DNA from: Sphingomonas sp. SUN039
Lineage (GTDB): Bacteria; Pseudomonadota; Alphaproteobacteria; Sphingomonadales; Sphingomonadaceae
Reading direction: 5' to 3'
Assembly: GCF_024758725.1 (NCBI RefSeq)
Contig: NZ_CP096972.1
Location: 1,284,001 to 1,348,000, forward strand
Length of the DNA: 64,000 nt
The notes beneath the pieces were generated by a model. It did not search any database. It was not told the DNA's origin and saw nothing but the letters and a program-made list of their open reading frames with translations. Below are positions 1-64,000 of the stretch, one piece after another. The number at the start of each line of letters is the position of its first letter. Position 1 is the stretch's first letter. The position numbers were made by a program, and so were the translations under genes.

Positions 1-3000
1 CGGTCGCGCGATCGACGAGAATGGTCTCGACTCCGATGTCGAGCGTCCCCGCGTCGCGCGCCGCCGCAATACGGCGTTCGACGAGTCCCAGGAACTCGTC
101 GAAGATCGTGTTCTGGAGGTCTATGCGGAGCGCCAGCAACCGGTTGAGCCAGCGCTGGATCGGCGGCAGATCCTCCTTCAGGACGCCGTCGCTGTCGAGC
201 AGCTCGAGACCGCTCACCTCCATGAAATGCGCCATCGTCGTCGAGGTCAGCTTGCCTGCGTTCAACAGGTGAAACCAGCTTACGAGCGCCGCCTTGGCAT
301 AGTCGCTTTCAAGATTGTCCGCCGGGTCGAACAGATTCTGCCCGCCGGTCTGGCGCTGGCCGCGCGTCAGCGCGCCCAGACTGTCCAGCCGGCGCGCGAT
401 CGTCGAGGTGAAACGCAGCTCGCCCTTGCAGTTGGTCGTGACGGGACGGAACAACGGGGCAGACGCCTGATGCGTGCGATGCGTGCGCCCCAGCCCCTGG
501 ATCGCGCGATCGGCGCGCCAGCCCGGCTCGAGCAGCAGATGGACGCGCTGCTGCCGGTTGAGCACATCGAAACTCGCATGATAGGACCGCCCGGTGCCGC
601 CCGCATCGGAGAAGACGAGGACGCGCTTGTCGCCGCGCATGAAGGCAGCGGCATCGGCTTGCCCTGCCCGTGCCGAGCGGCTCTCAAGCCGCTGTTGGCC
701 ACCCGGCCCCTCCACGATGCGTCGCGTCCGGCCCGTCACTTCGGCGACGGCCTCGGGCCCGAAATGGCCGATCACCGCATCGAGCGCGGGTTTGATCGGC
801 GGTAGGCCGCAGATGTGTTCGATCAGCGCATCGCGCCGGGCCTCGGCATCGGGGTTGTGCACGGGGTTTCCGGCCTCGTCGGACATCGGCCGCGAATGCG
901 CTTCGCCGGTGTCATCGACGTACATCTCCATCTGGCGCACCGGAAAGGCCCGGGCGAGATAGTCGATGACCGCTTCACGGGGGCTGAGATCGACATCGAG
1001 GTCGGCGCGTTCCTCGGGTGTCATCGTCCCGAGACGCCGGTCGAGCACCGATTCTGCGGTGGTGACAAGCTGCATCACCACCGATTTATCTTCGGCGAGA
1101 TGGGCCTCGGCGCTGCGCAGCACCGTCGGCAGCTTCATCGACAGGAGCACCTGCCCGAAGAAGCGCTGCTTGGTCGACTCGAAACGCGACCGCGCCGCCG
1201 CCTTGGCGCCGCTGTTGAGCGTCTTGTTCTCGAGCGCATCGACCACGTTGGTGATTTCGAGCGCGGATTCCATGTTGCGATGGATGATCGCCCAGGCATC
1301 GGCATAAATATTGTAGATCGCGATCTGCTCAGGCGTCAGATCGTGGCGCAGGATGTGATATTCGACGCCGGCAAAGCTGAGCGCGCGCGCCGCATAGCGC
1401 CCGGTCGCTTTAAGATCGCGCGCGACCAGTTCCATCGCCGCGATCCCGCCGGCGCGGATCGACATGATGAACGCCTCGCGCGTGGCAAAGGCCGTCGAGG
1501 GGCCCCAAAGACCCAGGCGCACCGCATAGGCCAGATTGTTGATGTCCGAGGCACCGGTTGCCGAAGCGTAAAGAACGCGCGCGTCTGGCAAATGGTTCTG
1601 GAGCAGCACGCCGGCAATGCCCTGGAGCGAGCCCTTGGTCTTGCCGAGCGCACCCTGCCCACCAGCGACGCCGCCCATTTCATGCGCTTCGTCGAAGGCG
1701 ATCACACCGTCGAAGGCGGGGCCTGCCCAGTCGAGCAGTTGCTGCAAGCGGCTGCAATCCTGACGCTGCGAGCGCAGCGTCGGATAGGACACGAACAGCA
1801 CACCTTGATCGAGCGTGATCGGTGCGTCGATCTTCCAGCTCGAAAGCGACTGGACATTGCCGGCAAGCCCGCCGATCGCCGTCCAGTCGCGCCGGGCATC
1901 GTCGAGCAACGCTTCGTTTTTCGACACCCAGATCGCGCGACGGCGACCTTTAAGCCATTGGTCGAGGATGCAGGCGGCAATCTGGCGACCTTTGCCCGCC
2001 CCGGTCCCGTCGCCCAGAAAATAGCCTTCGCGGTAGCGGCGTCCGTCATCGGCAATGTCGAGACCGACGCCTTCCTTGTCGGGCACGAAGCTGCCGGGCA
2101 GCTGGCGGGTCCAGGCATCGCCGGCATAAACGACGGTTTCGAGCTGGGCGGCCGACAACAGCCGCGCACTGACGCAACGCTCGGGCAGCGACGGTACATA
2201 GTGCGGGATCGGGGCCGCGATCGATCCCATCGCCACGGATTCGACCAGCGGCGTCGGATGATCGCCGGCACTGTCGAAGATGACCCGGCTCGGACGATAG
2301 GGAAGATAATCCCCGGCCTGTGTGCCGGTCGGCGCGGGCTCATCGAGCGCAGTATAGGCGACCGGTAAAACATTGTTGGCAACCGCAGCGCGAAAGCTCG
2401 GCGCGACCGGGGCCGGGGTCGATTTCACTGCCCGGAACAGGCCGATGCCGCTGGTCCGGACGGCCGGTCGTGGCGATGCCGGTTCGTCGGCGCATGCCGG
2501 ACGCGCGTGGAGCGTGACGCCATCGAGCACGGCGTCGAGCGACGACCGGCAGAGCGTGGCGGTTTCGCTCAGGCCTTCGAGCTTGTCGATGACGTAGACC
2601 CGTACATCGATGCCGGTTCCGTGCTTGCCATAGCAGCCGTGCAGAATGAGGCAGTTGCGCACGCTGGTTCCCTTAAGCACGGCGGCATAGACGTCGTGCA
2701 GCTTGGCCGAAGGTTTGAACCAGTCGGGCATGATCGCCACGAGCCGGCCGCCGCGGCGCAGCCGACCGAGCGCGGCCTGGAGGTGACGGACCGCTGCAAG
2801 CGCGTCGGCACCAAGACCCAGCGATCGCGAAAAGGGCGGGTTCATCAGGATCAGCGACGGACGCGCCGCGCGTGCCATTGTCGAGGCCAGCATCGCGCCG
2901 TCGTGACCGGTAAGGGTGGCGCTCGGGAAAACATGGGGAAGACGGCGGCGGCGCTCATGCGCCAGTTCGTTGAGCTGCAGCGCGGCGACGGCAGGCAACT

Positions 3001-3424
3001 GCGCAACGAGCAGACCATTGCCGGCGCTCGGCTCGAGCACGACATCGTCGGGGTTTGCCTGTGCGAGCAGCGCGACCAGCGCGGCGATATCGACCGGCGT
3101 CGAGAATTGTTGCCACTCGAGCTGGTCTTCGCTGCGCACGGTCTGGGTCGGGAGGCAGCGGGCGAAGGCGATCGCGCGCCGGACATCGTCGACGCCGACG
3201 ACCGGGCTCACATTGGCGACGAGGTGGCGGGCCACGCCATGTTCGAGGAGCTCGAAACTGTCGCGCTGGGTCCAGCGGCCGTCGGCATTGCCGCCGCCAA
3301 AGGCGTCGCACATCACCGCATTGAGCGCCGGTCTGTCGATCGACCCCTTGTCGGCCAGATGCGCCAGAATGAGGTCGCCAGCCTGGATATCGGCCAGGGC
3401 AGCGGTTTCGAAGAGGTCGATCAT
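1..3424 (-). CDS. DNA methylase / Strawberry-notch-type helicase, C-terminus cut by window edge
   Basis: The frame is open from an ATG at 3424 to the window edge, giving 1141 visible residues. An N-terminal adenine-methylase-like region carries EPSAGNG and the catalytic MNPPF motif (about residue 194). A helicase core follows, with Walker A GDGTGAGKG (about 471) and a DEAH box in VIAFDEAHEMGG (about 578). After that comes the Strawberry-notch C-terminal helicase region, with QGLGRTHRTHQ. I checked that these three motifs are in one frame. Proteins of this architecture are usually about 1400 residues, so roughly 250-300 residues lie outside the window. They are typical of plasmids, phages and integrative elements and probably act in DNA modification or element maintenance, though the exact function is unknown. 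The Toprim gene upstream runs in the same direction with a 76-nt gap. Confidence 0.85.
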   Translation of the reverse strand, partial: MIDLFETAALADIQAGDLILAHLADKGSIDRPALNAVMCDAFGGGNADGRWTQRDSFELLEHGVARHLVANVSPVVGVDDVRRAIAFARCLPTQTVRSEDQLEWQQFSTPVDIAALVALLAQANPDDVVLEPSAGNGLLVAQLPAVAALQLNELAHERRRRLPHVFPSATLTGHDGAMLASTMARAARPSLILMNPPFSRSLGLGADALAAVRHLQAALGRLRRGGRLVAIMPDWFKPSAKLHDVYAAVLKGTSVRNCLILHGCYGKHGTGIDVRVYVIDKLEGLSETATLCRSSLDAVLDGVTLHARPACADEPASPRPAVRTSGIGLFRAVKSTPAPVAPSFRAAVANNVLPVAYTALDEPAPTGTQAGDYLPYRPSRVIFDSAGDHPTPLVESVAMGSIAAPIPHYVPSLPERCVSARLLSAAQLETVVYAGDAWTRQLPGSFVPDKEGVGLDIADDGRRYREGYFLGDGTGAGKGRQIAACILDQWLKGRRRAIWVSKNEALLDDARRDWTAIGGLAGNVQSLSSWKIDAPITLDQGVLFVSYPTLRSQRQDCSRLQQLLDWAGPAFDGVIAFDEAHEMGGVAGGQGALGKTKGSLQGIAGVLLQNHLPDARVLYASATGASDINNLAYAVRLGLWGPSTAFATREAFIMSIRAGGIAAMELVARDLKATGRYAARALSFAGVEYHILRHDLTPEQIAIYNIYADAWAIIHRNMESALEITNVVDALENKTLNSGAKAAARSRFESTKQRFFGQVLLSMKLPTVLRSAEAHLAEDKSVVMQLVTTAESVLDRRLGTMTPEERADLDVDLSPREAVIDYLARAFPVRQMEMYVDDTGEAHSRPMSDEAGNPVHNPDAEARRDALIEHICGLPPIKPALDAVIGHFGPEAVAEVTGRTRRIVEGPGGQQRLESRSARAGQADAAAFMRGDKRVLVFSDAGGTGRSYHASFDVLNRQQRVHLLLEPGWRADRAIQGLGRTHRTHQASAPLFRPVTTNCKGELRFTSTIARRLDSLGALTRGQRQTGGQNLFDPADNLESDYAKAALVSWFHLLNAGKLTSTTMAHFMEVSGLELLDSDGVLKEDLPPIQRWLNRLLALRIDLQNTIFDEFLGLVERRIAAARDAGTLDIGVETILVDRAT

Positions 3425-3500
3425 ACGAAAAAGCCTTTTGTCAGGCGCAGGACGTCCATCGCCTGCCCGCTCCCCAGCATCCCCTTTTCTCTCCCGGGCT

Positions 3501-4349
3501 TCAGTCGAGCCTTGCCCAATCATTGTCGCCCAGGGCACCGGCACGGCGCGGCGGGGGCATGCGCCGGATGGCAAGGCCCGGACGGGCATAGGCATGCCAG
3601 GCGCGCTTGCCCGCGGCGCGACCCTCGGCGTCGTCGTCCTCGGCAATCACGAGTTCGGTAAGCTCGGCCGGGAGCGCGATCAGCGGCAAACGCGCCGCGC
3701 CGAGCGATGCCCAGCACGGGATCCCGGTCCGCATGGTGAAACGCGCGGCGGTTTCGAAACCCTCGGCGATCGCCAGGCGGCCATCGACGGGCGCGAGCCC
3801 GCGCCAGCTGGCGGCACCGGGACGACCGATCATCAATTTCTCGAGGGCGGTCCCATCGAAAGCCAGAAAGATGCGCTGGATCGCGAGCAGCTCGGCGTCG
3901 GTCGTGGCGGCCACCATAAGGGCTGGCGCAAATACCGTGTTGGGTTTTTTCCCTTTGGGACAGCGCGGGTGAAAGCGCAGCGCCGCAAAACGATTTTCGA
4001 TGGCACGCCGCTCGAGATAGCGGGCGGCAAGCGTGCCCGAGACGTCGACGCCTTCATCCCACAAGCGGCGGACATTGGCGTTCGGACGGTCCTCATGATC
4101 GCGGCGATCGACGGCGTACGCCGACGGCAGGCGCGCAATGCGCGCCATCTCACGCAAGACGTCGATGCTGTCGCACCCGGCAAAACAGTGAACGAGAATA
4201 TTGCGATCACCCTGGCGCACCGACAGGCTCGGCGTCTTGTCGGCATGGGCCGGACAGCGGCAAAGTGCGCGATAGCCCGACCAACTGCCCCCGAGCGCAT
4301 CGACCAGGCGGACGAGTTCGGCGGTCGGACGGTAAGCGGTGAGGCGCAT
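3501..4349 (-). CDS. CHC2 zinc-finger and Toprim domain protein (primase-like)
   Basis: A 282-residue protein. The N-terminus has a zinc-finger-like arrangement of Cys and His (CRCPAHADKTPS ... VHCFAGCD, about residues 30-61), as in the DnaG/phage primase CHC2 finger. The C-terminal half has a Toprim core: the acidic motif IAEGFETA (about 190) and the DxD-type motif VIAEDDDAEG. These proteins synthesise or process primers on mobile elements. The length fits the short Toprim proteins found beside Strawberry-notch helicases in sphingomonad plasmids, rather than full DnaG (about 600 residues). It probably forms a transcription unit with the downstream helicase/methylase. Confidence 0.8.
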   Translation of the reverse strand: MRLTAYRPTAELVRLVDALGGSWSGYRALCRCPAHADKTPSLSVRQGDRNILVHCFAGCDSIDVLREMARIARLPSAYAVDRRDHEDRPNANVRRLWDEGVDVSGTLAARYLERRAIENRFAALRFHPRCPKGKKPNTVFAPALMVAATTDAELLAIQRIFLAFDGTALEKLMIGRPGAASWRGLAPVDGRLAIAEGFETAARFTMRTGIPCWASLGAARLPLIALPAELTELVIAEDDDAEGRAAGKRAWHAYARPGLAIRRMPPPRRAGALGDNDWARLD

Positions 4350-4708
4350 GGAAAGTCTCCCTGATCGCCGTCCCCCTTCCTCTTCTCTTTATCGGCGCCG
4401 CGCGCGCGCAGGGCCGCGCCTGTACCGACGCGCGGGTCGCACGAGCCGTCGGCGCGAGGGCCTGGCGCGCCTCATCGATCTTGCCGGACATTCGACGCAG
4501 CAGCGCGCGTCCCGGCGCCAAAAGCACCGTGCGGCCGTGACCGGCGTACCTGCGAGGGGGCGCGACCGCGGGGATAAATGCCGGTGCGCGCGGTCCGCTG
4601 CGCCCGAAAGACGCCCCTACCATGGTCGAGGCGAAACCAAGTCGTGCGGGACCGGCGTCGCGCTCGATTGCATTCTGCGCCCGGTCCCGACATTATTCGG
4701 CCGACGGC
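4350..4708. other. GC-rich divergent intergenic region
   Basis: This stretch separates the minus-strand Toprim gene from the plus-strand DUF6961 gene. It should hold both promoters, but I see no convincing -35/-10 pair, repeat or RNA gene. Open frames crossing it on either strand have no plausible start signal or recognisable protein. Confidence 0.5.
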
Positions 4709-4906
4709 ATGATCGAAGACCGCGAACTCTGGGCGTGCGCCAATCTCCTCGTGCAGCAGCACGGCGATGCGGCGCGGGCGCATGCGAACAAGCGGACGGC
4801 CGATTTGTCCGATGTCGGCGATCTCAGGGGCGCGGCCATATGGCACGCGATTGCCGATCGTATCGAGCGCCTCGGGGCGATGATAACCAGGGAACCGCTG
4901 AATTGA
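4709..4906 (+). CDS. Small DUF6961-like protein
   Basis: A 65-residue protein beginning MIEDRELWACANLL. The pattern of an N-terminal E-LWACA helix followed by a central helix and ...IWHAIADRIERL at the end matches the DUF6961 family, common in sphingomonads and of unknown function. The frame is open further upstream to an ATG at 4622, but the family normally starts at the ELWACA helix, so I prefer the ATG at 4709. It is followed closely by the DUF5818 gene. Confidence 0.6.
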   Translation: MIEDRELWACANLLVQQHGDAARAHANKRTADLSDVGDLRGAAIWHAIADRIERLGAMITREPLN

Positions 4907-4964
4907 ACTTTTGGGGACGAACCGCCCGGGCAGTGCTTCAGACGAACGCGGGCCCGCTGTAAGC

Positions 4965-5174
4965 ATGCCGATGGGGACGCTTCATCGCGCGACCGGCCTG
5001 CTGATGATGGCGCGGCGCGGCTATGAGTTGCACGTCGATGGCGGCGGGGTCTGGGCGCTTGATTTGACCCGCAGCCCCAAGGCACTGCTCGGTCGGCGCG
5101 TCACCGTCGAGGGTATACGCGGCGGCTTCGACCTGCTCGATGTCCGAAAGATCGAGAGTGCGATCGACCGGTAG
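4965..5174 (+). CDS. DUF5818 domain protein
   Basis: A 69-residue protein starting MPMGTLHRATG; ATG 4971 is an alternative start. The body shows the single OB-like beta-barrel layout expected of DUF5818: GYELHVDGGGVWALD followed by GRRVTVEGIRGGFDLLDV. The function of the family is not established. It lies 58 nt after the DUF6961 gene on the same strand. Small genes of both families are often found in sphingomonad accessory regions. Confidence 0.6.
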   Translation: MPMGTLHRATGLLMMARRGYELHVDGGGVWALDLTRSPKALLGRRVTVEGIRGGFDLLDVRKIESAIDR

Positions 5175-5178
5175 CGAC

Positions 5179-5203
5179 TGCCCGCGCACGCCGCGCGCGG
5201 GCA
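5179..5203. terminator. GC-rich hairpin between convergent genes
   Basis: TGCCCGCGC and GCGCGGGCA form a perfect 9-bp stem around a 7-nt loop. It sits exactly in the 38-nt space between the convergent DUF5818 and small secreted protein genes. There is no T-run, so it is terminator-like rather than a canonical intrinsic terminator. Confidence 0.5.
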
Positions 5204-5212
5204 ACCGGCACC

Positions 5213-5401
5213 TTAGACGGGCTTGGCGCCCGGTGTGCCACACTTGGCGAATTTGCCATTGGCAGCCTTGCAGCGGACCGGCTTGGCGGGGGCCGTCGGG
5301 CATTTGATGAATTTGCCCTTCGCGTCCTTGCAGGGCGCGGCATACACCGGCGAAGCTGCCAGTGTCAGTACCGATGCAGCGATCAGGAAATTGCGGATCA
5401 T
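5213..5401 (-). CDS. Small secreted protein with two Cys-Lys repeats
   Basis: A 62-residue protein whose ATG at 5401 begins MIRNFLIAASVLTLAASPVYA, a clear Sec signal peptide ending at an AxA-type site. The mature part is about 40 residues. It consists of two imperfect copies of a Cys-x(8)-Cys unit, CKDAKGKFIKC and CKAANGKFAKC, each followed by a Pro/Ala/Lys tail ending in KPV. Such short alanine/lysine-rich periplasmic proteins are common in Sphingomonas, without known function. The paired cysteines could form one disulfide per repeat. The start was chosen because the signal peptide begins there, although an upstream in-frame codon exists. Confidence 0.65.
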   Translation of the reverse strand: MIRNFLIAASVLTLAASPVYAAPCKDAKGKFIKCPTAPAKPVRCKAANGKFAKCGTPGAKPV

Positions 5402-5541
5402 GTTGCTCTCCCATATTGGTTGGCCGGTCACAGAGTGCGCCGCTTCTGGCGGCACGTCGAGACCGTAAAGCGATTTGCGAGACGCCGCATCGGCATCGAC
5501 AAAGATTGACGCTATGTTCCTTTTATGTTCTCTCTATCCGC

Positions 5542-5778
5542 ATGATCCGAATCGATGAACAGGAACTCGCCGCAGATATCGATGCAGCCCTCTGCACGAC
5601 GCCCGCGCATCGCATTGCTCAGCTTGGCGCCACCGATGCGGGTGAGCGCGCGGTCGCCATTGGTGCGTTGACGAGCCGCCTTGCCGAACGGCTTCGTCAC
5701 AGCTCGCTGAATGCCGCCCCGGATCAGGAAAGCGCCTGTGTTTTGCCGCTCTTCGAGCTTTCTGTCCCCGCGCCATAG
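5542..5778 (+). CDS. Hypothetical protein, 78 residues
   Basis: Starts MIRIDEQELAADIDAAL and is predicted mostly helical (AHRIAQLGATDAGERAVAIGALTSRLAERL). No recognised domain, signal peptide or membrane segment. I place the start at the ATG at 5542 because upstream residues of the same frame look like translated intergenic DNA. It stops 8 nt before the next gene, so the two are probably co-transcribed. Confidence 0.45.
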   Translation: MIRIDEQELAADIDAALCTTPAHRIAQLGATDAGERAVAIGALTSRLAERLRHSSLNAAPDQESACVLPLFELSVPAP

Positions 5779-5786
5779 CGTGCGTT

Positions 5787-6116
5787 ATGGCCGAGAACTG
5801 GCCCGATTATCCCGCTATACGCCATGTCGTCGAGTGTGCGCTGCATCGCCGCAACATCAAGCTCACCTGTCGGCGCTGCCGCCATATCCGGATCTTCCAG
5901 CCACATGGGCTGTGGTGGCTGTTCGAGCGGCGGCGCTGGGACGATGCGCTCAAGCTCGTGCCCTCACGCTTTTGGTGTTCGCGCTGCGCGATGGTGGCCC
6001 CGAAAAAGATCAAGAATCCCGAACTCGAGCTGACCCGAGAGGCGCCGACCGGCGAGCCGCTGCCGATGCCCGAAGAGCGCGCTTGGAAGAAAATCGTGTC
6101 GCGCTACCGGTCCTGA
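5787..6116 (+). CDS. Hypothetical zinc-ribbon-like protein
   Basis: A 109-residue basic protein with two CxxC knuckles, LTCRRCRHIR (about residue 27) and FWCSRCAMV (about 63), separated by a Trp/Arg-rich stretch. This arrangement suggests one bound zinc ion. No homologue with known function comes to mind. Small proteins of this type occur in sphingomonad accessory DNA. It follows the 5542 gene and precedes the YedK-like gene on the same strand. Confidence 0.55.
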   Translation: MAENWPDYPAIRHVVECALHRRNIKLTCRRCRHIRIFQPHGLWWLFERRRWDDALKLVPSRFWCSRCAMVAPKKIKNPELELTREAPTGEPLPMPEERAWKKIVSRYRS

Positions 6117-6161
6117 CCGGACTGGCTGACAAATGCGGCAACGCCTGTCATGCTGCGCCGC

Positions 6162-6731
6162 ATGTGCAATCTCTACACCTCGAAAGTCACGGGCGCTGAA
6201 ATTGCGCGGGCATTCGAAGCCCGGGAACCGGCGTTCGACTTTACGGGCGACAAGGATCTCTACCCGAAATCCCTCGCCCCTGTGGTGCGCGACACGGGCG
6301 AGGGTCGCGTCGTCGAAATGATGCGATGGGGATTTCCGCCGCCCGCAGCGGCCCGCGCCCCCGTTACCAATGTCAGAAATCTCGCCAGCCCGTTCTGGCG
6401 CACCACGCTGGGCCGTCCCGACCGGCGCTGCCTCGTGCCCGTAACCAAGTTCTGCGAATGGGAAGGCGAAGCCGGGAGCAAGATCAAGCGCTGGTTCGCG
6501 ATCCCGTCGCGCCCGGTTTTTGCGTTTGCGGGCGTCTGGCGGCCGACCGAGGGGGATCCGGCGTTTGCGTTCCTGACCTGCGAGCCCAATCCGATCGTCG
6601 CCCCGATCCATCCCAAAGCCATGCCGGTCATTCTGCACGAGGACGATTACGCGGGGTGGCTGTCGGGCGAATTCGCCCAGGCTTGCGCCTTGGCAACGCC
6701 CTACCCTTCGCAATTGATGACGGTCAGTTAG
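6162..6731 (+). CDS. SOS response-associated peptidase family protein (YedK/HMCES-like)
   Basis: A 189-residue protein of the SRAP family, which crosslinks through its N-terminal cysteine to abasic sites in single-stranded DNA and protects them. I chose ATG 6162 (MCNLYTSKV) over 6150 because Cys2 must be exposed by removal of Met1 for catalysis. Other active-site signatures are visible: the NVRNL segment, the TKFCEWEG glutamate and the IHPKAMPVIL histidine. The family is often carried with mobile or SOS-linked genes. It lies downstream of the accessory genes on the same strand. Confidence 0.88.
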   Translation: MCNLYTSKVTGAEIARAFEAREPAFDFTGDKDLYPKSLAPVVRDTGEGRVVEMMRWGFPPPAAARAPVTNVRNLASPFWRTTLGRPDRRCLVPVTKFCEWEGEAGSKIKRWFAIPSRPVFAFAGVWRPTEGDPAFAFLTCEPNPIVAPIHPKAMPVILHEDDYAGWLSGEFAQACALATPYPSQLMTVS

Positions 6732-6874
6732 TAGGCGATGACTCAACGCGTCTGTCAGTCTTGAAAGCCCAGGCGCTGATGGTTCAAAACAAGCGCCCAC
6801 GTCATGGTCATGAAAAATCTGGGTGATATGCTCGCGAGAGCGACGGACCGAAAAGCTGAACCCAGGAGGCGTTT

Positions 6875-7813
6875 GTGATCGCAAAAAGCAGGTACTGCCT
6901 GACGCTGAGTGCTCTCGCGGTCGCCCTCTTCACCCCAAATACCGCGAAGGCCTGGGGCAACGAGGGTCACCAGACCATTGGTTTGATCGCCGAGCATTTT
7001 CTGTCGACGGCAGAACGGGCCGAAGTGAAGCGCCTTTTGTCGCTGCCGATCGACCCCGACCTGCCCGCAACGATGCGCGATCGGGCCACATGGGGCGATG
7101 CGTATCGTGACAGTGATCGCAACACGACCAAAATTCGCTATACGCTGACGCGCAACTGGCACTTTGTTGACCTTGAGTTCGACAACCCGGACTTCGCTTC
7201 GGCCTGCTTTGGCGACGTGCCTTTGCGGCCCGGCGCCAACCCAAGCCAGGGCAACGCCCAAGAGTGCGTTGTGCAGAAGATCGAAGAGTTTCGTGCCGTT
7301 CTCGCAGACAAGGCGAGGCCCGACGCGGAGCGCGCCTTGGCCCTTAACTTTATGCTTCATTTCGTCGGGGACGTTCATCAACCGCTGCACGCCGCCGAAC
7401 GGCAGAAAGATCAGGGCGGCAATCTTGTCCTTGTTGTAACCGGCACCTCGACCAATGGCTCGAACCTTCACAGCTTTTGGGACACGGCCACAGTCAATCG
7501 GCTGGGGAGTTCGCCCGAGACGATATCGGCCGCGTTGATCGGCGACATCACGCCGGGCAAACTCGCATCGTGGCGAAAGGGAAATGCGCGCGACTGGGCG
7601 CTGCAGAGCTACAAAATTGCGCACGACGTGACCTATGCCTTGCCGACGGCGACCCGGAGCTGTTCGATCCGCGCGCGAGATGGCACGACGAAACAGGAGA
7701 CCTGCATTGTCCTCGATGAAGGTTACCGCACAAAAGCCGCCGGCAAAGTCCATCGGCAGCTCGAGGTTGCCGGTGTTCGCTTGGCGTGGATGATCAGTCA
7801 GGCGTTAAAATAG
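6875..7813 (+). CDS. Exported S1/P1-family nuclease
   Basis: A 312-residue protein with GTG start at 6875, preceded by a strong AGGAGG site. A signal peptide ends ...NTAKA and exposes Trp27 (WGNEGH), the residue whose amino group binds zinc in S1/P1 nucleases. The remaining trinuclear-zinc ligands are visible: HxxxGLIAEHF, TWGDAYRDS, HFVDLEF, LHFVGDVHQPLH and NLHSFWDT. It should degrade single-stranded DNA/RNA and 3'-nucleotides in the periplasm or outside the cell, releasing nucleosides and phosphate. It stands alone transcriptionally. Confidence 0.9.
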   Translation: MIAKSRYCLTLSALAVALFTPNTAKAWGNEGHQTIGLIAEHFLSTAERAEVKRLLSLPIDPDLPATMRDRATWGDAYRDSDRNTTKIRYTLTRNWHFVDLEFDNPDFASACFGDVPLRPGANPSQGNAQECVVQKIEEFRAVLADKARPDAERALALNFMLHFVGDVHQPLHAAERQKDQGGNLVLVVTGTSTNGSNLHSFWDTATVNRLGSSPETISAALIGDITPGKLASWRKGNARDWALQSYKIAHDVTYALPTATRSCSIRARDGTTKQETCIVLDEGYRTKAAGKVHRQLEVAGVRLAWMISQALK

Positions 7814-7889
7814 GACCGCTATCATACTGCAGGGCATGTAGGCGCCTAAGTCGCTTGACCTGAATGCGTCTCTTCACGGATTGAAGCCC

Positions 7890-9554
7890 ATGGCCGCATC
7901 GACCCCCGTGACAGACGACCAGGGCGCGCTTGCGCCGCTCGGTATCCCGATCTTCCGTGCGATCTGGCTAGCCAGCCTCGCCTCCAATTTCGGTGGCCTC
8001 ATCCAGTCGGTCGGTGCGTCCTGGATGATGACGACCCTTGCCCCCACGCCGACCTTTGTCGCGCTCGTCTCGGCTTCGACGACGCTGCCGATCATGCTGT
8101 TGTCGCTGTTCGCCGGGGCAATTGCCGACAATTTCGACCGCCGCCGCGTGATGCTCGCCGCGCAAGCCTTCATGCTGCTGGTGTCTGTCGGCCTGTCGGT
8201 CTGCGCGTGGTCGGGCGCGCTGACGCCTTGGCTGCTTCTCATCTTTACGTTCCTCATCGGAGTCGGCACCGCCTTTAACGGGCCGGCCTGGCAAGCTTCG
8301 GTCGGTGACATGGTGCCGCGCGCGGCACTGCCGGGCGCGGTGGCACTCAACAGCATGGGCTTCAACATCGCGCGCAGCGTCGGTCCTGCGCTGGGCGGCG
8401 TCATCGTCGCCGTCGCCGGCGCGGCGACGGCGTTCCTGCTCAATGCTGTCAGCTATCTGGGCCTGATCTTCGTGCTGCTGCGCTGGTCGCCACCAGCCCG
8501 CACCAGTGCGCTGCCGCCCGAGCCGCTCGGCGTCGCGATGGGCGCAGGGCTGAGATATGTCGCCATGTCGCCGGACATTCTGAAGGTTCTCGTCCGCGCC
8601 GGCATGTTCGGCTTCGGGGCCAGTGCCATATCGGCGCTGATGCCCCTTGTTGCGCGCAACATGCTTGGCGGCGGCGCGCTTGTTTTCGGCCTTTTGTCGG
8701 GCGCCTTCGGCATCGGCGCCGTGCTTGGTGCGCTGAACGGCGCGCGGCTGCGCCGACTGATGACGACCGAAGCGATGGTCTGTGCTGCGATCATTGCGTT
8801 AGCCGCCGGGACGCTGGTCACCGGCTTGAGCCATGTCACGGCGGTCAGCTTTGTCGCAATCCTGGTGGCTGGCGGTGGCTGGGTCACGGCACTCTCGACC
8901 TTCAACGTGACCGTCCAGATGGCATCGCCGCGTTGGGTCGTCGGGCGCGCGCTCGCGCTCTACCAGATGGTCGCGTTCGGCTTCATGGCAATCGGCAGTT
9001 GGGTGTTCGGCGAGATCGCGGCTGCTTACGGAATCCCGGTCGCGCTCATGACCGCATCGATCGTGCTGCTCGCCGGTATTCTCGTGGGGCGTATCGTGCC
9101 GCTGCCGCGCGCAACCGACCTCAATCTGGACCCGCTGCAGCGCTGGATCGAGCCGACCGTTGCCGTTCCGATCGAACCCCGCAGCGGACCGATCGTTGTC
9201 ACCCTTGAGTACCGGATCGCGACGGACGACATCAGCGGGTTTCTTGCCCATATGAACGAGCGACGACGCATCCGGCTACGCGATGGGGCGCGCCACTGGA
9301 CGCTGTTGCGTGATCTCCAGATCAGCGATCTCTGGGTCGAGCGCTATCACGTCGCGACATGGAATGATTATGTCCGCCATAACGAACGTCGGACCCAGGC
9401 CGACGCCGCAAATATTGATGCGATCCACACCCTGCAGCGCGCCGGAGTACCAATCGTCGCTCACCGCATGATCGAGCGGCAAACCGGCTCGTTGATCCAC
9501 CGCCCCGATTTTGAGGAGGTCGAACCGCTGACCGATCCCATTCGGTCTGCATAA
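7890..9554 (+). CDS. MFS exporter of the transmembrane secretion effector type (MFS_3)
   Basis: A 554-residue protein. About 12 membrane segments span residues 25-405, with the MFS loop FDRRRVMLA after TM2/3. After about residue 405 a soluble tail of about 150 residues follows (EYRIATDDISGFLAHMNERRRIRLRDGARHW...), which resembles an antibiotic-biosynthesis-monooxygenase-like ferredoxin fold and is standard for the PF05977 family (EntS relatives). The substrate cannot be told from sequence. ATG 7890 (MAASTPVTDDQ) is preferred to an upstream TTG. Confidence 0.8.
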   Translation: MAASTPVTDDQGALAPLGIPIFRAIWLASLASNFGGLIQSVGASWMMTTLAPTPTFVALVSASTTLPIMLLSLFAGAIADNFDRRRVMLAAQAFMLLVSVGLSVCAWSGALTPWLLLIFTFLIGVGTAFNGPAWQASVGDMVPRAALPGAVALNSMGFNIARSVGPALGGVIVAVAGAATAFLLNAVSYLGLIFVLLRWSPPARTSALPPEPLGVAMGAGLRYVAMSPDILKVLVRAGMFGFGASAISALMPLVARNMLGGGALVFGLLSGAFGIGAVLGALNGARLRRLMTTEAMVCAAIIALAAGTLVTGLSHVTAVSFVAILVAGGGWVTALSTFNVTVQMASPRWVVGRALALYQMVAFGFMAIGSWVFGEIAAAYGIPVALMTASIVLLAGILVGRIVPLPRATDLNLDPLQRWIEPTVAVPIEPRSGPIVVTLEYRIATDDISGFLAHMNERRRIRLRDGARHWTLLRDLQISDLWVERYHVATWNDYVRHNERRTQADAANIDAIHTLQRAGVPIVAHRMIERQTGSLIHRPDFEEVEPLTDPIRSA

Positions 9555-10057
9555 AGGCCAACTGCCCAGTCCGGGTATAATTTCGCGCCTCGGTCGTTAC
9601 GTTGACAGGCCGATGGCTAGGGCAGCTTGACAGTCGGAAGCAGCGGCGCTGCATGCGCAACATTGCGGACGTCGAAGTCCGAGAACTGGTCACCTGAAAG
9701 CAGCCAGTCATTACTCCGTTGTAGGTGCGTCTGCGTCGGGCCCAATCCCGGCTGATCAGTGGCCTGATTCACGATCCCGGAACCGGTCGTCCGTTCACAA
9801 CCGTCGGGAGGTCAGCTAAGTTGGACAGTCCGGACTGTCCGGTTTTGCGGTCGCGAGCGTGGCAAGCCGACGTTCGTACAGCACGTGTACCTTCTTCTAT
9901 TTAGCGCCTGCACGCGGGCGTTGATTTCTCCAATGACCATCACCGCCAGCGGCCATTCGTTGAACTGGGGATATCCTCACAATTCCAGATCTGGGGCATA
10001 GTCAACACATCGACGATAACTGATTATTCGGGTTGCGGCCAAAGCACGAAAGGTCGA
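9555..10057. other. Long intergenic region without a gene
   Basis: About 500 nt between the MFS gene and the YncE-like gene. Frames crossing it are short and have no recognisable protein. Its one clear structure is the 18-nt palindrome at 9823-9840. No tRNA, transposon end or terminator is seen. Confidence 0.6.
9823..9840. promoter_or_regulatory. Perfect 18-nt palindrome, probable operator
   Basis: GGACAGTCCGGACTGTCC is identical to its reverse complement. Its length and symmetry suit a TetR-family dimer site. It lies 218 nt upstream of the YncE-like start. No regulator gene is adjacent, so the binding protein is unknown. Confidence 0.45.
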
Positions 10058-11110
10058 ATGACAGCCATGTCCAAAACAGTCAGGCCTCACCTTCCGATGC
10101 GCAAATCACTTTCCATCGTCGGTTTGATTCTGTTTGCTTCGGCGCCAGTTTTCGCAAAAGACCTGCAGTCTATCTCTTACAGGGTCGTGGAAAAAATCGC
10201 CGGACCGGATGGCGGCTGGGATTTGTTGAGCGTCGATCCGGCGACTGAGCGCCTTTACGTCGCGCGCAGCAACGGCGTGATGGCAATCGATCTGAAGTCC
10301 GGCAAAGTCTCGCCCGACGTGGCTGTGAGCAATCGCGGACATGATGCGATGTCGATCCCCGGAACGTCGACCGTCATTTCCACAAATGGCGGTGCCAACA
10401 CCGCGACGTTGTTCAACGGCCTTACGGGTGAAGTGATCGCCACGCTGCCCGTCGGAACCAAGCCCGATGCGGTGGCGTGGGATCCCGCAACGAAGACGGC
10501 TTGGGTGATGACGCCAGGTTCCGGAGACATCAGCGTGATCGATCCGAGTTCGGCGAAAGTCGTTGCGACAATTGCGGTTGGTGGCTCGCTCGAACTTGGT
10601 ACAGCGGACGGGAAGGGTCGGCTTTACGTCAATGTCGAAGACAAGAACGAAGTTGTCGTTTTGGATACTCTTGCGCGGAAGGTCATAGCGCGCTTCCCGT
10701 TGAAGGGCTGCGATGAGCCTACGGGCATCGCTTACGCTGCCGATACCAAACAGATCGTTTCGGCTTGCGCCAACGGTGTCGCCATCGTCTCCGCGCCTAA
10801 TGGTCGTTTGGTTGCCAGTCTCAAAGTCGGCACTGGTCCCGATGGCGCTGTCTATGATGCGCGACGCCATCTCGCGTTTGTGCCTTCAGGCGGCGACGGT
10901 ACACTTTCAATCGTTCGCCTTGGCGCGAAGCCCGCGGTTGTCGGACTCGTTGTGACGGCAAAAGGGGCGAGGACAGTTGCGCTCGACCCCTCGACCGGTC
11001 GGCTATATTTGCCATCGGCGCAATATCTGCCCGCGAACGGTGCCAGGCGTCCGCCGATGGTTCCCGGCAGCTTCAAGGTGCTCGTCGTAGCCCCGTCTCA
11101 ATCGCTCTGA
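10058..11110 (+). CDS. YncE-like periplasmic beta-propeller protein
   Basis: A 350-residue protein with a Sec signal peptide (SLSIVGLILFASAPVFA). It is followed by YVTN-type repeats: AVAWDPATKTAWVMTPGSG, GDISVIDPSSAKVVATIAVG and PDGAVYDARRHLAFVPSGG. The family folds as a seven-bladed propeller. Members bind DNA, cofactors or metals in the periplasm, or serve in electron-transfer proteins, but no substrate can be assigned here. The first ATG (10058) has a GAAAGG site just upstream; ATG 10097 is an alternative start nearer the signal peptide. Confidence 0.8.
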   Translation: MTAMSKTVRPHLPMRKSLSIVGLILFASAPVFAKDLQSISYRVVEKIAGPDGGWDLLSVDPATERLYVARSNGVMAIDLKSGKVSPDVAVSNRGHDAMSIPGTSTVISTNGGANTATLFNGLTGEVIATLPVGTKPDAVAWDPATKTAWVMTPGSGDISVIDPSSAKVVATIAVGGSLELGTADGKGRLYVNVEDKNEVVVLDTLARKVIARFPLKGCDEPTGIAYAADTKQIVSACANGVAIVSAPNGRLVASLKVGTGPDGAVYDARRHLAFVPSGGDGTLSIVRLGAKPAVVGLVVTAKGARTVALDPSTGRLYLPSAQYLPANGARRPPMVPGSFKVLVVAPSQSL

Positions 11111-11191
11111 GGCGACGAGTTGATTTTGTTATAGGTGCTTGAGCATTCAAATTGTCCCTTCTGCGATTGAAAGATGTATAGAGCTTCAGAG

Positions 11192-11581
11192 ATGACGACG
11201 ATCCATCTTTCTACGGCTTTATTGCTGACCTTTTCGCTCTGCCAGGGGTGTGCCAGCGGTCCCGAATACCGCGTCCCCGTCCATCTCGCCTCGAACACCG
11301 ACATCGCTATCGTGCAAGCGAGCGCTCACGCCAAGGCGGGCGGCTTCATCGTCGGTGGCGATGTGCGTCGTCCCAATAGTTACGCAGGGGTCGTGCCCGG
11401 ATACCTTCATATTGTTGGACGCGACGGCTCCAGTCGCGTCGTCGCGACGACCGACACGCATTGGGGCGAGTTCATGAACCGTCGATTCCGTCTCGCCTAT
11501 TTCAAGGCATTCCTGCCGGTGACCGATCCTTCTGCGATCAAAGAAATCACCATTGAGCCTGTCACCGGCCAACGACCCTGA
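11192..11581 (+). CDS. Hypothetical lipoprotein
   Basis: A 129-residue protein beginning MTTIHLSTALLLTFSL and followed by CQGCASG, a signal peptide with a probable lipobox cysteine. The mature region is beta-rich (DIAIVQASAHAKAGGFIVGG, GYLHIVGRDGSSR) with no family I recognise. It lies 81 nt after the YncE-like gene on the same strand and converges with the MFS gene that ends at 11605. Confidence 0.55.
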   Translation: MTTIHLSTALLLTFSLCQGCASGPEYRVPVHLASNTDIAIVQASAHAKAGGFIVGGDVRRPNSYAGVVPGYLHIVGRDGSSRVVATTDTHWGEFMNRRFRLAYFKAFLPVTDPSAIKEITIEPVTGQRP

Positions 11582-11604
11582 CGCTTGCCAAGCACCTATT
11601 GTCG

Positions 11605-12792
11605 TTACTCGTGTCGGACCACACCGAGGATCCCAAGCAAAGCTAGTGCCGCAAATGCCGCCCCGACGACGAACGTGGCGCTCGGTCCGACCGAGTCCCA
11701 CAGCAGTCCGGCGATGACACTTGCTGCCAGCAAGGCGAGGCCGCTTGCCAGATTGAAAACGCCATAGGCCGATCCGCGCAGCTCTGGAGGTGCGCGGTCG
11801 GCAACGAGCTTGGCAAACAGTCCTTGGGTCAAAGCCATATGCAGTCCCCAAAGCAGAATGCCGACAAACGCTCCTCCAATGCCCGGCAGCATCGCAAGCG
11901 CAAGATCGGCACCGATCAGGCAGCACAGACCCCATGCGAGCAGGCTTCGCGACGACACCCGATCCGACACAATGCCGAGCGGATAGGCACCTATGGCGTA
12001 AACGAGATTCATGGCGACGAGAACAAGCGGAGCCAAGGCAAGCGGCAGCCCCTCTGCATTGGCTTTAAGGATCAGAAACGCCTCGCTAAACCGCGCCAGT
12101 GAAAACACCGCGCCAATGACGACCAGAACCCAGAAGGCGCGCGGCAGGCGCTGGATATCGGCTATTCGGATCGGAATGCGAACCTCGGCCCCTTTTGTTG
12201 TCGGCGTCGTATCCTCCACCCCGAACAGTACCAGCGCGACAGCGAGTAGCGCCGGAATGATCGCAACCCAGAAAACCATTCGCATGTCGTCGGAAAATAA
12301 TGCCATCAACCCGATCGCAATCAATGGACCTGCGAACGCGCCGATAGTATCGAGAGACTGGCGCAATCCAAAAGCGCGTCCCCGAATTTCTTGCGGTGTG
12401 ACGTCGGCGACCAGCGCGTCGCGGGGCGCACCGCGCAACCCCTTGCCGATCCTGTCGGCGAACCGCGCCCCAAGCACGACGGGAGCCGTCCCGGCGAGCG
12501 CAAACAGCGGTTTCGAAAGCGCTCCCAACCCGTAGCCGATCAGGATCAGTGGTTTACGCTTCCCGATCCGGTCCGATACATAACCCGAGAATATCTTGGT
12601 GATCGATGCCGTTGACTCGGCAATGCCATCGATCAGCCCGACCATTGCCACGCTGACGCCGAGCGTCGCCGTCAGAAACAGCGGAAGCAGCGCGTGGATG
12701 ATCTCCGACGAAATATCCATGAACATGCTGACGAAGCCAAGCGCCCAAACAGTGCGGGGAATACGAGAGACTGCATTGGGTTGATTGCTCAC
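11605..12792 (-). CDS. MFS transporter at the end of an RND efflux operon
   Basis: A 395-residue protein with about 12 membrane helices. The signature loop SGYVSDRIGKRKPLIL follows TM2, with RFADRIGKGLRGAPRDALV further on. The latter loop is characteristic of a family of MFS proteins often linked to metal-resistance clusters. Its start overlaps the histidine kinase stop by 4 nt (ATGA), so it is translationally coupled and is the last gene of the operon starting at tolC. Metal, organic cation or drug export are all possible; the substrate is not readable from sequence. Confidence 0.75.
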   Translation of the reverse strand: MSNQPNAVSRIPRTVWALGFVSMFMDISSEIIHALLPLFLTATLGVSVAMVGLIDGIAESTASITKIFSGYVSDRIGKRKPLILIGYGLGALSKPLFALAGTAPVVLGARFADRIGKGLRGAPRDALVADVTPQEIRGRAFGLRQSLDTIGAFAGPLIAIGLMALFSDDMRMVFWVAIIPALLAVALVLFGVEDTTPTTKGAEVRIPIRIADIQRLPRAFWVLVVIGAVFSLARFSEAFLILKANAEGLPLALAPLVLVAMNLVYAIGAYPLGIVSDRVSSRSLLAWGLCCLIGADLALAMLPGIGGAFVGILLWGLHMALTQGLFAKLVADRAPPELRGSAYGVFNLASGLALLAASVIAGLLWDSVGPSATFVVGAAFAALALLGILGVVRHE

Positions 12793-14147
12793 TGTGTTTC
12801 CCGTTGCAGAAACCGGCAGACTAGGTGCAGACCGCTCGCGCTGTCGATGCGCTCGAACGTCGCGTCGTGGAGGCGCATGACGGCTGCAACGATCGCGAGT
12901 CCCAGCCCGGCCCCGCTCGTCGATCGCGCTGCGTCAAGGCGCGCGAAGGGTTCGACGACACGGGCAAACTCTTCTTCCGCCATGCCCGAGCCACGATCCT
13001 CGAAAGTAAGGATACAGGTCCCGTGATCTATACTTACGCGCACGACGACCTTCGCACCGGGTGGCGTATGCTTGATCGCATTTTCGAGCAGGTTTGAAAC
13101 GGCGAGGCCAAGCAGATCGGCGTCGCCAGTCACGATTGCTCCAGACGCAAAAGAAGTCTCCAGCGTGCGTCCCGCAGCTTCGATGTCCGCTCGGTAAGCA
13201 TCGGTGATCAGTTCGACCCGTTCGCCAAGGTCAACCATGGCAAAGCGCTGGCGCGCGCTTCCGGCTTCGATCTCCGACAACCGCAGCATGGCCTCGAACA
13301 GCCGCAGGGCATCGTCGATCGCTGCATCGGCAGCCTCTAGTGCAACTGTCCGATCGCTTGCTGTCCGCGCCGAAGCCGCTTGCCCGATGCGCTGCCGCAG
13401 GAGCGTCAGCGGACTTCGCAATTCATGCGCGACATCTGCCGACACACGACGCTGCGCCTGAACCAGCAGTGCGATGCGATCGAGCATGGCGTTGACGCGG
13501 ATCCCCACAACGTCGAGGTCATCGCCACGTCCTGTGTGGGTCGGCACCCGCGCCAAAAGGTCTCCTGCACTGACATCTTCGAGTGTGCGGCCGAGCGCGT
13601 CCATGCGCGCCAGCGAATGACGTGTTGCCCAGACGCCAAGGCCTAATCCAAGCAATAACGCCAATCCGCCCCAGAACAGAAGCGAGCGTAGCAGTGCATC
13701 GGCAAGATCGCGCGCCGGTGCAAGGTCGTCGCCTACGGTCAGCCTTGCGCCGCCCGGAACCGAAACGGAGTAGACAAGCAGCTCGGAATTTTCACCGTGA
13801 TTGCGGATCGACAGACGATGCCAGCCGATGTCGTTCGTGTCTGGCAAATCGCCGGCAAGTCGGCGACCGGCCGAATCCGTCAACAGATATTCCAGTGCCC
13901 CCGGACGCAAAGCACGCCAGCGAACCGCAGCCGCTGCGCCACCGATGCCTTCGCCGGTCAGTTCGCTAATGACGGCGCTACTTTCGAGCGTGATCCGCGA
14001 TCGCAATTCGCGCTCGGCGACCCCACGCGTAATCACGAACATGGCAACGCTCGCGCCAGCGACTGCAAGAAGCAGGAATCCGGCCTGAATGACGGCGAGG
14101 CGAAAACTGGTCGATCGCCATAAGGAGTCAGCCCAGCCGCGCCGCAT
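12789..14147 (-). CDS. Sensor histidine kinase
   Basis: About 452 residues from ATG 14147. An N-terminal membrane segment (FRLAVIQAGFLLLAVAGASV) is followed by a periplasmic domain of about 120 residues and a second helix (LLFWGGLALLLGLGLGVWA). A HAMP linker, the H-box VSADVAHELRSPLTLL and a C-terminal ATPase region come next, the latter with NLLENAIKHT (N box) and DRGSGM (G1). It overlaps the response regulator stop slightly, indicating a partner pair. It probably senses a periplasmic signal that controls the efflux operon, inferred from position. Confidence 0.85.
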   Translation of the reverse strand: MRRGWADSLWRSTSFRLAVIQAGFLLLAVAGASVAMFVITRGVAERELRSRITLESSAVISELTGEGIGGAAAAVRWRALRPGALEYLLTDSAGRRLAGDLPDTNDIGWHRLSIRNHGENSELLVYSVSVPGGARLTVGDDLAPARDLADALLRSLLFWGGLALLLGLGLGVWATRHSLARMDALGRTLEDVSAGDLLARVPTHTGRGDDLDVVGIRVNAMLDRIALLVQAQRRVSADVAHELRSPLTLLRQRIGQAASARTASDRTVALEAADAAIDDALRLFEAMLRLSEIEAGSARQRFAMVDLGERVELITDAYRADIEAAGRTLETSFASGAIVTGDADLLGLAVSNLLENAIKHTPPGAKVVVRVSIDHGTCILTFEDRGSGMAEEEFARVVEPFARLDAARSTSGAGLGLAIVAAVMRLHDATFERIDSASGLHLVCRFLQRETQ

Positions 14148-14799
14148 AGCCCTCGCCGCGAATAGTGTGGATGATCGGCGCGGTGCCCTCGACGTCAATT
14201 TTTGAACGCAACCGGCTGATATGGCTTTCGATCAGATTGGTGCCGGGATCGAAGCGGATTTTCCACACGCGTTCGAGCAACATCGTCCGCGTGACGACAT
14301 TGGGTGTTTCCGTCAGCAGCGCATCCAGCAGCTCATATTCGCGGGCCTGGAGCGAGATAATACGATCTCCGCGCGTCACGGTCCGCGCCAGCCGGTCAAT
14401 CGTGAGGTCGGCCAACGATTGAGACGCCGAGAAGAGGCGGCTTTCACGCCGTCCGAGGGCTTCGACACGCGCCACAAGTTCGGCCATCGCAAACGGCTTG
14501 ACGAGATAATCGTCGCCGCCCGCTTCAAAACCTTCGACCCTGTCTTCGACCAGGCCCAGCGCGGTCAGGAATAGTGCTGGCGTCCGAACGCCTTCCGAGC
14601 GCAGCGTCTTTACGAGCAAAAGTCCGTCCATCGACGGCAGCATCCGGTCGACGATCAGCGCATCCCATTCTGTTGCTCGCGCTCGCTCGAAGCCCGCAGC
14701 CCCATCGCCAACAGCAACAACATCGTGTCCACGCAAACCAAGTCCCTCGCAAATCTGGCTCGCGACCGTCGCGCTGTCTTCGATCAGCAGGATGCGCAA
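14128..14799 (-). CDS. OmpR-family response regulator
   Basis: A 223-residue protein. The receiver domain has the acidic pair EDS, the phospho-acceptor Asp in ALIVDRMLPSMDG and the conserved Lys in YLVKPFAM. The C-terminal winged helix (REYELLDALL ... LIESHISRLRSKID ... IRGEGYAARL) is OmpR/PhoB type. It starts 4 nt after the RND gene stop, so regulator and pump share one transcript. Autoregulation of the operon is likely but is inferred. It is clearly paralogous to the regulator at 25597. Confidence 0.88.
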   Translation of the reverse strand: MRILLIEDSATVASQICEGLGLRGHDVVAVGDGAAGFERARATEWDALIVDRMLPSMDGLLLVKTLRSEGVRTPALFLTALGLVEDRVEGFEAGGDDYLVKPFAMAELVARVEALGRRESRLFSASQSLADLTIDRLARTVTRGDRIISLQAREYELLDALLTETPNVVTRTMLLERVWKIRFDPGTNLIESHISRLRSKIDVEGTAPIIHTIRGEGYAARLG

Positions 14800-14803
14800 A
14801 CCC

Positions 14804-17800
14804 TCAGTCTCCCAGTGCCGTCACAGCGCTTCTGCGATAGCGCAGGATGAGCGCGGGCAACAGGATCAGGCTCATGACCGTCGACGTGACGAGGCCGCCG
14901 AGGATAACGATGGCCATCGGCCCCTGAACCTCGCGCCCGGCTTGCCCCGCTTCGAGCGCGAGCGGTGCGAGCCCGAGTGCAGTGACAAGAGCAGTTATCA
15001 GGATGGGCGTAACCCGCTCGCGTGCCGCACGCAGGACGGTTGCGGGGCCCCAGGGCGCAGCTTCGGCTGCAACCAGGTGATCGACATGCGATACAAGTAG
15101 GATGGCGTTTCGCGCCGCAACGCCGAATAACGTCACAAATCCGACAAGGGCACCGAGTGACAGCACACCGCCGGTGAACGCTACCGCGATGACGCCACCG
15201 GCGAGGGCAAACGGCGTGCCCGCAAGGATCAGCGTTGCTGCGCGCCCCCCGCCGAAAGCTAGCACAAGCAGTGCAACGATGGCGACGCTTGCCACCGCGA
15301 CATTAAGCGCGATCTGCCGGCTTGCCGCTTTTTGCCCCTCTGCGACGCCGCCGAACGCGACTGACACGCCCGGCGGCAATTTGACGCCTTTTTTGATCGT
15401 GCTTCGGGCATCCGCGACAAATCCGGCAATGTCAGCGCGGGTGGGATTGGCAGTCACGACCTGACGTCGCTGCCCGCCTTCGCGCAAAACCTGCGCGCGC
15501 CCTTCGGTCAGGCGGATAGTGGCGATATCGCTCAACCGGACGCTTCCACCGTCGGCGGCGCGGACGAGCACATCGCCAACGCTTTCAGGGTCTCGGCGTA
15601 ATTCGGGCGGCAGAGTCAGCGCAATATCGGTAACGCGGTCGGCAGCGGGGGCTTGCGCGACGACCCGACCCTGAAACGTCGCCTCTATCGCATCATAGGC
15701 ATCGGTTGGCGACACGCCGCGCAGTCCCATCCGTGCACTGTCGAGTGCGATGGACAGCACCGGCGTTCCGGGTGGCGACTTCACTTGCACATCGGCGGCT
15801 CCCGGCACTTTGGCGAGCACGGAAGCGATCTGCGCCGCGCTGCGATCGAGCACATCGAGATCGGCACCATAGATGTTGATCGCGACCGCTGCGGTCTCGC
15901 CCGATAGCGACTCCGCGATGCGGTCGCCGAGCGAACTTAGGATTTCACTGTTGATCGCAGGATAATCGGCGAGGATGGCGCGAATGCGATCGACCACAAC
16001 AGCTTCGCTCGCGCCGTGTAGCGGCTTCAGCTCGACATGCATCTCGCTGCGATTCGGGCCGAACGTGTCTTCGCCCGCCTCAGCGCGGCCGATCTGCTGT
16101 TCGACCGTTGCAATCTGCGGTACCGCAAGCAGGTCGCGCGAAATCTTCGTCCCCACGTCGCGCATCCACCCGATCGACGCGCCGCTTGGCCCGTTGACTT
16201 TGAGGACGTAATGACCCTCGCGAAATGCAGGCAAGAGTTCGGACCCGAACGATGCGAAAGCGGCCACGCCGACGATGGCCACCAGCACCGAGGCCCCGAC
16301 GACTTCGCGCGGACGCTCGAACAATGGCACGAGCAGGCGCGAATGTCTCAACTTGATGCGATCGAGCAGCGTCGACTCTTCCACTGGCCCAATCCGCGCA
16401 AGCAGGAGCGACGCCAATGCGGGCGTCACCGTCATCGCCACCGCGAGCGACGCCAGGACCGCAAGCAGAAAGGAGAGTGCAAGCGGCGCGAAGAACGCGC
16501 CCTGCAAACCTGTCAGGAACAAAATCGGTGCAATGGTGAAGGCGAGAACGTAAGTCGCATAGACGACCGGCGCGCGTACTTCGACGGCAGCGGCCTCGAT
16601 AATCGCGATCCGGTCCGCGCCCGCATCCTCGCGCAGACGCCGCACGATGTTCTCGATGTCGACAATGGCATCATCCACCACGACGCCCAGCGCGACCGCC
16701 AAACCGCCCAGCGTCATCGTGTTGATCGTCAGACCGAGTCGGTCGAGCACGATCAATGCCGTCAGCAATGATAGGGGAATCGACAGAAACGCGATCAGCG
16801 CGATGCGGACATTACGCAGGAAGACCAGCAGGACCAGCGCGATCATAACTGCGCCGATCAACAGATCGACACCGATGCCGTGCAGCGCGGCCTCGATGAA
16901 ATTGGCAGGACGGTGTAGCGAGGGATACATCGTCACACCTTGCGCTTCGAGCGTTGGGCGCAAATCCGCGAGCGTTGCTTCGACTGCCCGTGTCGCATCG
17001 AGCGTATTTGCACCATATTGGCTGGCCATTGCGACGAGCACGCCAGAACGCCCCATGATAAGTGCGTCACCGAATTTTGGGCTTGGTGCTTCGACGACAT
17101 CGGCCAAGGCACCCACGGTCAGCGCAACGCCGTTACCGGTGACGACTGGTGCAGCGGCCACAGTATCGACAGTAACGCGCCCCGCAACGGGCTGAACGAG
17201 GATGCGCTGGTTCGCGGTCTCGGCAAAGCCACCGCCGCGTATGCCCGAAAGCGCAGATACTGCATTTCCAACATCGCTCATCGACGCGCCGCTAGCGATA
17301 AGCGATGTTGGTTTGACGCGGACTTCGATCCGGTAAAGCGCGCCGCCAAAGACGATTGCATGGGCCACGCCCGGCGTCGCCAGCAAACGTGGTCGCACTG
17401 TCCACTGGATTAGGTCACGCAACGCTGCGGGGTCGAGCCGGTCGCTGACGAACCCGACTTTGAGCAAGTCCATTGTCGAGGACGTCAATGGGCTCAGCCG
17501 TGGCGTATTAGCAATTGTCGGCAGCTTGGCTGCCGCTTCGCTGATCGACTCGGCAATCACTTGCCGTGCGCGATAAGGGTCGCTCCCGTCGCGAAACGCT
17601 ATGTTGATGACCGACAGACCTTGCGCGGACTCGGATCGCACCGACGCCACGCCATTCGCGCCATTGATCGCGTCTTCGAGTGGACGTGTGACGAGCGCTT
17701 CGACCTGCTCGGCAACCAGGCCCGGTGCCTCGGTCTGGATCGTCGCCTGCGCGGGCACGAACTCGGGAAAGACGTCGTATTGCGTCCGATCGACGGTCGC

Positions 17801-17884
17801 GATCCCGAACGCCATGACGATCGCCGCGATGCCGAGGACGAGCCAAGGATGTAGCAGGCAGAAGCGAACGATGGTCCTTAGCAT
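14804..17884 (-). CDS. HME-type RND efflux permease (CusA/CzcA-like)
   Basis: A 1026-residue inner-membrane pump, normal length for the family. It has an N-terminal TM (LHPWLVLGIAAIVMAFGIA), the HME-type TM4 motif GVVVDDAIVDIENI, two large periplasmic loops and a second TM bundle (ATLILAGTPFALAGGVIAV). The acidic residues in TM4 suggest proton-driven export of divalent or monovalent metal cations, but the metal cannot be named. ATG 17884 lies 7 nt after the adaptor stop; an ATG at 17917 in the overlap is less likely. Confidence 0.88.
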   Translation of the reverse strand: MLRTIVRFCLLHPWLVLGIAAIVMAFGIATVDRTQYDVFPEFVPAQATIQTEAPGLVAEQVEALVTRPLEDAINGANGVASVRSESAQGLSVINIAFRDGSDPYRARQVIAESISEAAAKLPTIANTPRLSPLTSSTMDLLKVGFVSDRLDPAALRDLIQWTVRPRLLATPGVAHAIVFGGALYRIEVRVKPTSLIASGASMSDVGNAVSALSGIRGGGFAETANQRILVQPVAGRVTVDTVAAAPVVTGNGVALTVGALADVVEAPSPKFGDALIMGRSGVLVAMASQYGANTLDATRAVEATLADLRPTLEAQGVTMYPSLHRPANFIEAALHGIGVDLLIGAVMIALVLLVFLRNVRIALIAFLSIPLSLLTALIVLDRLGLTINTMTLGGLAVALGVVVDDAIVDIENIVRRLREDAGADRIAIIEAAAVEVRAPVVYATYVLAFTIAPILFLTGLQGAFFAPLALSFLLAVLASLAVAMTVTPALASLLLARIGPVEESTLLDRIKLRHSRLLVPLFERPREVVGASVLVAIVGVAAFASFGSELLPAFREGHYVLKVNGPSGASIGWMRDVGTKISRDLLAVPQIATVEQQIGRAEAGEDTFGPNRSEMHVELKPLHGASEAVVVDRIRAILADYPAINSEILSSLGDRIAESLSGETAAVAINIYGADLDVLDRSAAQIASVLAKVPGAADVQVKSPPGTPVLSIALDSARMGLRGVSPTDAYDAIEATFQGRVVAQAPAADRVTDIALTLPPELRRDPESVGDVLVRAADGGSVRLSDIATIRLTEGRAQVLREGGQRRQVVTANPTRADIAGFVADARSTIKKGVKLPPGVSVAFGGVAEGQKAASRQIALNVAVASVAIVALLVLAFGGGRAATLILAGTPFALAGGVIAVAFTGGVLSLGALVGFVTLFGVAARNAILLVSHVDHLVAAEAAPWGPATVLRAARERVTPILITALVTALGLAPLALEAGQAGREVQGPMAIVILGGLVTSTVMSLILLPALILRYRRSAVTALGD

Positions 17885-17891
17885 GGCTGCG

Positions 17892-18872
17892 TCATTCGTC
17901 TTCGTCGGCGGGTTCACCGCCCTTTTCGATTGCCATCAGCGACCCCGCACCCGAGACCGCAATCCGCGTTCCAGGCGTCAGGCCACCCGGCACGAACCAA
18001 CCATCGTCGACGGCGCGCGCATCGACGAGTTCGACCCTTGCAAAACTCTTGTCGGGCTTCTCGACGAAGACCCACAAGCCACCCTGATACCGCACGATGG
18101 CGTCGCGCGGCACCGTGACGCCCGTCCGGCTCGACCCTGTGTCGGCGAAGGCGGGCAGGATGCGCCCGGCGAGCAATCCGTCCGCCGCGTTGCCGCGGAC
18201 AATCGCAAGCACGCCAGCACTTTGAAGCTTGGCGTCGGCAGTGGCTGCCGCACCAAGCACGCGCACGCCCGCCGAATTCGCGCCATCGCCGATCCGCACC
18301 GAACTGCCGGGCTTGAGCACGATATTTGCGATATCGATCCGGACGAGCGCGGCACGTCCATTTGCGATCTCGCTGACCAGCGCCGAGATGCCGCCGCTCC
18401 CTAGCCGCGCCAGTCCAGGTCCGAACTCAAGCCCCACGCGGCGACGCGCAAGCTGGGCGCGCGCATCGTCTGCTTGCGACTGCGCGCGCGCGGCCTCGAC
18501 CGAGCGACGTGAGGCACTCTGATCCTGCGACGCCAGTGTTGCCAGTCGTCCGGCCTCGGCACGCGAGGCTGCTGCCGTCGCGTCGGCCGCCTTTGCCTCG
18601 GCATCGATCACGGCCAGCGTGCCAACATCGAGCCCCCGCGCAAAGCCCGTAACCTCGGCACTTGCCTGCGTCGCCGCAAGCGTGACAACGCGAACGCTGG
18701 CACGTGCCTTGGCTTTCTCGTCGAGTGTAAGCGGCTGGACGGTGGCAGGAGGCACAGAGGTCGATTTATCGTCGAGATCGAGCGAAGAACGTTCGGGTGC
18801 GAGGGCAAATACGGCCGCCGCGCATAGTCCCGCGCCCAGTGCGGTCCAGGCAAATGGTGCCAGTCCCTTCAT
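17892..18872 (-). CDS. RND periplasmic adaptor subunit
   Basis: A 326-residue membrane-fusion-type protein starting MKGLAPFAWTALGAG at ATG 18872. It has a signal anchor, an Ala/Arg/Gln-rich hairpin (AASRAEAGRLATLASQ ... QSQADDARAQLARRR), and beta-barrel and membrane-proximal segments ending GLTPGTRIAVSGAGSL. The lipoyl-like halves around the hairpin are short compared with classical CusB/CzcB (about 380-500 residues). Its start overlaps the TolC stop by 4 nt. It would bridge the RND pump to the outer-membrane channel. Confidence 0.78.
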   Translation of the reverse strand: MKGLAPFAWTALGAGLCAAAVFALAPERSSLDLDDKSTSVPPATVQPLTLDEKAKARASVRVVTLAATQASAEVTGFARGLDVGTLAVIDAEAKAADATAAASRAEAGRLATLASQDQSASRRSVEAARAQSQADDARAQLARRRVGLEFGPGLARLGSGGISALVSEIANGRAALVRIDIANIVLKPGSSVRIGDGANSAGVRVLGAAATADAKLQSAGVLAIVRGNAADGLLAGRILPAFADTGSSRTGVTVPRDAIVRYQGGLWVFVEKPDKSFARVELVDARAVDDGWFVPGGLTPGTRIAVSGAGSLMAIEKGGEPADEDE

Positions 18873-20266
18873 TGCAATGCCTCCGGGCTTCCGACGATGT
18901 TGAGTTCCGGCCCGGAAAGCGGCCGACGCAAGGCAAGCTCCAGCGCCGTATCGGCGGCATGAACGCGGGCGAGCGCATCGAGTTCGGCAAGGCGCGCAAT
19001 CAGCACGCCGCTTTGCGAGGCGGCCCAATCAGTGCGGTCGATTGCGCCCGCTCTCAGTTCGCGCTCGGCCTGTGCTGCCAATGCGCGCGCGGCGGGCAAT
19101 TCGCTGCGTCGGATCGCAGCGAGCGCTTCGCGCGCGGCGCGAGCTTCGGTTTCGGCGGCATCAATCGCGGCAGAGGCATTGGCAACGGCCGCTTCGAGCA
19201 AGCGACCTGCTTCGGCTCGCCTTCCTTCAGCGGCGAAAATCGCGCGGCGATTGAGGTCGAGCGGCGGCAAGACAAAACCGAGCGAGAACGGCAGCTTGAC
19301 GAGGCCACGCTCCCAGGTGAACCCCGGCCCGACACTGATTGCCGGGTATTGCCGTGCAACTTCGCCACGCAAATCGGCTTCGCTCTGGTCATAGGCGACG
19401 ACAACACGGAGAATGTCGGCACGCGCGACAAGGGCAGACCGCCGGGCGGCTGGATCGGACACCGACAATGCCGGTGCGTCAAAGTCGTCCCATTTGACTT
19501 TACCTTCGGACAGCTCCGACACGGGGACGCCCGTCAACGCTGCAATCGCGCGGGTTTCGGCGATGACCCGCGCTGCCGCATCGGCAGCACGCCGACGCGC
19601 ATCGCTGAGGTCGGCGCGGATGCGTTCGAGATCGGCGCGCGTCGTTTCTCCTGCCACAACCCGCCGTGCGACGGCGGCGAAATGACGCTCGCGCAGCGCC
19701 GTCAGCTGGGTTCCCGCTTCGGCCTGACGCACCGCGATTGCGCGATCGACAAGTGCGGTTCGCAGGGCCTGCCGCGCCGTCCAGATCATCTCCAGATAAT
19801 CGTAGCGCGCAACTGCGATCTTGAGTCCGGCGCTGTCGATCCGCGCGGCCCGCCGTCCACCGACGTCGAGCGGAACATCGACGACACCACCGAACAGCCA
19901 CGGCGACGCTTCGGGCGCAGCACCCGCGTATTCGCTCGTGAGCGTCAACGTCGGACCCGGAGACGCATGCGCCGCGCGTTCCTCGGCGGTCGCGCGAGCG
20001 ACGGCGGCGCGAGAAGCCGCGATGTCTGCGTTGTTGTCGAGCAATGCAGCAAACAACGCGAGCCGGTCCCATCGTCCGGGATCGAGGTGCTGAGCTGGTG
20101 TTAACGTCGCTAGGCGACTGGCAATCTTGGCCGGGTCGAACACGCGAACTGCCTGTGCCGCAGCAATGGCACTCGGCGAAACCGGACGTTTTTCATAGCG
20201 CACACAGCCAGAAGCTCCCAACATCGCAAGGACAGTGAGACCGAATCTGGCTTTGCACAGGACCAT
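18869..20266 (-). CDS. TolC-family outer-membrane efflux lipoprotein
   Basis: A 465-residue protein from ATG 20266 (MVLCKARFGLTVLAML), with a lipobox at GASGC. The rest is the long alternating helical TolC pattern, e.g. AALLDNNADIAASRAAVARA and ADLERIRADLSDARRRAADA, with two OEP-type repeats. It is the first gene of the efflux operon and divergent from the TonB receptor at 20512. It would form the exit channel for the RND pump. Confidence 0.83.
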   Translation of the reverse strand: MVLCKARFGLTVLAMLGASGCVRYEKRPVSPSAIAAAQAVRVFDPAKIASRLATLTPAQHLDPGRWDRLALFAALLDNNADIAASRAAVARATAEERAAHASPGPTLTLTSEYAGAAPEASPWLFGGVVDVPLDVGGRRAARIDSAGLKIAVARYDYLEMIWTARQALRTALVDRAIAVRQAEAGTQLTALRERHFAAVARRVVAGETTRADLERIRADLSDARRRAADAAARVIAETRAIAALTGVPVSELSEGKVKWDDFDAPALSVSDPAARRSALVARADILRVVVAYDQSEADLRGEVARQYPAISVGPGFTWERGLVKLPFSLGFVLPPLDLNRRAIFAAEGRRAEAGRLLEAAVANASAAIDAAETEARAAREALAAIRRSELPAARALAAQAERELRAGAIDRTDWAASQSGVLIARLAELDALARVHAADTALELALRRPLSGPELNIVGSPEALQ

Positions 20267-20302
20267 AGCTGCCGACTTAGGGGTAACGCCTGTCCTGGCA
20301 CA

Positions 20303-20316
20303 TTGGGAATTCCCAA
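20303..20316. promoter_or_regulatory. 14-nt perfect palindrome upstream of tolC-like gene
   Basis: TTGGGAATTCCCAA is a perfect palindrome 37 nt upstream of the TolC start, in the 245-nt divergent region shared with the TonB receptor. It could bind a regulator of either unit. The short length and lack of a second copy limit confidence. Confidence 0.35.
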
Positions 20317-20511
20317 CATTAGGTGCCATCTGATTATATCCACATTCGTCGGCGCTGATTCCGCTTGAAAATCTCGGTTCCCGCAAATGTGGGCGCAAAA
20401 GCTTCTTAAAATCGTCCCGTTTGCGTCACAAAACTTCATCCGAACTGTCACGCAGCGCTCCTACCGGAACGCCGAGCGTCGAACTGCCGCTCGCTGTCCG
20501 AAGGGGGACCT

Positions 20512-22797
20512 ATGCGAACGACTCTGACGCGCCTTTTGGTAGGCGTTGCCTTCATCGCCAATACGGCCGCTGCTCATGCCGCCGATGCTCCAGCACCTAG
20601 CAGCGCGGAAGAGGACAAGATCGCCGAGGGTTCGACGATCGTCGTCACCGCAACCAAGCCGAACGAAATCGCGCCCGTGACAGCTTCGCTCGCCACTACG
20701 CAGCCACAATCGATCGTCTCGCGATCGTTCATCCAGGATTCGATTTCGACGACGGCCGATTTCAACCAGATCGCACTGATCGCGCCGTCGGTTTCGAACT
20801 TCGGCGGGACCAACGGGGTCGGGCTGTCCGAATCGAAAGCGCAGATTCGCGGGTTCCAGGACGGCGAGTATAATATTACCTATGATGGTGTGCCGTTCGG
20901 CGATCAGAACGATCCGACGCACCATTCGAACACCTTCTGGCCGTCGAACACGATCGAGACGCTGGTCGTCGATCGCGGTCCGGGCAATGCCAGCCAGCTG
21001 GGGCAAGCGACGTTCGGCGGCAATATCAACCTGTTCAGCCGCGCGCCGCGAGACGAACTGGGGGTCGAGCTGGTCGGCGGATACGGCACATTCAACACCT
21101 ATAACGGGCAGGCCGTGCTTCAGTCGGGTGCCATCGACGCACTCGGCGGGACCAAATTCGTTGTCAGCGCGCAATATGTGAATTCGGACGGCGCACTGTC
21201 ATTCGAGAAATACAAGCAGCTCAACCTTTATGCTAAAGCCGTGGTACCGATCAGCAGCGATGTGACGCTGAGCTTCATAGCGACGGCCAATCGCAACGTG
21301 TTCAACCAGTCGGACAACGACGGCGCGAGCGCGGCGCAGGTGCTTGCTTTCGGAAAGCGTTACGCGCTGTCGAACGACACGAATTCGCAGAATTATTTTG
21401 GCTACAACAGTACGGTCAAGACGACCGACTTTTACATCGCGCGCCTCGACGCCAAGATCGCGCCGAACAGCGAATTCACCAACAGCGCCTACACCTACAA
21501 ATACGACAACGAAACGTTGTCGGGCCTCGACGCGACGCAGCCCGGACTACTGGCGGGACAGGTGCCTGGTGTCGCAGTACCGACCGGTGTGACCACCACC
21601 AACCGCGTCAAATTCTCGCCGACCGGCGCGTTCGTTTTCGGGATTCCCGGATACACCAAATCCAACGCCTATCGCGTCTATGGTGACATCGCCAAGGTGA
21701 AGGTGGACTTCGGGTTCGGCGCGCTGACCGTTGGCGCATGGCTCGAATGGAGCCATACCTACCGCCAGCAGACCGAAATCGATCTGATTTCGAACCGCTT
21801 CAATTATCGTAATTCGCAGCAGGTTGCGCCCGCGACTGGGCTGAACCCCGGTGCAATTACTCAGGGCTATATCCGGTTCGACCAGAATTCATCGCTCAAT
21901 CACACCGAAGAGTTTGCAGAACTCGAATTGCGACCATTCGACGGGCTGACGATCACCCCCGGCATCAAGCACGTCGATTTCAACCGCAAGATTGATGCGC
22001 TTTACAACCAGACCACGCGCTATGCCCAACGGATAAGCAAAACCTACACGGCGACCTTGCCGTTCCTGACGGCGAATTATCAGATAACCTCAAACCTCGC
22101 GATCTACGGCCAGTTCGCCAAGGGTTTTCTCGCGCCGCCTCTCAGCCAGCTCTACGTTGCGCGCCCTGACCTGTCAGTGGTCGATCCGCAGAGTTCGACC
22201 AACTATCAGGCGGGCATCGTTTATCATGGGTCAAAGCTAAGCCTCGATTTCGACGCCTATTCGATCGACTTCAACAACAAGTTCATCAGTTCCACCTCGC
22301 CGATCCCCGGCGAAGGCGTTATCTTCACCAACATCGGCGGCGCGCTCTATCGGGGTATCGAGGGACAAGCGACATTCGCGTTCGGCAACGGCTTCGCGGT
22401 GTTCGCCAACGGCTCGCTTAACGAAGCGATTGCCAAAGACACTCGCCTTCAAATCGACAAGGCACCCAAGAGTACGGCGGCTGCGGGTCTTCTCTACAAG
22501 CACGGTCCGATCCGCTTCTCGCTGATCGATAAATATACCGGCCCACAGTACATCTCGAACTCGGGCCTCGGCACGACGCCCATCGAACTGACGCCGGTGA
22601 CGGGTGTCGCCAATCGGTTCCGCATTGCGCCATATAATACGGCAATCGTATCGGCGAGCTATGACTTCGGCTTCGTCCGCGCCGGTATCAAGGTCAGTGA
22701 CCTGTTCGACTCGCAGCGAGTCATCAACGTGTCGGGCACGCAGTATTTCTTCCAACCTGGACGGCAGATCACCGGCGAAGTGACGGTGAAGTTCTGA
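20512..22797 (+). CDS. TonB-dependent receptor
   Basis: A 761-residue outer-membrane protein. It has a signal peptide (LLVGVAFIANTAAAHA), a TonB-box-like stretch STIVVTATKP and a plug domain containing QIRGFQDGEYNITYDGVPFGD and RGPGNASQLGQATFGGNINL. A beta-barrel follows, ending ...GRQITGEVTVKF with terminal Phe. A good GGGGGACC ribosome site precedes the ATG. The stop overlaps the start of the metallophosphoesterase by one base, so the two are translationally coupled. The ligand may therefore be a phosphorylated compound, which is an inference from context. Confidence 0.88.
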   Translation: MRTTLTRLLVGVAFIANTAAAHAADAPAPSSAEEDKIAEGSTIVVTATKPNEIAPVTASLATTQPQSIVSRSFIQDSISTTADFNQIALIAPSVSNFGGTNGVGLSESKAQIRGFQDGEYNITYDGVPFGDQNDPTHHSNTFWPSNTIETLVVDRGPGNASQLGQATFGGNINLFSRAPRDELGVELVGGYGTFNTYNGQAVLQSGAIDALGGTKFVVSAQYVNSDGALSFEKYKQLNLYAKAVVPISSDVTLSFIATANRNVFNQSDNDGASAAQVLAFGKRYALSNDTNSQNYFGYNSTVKTTDFYIARLDAKIAPNSEFTNSAYTYKYDNETLSGLDATQPGLLAGQVPGVAVPTGVTTTNRVKFSPTGAFVFGIPGYTKSNAYRVYGDIAKVKVDFGFGALTVGAWLEWSHTYRQQTEIDLISNRFNYRNSQQVAPATGLNPGAITQGYIRFDQNSSLNHTEEFAELELRPFDGLTITPGIKHVDFNRKIDALYNQTTRYAQRISKTYTATLPFLTANYQITSNLAIYGQFAKGFLAPPLSQLYVARPDLSVVDPQSSTNYQAGIVYHGSKLSLDFDAYSIDFNNKFISSTSPIPGEGVIFTNIGGALYRGIEGQATFAFGNGFAVFANGSLNEAIAKDTRLQIDKAPKSTAAAGLLYKHGPIRFSLIDKYTGPQYISNSGLGTTPIELTPVTGVANRFRIAPYNTAIVSASYDFGFVRAGIKVSDLFDSQRVINVSGTQYFFQPGRQITGEVTVKF

Positions 22798-24161
22798 TGC
22801 ACATGCGCGCGGGACTGGCGCTGCTTTTTGCGCCGGTCCCCGCGCTGGCCACGCCCGAGGCTGCCTTTGTCGTTCTCGGCGAGAACGGTCAGGCAACGGC
22901 GCGGGCCATCACCCGCGCAGACCGCTGTCCCGACATCATCATCGATGGACGGTCTTTTCCGATGGCAGTGCGTGCACCGTCTGAGACGGTCCCGCAGCGC
23001 CCTACGGCATCCACACCTGAAAATTCGAAGCCATCGAAATTTCCGGTGCTGACGTGCGATGCGGTTTTACCAGTTGGGGCGCGCACGGCTTCGATCAGTG
23101 GGCAACATCTCCCCGCGGTCAGCCGCAACATTCGTCGAATCGTCGTTATCGGCGACACCGGCTGCCGCCTGAAGGCTGCTGACGATGCTTATCAGGCTTG
23201 CAACGATCCCGCCGCATACCCTTTCGCGCGCATCGCCGCGCGGGCCGCAAAGTGGAAACCGCAGCTCGTCATTCACGTCGGTGACTATCACTACCGTGAG
23301 AATCCGTGTCCGCAGGGCAATCGCGACTGCGAAGGGTCACCCTGGGGCTATGGATGGGACGCTTGGAACGCCGACCTGTTCACGCCGGGGGCACCGCTTC
23401 TCGCCGCCGCGCCTTGGGTCGTCGTGCGCGGCAATCACGAGAATTGCCCTCGTGCTGGCCAGGGCTGGTGGCGCTTCATCGATCCGAGGCCAATCTCGCC
23501 GAACCGCGACTGCAACCGACCTGAAGATGATGGGACGGGCGATGCTGCGACCGTCTATGCAGTGCCCATCGGCGGCGGGGCGCGCGTGATCGTTGCCGAC
23601 CTTGCAACATCGCCGGACAAGGCCATCGATCCCTCAGAGCCGCGCTTCGCGCAATACACCGCAGTTCAAGAGCAAATGCGCAGCCTTGCCGACGGTGGGA
23701 CGTTCAACCTGGTAGCGACGCACAAACCGATCCTCGGCGTTGCAGCGACCAGAAAGGAAGGCCAAATCGTCCTGCGCGCGGCAACCGTCGGCACGCAATC
23801 GGTCTTCGCCATCAAGGACCCGAACATTTTGCCCGAAAGCATCGACGCAATTCTTTCCGGCCATGTCCATCTTTGGGAGCAAATCAGCTTTCCGTCGCGC
23901 TATCCCACCCAATTCATAAGCGGGTTTTCGGGCACGCTCGAAGACGTTGTGCCGCTGCCCGAGCGGCTGCCGAACGGGTATACGCCCGCGTCCGGCGTCG
24001 CACCCGACGCCTTCGCATCGTGGACCGACGGTTTTGGCTACATGACGCTAGAACGGCGTGGACCGAGGCGTTGGAAAGCAACGGTATGGAACATCGATGG
24101 TTGCAAAGTGAACCGCTGCATCCTGGTAGGAAGGCGTTCGCGCTGCCTCAAACAGGACTAA
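22797..24161 (+). CDS. Exported calcineurin-like metallophosphoesterase
   Basis: A 454-residue protein with a short signal peptide (AGLALLFAPVPALA). All dinuclear-metal motifs of the calcineurin-like fold are in order: VVIGDTGC (about 117), HVGDYHYRE (about 160), RGNHENC (about 211), VATHKP and SGHVHLWEQ. Many cysteines (e.g. DTGCRL, NPCPQGNRDC, NHENCP) suggest disulfides in the periplasm. Coupled to the upstream TonB receptor through a TGATG overlap, it likely releases phosphate or hydrolyses the phosphoester taken up. The substrate is unknown. Confidence 0.85.
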   Translation: MHMRAGLALLFAPVPALATPEAAFVVLGENGQATARAITRADRCPDIIIDGRSFPMAVRAPSETVPQRPTASTPENSKPSKFPVLTCDAVLPVGARTASISGQHLPAVSRNIRRIVVIGDTGCRLKAADDAYQACNDPAAYPFARIAARAAKWKPQLVIHVGDYHYRENPCPQGNRDCEGSPWGYGWDAWNADLFTPGAPLLAAAPWVVVRGNHENCPRAGQGWWRFIDPRPISPNRDCNRPEDDGTGDAATVYAVPIGGGARVIVADLATSPDKAIDPSEPRFAQYTAVQEQMRSLADGGTFNLVATHKPILGVAATRKEGQIVLRAATVGTQSVFAIKDPNILPESIDAILSGHVHLWEQISFPSRYPTQFISGFSGTLEDVVPLPERLPNGYTPASGVAPDAFASWTDGFGYMTLERRGPRRWKATVWNIDGCKVNRCILVGRRSRCLKQD

Positions 24162-24269
24162 CGGCAAGCGTTCGAACCCCACAGCGGGCAAAGCGTGGCC
24201 TAAAGGCTTATGGCGCGGCCTGTCAAAAGGGACTTTAGGATCGCCTTAAATGCCCCATTTTTGTTCCTA

Positions 24270-25073
24270 TTAATGCGCTTGTTGGCTAGCCCGCTGTCTG
24301 AAAAGGATCAGGCATCCCGCGATGAACACCGCCAGCACAAGCGTTGCCAGCGGGCGGCTTAAGTCAAGTCCTCCTTTGTCGATCGGCTTGTCGAGAAAAT
24401 CGCCGACCGTGGCGCCCAGTGGCCGGGTGAGAATGAACGCCGACCAGAACAGGGCGACGCGCGATACCTTCGTCCAAAAATAAAGCGCGGCGAGGATGAG
24501 CAACGGAATGGCGAACACGACCGCACCGCCGAGATAGCCAACACCCGGCTGGTCAGCGACCCAATCGCCCAATGCCGTGCCTAGGGTCTGTGAAAACGTG
24601 ATTGTTACCCAATAGAAGATTTCGACTTTGGGCGTCGCCACGCTCTGTACCGAGATCGTCCCGAGCGTCGCACGCCATGCAAGCAGCGACACCGCGAGAC
24701 CAGCAGCCAAAAGTAACGAGCCACCTGCGTATCCGATACCGAGCGAGCGGTCGGCAAAGTCGGCGAGCGTCGTTCCTGCCGTCGTCGAAGCGATAATCGT
24801 CGCCCAATAGAGTGCTGGATGGAACCGGTTGGCCTTGATCTGAAGGATGACGAGCACGATCAGTGCTGCAACGAACATGATGGTTCCGACGAGATAGCCG
24901 AGACCCATCGACATCGACACGGTGTCACCGCCAGTCTCGCCAAGCGTTGTCGCTGCGATCTTGATGATCCAGAACAGAAGCGTGACCTGCGGCACTTTGG
25001 CGAGCGTTTCGGCGACTCCTGGGTTGTTCGAAGCGGTCAAGCCATTCCCTTTCACATACGATTGTCGGGACAC
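24270..25073 (-). CDS. DUF347-repeat membrane protein (COG4705-like)
   Basis: A 267-residue integral membrane protein with about eight helices, built from repeated units. Each carries the same pattern, e.g. KIAATTLGETGGDTVSM, IASTTAGTTLADFADRS, ITFSQTLGTALGDWVAD and ILTRPLGATVGDFLDKP, the hallmark of DUF347. Each unit ends with an acidic Asp in the membrane, which would suit ion transport, but function is unproven. The start is uncertain: GTG 25073 or a TTG 33 nt inside, with an AAGGGA site. It is downstream of the PepSY gene in the same direction. Confidence 0.78.
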   Translation of the reverse strand: MSRQSYVKGNGLTASNNPGVAETLAKVPQVTLLFWIIKIAATTLGETGGDTVSMSMGLGYLVGTIMFVAALIVLVILQIKANRFHPALYWATIIASTTAGTTLADFADRSLGIGYAGGSLLLAAGLAVSLLAWRATLGTISVQSVATPKVEIFYWVTITFSQTLGTALGDWVADQPGVGYLGGAVVFAIPLLILAALYFWTKVSRVALFWSAFILTRPLGATVGDFLDKPIDKGGLDLSRPLATLVLAVFIAGCLILFRQRASQQAH

Positions 25074-25111
25074 GGACTGATCCGTGCCCCGACATTCCTA
25101 CAATTGCACGA

Positions 25112-25429
25112 TCAATCGGGGTGCGGACCTTCCGCCTTGTTTTCGAGGACCGCGCCGTTGGCAGCATCGATGCCGACTTCGAAAGTCTTGCCGCCGCTCT
25201 TGATGTCGAACGAATAGCGCAGGCCACTGCCACCGCCTTCATTCTCAAGTTCAGCATCGGTGACCTGACCCGGATGGGCCTTCAGCGCAATCGCCCGCGC
25301 CTGAGCCATCGTCACTTTCGCTTTGGGGGCAAGCGATTGGCCCACATAACCATGCGTGGGGGCGGCAAGTGCCACCGCTCCGGCACCAGCCAGCGACAGC
25401 GCGAGAATTGCGGATGCAACATATTTCAT
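25112..25429 (-). CDS. Exported PepSY-domain protein
   Basis: A 105-residue periplasmic protein from ATG 25429, MKYVASAILALSLAGAGAVALAAP, a clear signal peptide, with GGAG upstream. One PepSY unit follows (MAQARAIALKAHPGQVTDAELENE ... RYSFDIKSGGKTFEVGIDAANGAVL). PepSY proteins inhibit or sense at the envelope and are often next to two-component systems. This one is divergent from a response regulator/kinase pair and co-directional with the DUF347 gene. Confidence 0.82.
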   Translation of the reverse strand: MKYVASAILALSLAGAGAVALAAPTHGYVGQSLAPKAKVTMAQARAIALKAHPGQVTDAELENEGGGSGLRYSFDIKSGGKTFEVGIDAANGAVLENKAEGPHPD

Positions 25430-25596
25430 CTGATTTACTCCAGGAGGGGAAAGAGCCTCGTCGTCGCTTCTACGCCCCTGACCCTGCACTGAAGGTGAGC
25501 CGAACATTGGCTATTGGTTATTTGTAATCCGCACACTGCTCGCGTCTAACGGCACATAACCTTGGTGGTCCGCTTTGGTTTAGTCGGATATTCTAC

Positions 25597-26274
25597 TTGA
25601 AGATATTGCTCCTCGAAGATGATGCTACGACCCGTGCGCATATCCAGCGCAGCCTCGAAGCCGCCGGGCATGTTGTTGACGCGTGTGCGGAAGGGCGCGA
25701 TGCCATTTTCCACGCAACCGGTGCTGCTTATGGCGTCCTGATCGTTGATCGGATGGTGCCGGGCGTTGATGGCCTCAGTGTCGTCAAGGCGCTCCGGATC
25801 AGCGGCGTGACCACGCCCGCGTTGTTCCTGACGGCAATGGGCGGCGTCGAAGACCGCGTAGAGGGACTTGAAGCCGGTGGCGACGACTATCTGGTAAAGC
25901 CGTTCGCAATGACCGAGCTGCTCGCGCGCGTGGCAGCCCTCGGGCGACGGCCACCCATTTCTGAGACCACCACAAAGCTATGCGTCGCGGATCTCGAAAT
26001 GGATCTGATCAAGCGGACGGTCGCGCGCGCGGGGCAGCGGATCGAGCTTCAGGCGCAGGAGTTCAAGCTGCTCGAATATCTTATGCGCCATGAAGGGCAG
26101 GTCGTCACGCGGACGATGCTGCTTGAAAATGTCTGGTCCTTTCACTTCGACCCGCAGACCAACGTGATTGAAAGCCATATGAGCCGCTTGCGCGCCAAGG
26201 TTGATCGCGGATTCGGGACCGAATTGATCCAAACGCTGCGCGGCTCGGGTTACCGCCTCGGTGCCGGTGTTTAG
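25597..26274 (+). CDS. OmpR-family response regulator (second system)
   Basis: A 225-residue protein starting at TTG 25597 (MKILLLEDDATTRAHI); no in-frame ATG is suitable. The receiver has the acidic triad EDD, phospho-acceptor Asp in LIVDRMVPGVDG and Lys in YLVKPFAM. The winged helix has FKLLEYLMRHEGQVVTRTML and LRGSGYRLGA. It overlaps the following histidine kinase by 14 nt. It probably controls the divergent PepSY/DUF347 genes. It is very similar to the regulator at 14128. Confidence 0.87.
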   Translation: MKILLLEDDATTRAHIQRSLEAAGHVVDACAEGRDAIFHATGAAYGVLIVDRMVPGVDGLSVVKALRISGVTTPALFLTAMGGVEDRVEGLEAGGDDYLVKPFAMTELLARVAALGRRPPISETTTKLCVADLEMDLIKRTVARAGQRIELQAQEFKLLEYLMRHEGQVVTRTMLLENVWSFHFDPQTNVIESHMSRLRAKVDRGFGTELIQTLRGSGYRLGAGV

Positions 26275-27634
26275 GACCATCCGCAGCGGGCCGTTCCGGC
26301 TCGCGCTCCTATTCGCGGCGATCTTCGCGGTCGGTTCGATCTTGCTGGTCGTTGCGGTCGAAACGTCAGTGGCGTCCTATGCCCAGCAAGTCACATCTGA
26401 CACGTTGACCACAGAGGCTGGCAGACTTGCCGCAATCGCGCGCCGGTCCGGCGCTAGTGGCGTTGCCAGCGCGATCCGCGACCGCGACGCATCGCATCAA
26501 CGCGCGTTTCGATATCTTCTGACCGACAAGGCAGGCCAGCACCTTGCTGGCGACCTGCCCCCATCCGCCGACAGGATCGGATGGGATACGATTAGCATCG
26601 CCGAACCCGCGACCGGGGGCGATCCGGCTGACGAGCCTGCACCGATGAAAACCTATGGTCTAGCCCTGCCCGGTGGCGGACGGCTCGTTGTCGGGTCGGA
26701 CATCTACGAAGTCCAGGAATTGCGCGAATGGCTAGATACTGTCGCGCTGTGGAGCGGGATCGGGATCACGTTCCTCGCGCTTATCGCTGGCTATGTGATT
26801 GCAGCGATTTTCACGCAGCGGCTCGAACGGCTCAACACGTCGATCAACACGATCATGGGCGGCAGGCTCGATGAGCGAGTGCCAGTCATCGGCATGGACG
26901 GTGAGTTCGACCGGCTGTCGGCGAATCTCAACCGTATGCTCGACCGTATCGAAGAGCTGATGACGGGGGTGCGGCAGGTCTCGACCGATATCGCCCACGA
27001 TCTGCGCACGCCGATAACGCGACTTCGGCAGCATCTCGAAAGCGCTATCACCGACGAGGGTGTTACCGTGCCACGGCACGTCATCGAAGAGGCGCTGACG
27101 CAAATCGACGGAATCATGACCATCTTCGTTGCGCTCCTTCGCATCGGCACGATCGAAGCGGGTGCCGGACGCGCGCGGTTCAAGCCGGTCGATCTGAGCG
27201 AAATCATGGAGCGGGTTTTGCTGGCCTATCAACCGGTCGCCGAAGACGGCGGCAAGACGATCACCGGCGCGATCAATCCCGGAATCCTGGTCGATGGCGA
27301 TGCAGACTTGCTCGCGCAGATGTTCACCAACTTGATCGAAAATGCGCTGACGCACACACCAGCGAATGCGGCGATCACCTTAGCCCTTCATGCCGAACAC
27401 GACACGATTGTTGCAGAGGTTAGCGACAATGGACCCGGCATACCCGCCGCAGAGCGAGACAATGTTCTGAAGCGCTTCTATCGCCTCAACACCAGCCGTA
27501 CTGACACCGGAGCCGGACTGGGATTGGCGCTTGTCGCTGCAATTGCTGACCTTCACGGAGCGGGTTTGGAACTCGGCAATGTTGATCCGGGATTGCAGGT
27601 CAAACTCCATTGGTCGACAACCGACCATCATTGA
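26261..27634 (+). CDS. Sensor histidine kinase (second system)
   Basis: A 457-residue protein; GTG start at 26261 or 26267. TM1 (RLALLFAAIFAVGSILLVVAV) is followed by a periplasmic domain, TM2 (GIGITFLALIAGYVIAAIF), HAMP and the H-box VSTDIAHDLRTPITRL. The catalytic domain has NLIENALTHT, DNGPGIP and GAGLGLALV. It is translationally coupled to the regulator. The periplasmic part (YLLTDKAGQHLAGDLP) matches that of the kinase at 12789 (YLLTDSAGRRLAGDLP), so the two systems are recent relatives. Confidence 0.87.
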   Translation: MPVFRTIRSGPFRLALLFAAIFAVGSILLVVAVETSVASYAQQVTSDTLTTEAGRLAAIARRSGASGVASAIRDRDASHQRAFRYLLTDKAGQHLAGDLPPSADRIGWDTISIAEPATGGDPADEPAPMKTYGLALPGGGRLVVGSDIYEVQELREWLDTVALWSGIGITFLALIAGYVIAAIFTQRLERLNTSINTIMGGRLDERVPVIGMDGEFDRLSANLNRMLDRIEELMTGVRQVSTDIAHDLRTPITRLRQHLESAITDEGVTVPRHVIEEALTQIDGIMTIFVALLRIGTIEAGAGRARFKPVDLSEIMERVLLAYQPVAEDGGKTITGAINPGILVDGDADLLAQMFTNLIENALTHTPANAAITLALHAEHDTIVAEVSDNGPGIPAAERDNVLKRFYRLNTSRTDTGAGLGLALVAAIADLHGAGLELGNVDPGLQVKLHWSTTDHH

Positions 27635-28046
27635 TGTCGGACGTTTCCAAAATTTCGTGGGTTCGATTGTCGAGAACAAACGGAAATTGGGCACAGACCG
27701 GACAGCCGCTTTTCCATAAATGGCCTCCTGAATGAACGACAAGTTTTAAGAGCAGAATTTTGGATGGGAATGACCGGAAAGTTGGCGAAAAGGGACGTAA
27801 CACCGACGCTCCGCAAACTCGTCGGTCGTCCAAGGTTTGCAACTTCCCCCCAAAGAACAGGTATCCGTCCCGCCTGACATCGCGTGCCAAAGGTACGATC
27901 TGCGGCTGCAAGGCGCGCTCGCAAAGCCTGTTAAGAACTGCGCCTCTTGGTGACGCCCTTAGTCCGCTTTCGGCCTTTTCGGGCCGCGTCAGCGCGCGCG
28001 ATACCCGCACAGCCCTTCGGTTTCTGAGACCGTTGCAATCTGCACC
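27635..28046. other. Noncoding junction between kinase gene and the HerA operon
   Basis: About 410 nt between two convergent units. Frames crossing it (up to about 136 codons) have atypical composition and no family resemblance, and I read them as noncoding. No obvious terminator or terminal repeat is visible. It forms one edge of the four-gene operon at 28-38 kb. Confidence 0.5.
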
Positions 28047-31000
28047 TCAATTGACGTGGTAGGAATTCTTGGTCCGTGACGGCGTATACCGCGCCGCCCA
28101 GTCCTCGAATTTGATCTGGTAACCGCCCTTGCCGCCGAGGCTGCGATCCTTGAGTCCGACCCGCACGTGCAGGCCTTCGACCTTGTATTTCCAAGTTACT
28201 TCGCCGTTCGGTCCGATCTTCGTCTCGTTCAACAGCCTAGCGAGCTCCGCTTGCTTGGCGAGCATCTCGGGACTCGTCTCGCGCTTCGCGATATCGTGCT
28301 TGCCCCCCGGCATCCGGTCTTCGAGAAAGGCGCGAGGGTCGGTCTTATAGGGCGGTCGCGCCTTGCTGACCTCGTTGCGCGTGGATTTGAACTCCCCGAC
28401 GATGATCGTATCCTCGAGGACAGCGAAATAATCCGGTCCATTGTTCGAGAGATTCTGCATGGGCGCTCCGATCAGATCGGTGCCATGCTGAATCGCAAGG
28501 TTCGCGAATTGCTCTTCCAGCCTACCATCGGTCGTCCCGTTCCGCCGCTTGGAGAATTGCAGCAAGAAATCGAGATTGGCATCGATCGAGGTTCCTTTCA
28601 GCGAGGCGATGCGATCTGCGATCTTCTCCTGCGCATACGTCGGCGGCCCCTCGCGAACGAGATGAGCGTCGGGCCGATCGGGCCCGGCCGGGGCAGCGAC
28701 GCGGTCGGGATCGCGCGGCCGGCGCGGGGGCCGTGCATTCGCCCCGTCCGCGGAGGGTTTCGGTTCGTCGTCGGCATTTTTTACCGATCCTTCGTCCCCT
28801 GACTGGATCGGAACCGAATGGCCCATCTGAAGTCCGTCGGCATTGTCACCGATCACGATGCCGATCGCGTCGCCCCGGTCCATCGACTCGAAGCGGTCCT
28901 TGTCGGGATGGACGTAGAGCGTGCTGCTCGCTTGGGCGTTGGCAGCACCTGAGGCTGCGCTGCCATTGCCTCCGGCGCTCGTATCGGACGCTGGGCGGGC
29001 GATAGTCGCGGTTGCATTCCGGGCGGAGGCCTGCTCCCCCTGCGCGCCGTCCGTCGCTGGGGCGACCTGTTCGGCGCTTTGAAATCGCGCCGCCTGGGCC
29101 CGTGTCGAACCTTCTTTTGCACGGCCCGCCAAGGCTGCCGCACCGCCGACCGCCGCAAGCCTGGCGAGATCGTCGGACACGGTTTCCGAATCGGCACGCG
29201 CGTCCGAGGCGATCGCTTCGGCGGCGTCTCGGGCGATGGTCTTGTTCGCATTGTTGAGCGCTTCTCGAATGGCATCGTCGGCACGTTGCTCATTCTGTAC
29301 ATCGATCTCGGCCTTTCGGGCGGCCGCCACGTCTTGCTGACGCGCGGTTTCGGCCTCGGCTGCGGCAGACTGCTGTTCAGTCTGGACAGCGGCAGCCTGC
29401 GCGCGTTTCGCTTCGCTGTTGATTTGCTCCTGCTGTCGTGCAGCCTGCTCGGTTTGGAGCTTTTGTAGCTCTTCCTGTTCTTTTTCCTTGGCGAGGCGCA
29501 GCTCTTCGAGCCGCTGCTTTTCCTGCTCCTTTTCGGCATCGTCGCGGTCGGTCTCGGCTTTCTCGTCCGCTTTCTTGACCTCGGCGGCGGTATCCTCTTC
29601 GAGCTTGGCGGCCTTGGTGTCGGCTTCGGCCTTGGCTTCCGCGACGGCCTGATCTGCCTTGTCGCGGGTTTCCTTGTCGACGCGGTCCTTTTCGGCCTGA
29701 TCGTCGAGGTCGGCCTGTTTCTCGGCTTCGGTCCGGATGTTTTCGGCGGCTTCGTTGAGCTGCTCCTGCTGCGCCTCGTCGATGGCATCGGTCTGTTTTT
29801 TCAGGTCTTCCTTCAACTCCTTGCGCGTTTCGTCGTCGATGTCCTCGAGCTTGTCGTCGAGCTCGGCAGTCTTCTCTTCGAGTTCTTCGGTGCGCGTCTG
29901 GGCGGCGGCGTCGCCTACAGCCTGGGTCTCTTCGGCAACCTCCTCCAGCTCGTCCTTGTCGGGCGTGCCATCGCCGTCGCTGTCGGTCTCTTCGGGATCG
30001 GCCTCGCCGTCCGGTTCGGCGTCCGGAGTCTTTTCGGTCGTCTGCTCGTTTTCGACCGTCGCTTCGGAATCGACTTCGGCGTCCTTTTCGGTCTCGGCGT
30101 CGGTATCAGTCGTCGCTTCAGGCTCGTTCGTCGTCTCGGGATCAACCTCGTTGTTGGGGTTGGCCTCGGTGTCGGCTTCAGAGTCCGTCGCCTCTTCAGG
30201 CTCGTTCGTCGTTTCGGGATCGACCTCGTTGTTGGGGTTGGCCTCGGTGTCAGCTTCAGAGTCCGTCGTCTCTTCAGGCTCGTTCGTCGTTTCGGGATCG
30301 ACCTCGAAGCCCGTCTTCGTCCCGGCTTCGTTCGCGGTTTCGGTTTCCGCGTCGGACTCGTGATCCTGAGTCGGTTCGGTTTCGGTTTCGGCTTCCGTTT
30401 CGGTCTCCACCCCTTCACCGGGCGGCACCGTCTTGACCGTATTGCCGTCCTCGCCCTCAGTCGTCGCGGCCGCGTTGTCGTCCAGGTTTTCCTCGGCCTC
30501 GGCGTCAGCTTTGCGAACCGTCTTCTCGGTCTCCTCGGTCCCGTCCGTTTCGGTGGGCGACACGACCGGCGTCGCTTCCGCGTGTTCGGTGCCTTCGGTC
30601 GCTTCCGGGTCTGACGGTGCGACAGGTTCCTCCGCCTCGCCCTCGGCTTGGACAGGCGCAGCCTTGGTTTCGAGCGCCTCCTCCAAAAGGTCGGGATCGG
30701 ACGGCGTCACAGATTCTTTGGTTTGTCCTTCGCTCTCGGTGGGCACGACTTCCGGTTCGGTGGTCTCCTCAGTGTCGGGCAAGACGGGTGCCGCTTCCTC
30801 GCCTTCGGCTGTCGAGCCGGTCGGCTCCTCCTCGTTGCCCGTCATCTCTTCGGACGCTGGGACGACCGGGGCCGTTTCTTCGGGCTCGGTGCCCGGCGGC
30901 GATGGCGCGGCCTCCGCATTGCTCTCGAGTTCAGATACGCCCGCTCCCTCCAGCTCCTCGGTGGACGGCACCTCGGTTTCGTTCGATCCTGCCGGTTCGG

Positions 31001-32303
31001 TTGTCGGCGCGGTCGGCGTTTGGACCTCAGCCTCGTTCGTCGATCCGGCGTCAGTCTCGGTCGTCTGCGTGTTGTCCGGCACGGGTGCGACCGGCTCGTC
31101 GATCTCGGTCGGGGTTTCGACCGTCGGTGCCGGGTCATCCGTCGATTGGGATACCGGCTCGGTCGCGACGGGCGGCGTTTCGCCGTCGTCGACCCCGGCA
31201 GAGGGCTCGGCGACAGTCGGCGTCAGCGCGGCGTCGGCATTGTCCTGTACAGGCGTCTCGACAAGGGGTTGGTCGGTCTCCGCACCAGTCTCGGGCGCGC
31301 GTTCGGGCGACGACGCAACCTCCCCGGTACTTTCGGGCGCGCTCGGCAAATCTTCGCCCGCATCCATGTTCAGGCCGGTCTCGGGCGTGGTTGGGGCCAC
31401 AGGCTCGCCGTCGCCTTCGGTCAGCGCGCCTTCGGGAGCGGAGGGCGTTTCGACCGGTTCGAGGTCCGGGCCGGTGACGGCTGTTTGGTCGATCGACGAC
31501 GTATCGCCGGTTTCACCGGCCTCCAAGCCGGACGGATTTTCGATCCCGCTGTCACCCGGAGCTTCGGTCCCCGCGACCGATCCCAGCTCGACGACATTGG
31601 GCTGCGACGCCGTTTCGAGACCGTCGCCACCGGACGAAAGCGCGGTCGCCGAAGCCGCATCGCTCGCGTTCGCTTGATCGGGTTCGGACAACGGATCGAC
31701 GGTATCGACAGGCCCGGTCGCTGCATCGGGCGAAACGTCTTGCGAACCTTCCATCCCGCCGTCGCTACCACCCCCGGTCAGCACCGAATTTTCCATCGCA
31801 GAATCGCGCTGCGCCTTCATCATCGCGTTGTAATCGGACGTGCCGTTGGCGAACCCCTCATAGCCCGGCAGCGCCTGGTTCTCGTCGATCGCTTCGATCG
31901 GACCCTTGCCGTAATCGCGAATCATGCCGCCATCGTCGTCTTCCGAACGCGGTTCGGGACGGGGCTGTTCCGGCTCGCGTTGCTCCGGCTCGGCGCGCCG
32001 GAGATCGTCGTCATGCGCCAGGTCGGCTTCGAATGAAGGCTGGGCGAGGTCGGTTTCCGGTCGTTGCGACAGCTCGGACATCGCGCTGCCGCTGTTCGTC
32101 GACAGATCGGCGCGCGGCGGTGGATCGGCAAAAACCGCTGGCGGCTCGCTGTTTTCGGGTTGCGGCCCCGTTTCGGGCAGGGGCGGCAGCATCGACGGCT
32201 CGGCGACGACGGGTGCCGCTGGCGCTTCCGCCGCCGGCATGACGGGTGCCGGCATCGGCGTGGCTTCGACGAACGTCGGTTCGGGCATGTCCTCGTTCGG
32301 CAT
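28047..32303 (-). CDS. Giant acidic coiled-coil protein with C-terminal PD-(D/E)xK-like nuclease domain
   Basis: A 1418-residue protein, no match recognised as a whole. Residues 1-765 are disordered, extremely rich in Glu, Asp, Thr, Pro and Ser, including a 26-residue tandem repeat (about 666-727). A thrombospondin-type-3/EF-hand-like motif, DSDGDGTPDKDELEE, sits at about 775. Residues about 790-1010 are a charged coiled coil (e.g. EKEQEKQRLEELRLAKEKEQ). An Ala/Gly/Pro-rich linker leads to a folded C-terminus (about 1230-1418) with GPDYFAVLEDTIIVGEFKS: a PD ... ExK array (Asp1291, Glu1304, Lys1306) as in restriction-type nucleases, plus an upstream helix with paired Glu. Its ATG is 6 nt after the ATPase stop. 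The nuclease call is from motif only. Confidence 0.72.
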   Translation of the reverse strand: MPNEDMPEPTFVEATPMPAPVMPAAEAPAAPVVAEPSMLPPLPETGPQPENSEPPAVFADPPPRADLSTNSGSAMSELSQRPETDLAQPSFEADLAHDDDLRRAEPEQREPEQPRPEPRSEDDDGGMIRDYGKGPIEAIDENQALPGYEGFANGTSDYNAMMKAQRDSAMENSVLTGGGSDGGMEGSQDVSPDAATGPVDTVDPLSEPDQANASDAASATALSSGGDGLETASQPNVVELGSVAGTEAPGDSGIENPSGLEAGETGDTSSIDQTAVTGPDLEPVETPSAPEGALTEGDGEPVAPTTPETGLNMDAGEDLPSAPESTGEVASSPERAPETGAETDQPLVETPVQDNADAALTPTVAEPSAGVDDGETPPVATEPVSQSTDDPAPTVETPTEIDEPVAPVPDNTQTTETDAGSTNEAEVQTPTAPTTEPAGSNETEVPSTEELEGAGVSELESNAEAAPSPPGTEPEETAPVVPASEEMTGNEEEPTGSTAEGEEAAPVLPDTEETTEPEVVPTESEGQTKESVTPSDPDLLEEALETKAAPVQAEGEAEEPVAPSDPEATEGTEHAEATPVVSPTETDGTEETEKTVRKADAEAEENLDDNAAATTEGEDGNTVKTVPPGEGVETETEAETETEPTQDHESDAETETANEAGTKTGFEVDPETTNEPEETTDSEADTEANPNNEVDPETTNEPEEATDSEADTEANPNNEVDPETTNEPEATTDTDAETEKDAEVDSEATVENEQTTEKTPDAEPDGEADPEETDSDGDGTPDKDELEEVAEETQAVGDAAAQTRTEELEEKTAELDDKLEDIDDETRKELKEDLKKQTDAIDEAQQEQLNEAAENIRTEAEKQADLDDQAEKDRVDKETRDKADQAVAEAKAEADTKAAKLEEDTAAEVKKADEKAETDRDDAEKEQEKQRLEELRLAKEKEQEELQKLQTEQAARQQEQINSEAKRAQAAAVQTEQQSAAAEAETARQQDVAAARKAEIDVQNEQRADDAIREALNNANKTIARDAAEAIASDARADSETVSDDLARLAAVGGAAALAGRAKEGSTRAQAARFQSAEQVAPATDGAQGEQASARNATATIARPASDTSAGGNGSAASGAANAQASSTLYVHPDKDRFESMDRGDAIGIVIGDNADGLQMGHSVPIQSGDEGSVKNADDEPKPSADGANARPPRRPRDPDRVAAPAGPDRPDAHLVREGPPTYAQEKIADRIASLKGTSIDANLDFLLQFSKRRNGTTDGRLEEQFANLAIQHGTDLIGAPMQNLSNNGPDYFAVLEDTIIVGEFKSTRNEVSKARPPYKTDPRAFLEDRMPGGKHDIAKRETSPEMLAKQAELARLLNETKIGPNGEVTWKYKVEGLHVRVGLKDRSLGGKGGYQIKFEDWAARYTPSRTKNSYHVN
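30121..30306 (-). repeat. 78-bp in-frame tandem repeat, about 2.4 copies
   Basis: Units 30121-30198 and 30199-30276 differ at only four bases (positions 15, 24, 54 and 70 of the unit), and a third partial copy runs to 30306. Each encodes 26 residues rich in Glu, Thr, Asp and Asn (EVDPETTNEPEE...ANPNN). The near identity suggests recent slippage or unequal crossing-over inside the giant gene. Confidence 0.9.
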
Positions 32304-32309
32304 CCCCGC

Positions 32310-35300
32310 CTACTCCGCCTTCATTGCTGCATAATCGACGGCACGTTGGTCCAGCTGCGCCTTTTTCTCGTCGCTGACCGGATCGTCCTCGATGCGGGCG
32401 ACCACCGCGACGACGAAGCGCCGCCACATCTCGGCGGTCAGCGCGTCGAACCCCGCACGCTCTGCGGTCATCACGCTGTCGGCGGCGTCGCCCGCTGCCT
32501 TGCGGTCGGGCGGCGTGCGCCACAGCCGGTCCTTGACGCTCCACCAGACGCTCTGGTTGGCGAAGCTGCGGTCTTCGAGCGTCGCAAGGTCGGTGGCGAG
32601 GGTGGCGGCGAGTCCTGCAAACGGTCCCGTCGGGTCGGCGGCTGCGTTCGACGTACCGCGCGGCGGGCCTGCGGCCTCGCCGCGCCGGTCGCGCGTTTCG
32701 GTTTCGAGCGGCCCCTTGTATCGTTCTTCGGCAAGGCGACCGACCAGACCCCATTTCAATTTTTCCCACAGGTCGCCGACCGCCGCATCGAACGCGGCGC
32801 TCTCGCCCTCGAGCGCCGGTCCCAGCGCGTCGATCGCGGCATCGACCCCTGCGCCCTCTCCGAGCGCAGTATTCATCGCATGCCAGACCCCGGACTTGAC
32901 GAAATTGGCGTTCAGCAGCTTTTCGAACGCCGCCTTTGCCTCGCCCGCCAGCCATTCGGCAGCAGGGAGATCGGCCGTGCCCGTCTTGCCGTCCGAAGCG
33001 CCGGGTTCGACATAGGGCACGTGCAGGGGCGGCTCCAGCTTGGCGCTCTTCGCATTGGCCTGCATCTTCGCGACGAGGTCCGCCTGCTGCTTCGCCGCCG
33101 CCGCTTCGTTCTCGGGTTCGGGCGGTTCGAGGCCGCTCTTGGCGTCCTCCGACCGCATCAGCACCGGCTGGCCCGCATCGCGATCGATCATGATCGCATC
33201 GCCGGTCTTCAGCCGCGTGCGCGCATAGCGTTGCTGCGCCTCGTTGAGGTTCAGCTCGCTCGCCAGCCGGTCGAACCCCTGGCGATCCGACAGGCGCGTC
33301 AGGATCTTGACATATGAATTGTCGAGGACGCCGCCTACCAGGCTCGACGGGCGCTGGTCCATGACGAGGATGCCCTGCCCGAACTTGCGAACCTCGGCGA
33401 GCATCGTGTTCAAATCCTCGGCGCTCTTACTCTCGACCCCGTTGCCCTCGCCAGCGCCGAGCAGGCGGTGCGCCTCCTCGATGAACATGATGTGGATGCG
33501 CTTGGTGTCCTTGCGGAACGCCTCCTCGATATGGCCGGCGAGCTGGGTCAGGAAGAAGGCCATGACCAGCGCGATGTTCGATCCGTCGCCGAGGCCACCC
33601 AGCTCGATCACTACTGGCCGCTTCAGCATCTGCTGGATGAACGCGCCGTTATTGCCCTTCACGTTGATGATGTGGCCGATCTTCTTGCCGATCGCATTGA
33701 CGCGGATCGTGCTCGCGCCGCGAATGACGCCGATCGATTCCTTCGATCCCTCGTACAGGCTCACCGCTTTCTCGTTGACCTCGTCGCGGATCGCGGCGGC
33801 GAAGGCCGCGAGCGTCGGCGCGGCGGTGTCGGGGCCGCCCTTCTGGTCCATCCGCATCGGCGTCTGGCCGTCGAGATAGCGCGGATCAGTGTAGATGCGT
33901 TCGAGTGCGCCCTCGTAGATCGCAGGCACGGGGTCGAACATCTGGAACGCGGCACGAAATGCGGCGAGGATGCGGGTGGTATGGTTGCGCACGGTGACGC
34001 CGGGCGGCACCGAAAAGGGATTGAACTGCAACGGGCATTCGTCGAGGTCGCCGACGGTATAAACGACCAGGTCGTTCTCGAGCTTCTCGTTGCCCATCAA
34101 CATGCGAAATTCCTGGCCTGTCGACGGATCGAGGACGAGGAACGGCACGTCGTGGTCGCGCCACAGCTGGAGGAGCAGCGAGAAGGCAAGATTGGTTTTG
34201 CCACTGCCCGGCGCGCCGACCAGCAGCGACGGTTTCAACAGGTCGCCGAGCGACACCATGAAAGGCAAGGCCCCGTCGCCCTTGTCTTCCCCGAGCAGGT
34301 TTTCGCGCTGGTAGAGGTAGCCGACCTTGATCAGGTCCTTCTTTTCAGCCCGGCGCCGCTTGCCATTTTCATCGACCTTCGGTTTCTGTTTAAATCGCCC
34401 GGCGTCGAGGCTGTCGGGCGGGATCACGAACGGCGCTTCGGCAGTACTGAGCGCCGAGGTCTGACCCGGCCGGTCGTAGATCGGCAGATGGAACAGGCTG
34501 ACCGCCTCGTCCGGGGTTACCACGCCCGACAGGTCGATCTTGTAGGCGCTGGCGGCGTTCGGTTCGCCCCGCGCCCAGCGCGACTGGGTCATCCAGCGCA
34601 GGCTCTCGACCGCGTCCTCCATCTCGTCGTGGCCGGGCCGCACAATGCGCGGACGGACCCAGCCGAGCGCGCCGTCGGGATCGTCGGGCGGCGGGTTGGC
34701 GAGCGCCGAGCGCACCGATCCGATCAGCGCTTCAGGGACGGCTTCGCGCGCGGCTAGCGTAACGCGCATGACGAACACCGAATCGGAATAGCTGGTCAGC
34801 CGTTCGTAGATGTGGCGACCGCGATGGATATACGACACCGCTGCCGCATCCGACGATGCGGTCGCCACCAGATCGGCACGCATCATCTCCTCGGTGACGA
34901 TGCCGTCCTTGTTGGGTTCCTTGTCGCCCTGACTCGCCTTGCGGGTCAGGTCTTCGGCGATGATCGAGAACCAGCGGCCCGCCAGCGCGACGAACTCGCG
35001 CCCCTGTCCTTCGGCAAGCTGGACTGGCTGCAATTCGATCCGGACTGCCGTGGGTACGGCCGTCTTGGCCAGCGTCTCGACGATCGACAGCCAAGGGTCG
35101 CGGCGATTGTCCGCCCAGTAACGGTGCGGCACGTAGTGCATCGATGGCTGGCTGAAGCTGGTGAGTGCTTGTTCCCATTTTCGGATTTCGACGACCTTGA
35201 TCGGTCGTTCGTCCTGGGCGACGGGGATAGGTTTGCCGTTCTTATCCTCTTCAGGGTCGAGCAGTTGGAAAAGGGCGAGTTGCAGCGCCCGCTTGTTCAT

Positions 35301-35717
35301 CCAGCGCGGGCTGCCGTACGAGAACATGCCCTCTTGCGGGAAGGTTTGCATCGCCTGTGCCGCGAAGTCCCGGGCTTCGCGCTTCGCCGTCTCCGGGTCC
35401 GAATGGGCGCTGCGCATCAGCATGTGGCAGCGCACCCGCGCGTTGAAGCGCGAAGCGTCGGGGTCGGACGAGAATTGCAGCGCGATCGATCGGTTGCGTC
35501 CGGCCTGGTGCAGTTCGGCAATATAGGCGCGGAAACGGTAGAGCACCGCCGCCGTCACCTCATTGCGCATCGTCCCGCTTTCCGGCGCGAGCGCAGGGAG
35601 CGATGGCACCTCGAACCCGCTGATCGCATAATGCAGCAGGCTCGATCCTTGCGGCACCGCACCGAAGAATGGCGTCAGATCGTCGGTGATCAGCGGTTCG
35701 GGCTGCATCGGGTCCAT
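32310..35717 (-). CDS. HerA/FtsK-like ATPase (DUF87 type)
   Basis: About 1135 residues from ATG 35717. An N-terminal region of about 450 residues, unrecognised, precedes the motor. The ATPase has Walker A LLVGAPGSGKTNLAF (about 499-512), Walker B RIHIMFIEEAHRLL (about 740-753) and the downstream VMDQRPSSL segment. This matches the HerA/VirB4/FtsK hexameric translocase superfamily with the HerA-type EEAHRLL. A C-terminal extension of about 280 residues is Ala/Glu rich. In bacteria and archaea HerA motors pair with nucleases (NurA, Sir2, DUF4297). Here the gene precedes the PD-(D/E)xK-like giant protein by 6 nt and follows the 442-residue gene by 23 nt. Confidence 0.82.
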   Translation of the reverse strand: MDPMQPEPLITDDLTPFFGAVPQGSSLLHYAISGFEVPSLPALAPESGTMRNEVTAAVLYRFRAYIAELHQAGRNRSIALQFSSDPDASRFNARVRCHMLMRSAHSDPETAKREARDFAAQAMQTFPQEGMFSYGSPRWMNKRALQLALFQLLDPEEDKNGKPIPVAQDERPIKVVEIRKWEQALTSFSQPSMHYVPHRYWADNRRDPWLSIVETLAKTAVPTAVRIELQPVQLAEGQGREFVALAGRWFSIIAEDLTRKASQGDKEPNKDGIVTEEMMRADLVATASSDAAAVSYIHRGRHIYERLTSYSDSVFVMRVTLAAREAVPEALIGSVRSALANPPPDDPDGALGWVRPRIVRPGHDEMEDAVESLRWMTQSRWARGEPNAASAYKIDLSGVVTPDEAVSLFHLPIYDRPGQTSALSTAEAPFVIPPDSLDAGRFKQKPKVDENGKRRRAEKKDLIKVGYLYQRENLLGEDKGDGALPFMVSLGDLLKPSLLVGAPGSGKTNLAFSLLLQLWRDHDVPFLVLDPSTGQEFRMLMGNEKLENDLVVYTVGDLDECPLQFNPFSVPPGVTVRNHTTRILAAFRAAFQMFDPVPAIYEGALERIYTDPRYLDGQTPMRMDQKGGPDTAAPTLAAFAAAIRDEVNEKAVSLYEGSKESIGVIRGASTIRVNAIGKKIGHIINVKGNNGAFIQQMLKRPVVIELGGLGDGSNIALVMAFFLTQLAGHIEEAFRKDTKRIHIMFIEEAHRLLGAGEGNGVESKSAEDLNTMLAEVRKFGQGILVMDQRPSSLVGGVLDNSYVKILTRLSDRQGFDRLASELNLNEAQQRYARTRLKTGDAIMIDRDAGQPVLMRSEDAKSGLEPPEPENEAAAAKQQADLVAKMQANAKSAKLEPPLHVPYVEPGASDGKTGTADLPAAEWLAGEAKAAFEKLLNANFVKSGVWHAMNTALGEGAGVDAAIDALGPALEGESAAFDAAVGDLWEKLKWGLVGRLAEERYKGPLETETRDRRGEAAGPPRGTSNAAADPTGPFAGLAATLATDLATLEDRSFANQSVWWSVKDRLWRTPPDRKAAGDAADSVMTAERAGFDALTAEMWRRFVVAVVARIEDDPVSDEKKAQLDQRAVDYAAMKAE

Positions 35718-35740
35718 CGTCGCGCGCTTCCCTCGTTTGC

Positions 35741-37069
35741 TCAGCAGCAATATGGTTTGTAGAGTTTCCACGGTGGCCCATTGGCCAGCGCGGCAGTCAG
35801 ATACTGGTTCGGCGCATCCATCCCCAGCATCATTGTCCACAACCCGGCCCCGAACAATTGCCCGGCGATCTGCTGTTGCTGGATGTTGGTGATGATCTGC
35901 ATCGCCGAGGTGATCTCGGCCATGGTCGGCCCGAATTGGCCCTGTTGCCTGAACTGCACCGCCAGCATTTCCTGCTGTTCGGCCTGGACGCGTGGGTCGC
36001 TGTTGATTGCCATAATATCGGGATCGGCAGCGAGAATCTTGTTGCCGTTCGGGCTTTGCCTTGCGGCGAGCAGGTCGGGGCGGCGCTTGATGAGTTCGGC
36101 CTGCGCGACTTCGGCATAGCCATGGATTTCGCGCAGCGCGCCGATGGTCATGAACACTTGGAGATCGGCGGGGTCGAGCCGGTTCGCGTCGACCGCAGTG
36201 ATCAGCTTGGGCACCGGATTGAACCCGGGCATCTGCAGCTGCATGGCAAATTGCTGGATGACCTCGGGACGGCGCGCGACGTTCTGCGCGTCACGCAGCG
36301 ACTTCATGACCTGCGGCACCTCTTGCGGCATCAGCCAGGCGAGCCAGGGCGGCAGCATGCCCTGCTGGATCAGATGGCCGATCTCCTGCTCATTCGTCTG
36401 GGCGGAGAAGCGTTGCCCGTCCTGGCTCTGCAGCCAGCTGCGTATCTTGCCCGGAATGCGCGAAAAGGCGTGCCGGTCGATCGATTTGAGTTCGCGCAGC
36501 CAGAAGGCGTATTTCTGCCACGGATACACCTTCATGCTCTTTTCCATGGCGTTCTCTACATAACCCAGGTCGAGCGTCACGGCGTCGATGTCGATGGTCT
36601 CGTCGATCGCCGGGCAGAAATAGCGGATATGGACACCCTGCGGCAGGGCGGGATCGACCAACCAGATCACGTTGACCGGCGCGGTGAAGCCCTCCGCCCC
36701 GACCAGCGGAACCTCGAGCCTGCGGCGGCCGAGATGGCCGATATGCGGCGGAAGCTCGGCCCCCGGCGGCGCCCCGAACTGCCAGCTCGTGTCGCAAAAT
36801 TTGCCAGCGCGCAGGCGCGAATAGATGCGCAGGTCGTAGGTGCCGTCGCGATGGGCGAAGCTTACTGCCTGCAGAGGTTGCAGCCCCGGCGGCGCGACAG
36901 CGCGGACGTTGACGAACGCACCCTTGAACATCACACGCAACCAGTCGGGCTTGAGTTCCCAGATCGGCGACCCCTGTCCACCGGTGCCGACCTGTTCCCA
37001 GCATTCCGGATCGATCTTGCGCAGCGTCGCCCATTTCTGCGCGGGGTCGATCGACGGCGCGTCGGCCAT
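35741..37069 (-). CDS. Unrecognised 442-residue protein of the HerA operon
   Basis: Starts MADAPSIDPAQKWATLRKID at ATG 37069, sharing one base with the stop of the DUF805 gene (TGATG). The N-terminal half is beta-rich with many Pro and aromatic residues (GAFVNVRAVAPPGLQPLQAV, PVNVIWLVDPALPQG). The C-terminal half is helical and Gln/Met-rich (MAEITSAMQIITNIQQQQIA). No signal peptide or clear membrane helix is seen, and no family comes to mind. Position between a membrane protein and the ATPase suggests a structural or adaptor role, which is inference only. Confidence 0.7.
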   Translation of the reverse strand: MADAPSIDPAQKWATLRKIDPECWEQVGTGGQGSPIWELKPDWLRVMFKGAFVNVRAVAPPGLQPLQAVSFAHRDGTYDLRIYSRLRAGKFCDTSWQFGAPPGAELPPHIGHLGRRRLEVPLVGAEGFTAPVNVIWLVDPALPQGVHIRYFCPAIDETIDIDAVTLDLGYVENAMEKSMKVYPWQKYAFWLRELKSIDRHAFSRIPGKIRSWLQSQDGQRFSAQTNEQEIGHLIQQGMLPPWLAWLMPQEVPQVMKSLRDAQNVARRPEVIQQFAMQLQMPGFNPVPKLITAVDANRLDPADLQVFMTIGALREIHGYAEVAQAELIKRRPDLLAARQSPNGNKILAADPDIMAINSDPRVQAEQQEMLAVQFRQQGQFGPTMAEITSAMQIITNIQQQQIAGQLFGAGLWTMMLGMDAPNQYLTAALANGPPWKLYKPYCC

Positions 37070-37839
37070 CAGAGCTCGTCGACCGGCACCGGGCCGTAGC
37101 GATTGGTGTCGCGGTTGCCGTCCTGCGCACAGAGGATCAGCCAGGGCACCGCGCCGACGAAGGTCAGCAGCAACAGGTTCCAGACCCCAGGCTGCCCCGT
37201 GTCGTGCAGCCGCCGCGTGCCCTCGGCCACGCCGCTCACCCCGACGACGCACAGCGCGAGAAACACCAGCAGCGCGAACGGCCCGGCGGTTTCGCCATAT
37301 TGCACGCCTTCGTCGGAGCCCATCAGCACGAGGCCGACGACGCCGACGCCGAAGCGCGCGGCGTACATCTTCCAGAAATCGCCGCGCGTCATGCGGCCCG
37401 AGAAATTGAAGTCGGTGAACAGCCGCTTGGCGATCAGCATCGCCGGGCTGGTAGTCGCCTGCAGCTTGTCTCGCTCGGGAGGAGGCGGAGGCGGCGGAGG
37501 CGGTGGCGTCGGATCGGGATCGACGTCAGGGACTTCGGGATGATCGACCGGAGGCGAGACGGGCTCGTCGGGATGGTCGGTGACATCGGGCTCGTTGATA
37601 TCCGGGCCGTCGGGCACGACCGGCGGATCGACCAATATCTCGACATCCTCGGGCGGAACGATCGGCTCAGGCTCTTCGGGTTCTGGCGGGTGTTCCGGTT
37701 CGGGCGCGGGCTCGGGTTCGACCGGCGGCGGCGGGGTCGGCGGCGGTGGCAGCGGCGATCCGCAAATTTCGCAGCGCGCCGCGATCGGCACTGTCATGTG
37801 ACAGGTCGGGCATTCCATTGTGCCGTCCGTCTCGCTCAT
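37069..37839 (-). CDS. Zinc-ribbon, proline-rich, DUF805 membrane protein
   Basis: A 256-residue protein from ATG 37839 with a GGAGG site upstream. Residues 8-28 form a zinc ribbon (MECPTCHMTVPIAARCEICG). Then come about 110 residues of Pro/Glu/Asp/Val-rich linker, including long Pro runs. The C-terminal part is a DUF805 domain: FNFSGRMTRGDFWKMYAARF, three membrane helices, TRRLHDTGQPGVW and a tail ending NRYGPVP. It is the first gene of the HerA operon and would anchor the system in the inner membrane with a cytoplasmic zinc finger on a stalk. Confidence 0.8.
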   Translation of the reverse strand: MSETDGTMECPTCHMTVPIAARCEICGSPLPPPPTPPPPVEPEPAPEPEHPPEPEEPEPIVPPEDVEILVDPPVVPDGPDINEPDVTDHPDEPVSPPVDHPEVPDVDPDPTPPPPPPPPPPERDKLQATTSPAMLIAKRLFTDFNFSGRMTRGDFWKMYAARFGVGVVGLVLMGSDEGVQYGETAGPFALLVFLALCVVGVSGVAEGTRRLHDTGQPGVWNLLLLTFVGAVPWLILCAQDGNRDTNRYGPVPVDEL

Positions 37840-37881
37840 GCTTTCAAGCCTCCGCCCGTCCGCGCCCGCGCGACCCGATCC

Positions 37882-37909
37882 AGGGTAATCGCGCACTGAA
37901 TCGAGTCAA
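37882..37909 (-). promoter_or_regulatory. Candidate promoter of the HerA operon
   Basis: On the minus strand TTGACT (37909-37904) and TACCCT (37887-37882) are separated by 16 nt, about 40 nt upstream of the DUF805 ATG. The -35 is near-consensus and the -10 is weak, so this is a suggestion only. Confidence 0.35.
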
Positions 37910-38526
37910 GCATTTGGAGGGGGACCGTATAAGTTACCTTCCCTTTTCGTGTTTCGCTTATGGTTGCCGACACAATTGGACGATGAATTAGTCAGGCGAG
38001 AAAGGCGGTTTTAAATATCCTGTGCGATCGGCCCAATCGGATAAAGATGTCAAACTCGGCGACTTCCTGCACGCCTCCGGCCCCATTTTGCGCATCCGTA
38101 ACAATCCCGACTTTAGAGCAAGGCCAGGCAGCGACGAGCATGCCTCTCGGCAACCGATCCTCTGCCTCGAAACGCAACCCGAGCGTAAAGTTTGGATCGG
38201 TGAACTCGAACTCCATGTCGGCTTACCCCTTAGCCGATCGCAACCCTGTCTGTCTGTTTTCGGCCAAGGGCAGGTTTGACCAACGCCCATGTCGGACGTG
38301 AATAAATGGCAGCAATAGGGGCGCGATTTGGCCTAGCCGAGTGTCGGCAACGTTTGGCGGCACCGGTCGCCGGCATTGGACCAATTCTCGTGACTGGTTG
38401 GAGCGAGCGTCATCAGCTAACCAGCCGACCAGTTCACCGGTACGCCGTTCTCGCCGCAGAGCACAATGCAGCTTTTACGAGTGCCAATGTTGCTCGACCC
38501 TAATCCGACCCGTTTAGCCTTTTCGC
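37910..38526. other. Low-information region beside the HerA operon
   Basis: About 600 nt of lower GC than its surroundings, between the HerA operon and the catabolic cluster. It contains one weak candidate gene (37992-38216) and otherwise short frames without recognisable products. No integrase, tRNA or clear direct repeat matching the opposite edge at 27635-28046 was found by eye. Confidence 0.45.
37992..38216 (-). CDS. Possible small hypothetical protein
   Basis: A 74-codon frame starting MEFEFTDPNFTLGLRFEAED. Its beta-rich, balanced composition is more protein-like than neighbouring frames. No family is recognised, and the frame is short enough to be chance. It runs in the direction of the HerA operon but is upstream of its candidate promoter. 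Confidence 0.3.
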   Translation of the reverse strand: MEFEFTDPNFTLGLRFEAEDRLPRGMLVAAWPCSKVGIVTDAQNGAGGVQEVAEFDIFIRLGRSHRIFKTAFLA

Positions 38527-38563
38527 AATAATATATTTGACCTTGCAGAAAATATACATATTT
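38527..38563 (+). promoter_or_regulatory. AT-rich box with palindrome upstream of the FAH gene
   Basis: AATAATATATTT (38527-38538) is followed by the palindrome AAATAT-AC-ATATTT (38550-38563), 38-74 nt before the start of the FAH gene. The same 12-mer occurs on the minus strand at 51464-51475 upstream of the dioxygenase gene. It is a candidate operator for the GntR protein at 41030. Confidence 0.45.
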
Positions 38564-38600
38564 CCAGCGGCGCGAGGCGCATGTCGGAGAGGAAGCTGCA

Positions 38601-39455
38601 GTGAAGCTATTGAGGTTCTCGTCGGCAGGCGGAAAGCCACAGCTGGGAATATACGCCGACGGAAGGATAATTGCGCTCGACGCCTCCTGTTCCGGCTTCG
38701 CCAATTTGACGACCCTCATTGCTGACTGGCCGCGCGTTCGGAGTGGGCTGGAATCGCTGTTGGCGTCGAATCCCGAGCGCATCCCGTTAGAGTCGGTCCA
38801 ACTTCATGCGCCGATCGCGCGGCCAGGTAAGATCTTCGCCATCGGGCTGAACTATGCCGACCACATCGCAGAATCGAACATGGAGCCGCCGAAGGACCAG
38901 GTATGGTTCACCAAGGCCGTGACCTCAGTGAATGGCCCCGGCGATCCAATCGAGATTCCGAGTGAACCTTCGTTCGTGGACTATGAGGTCGAGCTGGTCG
39001 CCGTGATCGGCAAGGGTGGCCGTGATATTGCTCGTGAGGATGCCGCTGCCGCCGTGTTCGGCTATTGCGTTGGCAACGATGTCACCGAGCGCATGTGGCA
39101 GCACCGCACGCAGCAATGGTCGTTGGGAAAGTCCTTCGATACACATGCGCCGTTCGGTCCATGGATCACAACTGCCGATGAAGTGCGCGATCCTCACGCC
39201 CTGAACATCCGCGCCTGGGTGGGTGACGAACTTCGGCAGAACTCAAACACGCGGCATCTGGTGTTCGATATATGGGACCAGATTGCGCATCTTTCGCATG
39301 CGATGACGCTTGAACCAGGCGACCTGATATTTACCGGCACGCCAGGTGGTATCGGTGCCGCAATGGATCCTCGCAAATTTTTGCAGCCGGGCGAGATCGT
39401 GCGATCCGAGATCGAGACGCTCGGAACACTAACGAACATTTGCCAATTACGTTGA
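38601..39455 (+). CDS. Fumarylacetoacetate hydrolase family protein
   Basis: A 284-residue cytoplasmic enzyme of the FAH superfamily, which cleaves or isomerises C-C bonds of ring-fission diketo acids. The typical core is present: FAIGLNYADHIAES, metal ligands in VDYEVELVAVIGK, GYCVGNDVTERMWQ, the catalytic Lys in LGKSFDTHAPFGPW and the closing FTGTPGGIG. A ribosome site (GGAAG) precedes ATG 38601. In this cluster it would process the product of the extradiol dioxygenase at 50255. The exact substrate is unknown; isomerase, hydratase and hydrolase members cannot be separated by eye. Confidence 0.85.
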   Translation: MKLLRFSSAGGKPQLGIYADGRIIALDASCSGFANLTTLIADWPRVRSGLESLLASNPERIPLESVQLHAPIARPGKIFAIGLNYADHIAESNMEPPKDQVWFTKAVTSVNGPGDPIEIPSEPSFVDYEVELVAVIGKGGRDIAREDAAAAVFGYCVGNDVTERMWQHRTQQWSLGKSFDTHAPFGPWITTADEVRDPHALNIRAWVGDELRQNSNTRHLVFDIWDQIAHLSHAMTLEPGDLIFTGTPGGIGAAMDPRKFLQPGEIVRSEIETLGTLTNICQLR

Positions 39456-39474
39456 CTGCGAGAGGCGGAAGTTC

Positions 39475-41001
39475 GTGACCGCACCGTTGTCGCTTTCTGG
39501 ATTCGAGGGGCAGGATCTCAGGACCCTGATCGACCGACAAGCCACCCGGCGCAAACATGCTCCGTTCCTCGTTTGGGAACCATTCGACGGGGACACCGCT
39601 CACTGGACCTATAGAGAGTTTTGCGATCTCGTCCGGACGGCGGCGGCGGGCCTGGTCGAACGTGGAATTCGGCCCGGCGATCGCGTCCTGATACATCTCG
39701 ATAATTGTCCCGAATTTCTGACGCTTTGGCTGGGCTGCGCCTATGCTGGAGCGGTTGCTGTTACGACAAACACGCGAAGCACGCCGGACGACATTGCTTA
39801 TTTCGCCGAACATTCGCACGCCGTGGCGGCCTTCACCGAACCCGGATTTTACGACGCAGTAGCTAAGGCGTTGCCACCGGATGCCTGGACCGAGGTTGTA
39901 ATTCCGGGCGGCGGGCTTGCCATTTCCGGTGATCCCGCATCGCTGCCCGAGCGCCCTCACGACCCACTGGCTCCATTTGGTATCCAGTACACTTCGGGAA
40001 CCACGGCGCGTCCCAAAGCTGTGCTCTGGTCGCACGCCAACGCGCTGTGGGGCGCGCGCGTGTCGGCAATGCATGAGGCGCTGTTACCGGACGACGTTCA
40101 CCTCGTCTTTCTGCCGCTCTTCCATACCAATGCACAGGTCTACTCCGTACTTGCGTCGTTATGGGCTGGCGCAAGCGTTGTCCTTCAACCGCGTTTTTCA
40201 GTGTCACGGTTCTGGGACGTAGCGGTTCGCAACGCCTGCACCTGGACATCGGTCGTGCCGTTCTGCACGATGGCATTGCTGGATCGGCCAATCCCGGAGA
40301 AGCATAGCTTCAAATTTTTCGGCGCGGCCGTACTGCTTCCTGCGGTCGAAGAGCGATTTGGCGTCAAGACCGTGACGTGGTGGGGAATGACCGAGACCGT
40401 GACACACGGAATCGTCGGATCTCCGACGTATCCGCCCAGTCCAATGGGAATGGGCTTCGCCTCGCCCTGCTACGAAATTCTGGTGCTCGACGAGACAATG
40501 CAGCCAGTCGCCCCGGGGGAAGCAGGCAACCTTTACGTTCGCGGACGCCGCGGCTTGTCGTTGTTTGTCGAATATGTCGACGATCCCGAGGCCACGCTTG
40601 CCGCGTTCACGTCCGATGGGCTCTTCATCACAGGCGACCGCGTGAGGTTAGGCACCGACGGCACGATGTTCTTCGTCGAGCGCGCCAAGGACATGCTCAA
40701 GGTTGGCGGAGAGAATGTCGCCGCGTCGGAAATCGAACGCGTGATCGCTGGCGTGCCAGGCGTCCGCGAAGTCGCGGTCGCTGGCAAGCCTCATCCCATG
40801 CTCGACGAAGTGCCGATAGCGTTTGTGATCGCTTCTGAGTTCTCAGAGAACCTCGTGGGAAGGATCAGTGCTGCTTGCGCGCTTTCGCTCGCAAGCTTCA
40901 AGCGTCCCGTAGATATCCGCCTGGTGGACGACTTTCCGCGATCGACGCTCAACAAGGTTTCAAAAGCCTTGCTGCGAGAAAAGCTCCGCCGAGAAGGGTA
41001 G
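39475..41001 (+). CDS. AMP-binding acyl/aryl-CoA ligase
   Basis: A 508-residue adenylate-forming enzyme, GTG start at 39475 with a GGAAG site. Motifs in order: IQYTSGTTARPKAVLWSHAN (A3), WWGMTETVTHG (A5), ITGDRVRL (A7), AKDMLKVGGENVAASEIE (A8) and the A10 lysine near LNKVSKALL. It activates a carboxylic acid to a CoA thioester. The sequence resembles CaiC/cyclohexanecarboxylate-type ligases rather than long-chain ligases. It follows the FAH gene by 19 nt, probably as an operon. A phenylpropanoid side chain is a possible substrate, which is inference from the cluster. Confidence 0.85.
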   Translation: MTAPLSLSGFEGQDLRTLIDRQATRRKHAPFLVWEPFDGDTAHWTYREFCDLVRTAAAGLVERGIRPGDRVLIHLDNCPEFLTLWLGCAYAGAVAVTTNTRSTPDDIAYFAEHSHAVAAFTEPGFYDAVAKALPPDAWTEVVIPGGGLAISGDPASLPERPHDPLAPFGIQYTSGTTARPKAVLWSHANALWGARVSAMHEALLPDDVHLVFLPLFHTNAQVYSVLASLWAGASVVLQPRFSVSRFWDVAVRNACTWTSVVPFCTMALLDRPIPEKHSFKFFGAAVLLPAVEERFGVKTVTWWGMTETVTHGIVGSPTYPPSPMGMGFASPCYEILVLDETMQPVAPGEAGNLYVRGRRGLSLFVEYVDDPEATLAAFTSDGLFITGDRVRLGTDGTMFFVERAKDMLKVGGENVAASEIERVIAGVPGVREVAVAGKPHPMLDEVPIAFVIASEFSENLVGRISAACALSLASFKRPVDIRLVDDFPRSTLNKVSKALLREKLRREG

Positions 41002-41029
41002 ACAACCTGGCACGTTAAGTGCGGGTCGA

Positions 41030-41734
41030 TTACTTCCCGATAATCTTCTGCTCGAGCGCCGCTCTGACGATGAGATCGGTTGTTTGGCGAATATGGCCGA
41101 CAGCGGCTTCGATAAGACCATCGGCGTCTCGCGCGAGTGCGAGCTTTACGATCCGTTGATGTTCGCCCGGCACGTTGCGACGCGGTCCGACATATGAGGA
41201 AAGAATGCGATACCGCTCGGACTGCTCGTACAACTGGTTGTGGAGGGCGATCAGGCGGGGACTCTCGCAGCCGCTCACCAGTGATGCATGAAAGGCAGCA
41301 TGGATTTTCAGCCAATCAGCGGCGCCCGTCTCTTGAGGCGTCGCGGGCGACGGCGTGACGGTCAAACGATGGGCCGCCGCAACAAGATTTGCCTCCCATG
41401 CGACATCACCCCTCTCGACTGACCGCCGCAATGCGATCGTCTCGATCTCGCATCTTACATCGGTCAAATCTTCGAGATCGTTGATCGAAAGCGGCGCTAC
41501 GACAAACCCGCGTTGGTCTCGCGAAACGACAAGTTGCTCTGGCACGAGCCTGGAGAGCGCTTCACGAACAGCGCCCGGGCTGACCTTCAGCTCTGATGCC
41601 AGTTCCTGTATCTTCAGCTTCTGGCCCGGCGAGTGGCGCCCGGCGATGATGTCTCCGCGCACGGTCGTGTAGACCCAGCTAGCCTGACTTTTCGGCTGGT
41701 CGTCGATCCGATCGATCTGGTGTACGTCGATCAA
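41030..41734 (-). CDS. GntR-family (FCD) transcriptional regulator
   Basis: A 234-residue protein, TTG start at 41734 with an AGAGGG site. The winged-helix DNA-binding region comes first (RGDIIAGRHSPGQKLKIQEL, VSPGAVREALSRL), then the FCD ligand domain with metal-binding residues in IHAAFHASLVSGC. It is likely the local regulator of the 38-53 kb catabolic genes, responding to a carboxylate or aromatic intermediate. Its start overlaps a 13-nt inverted repeat that could serve autoregulation. Confidence 0.83.
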   Translation of the reverse strand: MIDVHQIDRIDDQPKSQASWVYTTVRGDIIAGRHSPGQKLKIQELASELKVSPGAVREALSRLVPEQLVVSRDQRGFVVAPLSINDLEDLTDVRCEIETIALRRSVERGDVAWEANLVAAAHRLTVTPSPATPQETGAADWLKIHAAFHASLVSGCESPRLIALHNQLYEQSERYRILSSYVGPRRNVPGEHQRIVKLALARDADGLIEAAVGHIRQTTDLIVRAALEQKIIGK

Positions 41735-41741
41735 GTTGATC
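41729..41741. promoter_or_regulatory. Inverted repeat at the GntR start
   Basis: GATCAA-G-TTGATC is a perfect 6-bp inverted repeat overlapping the TTG start codon of the GntR gene. A regulator bound here would block translation initiation or early transcription. Confidence 0.3.
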
Positions 41742-41771
41742 CCTCTTTTCTTGATTGGTCTGCCATATGAG

Positions 41772-43109
41772 TCATGAGGAGGCTAGACCAGAGGTGCCAA
41801 GCCCGGGCCCCTTCCGGAACGTTAGGGTCAGCACCAGTCCGGCCATCAGCGAGCTTGCAGCGAATATGACCGACACTGTTCCGCGTTCTGCACCCGTCGC
41901 GAAGAGCCACCCAGCGAGCAAGGGCGCAACGGCACTCGCGACGCGACCCCAGCCCATGACGAAGCCAACGCCGGTTGCACGAACCGATGAATCGAAAGAC
42001 TGCGCGAGCGTGAAGTAGAAACCGGAAACGCCTGCATAGAGGAACAAGCCAAGCACCGCTGCCGCGCCGAGCAGTGCTCCCCAATTTGCCGGAACCATGC
42101 CGAAGACCAGAAGCGCACTAGCAAGCCCGACGGTGCAACCGACCGTCAACATGAGTGCGGAATAACGAGCCGCCAGCCAACCAAGCGCTATGCCGCCGAT
42201 AACGCCGACGACGCTGGCCGTCGCAGATGCTATGCTGCCATCAGATGGATTGAAACCCGCGTCAGCGACCATTTGCGGGAGCCAGCTTAGGACGTAATAC
42301 GCAGCGGCGGCATAAAGAACATTGGCGACCGCGAGCGCTACAGTCGTTGTGAGGCGGTCCGCCGTAAACAATGCCCTATACCCGATCGTCGATCGCAGCG
42401 CGCGTGGCGGCAATGCGATGCAGCGCGGCTTTTTGCAGCGATCCAGCACCGAATTGAGGCGATCGAGAGCGTTCGACGGCTGTCGTTGAGCGAGAAACAT
42501 TGGCGATTCCGGCAGGATCAGCAATGCGACCGGAATGAGAAGGACGGCGACGACGAAGCCGACGATGAAAATTGACTCCCAGCCCATCGAGCGGAGGAGT
42601 ACGGCAGACAACACGCCGCCCAGAACACCGCCAATGGGGTAGCCCATTGCCATCAAGGCGATCGCGAGTGACCGACGTCTCGCATTGGAAAACTCGGCTG
42701 CGAGCGGATTGATAACCGTTACGCACGTGCCGATGCCGAGGCCTGTAACGACGCGCCAAAAGGCTAACCACGGGACGGAAGTGGCTAGCGCGGCCATCAA
42801 CATGCCCACAGCCATCAAGGCGAGACTGATCAAGACAAGCAATCGCCGCCCCGTCTTGTCAGCGAGCGGTCCGAGCAAGAACGATCCCGCAGCCATGCCG
42901 AACAGGCCCGCAGACAGCACCACCCCGAGCGCATCCAGTCCCAAATCCCACTGCTTCAAGATTGCGGGAGCGGCAAAGGTTACCGACAGCACATCATAGC
43001 CATCGAGCGCTGAGAGCACTGCGGTAAGCACGACAACACGAATCTGCGTCGGCGACATCGGCGACGCATCGAACACCCGTTGGAGAGAAGTTGCCTCGGG
43101 CATCGTCAC
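41772..43109 (-). CDS. MFS transporter, aromatic acid:H+ symporter (AAHS) type
   Basis: A 445-residue protein with 12 membrane helices. GYDVLSVTFAAPAIL in TM1 carries the Asp expected of AAHS symporters, and GPLADKTGRR is the loop 2-3 motif. It starts GTG at 43109 and overlaps the monooxygenase stop by 4 nt, so the two are coupled. It likely imports an aromatic acid or related hydroxylated compound for this cluster. GntR is 37 nt downstream. Confidence 0.83.
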   Translation of the reverse strand: MTMPEATSLQRVFDASPMSPTQIRVVVLTAVLSALDGYDVLSVTFAAPAILKQWDLGLDALGVVLSAGLFGMAAGSFLLGPLADKTGRRLLVLISLALMAVGMLMAALATSVPWLAFWRVVTGLGIGTCVTVINPLAAEFSNARRRSLAIALMAMGYPIGGVLGGVLSAVLLRSMGWESIFIVGFVVAVLLIPVALLILPESPMFLAQRQPSNALDRLNSVLDRCKKPRCIALPPRALRSTIGYRALFTADRLTTTVALAVANVLYAAAAYYVLSWLPQMVADAGFNPSDGSIASATASVVGVIGGIALGWLAARYSALMLTVGCTVGLASALLVFGMVPANWGALLGAAAVLGLFLYAGVSGFYFTLAQSFDSSVRATGVGFVMGWGRVASAVAPLLAGWLFATGAERGTVSVIFAASSLMAGLVLTLTFRKGPGLGTSGLASS

Positions 43110-44731
43110 AGGACCGCGTCAAGCTCCCGTCCGAGCACACGGTCGAAGACGTTGATCCAGACATCACCGCGCCATGCGACGGTCTGGTCCGGCCTGATCA
43201 GCGCCATCTTGGACTGATAGAGGGCCGTGACCGGAACACCCTTGGGTTGGACGACTTCCAGCGGCACGCCCGCGTTTTGGGCATCAGTAACGGCGGTGGC
43301 GATTTCTACCTTGGGCACATCCTCGGAGGCAAGCAGCGTGAGTCCCGAACCGAAGAGATCGTAGAGCGAGCGCCCGTCGTCAAGCCAGGCGTGCGGCGCG
43401 AGGCACCCTGGATAGGCGCTCGGCACGTAGTTGGAATTATCATGCGCGGGCGCCGGTCCGGCTTCACGCACGATCACGGGCGAATATTCGTAGCAAAGGC
43501 CGAGTACGGTCCCAAGCGTATGGAATTCGCGGCCTTTCGATGCCTGAATTCCGGCACCGACTTTCTGACGGATCGAGGCGCCGGTGTCGCTATTGTCCTC
43601 GATAGCGGCAAACATGTTCGGTTGGAGCGCGATCTGATAATTGGCCAGCGCCTCGTCGATCACCGTTCGGTGCACCGGTCGCCGCTCTGCTTCATAACTG
43701 GCCAGCAGAGTCTCGCCGCCCCATCCTTCGATGTTAGCGGCGAGCTTCCAGCCAAGGTCTACCGCGTCGCCGACGCCCATGTTCATGCCATAGCCGCCGA
43801 ACGGGGGATGGAGGTGACAGGCGTCGCCCGCCAGGAAAATCCGGCGATCACGGTAACGATCAGCCATCAGCTCGCTCCCCGCCCAATAATCCTTGCTGAG
43901 GATCTTATAAGGCAGGTCGATGCCCGTGTGGTCGCGGATCAATGCCGCTGCCTGGTCGTCGCTGAGTTGCACCCCCTCTTCAACCGAGCCGAGCGCGAAG
44001 AACCACACGTCGTCGACATCCATCGGCCCGATCGCACTGAATCCGCGAGGTCCAAGCTGCCAGTAAACCACAGCTGGCGGCTGCCGATGCGCATCGGCCA
44101 TTCCCGGCGCACGAAAGATGATGTTATAGTGTCGTGAAAGAGCGTATCGCCCGACCATCTTTGCGCCGATGGCGTCACGGACGACGCTGCGACTCCCGTC
44201 CGCACCCACGAGATACTCGGCGCGCAGCGCGTAAGGAGTTCCTGCTTCGTCCTCGATTGTGACGATGACATCGTCAGCCCCTTGTTCGGCACCTTTGAAG
44301 GTTTGACCCATGCACAACTCGACACTCGGCAGGGTCTGCGCATGCTCTCTCAGTATGCGTTCCAGCGTATATTGCGGGATCCACTGGGCGTGCTCGGGAT
44401 ATGCGGTGTTGCGCGTCGGCGCAGCGTTGAAAGCGTCCTCGAAAGTGGCCAGCGGATACCCAACAAGGCTGGTCACGAAGCGCATGTCGTTGGGGAAGTC
44501 GATGCCGAAGGGAGAGGCTTGAGCAAGCCGATCGGCAAGCCCCCAGCGACGAAGTAGCGATCGCGTGCGCACATTCGTCGTCTTTGCGCGTGGCGCAGCC
44601 CCGCCACGCACCTCTCGTTCGATAACGACAACAGGAATGCCCCTGCTGCCCAACTCGATAGCAAGCGACAGACCGACAGGCCCGGCGCCCACGATGAGGA
44701 CCTTTAACTCAGCTTTAGTTTCGTGCGGCAA
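43106..44731 (-). CDS. FAD-dependent aromatic monooxygenase (MhpA-like)
   Basis: A 541-residue flavoprotein, TTG start at 44731 with a strong AAGGAGAGG site. GxGxxG in VLIVGAGPVGLSLAIELGS binds ADP of FAD, GADGSRSVVRDA is the DG motif, and FLAGDACHLHPPFGGYGMN is the GD motif. A C-terminal thioredoxin-like domain gives the usual length of the MhpA/PheA group. It ortho-hydroxylates phenolic rings with NAD(P)H. With the extradiol dioxygenase and the FAH gene it would form a meta-cleavage path. Confidence 0.85.
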   Translation of the reverse strand: MPHETKAELKVLIVGAGPVGLSLAIELGSRGIPVVVIEREVRGGAAPRAKTTNVRTRSLLRRWGLADRLAQASPFGIDFPNDMRFVTSLVGYPLATFEDAFNAAPTRNTAYPEHAQWIPQYTLERILREHAQTLPSVELCMGQTFKGAEQGADDVIVTIEDEAGTPYALRAEYLVGADGSRSVVRDAIGAKMVGRYALSRHYNIIFRAPGMADAHRQPPAVVYWQLGPRGFSAIGPMDVDDVWFFALGSVEEGVQLSDDQAAALIRDHTGIDLPYKILSKDYWAGSELMADRYRDRRIFLAGDACHLHPPFGGYGMNMGVGDAVDLGWKLAANIEGWGGETLLASYEAERRPVHRTVIDEALANYQIALQPNMFAAIEDNSDTGASIRQKVGAGIQASKGREFHTLGTVLGLCYEYSPVIVREAGPAPAHDNSNYVPSAYPGCLAPHAWLDDGRSLYDLFGSGLTLLASEDVPKVEIATAVTDAQNAGVPLEVVQPKGVPVTALYQSKMALIRPDQTVAWRGDVWINVFDRVLGRELDAVL

Positions 44732-44781
44732 TTACCTCTCCTTCGTCGCACGATGTGCGCTCTCCAGCTTTTTTCAAACTC

Positions 44782-44796
44782 AAAATATATAAACAT
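44782..44796 (-). promoter_or_regulatory. AT-rich box upstream of the monooxygenase gene
   Basis: AAAATATATAAACAT lies 51-65 nt before the monooxygenase start and resembles the boxes at 38527, 46373 and 51461. It is a candidate shared operator. Confidence 0.4.
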
Positions 44797-44826
44797 CAAG
44801 CGCGTCGCATGGCCGCGAATGCCCGA

Positions 44827-46362
44827 TCACTTCAGGGTGCCGCGTCTACGCGCAATCCGGTCGCGCAAAATGTTGAGATCAGCCGCCGAGTAGTAATATC
44901 CGGCGCGCACAACCCCGGCGATGCTTCGGAGATTGCCTACGCTGTCGAGCGGATTGGCATCGAGCAGAACAAGGTCGGCATCATATCCGTCCGCCACCAG
45001 TCCCATCGACTTGGTACGACCGAGGAAAATGGCGGGGTTGGTAGTTGTCATCTGCAGCACCTTAAGTGGCGAGATGCCTGCGCGTGCGAGCTCGACAAAT
45101 TCCAGCTGCAGCGTCATGCCAGGGGACGCCAGCCCCCCGAAATCGGTCCCCGCCATCATCGGCACACCTGCGTCCGAAAAGAGCTTCGTCAACGCCAGAT
45201 TACGCGCGTAGGCCGAACGAAGGGTGGCGAGCATTGGGGCGGGCAGACCCTTGAAGCGTTCCAAAACCCCGCGCCAACGATCAATGTTCTCCTGCGGCAT
45301 GTACCGCAGAGACGGATCGACCTGATAGGCGGGATCGTCGGCAAGCTGCTGCGTGCGAAGCCTGACCAGGGTGGGGACTTGCCAGCTATTGTTTCTGCGG
45401 AACTGCTCGGCGAGCGCGCGACAACGGCTCGCGTCATATGAATCTAAAGCGCGCTGGAGCCGGGCGATGTCGTCAGGACTGGCGAAGGCTGCGGGATTCA
45501 CCCCGATCGTCCTGAAACGCCAGGCCACGATCGCCTCTAGAAACGGGATATGAAAGGGAGGTGCCTTGATCGCAGGATGGGCTGCCGCTTCGGCAAACAG
45601 TGCTTCTCTGTTCTTGGAACAGGCGATCCAGATCGGTGCGCCGGGTCCCAGGTGCTCAATGGAGCGGAAGCCTTCGCGTGAAGCACGTACCGGATCGACC
45701 CCGACCTGCAGGTGCCCGACGGCGGGCAGGCCGACCTTCTTTGCCTCCGCAAGCGCGGCCCAGAAAACATCGGGTGGGACGAGCCCGATTTTGATGAAGT
45801 CCGCGCCCTCCGCCTTCTGTTTGTTCACTTCTGCCCGTGCGGCCTCGGGTGATCCGGCATTAAACGGAGTGAGAACCGCCCCGGGCATAGCAAGCAATTG
45901 CGGGGCTAGGCGCGTCAGTGGCAATCGGTTCTCGCGCCGTTCCTGCAGCAGCGAGTCCGACCCGGACATCTGCCGAAAACCTGTGACACCTTCGGCGAGC
46001 ATCAGCGCCAGGTCGCCGGACGGATCATCGGCATCGACCGAATGGTGATGCATATCGTTGAAGCCCGGGACGATAAACTTCCCGCGACCGTCAATGCGCT
46101 GAACCTTCGGATCGATTGAAAGCGTGTCTGCTTTCGCCACACGCGTGATCCGGCCTGCCGTCATTTCGACCGTCATCTCGGGATGAAGAGTGCCATCACG
46201 AGGGTCAACGACTATCACGCCGTCAATGCGAAGACGTCCGGCGATGAGCATTTTCGTGACCGGGCGCTGGGGCGTGGATGGCCAGACAAGCGCGGTCATG
46301 ATCGCGATCAGGCAGATCACGCCAACCAGCAGCAGGACACGCGTCTTGCGGGATCTGAACAC
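44827..46362 (-). CDS. Exported/membrane-anchored amidohydrolase
   Basis: A 511-residue protein with an N-terminal membrane anchor or signal (VLLLVGVICLIAIMTALVW). The metal-dependent amidohydrolase signature follows: GFNDMHHHS (HxH), the FIKIGL lysine, VGHLQ, SIEHLG and MAGTDFGG. The closing GYDADLVLLDANPLD is typical of imidazolonepropionase/prolidase-like amidohydrolases. It lies divergent from the TonB receptor at 46496. The substrate is unknown; amide or ester cleavage of a conjugate is possible. Confidence 0.82.
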   Translation of the reverse strand: MFRSRKTRVLLLVGVICLIAIMTALVWPSTPQRPVTKMLIAGRLRIDGVIVVDPRDGTLHPEMTVEMTAGRITRVAKADTLSIDPKVQRIDGRGKFIVPGFNDMHHHSVDADDPSGDLALMLAEGVTGFRQMSGSDSLLQERRENRLPLTRLAPQLLAMPGAVLTPFNAGSPEAARAEVNKQKAEGADFIKIGLVPPDVFWAALAEAKKVGLPAVGHLQVGVDPVRASREGFRSIEHLGPGAPIWIACSKNREALFAEAAAHPAIKAPPFHIPFLEAIVAWRFRTIGVNPAAFASPDDIARLQRALDSYDASRCRALAEQFRRNNSWQVPTLVRLRTQQLADDPAYQVDPSLRYMPQENIDRWRGVLERFKGLPAPMLATLRSAYARNLALTKLFSDAGVPMMAGTDFGGLASPGMTLQLEFVELARAGISPLKVLQMTTTNPAIFLGRTKSMGLVADGYDADLVLLDANPLDSVGNLRSIAGVVRAGYYYSAADLNILRDRIARRRGTLK

Positions 46363-46372
46363 TAGCCCTCCT

Positions 46373-46400
46373 CATATATATCGTATTAAAATATATATTG
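46373..46400. promoter_or_regulatory. AT-rich divergent control region
   Basis: CATATATATCG and TTAAAATATATATTG form an AT block between the amidohydrolase and TonB receptor genes. It resembles the boxes upstream of the FAH, monooxygenase and dioxygenase genes. Confidence 0.4.
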
Positions 46401-46495
46401 TGCTCGAAAAACTAATATGGCAAGAGCGCACTTCGGCGACGCTAATGGCAGCAGGCTAAATGCGCCCGGCAAGAGGCGCACGAGAAGGGGAAGAC

Positions 46496-48832
46496 ATGAG
46501 AGGTTCCATGAAAATCAAGTTGGCTGCGAGCACCTCAATGTTGCTTCTTGCGACGTCGGCATTTGCTCAGACTGCTGATACGCAGACCAGTGGCGATACC
46601 GCCGGCGTGGGCGACATCGTCGTCACAGCGCAACGCCGCAGCGAGAGTCTCCAGAAGGTGCCTCTGTCCGTAAATGCAGTGACCGCAGATACGCTCAGCG
46701 CACGCAACATAAATGGCCTCGACCAGCTCCCCCTGGTCGCGCCCAGCTTGCAGGTTGGGCTTCTCGGAAATTACTCGATCCGCGGCGTGGGCACGCTGGC
46801 AAATTCGAGTTCTGTCGATTCCAGTGTTGCTGTCGCCATTGATGAGGTCAATCTTGGCCAGCCCGGCTTGGCAGTCAATCTGTTCAACGATGTTCAGCGC
46901 GTCGAGGTGCTGAACGGCCCGCAGGGCCTGCTGTTCGGACGGAACTCCTCCGCCGGCCTCATGAACATCGTCACAGCTAAGCCCGAGCTTGGCCGTACCG
47001 AAAACATTTTCAATGTCGAAGGTGGATCGCGGGACAAACCCGGCGCGCCCGGCAGCGCCCGATATGTCATCGCGCGTGAGACGATCAATGTGCCGCTCGG
47101 CAAGTCGACCGCCCTGCGGGTCAACGGCTTCTATTCGTACGCGGAGCCGGTGACGACGCTGACGAAGATCAGTTCCCAGCGGCAAGATGAAAACCAGCGT
47201 CAATATGGCGTGCGCGGTAAGTTGCTGAGCGACCTCTCCGACCGTCTTTCGCTCTATGTTATCGGCGAATATGCGGAATCGCATGGCGGCAATTCAACGA
47301 ACGCTTTCACCTCGGTAGGTCCGGCGGCAGGGTCGCTCATCCGGCCCGTTCTGGTCACGGATGGGATCACCGCGGCCGCCGATAACTTTCTGGTGTCCGG
47401 TACGGGTGCCTATTACCGGGACCGCCTGAACGTCGGCTTACAGGGGACGCTCAGCTACGATCTCGGGGAGGGCTGGAACATCAGCAATATTGCCGCGTGG
47501 AAGCGTTTCAAGGACACCACCCGTTTCGATATCGACCAGACGTCTGCCAATATTCTGGATACAAACCTGGTGGATACCAACTACACCCAGTTCTCGAATG
47601 AACTTCGCCTGACCCTACCGAACGGCAAGCGGCTTGGCGGCCAGGTTGGCCTGTATTATTTCGATGCGCAGAGCGTTCGGGGCCTGCTCACGTCTGGCAA
47701 TTTCAACGTGCCAGCGGTCGCACAGCCAAATGCCCCATTCTGCGTCGGTGTTGGCCTCGTCACGCCCGGCTGCACGACGCGCAACCTGTTTTTTATCGGG
47801 CGCGACATCAATTACGTGCTCGACAACAAGAGCTATGCGGCATTTGGGCAGTTGACCTACGAGCTCACCGACGGGCTGCAGCTGATTGCCGGCGGGCGCG
47901 TAACCCGCGACGAACTCCACATCGTGCAATCGCAGGGGCAGAACAATTACTTCCGCTCGCTGAGCGTCCGTGCGACGTTCGACCAGTCATCCGCCAATAC
48001 CGACTTCAGCTACAAGGTGGGGGCACAATACCAGGCGACGCCGAACATCATGGCCTATGCCACCTATGGCCGCGGCTATAAGGGACCCGGCGCGAACGAT
48101 GCCGGCGCCACGGTTACCGCGAACCTTATCGTGCAGCCGGAGACTTCGAGTACCTTCGAGGCGGGCCTCAAGTCGAGCTTTTTGGACCGTCGTCTGATCG
48201 TCAACGTTGCGCTGTTCCATAGCAAGTTCAAGAACTTCCAGACCCAGTCGTTCAACGCGGCTGTCACAGCGTTTGTCATCCAAAATGCTGCGGCTCTCAC
48301 TAGCCAAGGTGGCGAGCTAACCATTATCGCAAACCCATTTCGTGGACTGACGATCAACGCAAATGCGTCTTACATTGACTCCAAGTTCGACTCATTCCCG
48401 GGCGCCCAATGTTATCCGGGGCAGCCGACAACGGGCTGCTCCACCACGGGCTCATTCGACGCCTCTGGCTTCAAGACCCCTACGACGCCGCAATTTACGT
48501 CTACTTTCCAGGCCAGGTATGAAACGGATATCGGCGGTGGTGCATCTGCGTTCATCGACGGCAACTGGTATCATCGCTCGTCCATCAACTATAACATTAA
48601 CGCAGCTCCAGGTTCGGCTGTTGGACCACTGGACATCTTCGGCGCAAGCGTCGGCCTAAAGGTCGAAGGCATGCAGTTCTCGGTATTCTGCAAGAACTGC
48701 ACGAACAAGAAGTACCCTCTCTTCATCGCAGCCGATCCGATCGACGCAACGGTCAACAACGCGACATTCGAGTCGTCATTTGGGCCCGACTCGGTACGGA
48801 CGATTGGGCTGGCAGGTACCTTCCGCTTCTGA
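46496..48832 (+). CDS. TonB-dependent receptor
   Basis: About 778 residues from ATG 46496, preceded by AGGGG. It has a signal peptide ending ATSAFA, a TonB box (GDIVVTAQRRSESLQKVP) and a plug with LGNYSIRGVGTL and GPQGLLFGRNSSAGLMNIVT. The barrel ends ...IGLAGTFRF with the terminal Phe. Two CxxC-like cysteine pairs late in the barrel (PFCVGVGLVTPGC, FCKNC) are possible loop disulfides. It resembles receptors for plant carbohydrates and aromatics in sphingomonads, and here would import the glycoside substrate. An intrinsic terminator follows the stop. Confidence 0.88.
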   Translation: MRGSMKIKLAASTSMLLLATSAFAQTADTQTSGDTAGVGDIVVTAQRRSESLQKVPLSVNAVTADTLSARNINGLDQLPLVAPSLQVGLLGNYSIRGVGTLANSSSVDSSVAVAIDEVNLGQPGLAVNLFNDVQRVEVLNGPQGLLFGRNSSAGLMNIVTAKPELGRTENIFNVEGGSRDKPGAPGSARYVIARETINVPLGKSTALRVNGFYSYAEPVTTLTKISSQRQDENQRQYGVRGKLLSDLSDRLSLYVIGEYAESHGGNSTNAFTSVGPAAGSLIRPVLVTDGITAAADNFLVSGTGAYYRDRLNVGLQGTLSYDLGEGWNISNIAAWKRFKDTTRFDIDQTSANILDTNLVDTNYTQFSNELRLTLPNGKRLGGQVGLYYFDAQSVRGLLTSGNFNVPAVAQPNAPFCVGVGLVTPGCTTRNLFFIGRDINYVLDNKSYAAFGQLTYELTDGLQLIAGGRVTRDELHIVQSQGQNNYFRSLSVRATFDQSSANTDFSYKVGAQYQATPNIMAYATYGRGYKGPGANDAGATVTANLIVQPETSSTFEAGLKSSFLDRRLIVNVALFHSKFKNFQTQSFNAAVTAFVIQNAAALTSQGGELTIIANPFRGLTINANASYIDSKFDSFPGAQCYPGQPTTGCSTTGSFDASGFKTPTTPQFTSTFQARYETDIGGGASAFIDGNWYHRSSINYNINAAPGSAVGPLDIFGASVGLKVEGMQFSVFCKNCTNKKYPLFIAADPIDATVNNATFESSFGPDSVRTIGLAGTFRF

Positions 48833-48851
48833 CCAACGTAAAAGGGGGAAT

Positions 48852-48893
48852 GGGGCGCTGGCGGCATTCGTGTCGTCAGCGTCCCCTTTTTTT
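48852..48893 (+). terminator. Intrinsic terminator after TonB receptor
   Basis: GGGGCGCTG pairs with CAGCGTCCCC (one-base bulge) around a loop of about 16 nt, followed by a run of seven T. It lies 20 nt after the receptor stop and before the convergent glycosidase. Confidence 0.8.
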
Positions 48894-48921
48894 GCCAAAC
48901 GGCGATAATCCTGAAGTTTGC

Positions 48922-50235
48922 CTAAAAAGTGCCTGCGGGCCAAGAGCGCGGCGCTGCGGTCAGAGATTTGAAGACCTCAATTTCTGCCTGGTCATGCGGC
49001 GCGTGGTTCGTCCCAAAGAGATCGTGAAACCATAGCTTTGGCTCCGGAAGCGGGTCGCCGGGAAGGATCACATTCCCTGCTTTGCGTTCTGCCGCAAGGT
49101 TACGGATCTTGCCGTTCACGTAGCGGCTCGACCAATGCCAGTTGGTTTCAGATTTTCCGGTTACGAAACCCCAATTTATCGCGCCGACATTCTGTGTCTT
49201 CAAATAGGGCAGCACATATTTGGGAATGTTGGTTCCATCGAAGCGCCTGTGCCATTCGGCGTCACTGAACAGCGACAGCATGTCTTTGGGGATATCGGCG
49301 AGTGTCGACCGGTTCAGCCACTCGGTCACAAGGACCGGCCTTCCCTCCGCTGACCAAGACTCAACCGCCTTTTGCACCTCTGTAAAAGCGTCGTAGACGT
49401 GGATCGAGTAGATATCGCTATTAGCGGCGTTAATCGCAGAGTTTGTCTCTCCGATGCCGCCGAGGCTGGTAGACGTAATTGGCTGCGATGGGTTGACCGC
49501 GCGCGCCCAAACCCAAGAGTCGTGGACCAATTGCTTCGACCGATCGCCAATTTGAGCAAGGATCAGCTTGCCGGAAGCGTCATATTCCCCATTGCCGCGC
49601 CCCGGCTCGTTATAAAGCTCCCAATAAAGCACGCGCCGGTCGTTAGCAAAGCGCCCGATGGTTCGCTGGACGTATCTTTTGAGCGCCGCCACTTCTTGCG
49701 CCGACGCCTCACCACGTGCGTATCGCTCTGCAAGCTCTCGGGCCGGCGCATTGACCCAGGCGGAATTGTGAAACGCGGGCACCGGCAGGGGCTGAGGACC
49801 CAATTTTGCATAGGGATAATGGCAGTCGTCGAATAAAACGAACGACGGTCGGATTCCGCATTGCTTGGCCATCGCAAGGAAGCGGTCCATGCGACGGTAA
49901 AGCCCCTGCTCGTCGTCTTCCCAAACCAACGGATGGAGGAACACGCGCATGGTATTATATCCGATCGACTGCGCCAGTTTGAGCTCGCGCCCGATCGTGC
50001 GGGGATCCCAAGTCGACGCCTGCCACATGTCGATCGTGTTGATTTTGTTCGAAGGCAGATAGTTCGCGCCGACCAGCCACGGCAATTGGGCGTACCACGC
50101 CTTTACCTTGTCGATCGGCCATCGTCCGGCGACCGGAGAAACCGGCGCGACGGCTTCAGTGGCTAAGGCTGGCCCGAGCGGCAAGGACAGCGGTACGGCG
50201 AGGGCTAGTGCCTTGAGGATATCCCTCCGTATCAT
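48922..50235 (-). CDS. Exported clan GH-A glycoside hydrolase (cellulase/mannanase-like)
   Basis: A 437-residue protein. The N-terminus MIRRDILKALALAVPLSLPL is a twin-arginine-type signal. The GH5-like barrel shows an acid/base Glu in YWELYNEPG, a His/Tyr pair in SIHVYDAF and the nucleophile Glu in VLVTEWLNR, all in GH-A order. The specific family (GH5 or a relative) and substrate are uncertain. It follows the dioxygenase by 19 nt with an AAGGAGG site. A TonB receptor next door suits a surface or periplasmic glycoside hydrolase. Confidence 0.8.
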   Translation of the reverse strand: MIRRDILKALALAVPLSLPLGPALATEAVAPVSPVAGRWPIDKVKAWYAQLPWLVGANYLPSNKINTIDMWQASTWDPRTIGRELKLAQSIGYNTMRVFLHPLVWEDDEQGLYRRMDRFLAMAKQCGIRPSFVLFDDCHYPYAKLGPQPLPVPAFHNSAWVNAPARELAERYARGEASAQEVAALKRYVQRTIGRFANDRRVLYWELYNEPGRGNGEYDASGKLILAQIGDRSKQLVHDSWVWARAVNPSQPITSTSLGGIGETNSAINAANSDIYSIHVYDAFTEVQKAVESWSAEGRPVLVTEWLNRSTLADIPKDMLSLFSDAEWHRRFDGTNIPKYVLPYLKTQNVGAINWGFVTGKSETNWHWSSRYVNGKIRNLAAERKAGNVILPGDPLPEPKLWFHDLFGTNHAPHDQAEIEVFKSLTAAPRSWPAGTF

Positions 50236-50254
50236 GCGCGCCTCCTTCTGATGG

Positions 50255-51382
50255 TCAGTGCTTGCCTACCCAAGGCCGCGGCTTGTCACCTATCGCCTTG
50301 AGCAGCTTCTTTGCGCGCGTGAAGGTCATCTCGTCGCTGCGGCGTACGTTGCGGATCGCCTTCCAAAGGAAAGCGGGCGTTAGCTTCGGCGCTTCAAAGT
50401 CGGAAGGCACTGGCGGACCCCATTGGTACAGTCCCCCCGTCGTCAACGGCGTTACGTCTGCTGGGTGGTTCGCAGTGAACATATCGCTGTCTGCAAAATG
50501 CTCGATCTTGTCCCCCCAAGGATCGCGCCAATAGTCAAAAATCTGGCTGCCAAGGAGATGCCGACCCACGCCCCAGGCGTGCTTCCAGCCGTTGGACAAC
50601 AGGTGCTCTTGGCCCATCGCAATGTCGTCGAGATCCATGCATTCAAAAGCACTGTGGCTGTATTGGTTGGCGACATTCTGAACCAGCACCACCGTGTGGT
50701 GATCCGCTGGCGTATCCCCTCGGTCGCAGCGCATGAAGACCAATGCCGGATCGCTGTCGCCAATTGTCTGCACGTCGGTCGGCAACAACCCGAAATTGTC
50801 CATGTACCAGCGGACGCACCTAAAGAAGTCGACGACAGACAGCACCGCATGACCGAGGCGCAGCACGGTAGCTGCACCAAGCGGAGGGCGTTGCATGGCG
50901 TTCACCCGACTTCTCGGGAGTTCGAGGTTCTGGACAAGCGAATGACGAGGAGCGGGAGTCTCATGCCGAGGGCCCTGCACCACCCGCACCGGGAAACCGG
51001 CAGGATCAGTCAGCCGCACTTGTTTGCCTTCGCCCCAACCGCAAGCCTGCTCCACGGCTGAGGCGCCCGGTAGCGTCGCTACGCGGTCGAGTTCTTCCAG
51101 CGTGCGAACGACCAGTCCAATCCCGCGAAAGCAGGGCGTGTCCGTTCGGCGAAGGATGTAACAAGGCCCGTAGCCAGACAAACCGCTCAAGAAAGCAGTG
51201 TCCGCATCACGACAATCAAGGGTTAAACCAAAATCGTTGAGGAAGGACAATGCCTTGTCCAAATCTGGGCGGCCGAATTCTACACTGGCGATATCCCACA
51301 CCTTGACCAGTGGATTGCTGCTTGGGCGCATGCGGGGGTCGAGCACCGACGCTTCCGCCTGATCTAAACTGATCTCAAGCAT
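50255..51382 (-). CDS. Extradiol ring-cleavage dioxygenase (VOC family)
   Basis: A 375-residue two-domain VOC protein. I prefer ATG 51382 because its GGAG lies 8 nt upstream; the ATG 12 nt earlier has a site too close. The N-terminal module (about 30-140) has lost metal ligands. The C-terminal one (about 160-300) keeps the three Fe(II)/Mn ligands: His in RLGHAVLSV, His in QYSHSAFEC and Glu in DKIEHFA. It is related to 2,3-dihydroxybiphenyl-type dioxygenases and should open a catechol ring. Upstream frame extension to 51745 reads as noncoding. Confidence 0.83.
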   Translation of the reverse strand: MLEISLDQAEASVLDPRMRPSSNPLVKVWDIASVEFGRPDLDKALSFLNDFGLTLDCRDADTAFLSGLSGYGPCYILRRTDTPCFRGIGLVVRTLEELDRVATLPGASAVEQACGWGEGKQVRLTDPAGFPVRVVQGPRHETPAPRHSLVQNLELPRSRVNAMQRPPLGAATVLRLGHAVLSVVDFFRCVRWYMDNFGLLPTDVQTIGDSDPALVFMRCDRGDTPADHHTVVLVQNVANQYSHSAFECMDLDDIAMGQEHLLSNGWKHAWGVGRHLLGSQIFDYWRDPWGDKIEHFADSDMFTANHPADVTPLTTGGLYQWGPPVPSDFEAPKLTPAFLWKAIRNVRRSDEMTFTRAKKLLKAIGDKPRPWVGKH

Positions 51383-51460
51383 TGTCGTCTCCATCCTCTC
51401 CGCAACGTCTGATCGTGGCCGCAGAAGACACCGAATGTCAATCTTGCAACATTTTATGAT

Positions 51461-51476
51461 AAAAAATATATTATTC
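51461..51476. promoter_or_regulatory. AT-rich box between dioxygenase and GH1 genes
   Basis: AAAAAATATATTATTC lies in the divergent region, 79-94 nt before the dioxygenase start and 88-103 nt before the GH1 start. Its minus strand contains the same 12-mer AATAATATATTT found upstream of the FAH gene. Confidence 0.45.
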
Positions 51477-51563
51477 TTGGACCAGATGGTTGTCGGTGAT
51501 AAGTAGTCGGCGGGACATTGGGCCCGACGTGCATCAGCGCGCGGTCTTAACCGGAGTCGAGAA

Positions 51564-52919
51564 TTGCAAGGATCGGATGCGGGCACGAAGGGCACCCCTC
51601 GCCCGTTTGCCAATAACGCTGAACTGGACCGCCGAACGCTAATCGGGATGCCTCTCGCGGCAGCGATGATGGCCGTCCCCTTGCCGACCAGTGCTGCTGT
51701 TCCGCACCGCGCATTTCCCAAGGGGTTCCTGTGGGGCGCGTCCATGGCTGGTCATCAAGTGGAGGGAAACGACGTCAACTCCGACTATTGGGTGCTGGAA
51801 TCCGTGAAACCTACGGTCTTTGCCGAACCGGTCGGCGACGCCTGCGACTTTTATCACCGTTACGCCGACGACGCTGCGCTAACCGCTCAGCTCGGCTTGA
51901 ACTGCCTCCGTTTTAGTCTCGAATGGTCCCGGATTGAGCCAGAGCCAGGGAATTTTTCCATTGCCGAACTCGACCATTACGCCCGCGTGCTCGAGGCAGT
52001 CCGCAGTCATGGTCTCGCACCGTTCGTCACCTTCAGCCACTTTACTGTCCCACGCTGGTTTGCTGCACGTGGCGGCTTCGAGGAGCGCGACGCACCGCAG
52101 TTCTTCGCCCGGTTCGTGGAGAAAGTCACACGCCACTTGGGGCATTTCATACACACCGCGGCAACGTTCAACGAGCCCAACCTCATCAACACGGTCTTTT
52201 GGCGTAAAGATCTGCGCGCCGAACTTCCAACCATCGACCCGATGGTTGCGGCGGCGGCAAAGGCGTCGGGCTCGGACCGCTTCGTGAGCTATCTGCTGGG
52301 GGACGAGACGAAAATGCAACCGGTCCTGAAGCAGGCGCATTTCGAAGCAATGCGCGCTGCCAAAGCAGAGTGTCCGAATCTGCCGATCGGTGTGACTTTG
52401 GCGATGCAGGATGATCAGGCGCCTGCCGAGTTGCTTAACGCGCGCCGCCGGGCCTGTTACGACGGCTGGCTGGAAGTAGCCGACAAGTCTGACTTCCTAG
52501 GAATCCAGGTCTACACTCGCGGACAAGTCGGGCCGCAAGGCGAGCTGCCGCCGCCGCTAGGCGCGGAGCGCACGCAGATGGGTTACGAATTCTATCCTCA
52601 GGCGCTGGGGCCTGTGGTTCGCTACGCAGCGTCCAAAGTCCGCAAACCCATCTTTATCACTGAGAACGGCGTCGGCACGGAGGATGACGCGCGGCGCATC
52701 GTTTATATCGACAGCGCGCTTCGTGCGCTTCGCGACTGCCTGAATGATGGAATTGACGTCCGCGGCTATCTACACTGGTCGCTGCTGGACAACTACGAGT
52801 GGCTGTATGGCTACCGCCCGAAATTTGGACTCGTTGCGGTCGACCGAACTACTTTCGTTCGGACCCCAAAGCCAAGTGCATTCCATCTCGGCGCCATTGC
52901 CCGCCGCAACGCGCTGTAG
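51564..52919 (+). CDS. Exported GH1 beta-glucosidase
   Basis: A 451-residue protein with apparent TTG start at 51564 (GGAG 7 nt upstream). A twin-arginine signal (DRRTLIGMPLAAAMMAVPL) ends near SAAVP. GH1 motifs: N-terminal FPKGFLWGASMAGHQVEG, acid/base Glu in ATFNEPNLI, nucleophile Glu in FITENGVGTEDD and YLHWSLLDNYEW near the end. The fold length is normal. It would release glucose or another sugar from an aryl or alkyl glycoside in the periplasm. The aldose epimerase follows on the same strand. Confidence 0.9.
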   Translation: MQGSDAGTKGTPRPFANNAELDRRTLIGMPLAAAMMAVPLPTSAAVPHRAFPKGFLWGASMAGHQVEGNDVNSDYWVLESVKPTVFAEPVGDACDFYHRYADDAALTAQLGLNCLRFSLEWSRIEPEPGNFSIAELDHYARVLEAVRSHGLAPFVTFSHFTVPRWFAARGGFEERDAPQFFARFVEKVTRHLGHFIHTAATFNEPNLINTVFWRKDLRAELPTIDPMVAAAAKASGSDRFVSYLLGDETKMQPVLKQAHFEAMRAAKAECPNLPIGVTLAMQDDQAPAELLNARRRACYDGWLEVADKSDFLGIQVYTRGQVGPQGELPPPLGAERTQMGYEFYPQALGPVVRYAASKVRKPIFITENGVGTEDDARRIVYIDSALRALRDCLNDGIDVRGYLHWSLLDNYEWLYGYRPKFGLVAVDRTTFVRTPKPSAFHLGAIARRNAL

Positions 52920-52972
52920 GGCAATCCTTTTGCATGGCTGCGCCTGGGACAGAAATAACAAAGGAAAAGAGG

Positions 52973-54118
52973 ATGAAGATGTTACTGAAGGCGCTTTTCC
53001 CGCTTGTGGTCATCTGCCTGTCGCTTGCTGCCGCACCTGCTTCCGCGGGCGAGGCGCGAAAATCGATATTTGGAAAACTTCTGGATGGTCGCGTCGTGGT
53101 GGCGGTAACGCTTACCAATTTGCGCGGCGTGTCTGCCAACGTCATCGCTTACGGCGCAAGTTTGCAGTCATTGGTGATGCCGGATCGAAAAGGCAGGAAA
53201 GCCGACGTTGCACTGGGCTATGACAATATCGGCGACTATCTCTCTAAGCCGCAATATTTTGGCGCGACTGTCGGCAGGTTCGCCAATCGCCTCGCCGCAG
53301 GCCGCTTCAGCCTAGACGGGCAATCCTTTCAGACCCCGATCAACAACGGCAAGAATGCACTGCACGGCGGCACCATCGGCTTCGACAAGGTTTTATGGGA
53401 CGTCGTATCCGTGAAGAGCGGCCCAGTCTCATTGGTAACGCTGCGCTACGTCAGTCCGAACGATGACCAGGGCTACCCTGGAACGATGACTGTCAATGCA
53501 ACCTATTCGCTCGACGAGCGCAACAATCTGACGATCGACTATACAGCAACTACCGACCATACGACGATCGCCAACATTACCAACCATGCTTATTGGAATC
53601 TGTCCGGTGAAGGTTCTTCGAATGGCGCAATGGGTTTAATCGTCACAATCCCGGCCAACACTTATTTGCCCACCGACGACGGGGCGATCCCTTACGGAGA
53701 GGCTAGGTCCGTTGCAGGCACCCCCTTCGATTTCCGTACCCCTCGCGCTGTGGGCGACCGAGTCCGCGACGTGCGTGAAAAGCAGATCGGCTGGGCACGT
53801 GGCTACGACCACAACTGGGTGATTGGACGGAAAGTTACGCCCGAGCAGCACCTGATGGCCAAAGTTTACGACCCGACCTCAGGGCGTGGCTTTGAGTTGT
53901 GGTCGAACCAGCCGGGGCTACAGTTTTATTCGGGCAACTTCCTCGATGGTACGACCAGCGGCAAAGCAAAGAAGGTCTACCGCGAAGGTGATGCCATCGT
54001 GTTGGAACCACAGATATTCCCCGATTCTCCCAATCAGATTGGATATCCAAACGCCCGGCTCGAACCTGGTCAGACCTACCACAACTCCATAACCTACCGT
54101 CTGACTACCCTGCGCTGA
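52973..54118 (+). CDS. Exported aldose 1-epimerase (mutarotase)
   Basis: A 381-residue protein from ATG 52973 (AAGGAAAAGAGG site). Signal peptide ALFPLVVICLSLAAAPASA. Galactose-mutarotase motifs: GASLQSLVMPDRKGRKADV, GRFANRLAAGRF, NALHGGTIGFDK (catalytic His), NITNHAYWNLSGEG, RGYDHNWV and the Glu near IVLEPQIFPDSPN. It interconverts anomers of sugars freed by the upstream GH1 enzyme, likely in one transcript. It is the intact paralogue of the decayed gene at 61182. A longer upstream frame is rejected because the signal peptide begins at 52973. Confidence 0.88.
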   Translation: MKMLLKALFPLVVICLSLAAAPASAGEARKSIFGKLLDGRVVVAVTLTNLRGVSANVIAYGASLQSLVMPDRKGRKADVALGYDNIGDYLSKPQYFGATVGRFANRLAAGRFSLDGQSFQTPINNGKNALHGGTIGFDKVLWDVVSVKSGPVSLVTLRYVSPNDDQGYPGTMTVNATYSLDERNNLTIDYTATTDHTTIANITNHAYWNLSGEGSSNGAMGLIVTIPANTYLPTDDGAIPYGEARSVAGTPFDFRTPRAVGDRVRDVREKQIGWARGYDHNWVIGRKVTPEQHLMAKVYDPTSGRGFELWSNQPGLQFYSGNFLDGTTSGKAKKVYREGDAIVLEPQIFPDSPNQIGYPNARLEPGQTYHNSITYRLTTLR

Positions 54119-54484
54119 TCCGTCGAACGTCCGCTGAGGCCACCCGCCTCGCCGAATCCTGCCAACCAGCAACCAGCCGCATTCTGTTCGTAGCGCGTGG
54201 CAATCGTGGATGTGAATGAACGGCAGCTGCCAAGAGGTTGTGTGACCCTTCCGAACGACCGCAATGTTGGCGATAGCCGCCGAGCAACTACGCGCGTCCA
54301 AAGCTGTCAACCAGAGCGCCCCGCCGATATCCCTAGAGTTGACCGTCGCATCGGCTTTCCCCGCCGCAACGATCCCGCAGAGTTCGAGGCCGATCCGCTC
54401 ACCCCGCGCGACCGGTGCCTGCGCGCCAACTCCCGCTCCCGATGCGGCAAAGACAAGTGTTGAGACGACATGGCTCAAACGCAT
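54119..54484 (-). pseudogene. Remnant of an exported-protein gene downstream of xylA
   Basis: ATG 54484 has a good GAGGAAGG site and begins with a signal peptide, MRLSHVVSTLVFAASGAGVG. It lies 10 nt after the xylA stop, exactly as a next operon gene should. The following residues match no family I know, and the frame continues about 200 nt antisense into the end of the epimerase gene. I therefore read it as the 5' part of a lost gene, cut at a rearrangement junction with the catabolic cluster. It could instead be an intact novel gene overlapping its neighbour. Confidence 0.45.
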
Positions 54485-54494
54485 CGCGCCTTCC

Positions 54495-55811
54495 TCAGGT
54501 GTAGCGGGTGATGATGTTTTCGAGATATTCCTGACGGCCCGACTTCGGTTTCGGACTGACGCCATCGGCGACAGCCGCATCGGAGAGTGCCTCGAGGCTG
54601 GTCGAGCCATCGAGGATCGCCTTGCCGACACCCGATTTCCAGCCTGCATAGCGGTCCGCGACAAAGCCCGAGAGTTCGCCGGCTTCGATCAGAGCTGCCG
54701 CGTTGAGCAACCCGCGTGCGAGGACGTCCACCGCGCCGACATGGCCGTAGAACAGATCGACCGGGTCGATGCTCTGGCGACGCACCTTCGAATCGAAATT
54801 GTTGCCGCCGGTGCCGAGACCGCCGCCCTGCAGGATGTAGTAGAGCGCCGTCGTGATTTCGCGGACATCATTGGGAAACTGGTCGGTGTCCCAGCCGTTC
54901 TGCGGATCGCCACGGTTCATGTCGATCGACCCCATAATGCCGAGGCCGACCGCGCTCGCGATCTCGTGTTCGAAGCTGTGGCCCGACAGGGTCGCGTGGT
55001 TTGCCTCGATGTTGACCTTGACCTCTTTCTCGAGGCCGTGGTGCAGCAGGAAGCCATAGATGGTGTCGACGTCGAAGTCGTACTGGTGCTTGGTCGGCTC
55101 ATGCGGCTTGGGTTCGATCAGGATCGTGCCCTTGAAGCCGATCTTGTGCTTGTGTTCGACGACCATCTTGAGGAAGCGGCCGAGCTGCTCCTTTTCATGG
55201 CGGATGTCGGTGTTGAGAATGGTGTCATAGCCCTCGCGACCGCCCCACAGCACATAGTTTTCGCCGCCCAGACGGTTCGTCGCGTCGAGGCAATGGCGCA
55301 CCTGCGTCGCGGCAAAGCGTACGACTTCGGGATCGGGGTTGGTCGCGCCGCCCGCCATGTAGCGTGGGTGACTGAACAGGTTCGCGGTGCCCCAAAGCAG
55401 CTTGATGCCGGTCTCGGCCATCTTCTTTTCGAGATTGTCGACGGTGACGGCAAAATTGGCGACGTGCTCCTGAATTGTGTGGGCCTGTGCCATCGCATCG
55501 ACGTCGTGGAAGCAGAAATAGGGCAGGCCGAGGCGGGTGAAGAACTCGAAGGCTTCGTCCATCTTGTGGTCGGCCGCCGCCTGGTCGAGCGCGCCGCCGT
55601 GCCACGGGCGGTTGAACGTGCCCGCGCCGAACACGTCGAAGCCGTCCCAGCAGAATGTATGCCAATAGCATACCGCCATGCGGAGGTGCTCTTCCATGGT
55701 CTTGCCCATGACGACACGCGACTTGTCGTAATAACGATAGGCGAGCTGGCTGGTCGCTTCGGGTCCCTCGTATTGGATCGGCGCGATATCGGCGAAATAA
55801 CTGGCGGGCAT
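54495..55811 (-). CDS. xylA: Xylose isomerase
   Basis: A 438-residue class II xylose isomerase (D-xylose to D-xylulose, also glucose/fructose). Signature segments: [27 protein letters not shown] (catalytic His), [14 protein letters not shown] and the metal-binding [18 protein letters not shown], plus GSIDMNRGD near the end. Full length. Its ATG shares a base with the xylB stop (TAATG), so translation is coupled. It is the last intact gene of a six-gene minus-strand sugar operon. Confidence 0.95.
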
Positions 55812-57268
55812 TATGCTGTCTCCGTGAAGCTGGATTTGAGTGTCGAATAAAGGTGGCGGAAGGCGGGTCGCCGCGCCGCAAAGCGGTCCGTCAGACGTTC
55901 GTCGGGTTCGACGATGTCGATGATCGGCGGCGGGGTGCAGACGTCTTCGATCGCGTCGGTACCCAGACCGAGGCGGGCGAGGCGCGCTGCGCCGAACGCG
56001 GGGCCGACTTCGCCGCCGTCACGATAGATAAGCGGGCGGCCCAGCGCCGACGCGAGGATCTTGCCCCAATAGGCGGAGCGTGCGCCGCCGCCGATGACCG
56101 TGATCGTGTCGAGCGTGGCACCGCTGTCGAGCAGCGCGTCGAGGCCGTCGCGAAAGGCAAAGGCGACGCCCTCGAGCACAGCCTGGCCGAGCGCCGCAGC
56201 GTCCGTTTCATGCGTCAGGCCGAACATAACGCCCTTGGCATCGGGGTCGTTGTGCGGGGTGCGCTCGCCCGACAAATAGGGCAGGAACATCTCGGTCGTC
56301 GTCGGCATGCCGCGCGCCTCGACCAGCGCGAACAGGCTGCCGGCATTCTCGACACCGCACAGCCGCGCGGCCCAGTCGACGCAGCTTGCCGCGCTCAGGA
56401 TGACCGACATCTGGTGCCAGCGATTGGGCAGCGCGTGGCAGAAACTGTGGACACCGCCCGCCGGATTGGGGCGGTAGCCGTCGTTGGCGAGAAACAGCAC
56501 GCCCGAAGTGCCGAGCGACAAAAACGCATCGCCGGGGCGCACGACGCCGACTCCGATCGCGCCTGCCGCATTGTCGCCGCCGCCCGCTACCACCGGCACG
56601 CGGGTCATGCCCCAGGCTTCGGCAAGCTCGGCGCGGAGCTGGCCGGTGACGGCAGTACCCTCGAACAGGGTCGGCATATGCGACCGGTCGAGCCCGGTTG
56701 CAGTAAGCATCGTATCCGACCAGTCGCGCGCCGCGACGTCGAGCCACAAGGTGCCAGCGCTGTCCGACATGTCCGACGCAGTGTCGCCGGTCATCCGCAG
56801 ACGGACATAGTCCTTGGGCAGCAGCACCGTTTTGGTGGCCGCAAAAACTTCGGGCTCGTGCGTGCGCACCCATTGGAGTTTGGGTGCGGTGAAGCCGGGC
56901 ATCGCGCGGTTGCCGGTAATCTGGCCCAGATCAGCGACGCTGGCTTCGAGATCCGCGCATTCGGCGCCACTGCGTCCGTCGTTCCAGAGGATCGCCGGGC
57001 GCAGCGCCTGCATGTTTTTGTCGAGCAGTGTGGCGCCATGCATCTGCCCGGCAAGGCCGACGCTTTTCACCTGCGCCCGCAAATTGGGGTCGAGGCTGGC
57101 GACAGCGCGATTGGTCGCGGCCCACCAGTCAGCAGGGTGCTGTTCGGACCACAAGGGATGAAGGCGAGAAATTGCGAGAGTCGCACTCGCCTGATCGACA
57201 ACCGCGTCATCGTCATCGACAAGCACCGCTTTAACGCACGACGTTCCGACATCGATACCCAGATACAT
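55811..57268 (-). CDS. xylB: Xylulokinase
   Basis: A 485-residue FGGY-family kinase phosphorylating D-xylulose. It starts [20 protein letters not shown] (phosphate-1 motif). [13 protein letters not shown] follows, then [19 protein letters not shown] and [18 protein letters not shown] in the C-terminal domain. It is coupled to xylA and starts 7 nt after the dgoA stop. The product xylulose 5-phosphate enters the pentose phosphate pathway. Confidence 0.93.
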
Positions 57269-57275
57269 GATTCCA

Positions 57276-57938
57276 CTACGCCTTCTGTTGGGATCTGGGT
57301 CGAGGTTGTGCGGCCGCTGACCATGCCATCACGAGACCTGCTACCTTCGCGGCAACCGCGTCCGCGTCGTCACCCGGTCGATAAACGGCGCCCCCAACGC
57401 CCAGCCCTTCGGCCCCAGCCGACAGCCAAGCCGCGAGGTCCGTGGAATCCGTACCGCCTACAGCCCAGAGTCCGATCCGGCGGTCGATAACCTCACGCAG
57501 CGCTTTGAGATAGGCGGGCGACATCGCGGACGCCGGGAACAGTTTGAGGTGTCGCGCACCCGCGCCGATGGCGGCGAAGGCCTCGCTGGCCGTCAAGAAA
57601 CCCGGCATGACCTCCAGCCCGGCCGAAATACCATGAGCAATGACCTCCGGGTTGGTGTTCGGGGTCACCATCAACTTCGCACCGGTTGTGACGAGGCGAT
57701 CTACCGAGGCCAGGTCGATCACGGTTCCCGCCCCGATTAGCGCCCGGTCCCCGAAGGCGGCCTGCATCGCGGCGATGCTGGCGAACGGATCGGGCGAGTT
57801 GAGAGGTACCTCAATCAGCCGGATGCCCGCGGTTACCAAAGCATCGGTAATTGATATGGCCTCAGCGGGTTTCAGGCCGCGCAAGATTGCCACGATCGGT
57901 GGCGCACCGCTTGCCAGTACCTCGTCAATGGTGCGCAT
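57276..57938 (-). CDS. dgoA: 2-dehydro-3-deoxy-6-phosphogalactonate aldolase
   Basis: A 220-residue class I aldolase of the KDPG/KDPGal family, from ATG 57938 (MRTIDEVLASGAPP). IVAILRGLKP, IEVPLNSPDP (catalytic Glu), IGAGTVID, VTPNTNPEV and the Schiff-base Lys in HLKLFPASAMSP align closely with E. coli DgoA. The PLNSPDP segment favours DgoA over Eda. It cleaves KDPGal to pyruvate and glyceraldehyde 3-phosphate. It overlaps dgoK by 14 nt. Confidence 0.87.
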   Translation of the reverse strand: MRTIDEVLASGAPPIVAILRGLKPAEAISITDALVTAGIRLIEVPLNSPDPFASIAAMQAAFGDRALIGAGTVIDLASVDRLVTTGAKLMVTPNTNPEVIAHGISAGLEVMPGFLTASEAFAAIGAGARHLKLFPASAMSPAYLKALREVIDRRIGLWAVGGTDSTDLAAWLSAGAEGLGVGGAVYRPGDDADAVAAKVAGLVMAWSAAAQPRPRSQQKA

Positions 57939-58827
57939 CGAGCAACTCCAGTCCGAGCCTTGCACATGCGTCGCCGTCCATGGCCCGTGCCGCGACGCCG
58001 AAACGACGAAGGGCTTGCTTGTAGCGCGCGGTCAGATCGGCGGCACCGATCAGGATTACAGCGTTCGGCAGACCATCGGCGTCACGCAGGTCGGCGATTT
58101 CGTTGCCGATCACAAGCCCCGACAGAAACCCGAGCGCCCAACTCGCTGACCGGCCGCCGCGCAGTTGCAGCGCGCGCGCTTCGAACAAGGAACCGACAAG
58201 ACCCGCGCCGCTCGCCGCCCGGTCGATGCCGTCGGCAAAACCTAGTGGCTCGTCGGCAGGCGTTTCGGGACTGCCCAAATTCAGGAGCGTCGAGGAACCG
58301 CGAAGCAGGGCGAATAATTCGCCTGACAGGCATGTCCGGAAATCGACAATCTTCCCTTGTTCAATCCGCACCCATTTGCTGTGCGTGCCCGGTAGCACGA
58401 AGCGAATGTTGCAGTCGCGCATGCCGGGATCGATCGCCAGCGCCCCGAAAATCTGCGTCTCTTCGCCGCGCATGACATCAGGACCGCTTTCGCCACTGGT
58501 GCAGGCCATACCTGGCGCGATACGCAGCGCGGCGCCGTCGAACTCGAACGCATGGATCGCCCTTGCCCAGTCATCCGCCCCTGCTGGACAGTCGATGTAG
58601 GGAGTTTCGTGCAACCCGTTCCGCGCGCCCGCCATGCCGCATAGCGTAATGGCGACTGGGGAGCCATTCACCACCCATGGGGCAAGGGCCTCGCGCAGCG
58701 CTTCGGCGGGCGTGCCCGGCAGCGCGCCGATGCCCGGGCCATCACGTCGTTCGGTGACGCGAGCTTCCTGCACACGGTAGAGGCGAAGATGGCTGGTCCC
58801 CCAGTCCCCGATCGCCCGCCACGTCAT
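57925..58827 (-). CDS. dgoK: 2-dehydro-3-deoxygalactonokinase
   Basis: A 300-residue sugar-acid kinase of the DgoK family. AIGDWGTSHLRLYRV is the N-terminal phosphate loop. LCGMAGARNG, VMRGEETQIFGAL, FVLPGTHSKWVR and TCLSGELFALL match E. coli DgoK in order. It phosphorylates 2-keto-3-deoxygalactonate to the DgoA substrate. Its ATG overlaps the SMP-30 stop by 4 nt. The galactose dehydrogenase and DgoD-type dehydratase of this route are not in the window. Confidence 0.87.
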   Translation of the reverse strand: MTWRAIGDWGTSHLRLYRVQEARVTERRDGPGIGALPGTPAEALREALAPWVVNGSPVAITLCGMAGARNGLHETPYIDCPAGADDWARAIHAFEFDGAALRIAPGMACTSGESGPDVMRGEETQIFGALAIDPGMRDCNIRFVLPGTHSKWVRIEQGKIVDFRTCLSGELFALLRGSSTLLNLGSPETPADEPLGFADGIDRAASGAGLVGSLFEARALQLRGGRSASWALGFLSGLVIGNEIADLRDADGLPNAVILIGAADLTARYKQALRRFGVAARAMDGDACARLGLELLDAHH

Positions 58828-59696
58828 GGCGAAAGCCTTGCTGTCGGGAGCGCATTGCCCGCCACCGGGGCTTCAAAGGCGAATAGTCCGCCGGCCAGTG
58901 GCTGCGCCGCCGATGCTGCCGCATCCAGGCCGACACGCGCCGTCGTAACATAGGCAGTTTTATAGTCCGCGCCGCCAAAGGCGATCTTGGTTACGCGTGC
59001 GCACGGCAGCGCGACCGTCGTGAGCAACGTGCCGGTCGGCGCATAGCGGCGCACGCCCCAGCCGTCCCAGAGCGCGACCCACAGACAATCTTCGCTGTCG
59101 AGCACCACGCCATCGGGATGGCCGTCGGCCTCGGTCAGCTGCAGGAAGACCTCCCCGCTTGCAATGCTCGGCCCGTCCCCGATGGTATAGCGCCAGATCG
59201 TGCGGTTGCCCGAATCGACATGATAGAGCGTGCGGCCGTCACGGGTAATCGCAGGGCCGTTGGTCACGACAGCCTCGCCACCGAGCCGATGCAACCGGCC
59301 GCGATCGAGGCACCAGAGCGCGCCAGTCGGCTGGCGCTCCTCGTCGTCCATTGTGCCGAACCACAACCGGCCCTTCTCGTCGACGGTCGCGTCGTTGGTT
59401 CGGTTATGCGCTGGCATGGGGATTTCGGCGACTATGGTACGAGACGTGCCGTTACGCTCGACAGACAGGATGCGGTTGCCGGATCCAATCAACAGCGATC
59501 CGTCGCTGGCCGGAACAACGAAACTTGGCTGTCCGCCCAATTCGATCGTTTGCTGGCTTCCCGACACCGGCTCATGGTGATGGAGGCGACCGCCTTTTAT
59601 ATCGACGAATTTCAGTGCAGCCTGTTCGGCGTGCCAGGCCGGGCCTTCGCCAAGCAGTGCGCCAAGCGGCCAGACGAGACGCAACTCGATGCTCAT
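58824..59696 (-). CDS. SMP-30/gluconolactonase family sugar lactonase
   Basis: A 290-residue six-bladed propeller of the regucalcin family. The metal ligands are visible as the Glu in LLGEGPAWH, the Asn in PAHNRTNDATVDEKGRLW and the Asp in GHPDGVVLDSEDCLW. It would hydrolyse aldonolactones (xylono-, galactono- or arabinonolactone) formed by an aldose dehydrogenase. Position between the permease and dgoK fits either sugar acid route in this cluster; specificity cannot be read from sequence. Confidence 0.83.
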   Translation of the reverse strand: MSIELRLVWPLGALLGEGPAWHAEQAALKFVDIKGGRLHHHEPVSGSQQTIELGGQPSFVVPASDGSLLIGSGNRILSVERNGTSRTIVAEIPMPAHNRTNDATVDEKGRLWFGTMDDEERQPTGALWCLDRGRLHRLGGEAVVTNGPAITRDGRTLYHVDSGNRTIWRYTIGDGPSIASGEVFLQLTEADGHPDGVVLDSEDCLWVALWDGWGVRRYAPTGTLLTTVALPCARVTKIAFGGADYKTAYVTTARVGLDAAASAAQPLAGGLFAFEAPVAGNALPTARLSP

Positions 59697-59717
59697 GCGC
59701 GTCCAGTCGCCACAGCA

Positions 59718-61097
59718 CTAATGACCACCACTTAAGCCTTCTTCGATCGCGTGCGTCGGAGCATGGCGCGCCGCGCGTGCGAACCACAGAACGTAGATGT
59801 AGCAGGCAAGCGGCACGACGAACGCCAGCGACCGGGCACCGACCGGCACGCTGTCGGCGAACATGTCAATCACTGCCCCGTACAGGATAGAGATGAAGCC
59901 GCCGCCACAGATTGCCATGCACATAAGGCCCGATGTCGCCGAGGCAGGTGCGCTCGACCGCTCGAGCGTCAACGTGAAGATCGTGGGAAACATGATCGAG
60001 TTGAACAGGCCGAGAAAAATCGCCGCGAGCGCGGGAACGAAGCCCATCGTCAGCGGAGAGACATGCCCGCCCGGCAGCGTCACACTCCCGCCCAGTGGCG
60101 TCGCCGCTGTGGCATAGGTTGCCATCACGATGATGCACAGGATCGAAGCGCCTGCAGCAACTATCGCCAGCATGGCGGTGGCAGGAATGCGGCGAAGCAG
60201 CACGCTGCCCCCAAAACGCCCAACCATAGCGAGCAACATGAAAACAGGCGCGACATAGCCGGCGATCTGTGAGGGAATATCGAGGATTTGAGGCTGTTCG
60301 AGGAAGAAAATCATGCCCGAAATGACGCAGACCTCCGCCCCGACATAAAGGAAGATCGCAACCGCGCCGAGATTGGCCCAGCGCGACTTTAGCGCGGACA
60401 AGGGCGATTCGACCTTATCGGGAATGGCCGGAGCGTGGTCCGCTATCGTCTTGCGGACCAGAAATACCGCGCCGATGAATACCGCAAGCGCGACGGCGAT
60501 GAGGAAATAGACTTCGGTTACGAACGACAGGCCCTCGGTCTTCAGCGCATCGGTCAGCACGACGTCCTTTTCGAACAAGTCGCCTTTGAGCAGATAGGTC
60601 GCGCCGAAAATCCCGCCGACATAGGCACCCAGCGAGTTGAACGCCTGGCTGAGATTGAGACGGAAGTGCGAACTCTTCTGGTCGCCCATCGAGGCAATCA
60701 AAGGGTTGGCCGCGACCTGCAACAGCGTGATCCCGGATGCGGCAACGAACAGGCCGATCAGGACGGTGACGAAACTGTGCGAAAAGCTGGTCGACCAGGC
60801 GATCAGGCACCCCGCGACCACGCCGATCAGGCCGAGGACGATCGAATTGGCGTAGCCCCGCCGCGACAGATACCAGGCCGCGGGAATCGACATCACACCA
60901 TAGGCGATGAAGAACGCGAACTGATTCAGCTGCGTCTCGAAATCGGTGAGCGTGTAGATGACCTTCATGCTCTTCACGAGCGGGTCGATTAGGTTCGTGA
61001 CGAACGCCCAGATGAAGAACAACGCGGTCACGAAAACGAGCGCGGTCGCCAGTTTCGATGACCCTTTCCCTCCGAAATCCCCCGCCGCGCTTGCCAT
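59718..61097 (-). CDS. FucP-type sugar:H+ symporter
   Basis: A 459-residue MFS protein with 12 membrane segments and the FucP/GluP layout: FIWAFVTNLIDPLVKSMKV in TM1, AAWYLSRRGYANSIVLGL in loop 2-3 and ALAAIFLGLFNSIMFPTIF in the second half. It is the first gene of the minus-strand sugar operon. Related permeases carry glucose, galactose or fucose; xylose or arabinose import is plausible here. It is divergent from the plus-strand dehydratase unit. Confidence 0.85.
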   Translation of the reverse strand: MASAAGDFGGKGSSKLATALVFVTALFFIWAFVTNLIDPLVKSMKVIYTLTDFETQLNQFAFFIAYGVMSIPAAWYLSRRGYANSIVLGLIGVVAGCLIAWSTSFSHSFVTVLIGLFVAASGITLLQVAANPLIASMGDQKSSHFRLNLSQAFNSLGAYVGGIFGATYLLKGDLFEKDVVLTDALKTEGLSFVTEVYFLIAVALAVFIGAVFLVRKTIADHAPAIPDKVESPLSALKSRWANLGAVAIFLYVGAEVCVISGMIFFLEQPQILDIPSQIAGYVAPVFMLLAMVGRFGGSVLLRRIPATAMLAIVAAGASILCIIVMATYATAATPLGGSVTLPGGHVSPLTMGFVPALAAIFLGLFNSIMFPTIFTLTLERSSAPASATSGLMCMAICGGGFISILYGAVIDMFADSVPVGARSLAFVVPLACYIYVLWFARAARHAPTHAIEEGLSGGH

Positions 61098-61181
61098 TCC
61101 GATCTTTCCTCACCCGAAACTTATTGTATTTGTATGAGTATAACGCCAAGGATTGGTGGTCAAGGAGGAGGGGAGCAGAAG
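61098..61181. promoter_or_regulatory. Divergent promoter region of the sugar cluster
   Basis: 84 nt separate the permease and the epimerase remnant. The stretch TTATTGTATTTGTATGAGTATAAC is AT-rich in a GC-rich setting and includes the -10-like TATAAC. A strong AGGAGGAGGGG ribosome site precedes ATG 61182. A regulator binding here could control both arms, but no regulator gene is in view. Confidence 0.45.
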
Positions 61182-61755
61182 ATGGCAGGTTCGCAAAAAT
61201 CCCGGTCGATGGTATTGGCGCTTTGCCTTGCGCTCGCCCACACAGGGTCTTTGCTGGCGGCAACCTCGGCGCGAGCCTCGGCTGGCAAGCTTAAGGCCGG
61301 TACCGCCATTGAGGTGAACACGCTCAGCAACGCCAAAGGACTTCCGGCGCGCACTCTGAAATACGGGGCGACGCTGCAATCTCTGGTCGCGCCCGACCGG
61401 CAGGGGCGGAAAGCCGATGTCGTTTTGGGCCAGGAAACACCCGCCGATTACGAGTCCAAGCACACCTATTTCGGCGTCACCGTCGGCTGTGCCGCCAACC
61501 GGATCGCTAATGCCCGATTTATCGGGCACGGCTACGACCATAATTTCGTGCTCGACAAAGGGCAGGCCGCCACGCCGATGCTCGCCGCACGACTCGAAGA
61601 CCCGGCCTCTGGCCGGGTTCTCGAAGTGCTGACAACCGAGCCGGGCGTGCAGCTTTACGCGCGCAACTTTATCGATGGTACAGCGGTCGGCAAGAGTAGA
61701 TCCCGGCAAACCCTATCGTCACGCGATGATCTATCGCCTGTCAGTGAGTAAATAA
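61182..61755 (+). pseudogene. Decayed aldose 1-epimerase gene (two internal deletions)
   Basis: It starts MAGSQKSRSMVLALCLALAH, with signal peptide and a strong ribosome site. It matches the intact epimerase at 52973 through GATLQSLVAPDRQGRKADV and TVGCAANRIANARF, then jumps directly to GYDHNFVLDKG. The intervening 150 or so residues with the catalytic histidines are missing. Near 61690 a second deletion shifts the frame: the typical family ending (DPGKPYRHAMIYRLS) is encoded in another frame whose TAA (61753-61755) overlaps the ATG of the dehydratase. The protein cannot be an active mutarotase. The short frame as it stands ends at 61751. Confidence 0.8.
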
Positions 61756-63536
61756 TGCCGAAACGCCGCTCCGCTGCCTGGTTCGACAACCCGGCGAATA
61801 CCGACATGACGGCGCTGTATCTAGAGCGCTATCTGAACTTCGGGCTCAGCCTCGACGAGTTGCGCTCGGGCCGCCCGATCATCGGCATTGCCCAGACGGG
61901 GTCTGACCTCAGCCCGTGCAATCGCCACCACCTCGTGCTTGCCGAGCGTGTGCGCGACGGCATCCGCGAACAAGGCGGCATACCCATCGAGTTTCCTGTC
62001 CATCCGATCCAGGAAACGGGCAAACGCCCGACGGCCGGGCTCGACCGCAACCTAGCCTATCTCGGCTTGGTCGAGGTGCTTTACGGCTATCCGCTCGACG
62101 GGGTGGTCCTGACCATCGGTTGCGACAAGACGACGCCCGCGTGCCTGATGGCCGCCGCAACGGTGAACCTGCCCGCCATTGCCCTGTCGGTCGGGCCGAT
62201 GCTCAATGGGTGGCATAAGGGCGAACGGACTGGCAGCGGCACTATCGTGTGGAAGGCGCGCGAAATGCTCAGCCGCGGCGAAATCGACGATGCGGGCTTC
62301 ATCAAGCTGGTGGCGTCGTCGGCACCTTCGACGGGTTATTGCAACACCATGGGCACGGCGACGACGATGAATTCGCTGTGCGAAGTGCTGGGCATGTCGC
62401 TCCCTGGCTCGGCTGCCATTCCCGCGCCCTATCGCGACCGGCAGGAAAATGCGTATCGCACGGGCCTGCGCATCGTCGAGATGGTCGAGGAAGACCTGAA
62501 ACCGTCGGACATCATGACGCGCGACTCATTCCTGAATGCCATCGTCGTCAATTCGGCAATCGGCGGATCGACCAACGCGCCCATTCATCTGGCGGCGATC
62601 GCGCGGCACACGGGTGTCGAGTTGGCGCTGCGCGACTGGCAGGACCACGGCCATAAAGTACCGTTGCTGGTCAACCTGCAACCGGCCGGCGAATATCTCG
62701 GCGAGGATTATTACCGTGCGGGCGGCGTGCCGGCGGTCACGAACCAGCTGATCGAAGCGGGGCTGATCCGCGAAGAGGCGATGACCGCTAACGGACGCAC
62801 TATCGGCGACAACTGCCGGGGCGTTGCCATCGAAGACGAGAAGGTCATCCGGCCCTTCGCGACGCCGATTCTGGCTGACGCCGGGTTCCTCGTTCTGTCG
62901 GGCAATTTGTTCGACAGCGCCGTGATGAAGACCAGCGTGATCTCACCCGAATTCCGCGCACGTTACCTGTCGAACCCCGCCGATCCCGATGCGTTCGAGG
63001 GACCGGTCATCGTGTTCGACGGGCCGGAGGATTACCATGCGCGCATCGACGATCCGGCGCTGGCCATCGATGCGACGACGTTGCTCGTCATGCGCGGGGC
63101 GGGACCCGTCGGATATCCGGGGGCTGCCGAAGTCGTGAATATGCGCGCGCCCGCCTATCTGCTGCGCGAGGGCGTGGCCGCGCTGCCGTGTCTGGGCGAC
63201 GGGCGGCAATCGGGCACGTCGGGGAGTCCCTCGATCCTCAACGCCTCACCCGAAGCGGCAGCGGGCGGCGGCTTGGCGCTACTGGTGTCGGGCGACAGGG
63301 TACGAATCGACCTGAAGCGCGGCACGGTCGATGTGCTGGTCGACAACGCCGAACTGACGGCGCGCCGAGCGACGCTCGAGGCAAAGGGCGGCTATCCCTA
63401 TCCGGTATCGCAAACTCCGTGGCAGGCCATCCAGCGCGAGGTTGTCGGCCAGATGGAAACCGGGGCGATCCTCGAAGGCGCCGAAGATTTTCAGCGCATT
63501 GCCCAGACCCGCGGCCTTCCGCGCGACAACCACTGA
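61755..63536 (+). CDS. xylD: D-xylonate dehydratase-type IlvD/EDD enzyme
   Basis: A 593-residue Fe-S dehydratase of the IlvD/EDD family, of the same length as Caulobacter XylD (about 590). Shared segments include [54 protein letters not shown] (cluster Cys), [13 protein letters not shown] (second Cys) and [18 protein letters not shown]. It would turn D-xylonate (or L-arabinonate or D-galactonate) into the 2-keto-3-deoxy acid. It is followed by a semialdehyde dehydrogenase, as in the Weimberg pathway. The symbol reflects closest recognised homology; specificity is unproven. Confidence 0.87.
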
Positions 63537-63551
63537 TTTCGGAGTATAAGC

Positions 63552-64000
63552 GTGACAGTCGACGGCTCAATTCTGATCGGTACGCGCGATGTGCGGCGCG
63601 ACGCCGTATTTCACGCGGTCGAGGCTGCAAGCGGGGCTGAACTTCCGCAGCCTTTTGCCGAGGCGAACGAAACCGACGTGGCCGAGGCTTGCGCGCTGGC
63701 CGAAGAAGCCTCTGGTGCGTTCGGGGCACTCGCACCCGATACCCGCGCTGCCTTCATCGAGACCGTGGCTATCGCGATCGAAGCGATCGGCGATGTCCTG
63801 ATCGAAACGGCGATGATGGAAACGGGCCTGCCTCGTGCGCGGCTCGAGGGCGAGCGTGGCCGCACGACCGGCCAGTTGCGGATGTTTGCTGCCGAGGTGC
63901 GCGAAGGCGGATGGCTGGACGCAGTGATCGATACTGCGCTGCCCGACCGCACGCCGCCACGCGCCGACTTGCGCCGGATGAACCTGCCGCTGGGGCCGGT
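63552..64000 (+). CDS. 2,5-dioxopentanoate (alpha-ketoglutaric semialdehyde) dehydrogenase, N-terminal part
   Basis: GTG 63552 with GGAG 8 nt upstream starts MTVDGSILIGTRDVRRDAVF. About 149 residues are visible before the window ends. The N-terminus (EACALAEEASGAFGALAPDTRAAF, GLPRARLEGERGRTTGQLRM) matches the aldehyde dehydrogenase group that oxidises alpha-ketoglutaric semialdehyde. This is the final Weimberg step, yielding 2-oxoglutarate. The catalytic Cys lies outside the window. It is 15 nt after the dehydratase gene. Confidence 0.8.
   Translation, partial: MTVDGSILIGTRDVRRDAVFHAVEAASGAELPQPFAEANETDVAEACALAEEASGAFGALAPDTRAAFIETVAIAIEAIGDVLIETAMMETGLPRARLEGERGRTTGQLRMFAAEVREGGWLDAVIDTALPDRTPPRADLRRMNLPLGP

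Follow-up and report, generated by a model that had tools for sequence, protein, structure and literature searches.

The 64,000-nt stretch of the Sphingomonas sp. SUN039 chromosome analysed here (hereafter the window) carries a four-gene minus-strand operon, A-B-C-D, between positions 28047 and 37839. The open reading frames confirmed the layout given in a preliminary description of the locus, with a 1-nt overlap between A and B and gaps of 23 nt between B and C and 6 nt between C and D. The genes and their features are as follows:

37069..37839, minus strand: gene A, 256 aa, with an N-terminal CxxC..CxxC zinc ribbon, a Pro/acidic linker and a C-terminal DUF805 membrane domain
37762..37812, minus strand: zinc-ribbon cysteines CPTC...CEIC, A residues 10-26 (from sequence and comparison with Sphingomonas gei)
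37090..37410, minus strand: DUF805 domain, A residues 144-250 (PF05656, E 3.5e-18)
35741..37069, minus strand: gene B, 442 aa, an orphan for which the searches yielded one relative, from S. gei (63-64% identity)
32310..35717, minus strand: gene C, 1135 aa, ATPase of the HerA/DUF87 family carrying a long extension at each terminus (from motifs and profile comparison)
34191..34217, minus strand: Walker A motif GAPGSGKTN, C residues 501-509
33468..33491, minus strand: Walker B motif IMFIEEAH, C residues 743-750
28047..32303, minus strand: gene D, 1418 aa, a putative effector of modular build (from open reading frame and composition)
29904..32303, minus strand: acidic low-complexity arm, D residues 1-800 (D+E 19-41%, K+R 0-9% per 100 residues)
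30088..30306, no strand: 78-nt tandem repeat, 2.8 copies, within the arm of D
29304..29903, minus strand: charged Ala-rich stretch without Pro or Gly, D residues 801-1000 (coiled-coil-like by composition only)
28848..28919, minus strand: conserved motif LYVHPDKDRFESMDRGDAIGIVIG, D residues 1129-1152 (S. gei shares 17 of the 24 residues)
28050..28643, minus strand: fast-evolving PD-(D/E)xK-like C-terminal domain, D residues 1221-1418 (D1291, E1304, K1306)

The earlier reading of A as a zinc-ribbon and DUF805 membrane protein held, the ribbon matching Pfam weakly (Zn_ribbon_6, E 0.08) and keeping all four cysteines in the S. gei orthologue. The product of B, described previously as unrecognised, matched no family in Pfam, NCBIfam or PADLOC, and sequence searches of genomes found no relative outside S. 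gei. Nor did it match a profile of seven upstream proteins from Streptomyces and Micromonosporaceae. Since the AF2 model of B was unusable (pLDDT 36), we claim no function for this protein from its fold.

Both Walker motifs reported earlier for C are present and are of the HerA type and, together with the similarity to the HerA core, they place C in the HerA (DUF87) ATPase family on sequence grounds. A profile of the C family matched HerA chains of the PDB down to E 1.3e-16, with HerA and DUF87 structures as its best matches, and DUF87 was found in 37 of the 41 family members (E <= 1e-3), C by itself scoring under the Pfam cut-off (16.8 versus 23.2 bits). An N-terminal HAS-barrel is a feature of the HerA family; for C, it gave no Pfam match at E <= 1. 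The best NCBIfam match of C was the serine-rich protein family NF033849 (E 5.6e-12), far under the family cut-off (43.9 versus 650 bits), and a Ser/Thr-rich stretch was observed in the ATPase of one relative (locus L031). Also matched by C was the PADLOC model mad8, the MADS ATPase (E 4.3e-12), whereas A, B and D matched no PADLOC model when the four proteins were scanned. In an ATPase tree whose canonical HerA outgroup comprised a single HerA row of sufficient length, the window and S. gei motors joined that of locus L062, a placement carrying a long-branch warning.

The giant protein D had no match in Pfam, NCBIfam or PADLOC, and hence no recognised trafficking or secretion domain. The PD...ExK signature noted earlier at its C-terminus was recovered as D-x12-E-x-K (D1291, E1304, K1306), all three residues being kept in S. 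gei, in a comparison of two sequences only. The structure model of this domain was of low confidence (pLDDT 53.7). Foldseek searches with it placed HincII and EcoRV at ranks 1-23 (best E 2.3e-3, TM <=0.32), with PAS/LOV entries intermixed from rank 24 among the best 50 of 407 matches. A different fold, which would have counted against the earlier reading, was not established, and the support for the proposed PD-(D/E)xK fold was weak; the C-terminus of D is probably a DNA-cutting domain of PD-(D/E)xK-like type.

The four genes recur, in the same order, in the one further genome found to have the full set, that of S. gei, so that the lack of co-occurrence that would have refuted the preliminary description was not seen. 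Because this orthologous operon exists, the gene set is not a chance association. Identity between the two operons reaches 41% for A, 68% for C and 27% for the C-terminus of D, and on sequence comparison the two D C-termini are diverged homologues rather than replacements of one another. On the 3' side of the D-like gene of S. gei lies a single long same-strand ORF without a Pfam match. Beyond this pair, close relatives were missing from nearly all genomes searched. The nuclease domain of D was found, among 385 genomes of the class, only in its own genome, and no occurrence was detected in plasmids. Some relatives are plasmid-borne, no relative was detected in the viral contigs scanned with C, and two matches of 25-28% identity were obtained in phage records.

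This rarity of close relatives, the plasmid location of some relatives and the high GC3 of A, B and C (0.82, 0.82 and 0.83) would suit a mobile addiction module, or a selfish element of another kind, that persists because D is toxic, in which A, B and C would serve restraint and not deployment. We consider this improbable, as the operon is chromosomal, no mobility gene occurs among the ten neighbouring ORFs scanned, no antitoxin was identified, and a large motor with membrane parts seems costly for addiction alone. By GC3, D (0.74) overlaps the host range, as represented by five flanking genes (0.67-0.74). Nine of the ten surrounding ORFs scanned with Pfam encode two-component, transport, catabolic, phosphoesterase or DUF347 proteins, and the tenth had no match. 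No recognisable immunity gene was found 3' of D, where the ORF present has a weak coding bias and matched nothing in Pfam. No arm-type integrase (PF13356) was matched in the genome, and blastn of one operon flank against the other gave no match above 11 nt. In the one same-genus genome compared, nucleotide similarity ends at window position 27561, with different genes beyond, and no clean empty site for the operon was found.

Relatives of the C motor are spread over many bacterial phyla, often with varied genes directly behind them. In 74 of 89 such loci, a same-strand gene follows the ATPase within 400 nt (<=400 nt). Clustering the last 200 residues of these slot proteins (E < 1e-4) yielded 38 C-terminal clusters among 75 rows, i.e. 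the 74 loci and the window. Six checked loci encode a toxin-family nuclease with an immunity or immunity-like gene: HNH toxin nucleases, either an LHH nuclease followed by a SUKH immunity gene (L025, L090, L100) or a WHH nuclease followed by DUF6985 (L027, L111), and the non-specific nuclease Endonuclea_NS_2 followed by a YezG-like gene (L099). HExxH motifs occur in 10 of 74 slot proteins versus 11 of 574 control genes. Among the proteins bearing them, L045 matched a Pfam peptidase below cut-off and L043, L074 and L085 matched none, and these proteins may be peptidase-like, which their sequences leave unproven. A gene encoding a zinc ribbon and transmembrane segments lies immediately upstream of the ATPase in 19 of 68 loci versus 7 of 574 control genes, and in Priestia and Embleya the gene behind the ATPase likewise encodes a long low-complexity protein.

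In Streptomyces relatives, the C-terminus of the effector has been replaced while the motor and the membrane gene stay alike. Between L036, L037 and L040 on one side and L042 on the other, the ATPase is 89% and the upstream membrane gene 71-78% identical, and the effector C-termini do not match. With low-complexity filtering switched off, the effector N-termini still matched in two of the three pairs. The C-terminus of the L042 effector is instead 76-77% identical to that of L035, the ATPases of these two loci being just 77% identical. None of the exchanged C-termini of L035, L038 and L042 matched a Pfam toxin, and among ten chosen effectors Pfam returned nothing for L035, L042, L048, L053 and L113. 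An NADase reading by eye of L035 and L042 was dropped, as Pfam gave no match. Many close relatives keep their effector, as 32 of the 41 close pairs have C-termini that resemble each other.

HerA ATPases are currently read as DNA translocases, or DNA pumps, coupled to nucleases. The preliminary description proposed a membrane-anchored HerA-nuclease system for defence or DNA processing; on this reading C would pump DNA into the nuclease of D, as in HerA-NurA or HerA-DUF4297. Its components stood, namely the HerA motor, the membrane partner, the nuclease-like C-terminus and the recurrence of the set, and all firmly identified effectors among the relatives are nucleases. Published precedents include HerA-DUF4297, an ATPase-nuclease defence complex (PMC11291478), and HerA-like ATPases that have a sirtuin as partner or else an endoDNase (PMC9503650). 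The proposed feeding of DNA to a dedicated nuclease is not favoured, because the slot of the relatives is very diverse and six loci pair toxin-family nucleases with immunity or immunity-like genes. The 38 clusters, the immunity partners and the HExxH enrichment fit a dedicated feeder poorly, and some 1200 largely low-complexity residues separate the N-terminus of D from its nuclease-like domain. The operon shares with HerA-DUF4297 and HerA-Sir2 a HerA-family ATPase next to an effector, but adds a membrane/zinc-ribbon protein, the orphan B and a giant modular effector, with immunity proteins in some relatives, and A, B and D gave no Sir2 or DUF4297 match at E <= 1 in Pfam, NCBIfam or PADLOC. 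With HerA-NurA, it has in common the motor family and the idea of a nuclease partner, but D differs in architecture and no NurA match was found in A, B or D with the same three collections. We regard DNA feeding as unlikely, and rank it behind export.

HerA/FtsK capture systems, described as mobile conflict loci combining a HerA/FtsK motor with nucleases, have Orc/CDC6 ATPases, wHTH or D5 helicases as partners (PMC10853773), none of which was matched in A, B or D by Pfam, NCBIfam or PADLOC. The likeness lies in the motor and nucleases. Among the papers listed by literature searches, judged by titles and abstract openings, none read as describing such a gene set.

Polymorphic toxin systems provide a further comparison, as they include type VII systems with a YueA-like FtsK/HerA motor, and C-terminal replacement is a mark of these inter-bacterial toxins (PMC3482391). 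Some relatives of the operon share with them exchanged C-termini, toxin-family nucleases and SUKH or YezG immunity proteins, in addition to the FtsK/HerA ATPase. These likenesses, the membrane partners of the motor, the DotL chain among the PDB matches of the C-family profile (E 1.9e-5) and the TrwB_AAD_bind domain present in 9 of 41 relatives of C all point towards export, whereby C, with A, would deliver D to neighbouring cells as an undescribed toxin-delivery machine with a logic like that of the type VII FtsK-like motor. The immunity pairs of the relatives could equally mean export. By contrast, the operon has no outer-membrane component and other partner genes than polymorphic toxin systems, D has no family match or recognised trafficking domain, and no immunity gene was recognised at the locus. 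For a constant N-terminus with an exchanged C-terminal toxin, the locus itself offers two orthologues only, whose C-termini have diverged yet remain homologous. Export of D is the foremost of the alternatives, though on balance a rather unlikely one.

The diverse slot, the immunity pairs and the Streptomyces replacement make the operon look like one form of a modular-effector system with a HerA motor and not like a HerA-NurA-like DNA feeder. Our best explanation, held tentatively and somewhat short of even confidence, is that it represents one variant of a widespread system, built around a HerA ATPase, that deploys interchangeable effectors, in which C would release D and the nuclease would cut intracellular DNA. 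A would form a membrane platform with its zinc ribbon, B could act as an adaptor or regulator, and C would be a ring-forming HerA-type motor. D would be a modular effector made of a long acidic arm, a charged rod, a short conserved motif and the terminal nuclease, its arm and motif presumably holding it idle at the membrane-bound motor. Some trigger would then set off ATP-driven remodelling or threading by C, freeing the nuclease of D to cut DNA inside the cell and thereby stop the cell or its invader. Besides the slot data, the upstream zinc-ribbon genes, the low-complexity proteins of Priestia and Embleya and the stronger divergence of the D C-terminus than of C between the two operons speak for this reading. 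Against it stand the lack of a recognised immunity gene behind D or its S. gei counterpart, the homology of the two D C-termini, the isolation of B, the many slot proteins without an assigned activity, the slot families with no toxin character and the effectors kept by many close relatives.

More doubtfully, this motor lineage might be dedicated to driving a phylum-spanning and so far unrecognised system for effector deployment or toxin delivery, built on a membrane platform (often a zinc ribbon with TM segments, in other cases with dynamins or Hsp70-like proteins) and one exchangeable, partly immunity-paired toxin slot, with the window operon as its nuclease-armed alphaproteobacterial form. 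If so, a HerA branch with a variable effector slot and immunity proteins would represent a new toxin-delivery or release machine, or a new HerA logic in immunity. It would also point to roles for the many proteins whose annotation goes no further than 'ATP-binding protein' or 'DUF87 domain-containing protein'. The four-gene operon provides a compact test case.

The scans assigned no activity to most slot proteins, and the NCBIfam scan of the slot set returned nothing informative. Thirteen of the 75 slot proteins group into a single family resembling membrane proteins, eight belong to another family, and that of L033 is metallo-beta-lactamase-like.

The four minus-strand genes lie as the preliminary description had placed them:

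28047-37839, minus strand: genes A (membrane protein), B (orphan), C (ATPase) and D (giant putative effector), with A and B overlapping by 1 nt, 23 nt between B and C, and 6 nt between C and D.

Gene A (256 aa) carries the zinc ribbon and DUF805 domain first read there, the ribbon being of the CxxC..CxxC type and joined through a Pro/acidic linker to DUF805 (E 3.5e-18). Neither B (442 aa), already described as unrecognised, nor D (1418 aa) matched a family in Pfam, NCBIfam or PADLOC. As to the disordered and coiled-coil arm proposed for D, residues 1-800 form an acidic low-complexity region with few basic or hydrophobic residues (D+E 19-41%, K+R 0-9% per 100 residues) and a 78-nt tandem repeat, and residues 801-1000, charged, Ala-rich and devoid of Pro or Gly, appear coiled-coil-like by composition only.

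Scanning the genome collection with an eight-sequence ATPase alignment yielded at least 593 pattern matches and at least 501 relatives. Among the best 80, which were kept, the highest identity was found in Sphingomonas gei, with the same gene order and 41% (E 5e-36), 63% and 68% identity for A, B and C. Its C is followed by an acidic, low-complexity ORF of 695 aa. A second ORF, of 510 aa and in a different frame, begins with a charged, Ala-rich stretch, shares with D 1129-1152 a motif in which 17 of 24 residues are identical, and ends in a region related to the C-terminus of D (27%, E 3e-7, direct comparison). The two ORFs were used separately, the frame break being a draft error or real. The four-part gene set is real and, as regards the co-occurrence on which its proposal depended, recurs in this one further genome found.

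The most diverged structured part between the two operons is the C-terminus of D, for which a PD...ExK motif had been claimed. D1291, E1304 and K1306 are conserved in S. gei (SNNGPD...VGEFK in the window, SNNGAD...VVEAK in S. gei). An AlphaFold2 model built from just these two sequences (mean pLDDT 53.7; ten-residue means of 64-81 over model residues 81-170, holding ExK, and 49 over 71-80, holding the Asp) presented a helix, a beta hairpin, helices and strands, in that order. Among the best 50 of 407 Foldseek matches to the PDB (best E 2.3e-3, TM-scores 0.21-0.32), ranks 1-20 were HincII and 21-23 EcoRV entries, followed from rank 24 by PAS/LOV domains mixed with SfiI, Hjc and Vsr. HincII and EcoRV are restriction endonucleases of the PD-(D/E)xK superfamily. 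Together with the motif, this low-confidence resemblance supports, without proving, a PD-(D/E)xK assignment for the modelled domain. Neither the plasmids searched nor the 384 remaining class genomes yielded a relative of it.

Gene C (1135 aa) contains both announced motifs, Walker A GAPGSGKTN and Walker B IMFIEEAH. Its matches in NCBIfam (NF033849 5.6e-12, CedD 3.8e-9, HerA_antiphage 1.5e-6), PADLOC (mad8 4.3e-12, HerA 3.6e-9) and Pfam (DUF87 0.0076, below cut-off), individually weak, consistently point to a HerA-type ATPase. With a 14-member family profile, the PDB matches at E <= 0.01 comprised ten distinct sequences: eight chains of HerA or DUF87 type (1.3e-16 to 1.6e-6), then DotL and YjgR. 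DUF87 was found at E <= 1e-3 in 37 of 41 scanned family members, in line with the HerA/FtsK-like assignment first made.

Loci of related ATPases were gathered from plasmids (42 records matched, six read), four genomes and the best 80 of at least 501 relatives, spanning at least 15 phyla by source labels. For the 90 loci we relied on a simple gene caller of our own, some of whose calls may be wrong in GC-rich loci (L039, L041, L063); the ATPase gene was called in 89, and 74 of these had a same-strand gene within 400 nt behind it, the slot held by D in the window. The last 200 residues of 75 slot proteins (including the window, the second S. gei ORF replacing the first) fell into 38 clusters (E < 1e-4); 13 slot proteins belong to one membrane-protein-like family, eight to another, uncharacterised family, and that of L033 is metallo-beta-lactamase-like. 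Among the Pfam matches listed for 76 slot rows (25 of 50 families) were LHH (3), WHH (2, the same two proteins matching Colicin-DNase), Endonuclea_NS_2 (1), Peptidase_Mx (3) and Peptidase_M90 (2). HExxH occurred in 10/74 slot proteins versus 11/574 control genes drawn from these loci (Fisher p 2.6e-5, with some loci related and rows not independent). Scanned singly, the HExxH protein of L045 matched peptidase models below their cut-offs and those of L043, L074 and L085 matched none, which counts against the modular-effector reading given below; the firmly identified effectors are therefore all nucleases.

Second-downstream genes were present in 46 cases, and the 30 scanned included SUKH (3), DUF7832 (3), DUF6985 (2) and YezG-like (1) models. 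SUKH is an immunity family, Pfam names YezG-like as one, and DUF6985 is immunity-like by position only. Checked singly, LHH effectors precede SUKH (L025, L090, L100), WHH effectors DUF6985 (L027, L111) and a non-specific nuclease the YezG-like gene (L099). A DUF7832-like gene, scoring at cut-off in L095 and below it in L103 and L109, follows an uncharacterised effector family common to these three loci. PMC3482391 mentions SUKH often, consistent with an immunity role.

With such a variety of unrelated proteins behind the motor, including several toxin-family nucleases accompanied by immunity genes, the simpler explanation is that it holds, activates or moves a protein effector. The DNA-feeding complex of the preliminary description, in which it would push DNA into one nuclease, appears rather unlikely. 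In the window operon we recognised neither an outer-membrane component nor a trafficking domain nor an immunity gene, which makes C-driven export rather unlikely and led us to choose, tentatively, a release of D inside the cell, a possibility somewhat short of even; activity, trigger, assembly and threading are what we infer.

Where the ATPases were at least 60% identical and both neighbouring genes had been called (41 locus pairs), similarity extended to the upstream gene in 35 pairs and to the effector C-terminus in 32. L036, L037 and L040 share 89% identical ATPases and 71-78% identical upstream membrane genes with L042, and their effector C-termini gave no match to it; with the filter off, the low-complexity N-termini matched for L036 (E 9e-7) and L037 (3e-8) and not for L040. 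The L042 effector C-terminus is 76-77% identical to that of L035, the ATPases being just 77% identical; the C-termini of L035, L038 and L042 have no Pfam family of note. Judging from these comparisons, the effector is kept by many close relatives, with replacement clear in the Streptomyces group only.

The nearest known systems are HerA-DUF4297 (PMC11291478), HerA-sirtuin/endoDNase (PMC9503650), HerA/FtsK capture systems (PMC10853773) and polymorphic toxins including a type VII FtsK/HerA motor (PMC3482391), whose gene sets, in the available parts of these sources, differ from A-B-C-D. Among the papers listed by the literature searches, none describes this set in its title or the start of its abstract; subscription journals were sparsely covered, and an earlier description is possible.

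Directly upstream of the ATPase, a zinc-ribbon protein with a predicted TM segment occurred in 19/68 loci with such a neighbour versus 7/574 control genes, and any TM protein in 47/68 versus 181/574. In the window, B lies between A and C; A fits this recurrent theme, DUF805 itself seeming a local choice. Other upstream partners were dynamin-family pairs (L025, L027), Hsp70-like proteins (L103, L111, by eye) and a protein kinase, second upstream (L036). Several arrays were observed:

L025 3302-11701 (E. coli plasmid pTW10590_133): two dynamin-family genes, ATPase, HNH-type effector and SUKH gene, operon-like.
L027 2798-11581 (Lactococcus plasmid): two dynamin-family genes, ATPase, HNH-type effector and DUF6985 gene, operon-like.
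L024 1172-11234 (Photobacterium plasmid): coiled-coil protein with an AAA-like part (by eye) and DUF2357 gene upstream of the ATPase; Csm6 annotated nearby.
L031 598-10660 (genome G571): ATPase, then membrane-like, coiled-coil-like and two WD40 proteins, by eye one with an Hsp70-like part and one with a DUF805-like start, perhaps a further DUF805-type partner close to a motor of this family.
L050 8296-9045, and the second gene upstream of the ATPase in L043: radical-SAM activase-like proteins (by eye), sharing the array with a TM or zinc-ribbon protein, ATPase and HExxH protein.
L057, L069, L071, L072, L081 (Obscuribacterales, cyanobacterial MAGs): upstream of the ATPase, giant membrane proteins (1293-1430 aa) with a zinc ribbon and low-complexity sequence; downstream, a single small conserved family in place of diverse effectors.

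The operon may have been acquired. By GC3, A (0.82), B (0.82) and C (0.83) stand out from the five flanking genes (0.67-0.74), and D (0.74) does not. C was matched in 23/59 relatives, own genome included (E <= 0.001), but, window excepted, the identity was 22-33% and the aligned stretch no longer than about 190 residues, as for ordinary HerA-like proteins. It had one further match in 385 class genomes (26%, E <= 1e-12) and three in 398 phylum genomes (29-31%, E <= 1e-10), and among 347 family genomes B occurred in its own only. No junction repeats were found. No defence island was visible among ten neighbouring ORFs scanned, nine of which matched a family (response regulator, histidine kinase, DUF347, TonB receptor, metallophosphatase, FAA hydrolase, AMP ligase, MFS, FAD hydroxylase) and one none. 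Nucleotide similarity to one same-genus genome stops shortly ahead of the operon, at window 27561; in that genome, HipA/HipB-like genes (by eye; L116 9463-12210) follow the site, which may be variable. Adjoining the operon, FAA hydrolase, AMP-binding ligase, MFS transporter and FAD aromatic hydroxylase genes at window 38601-44731 suggest an aromatic catabolic cluster.
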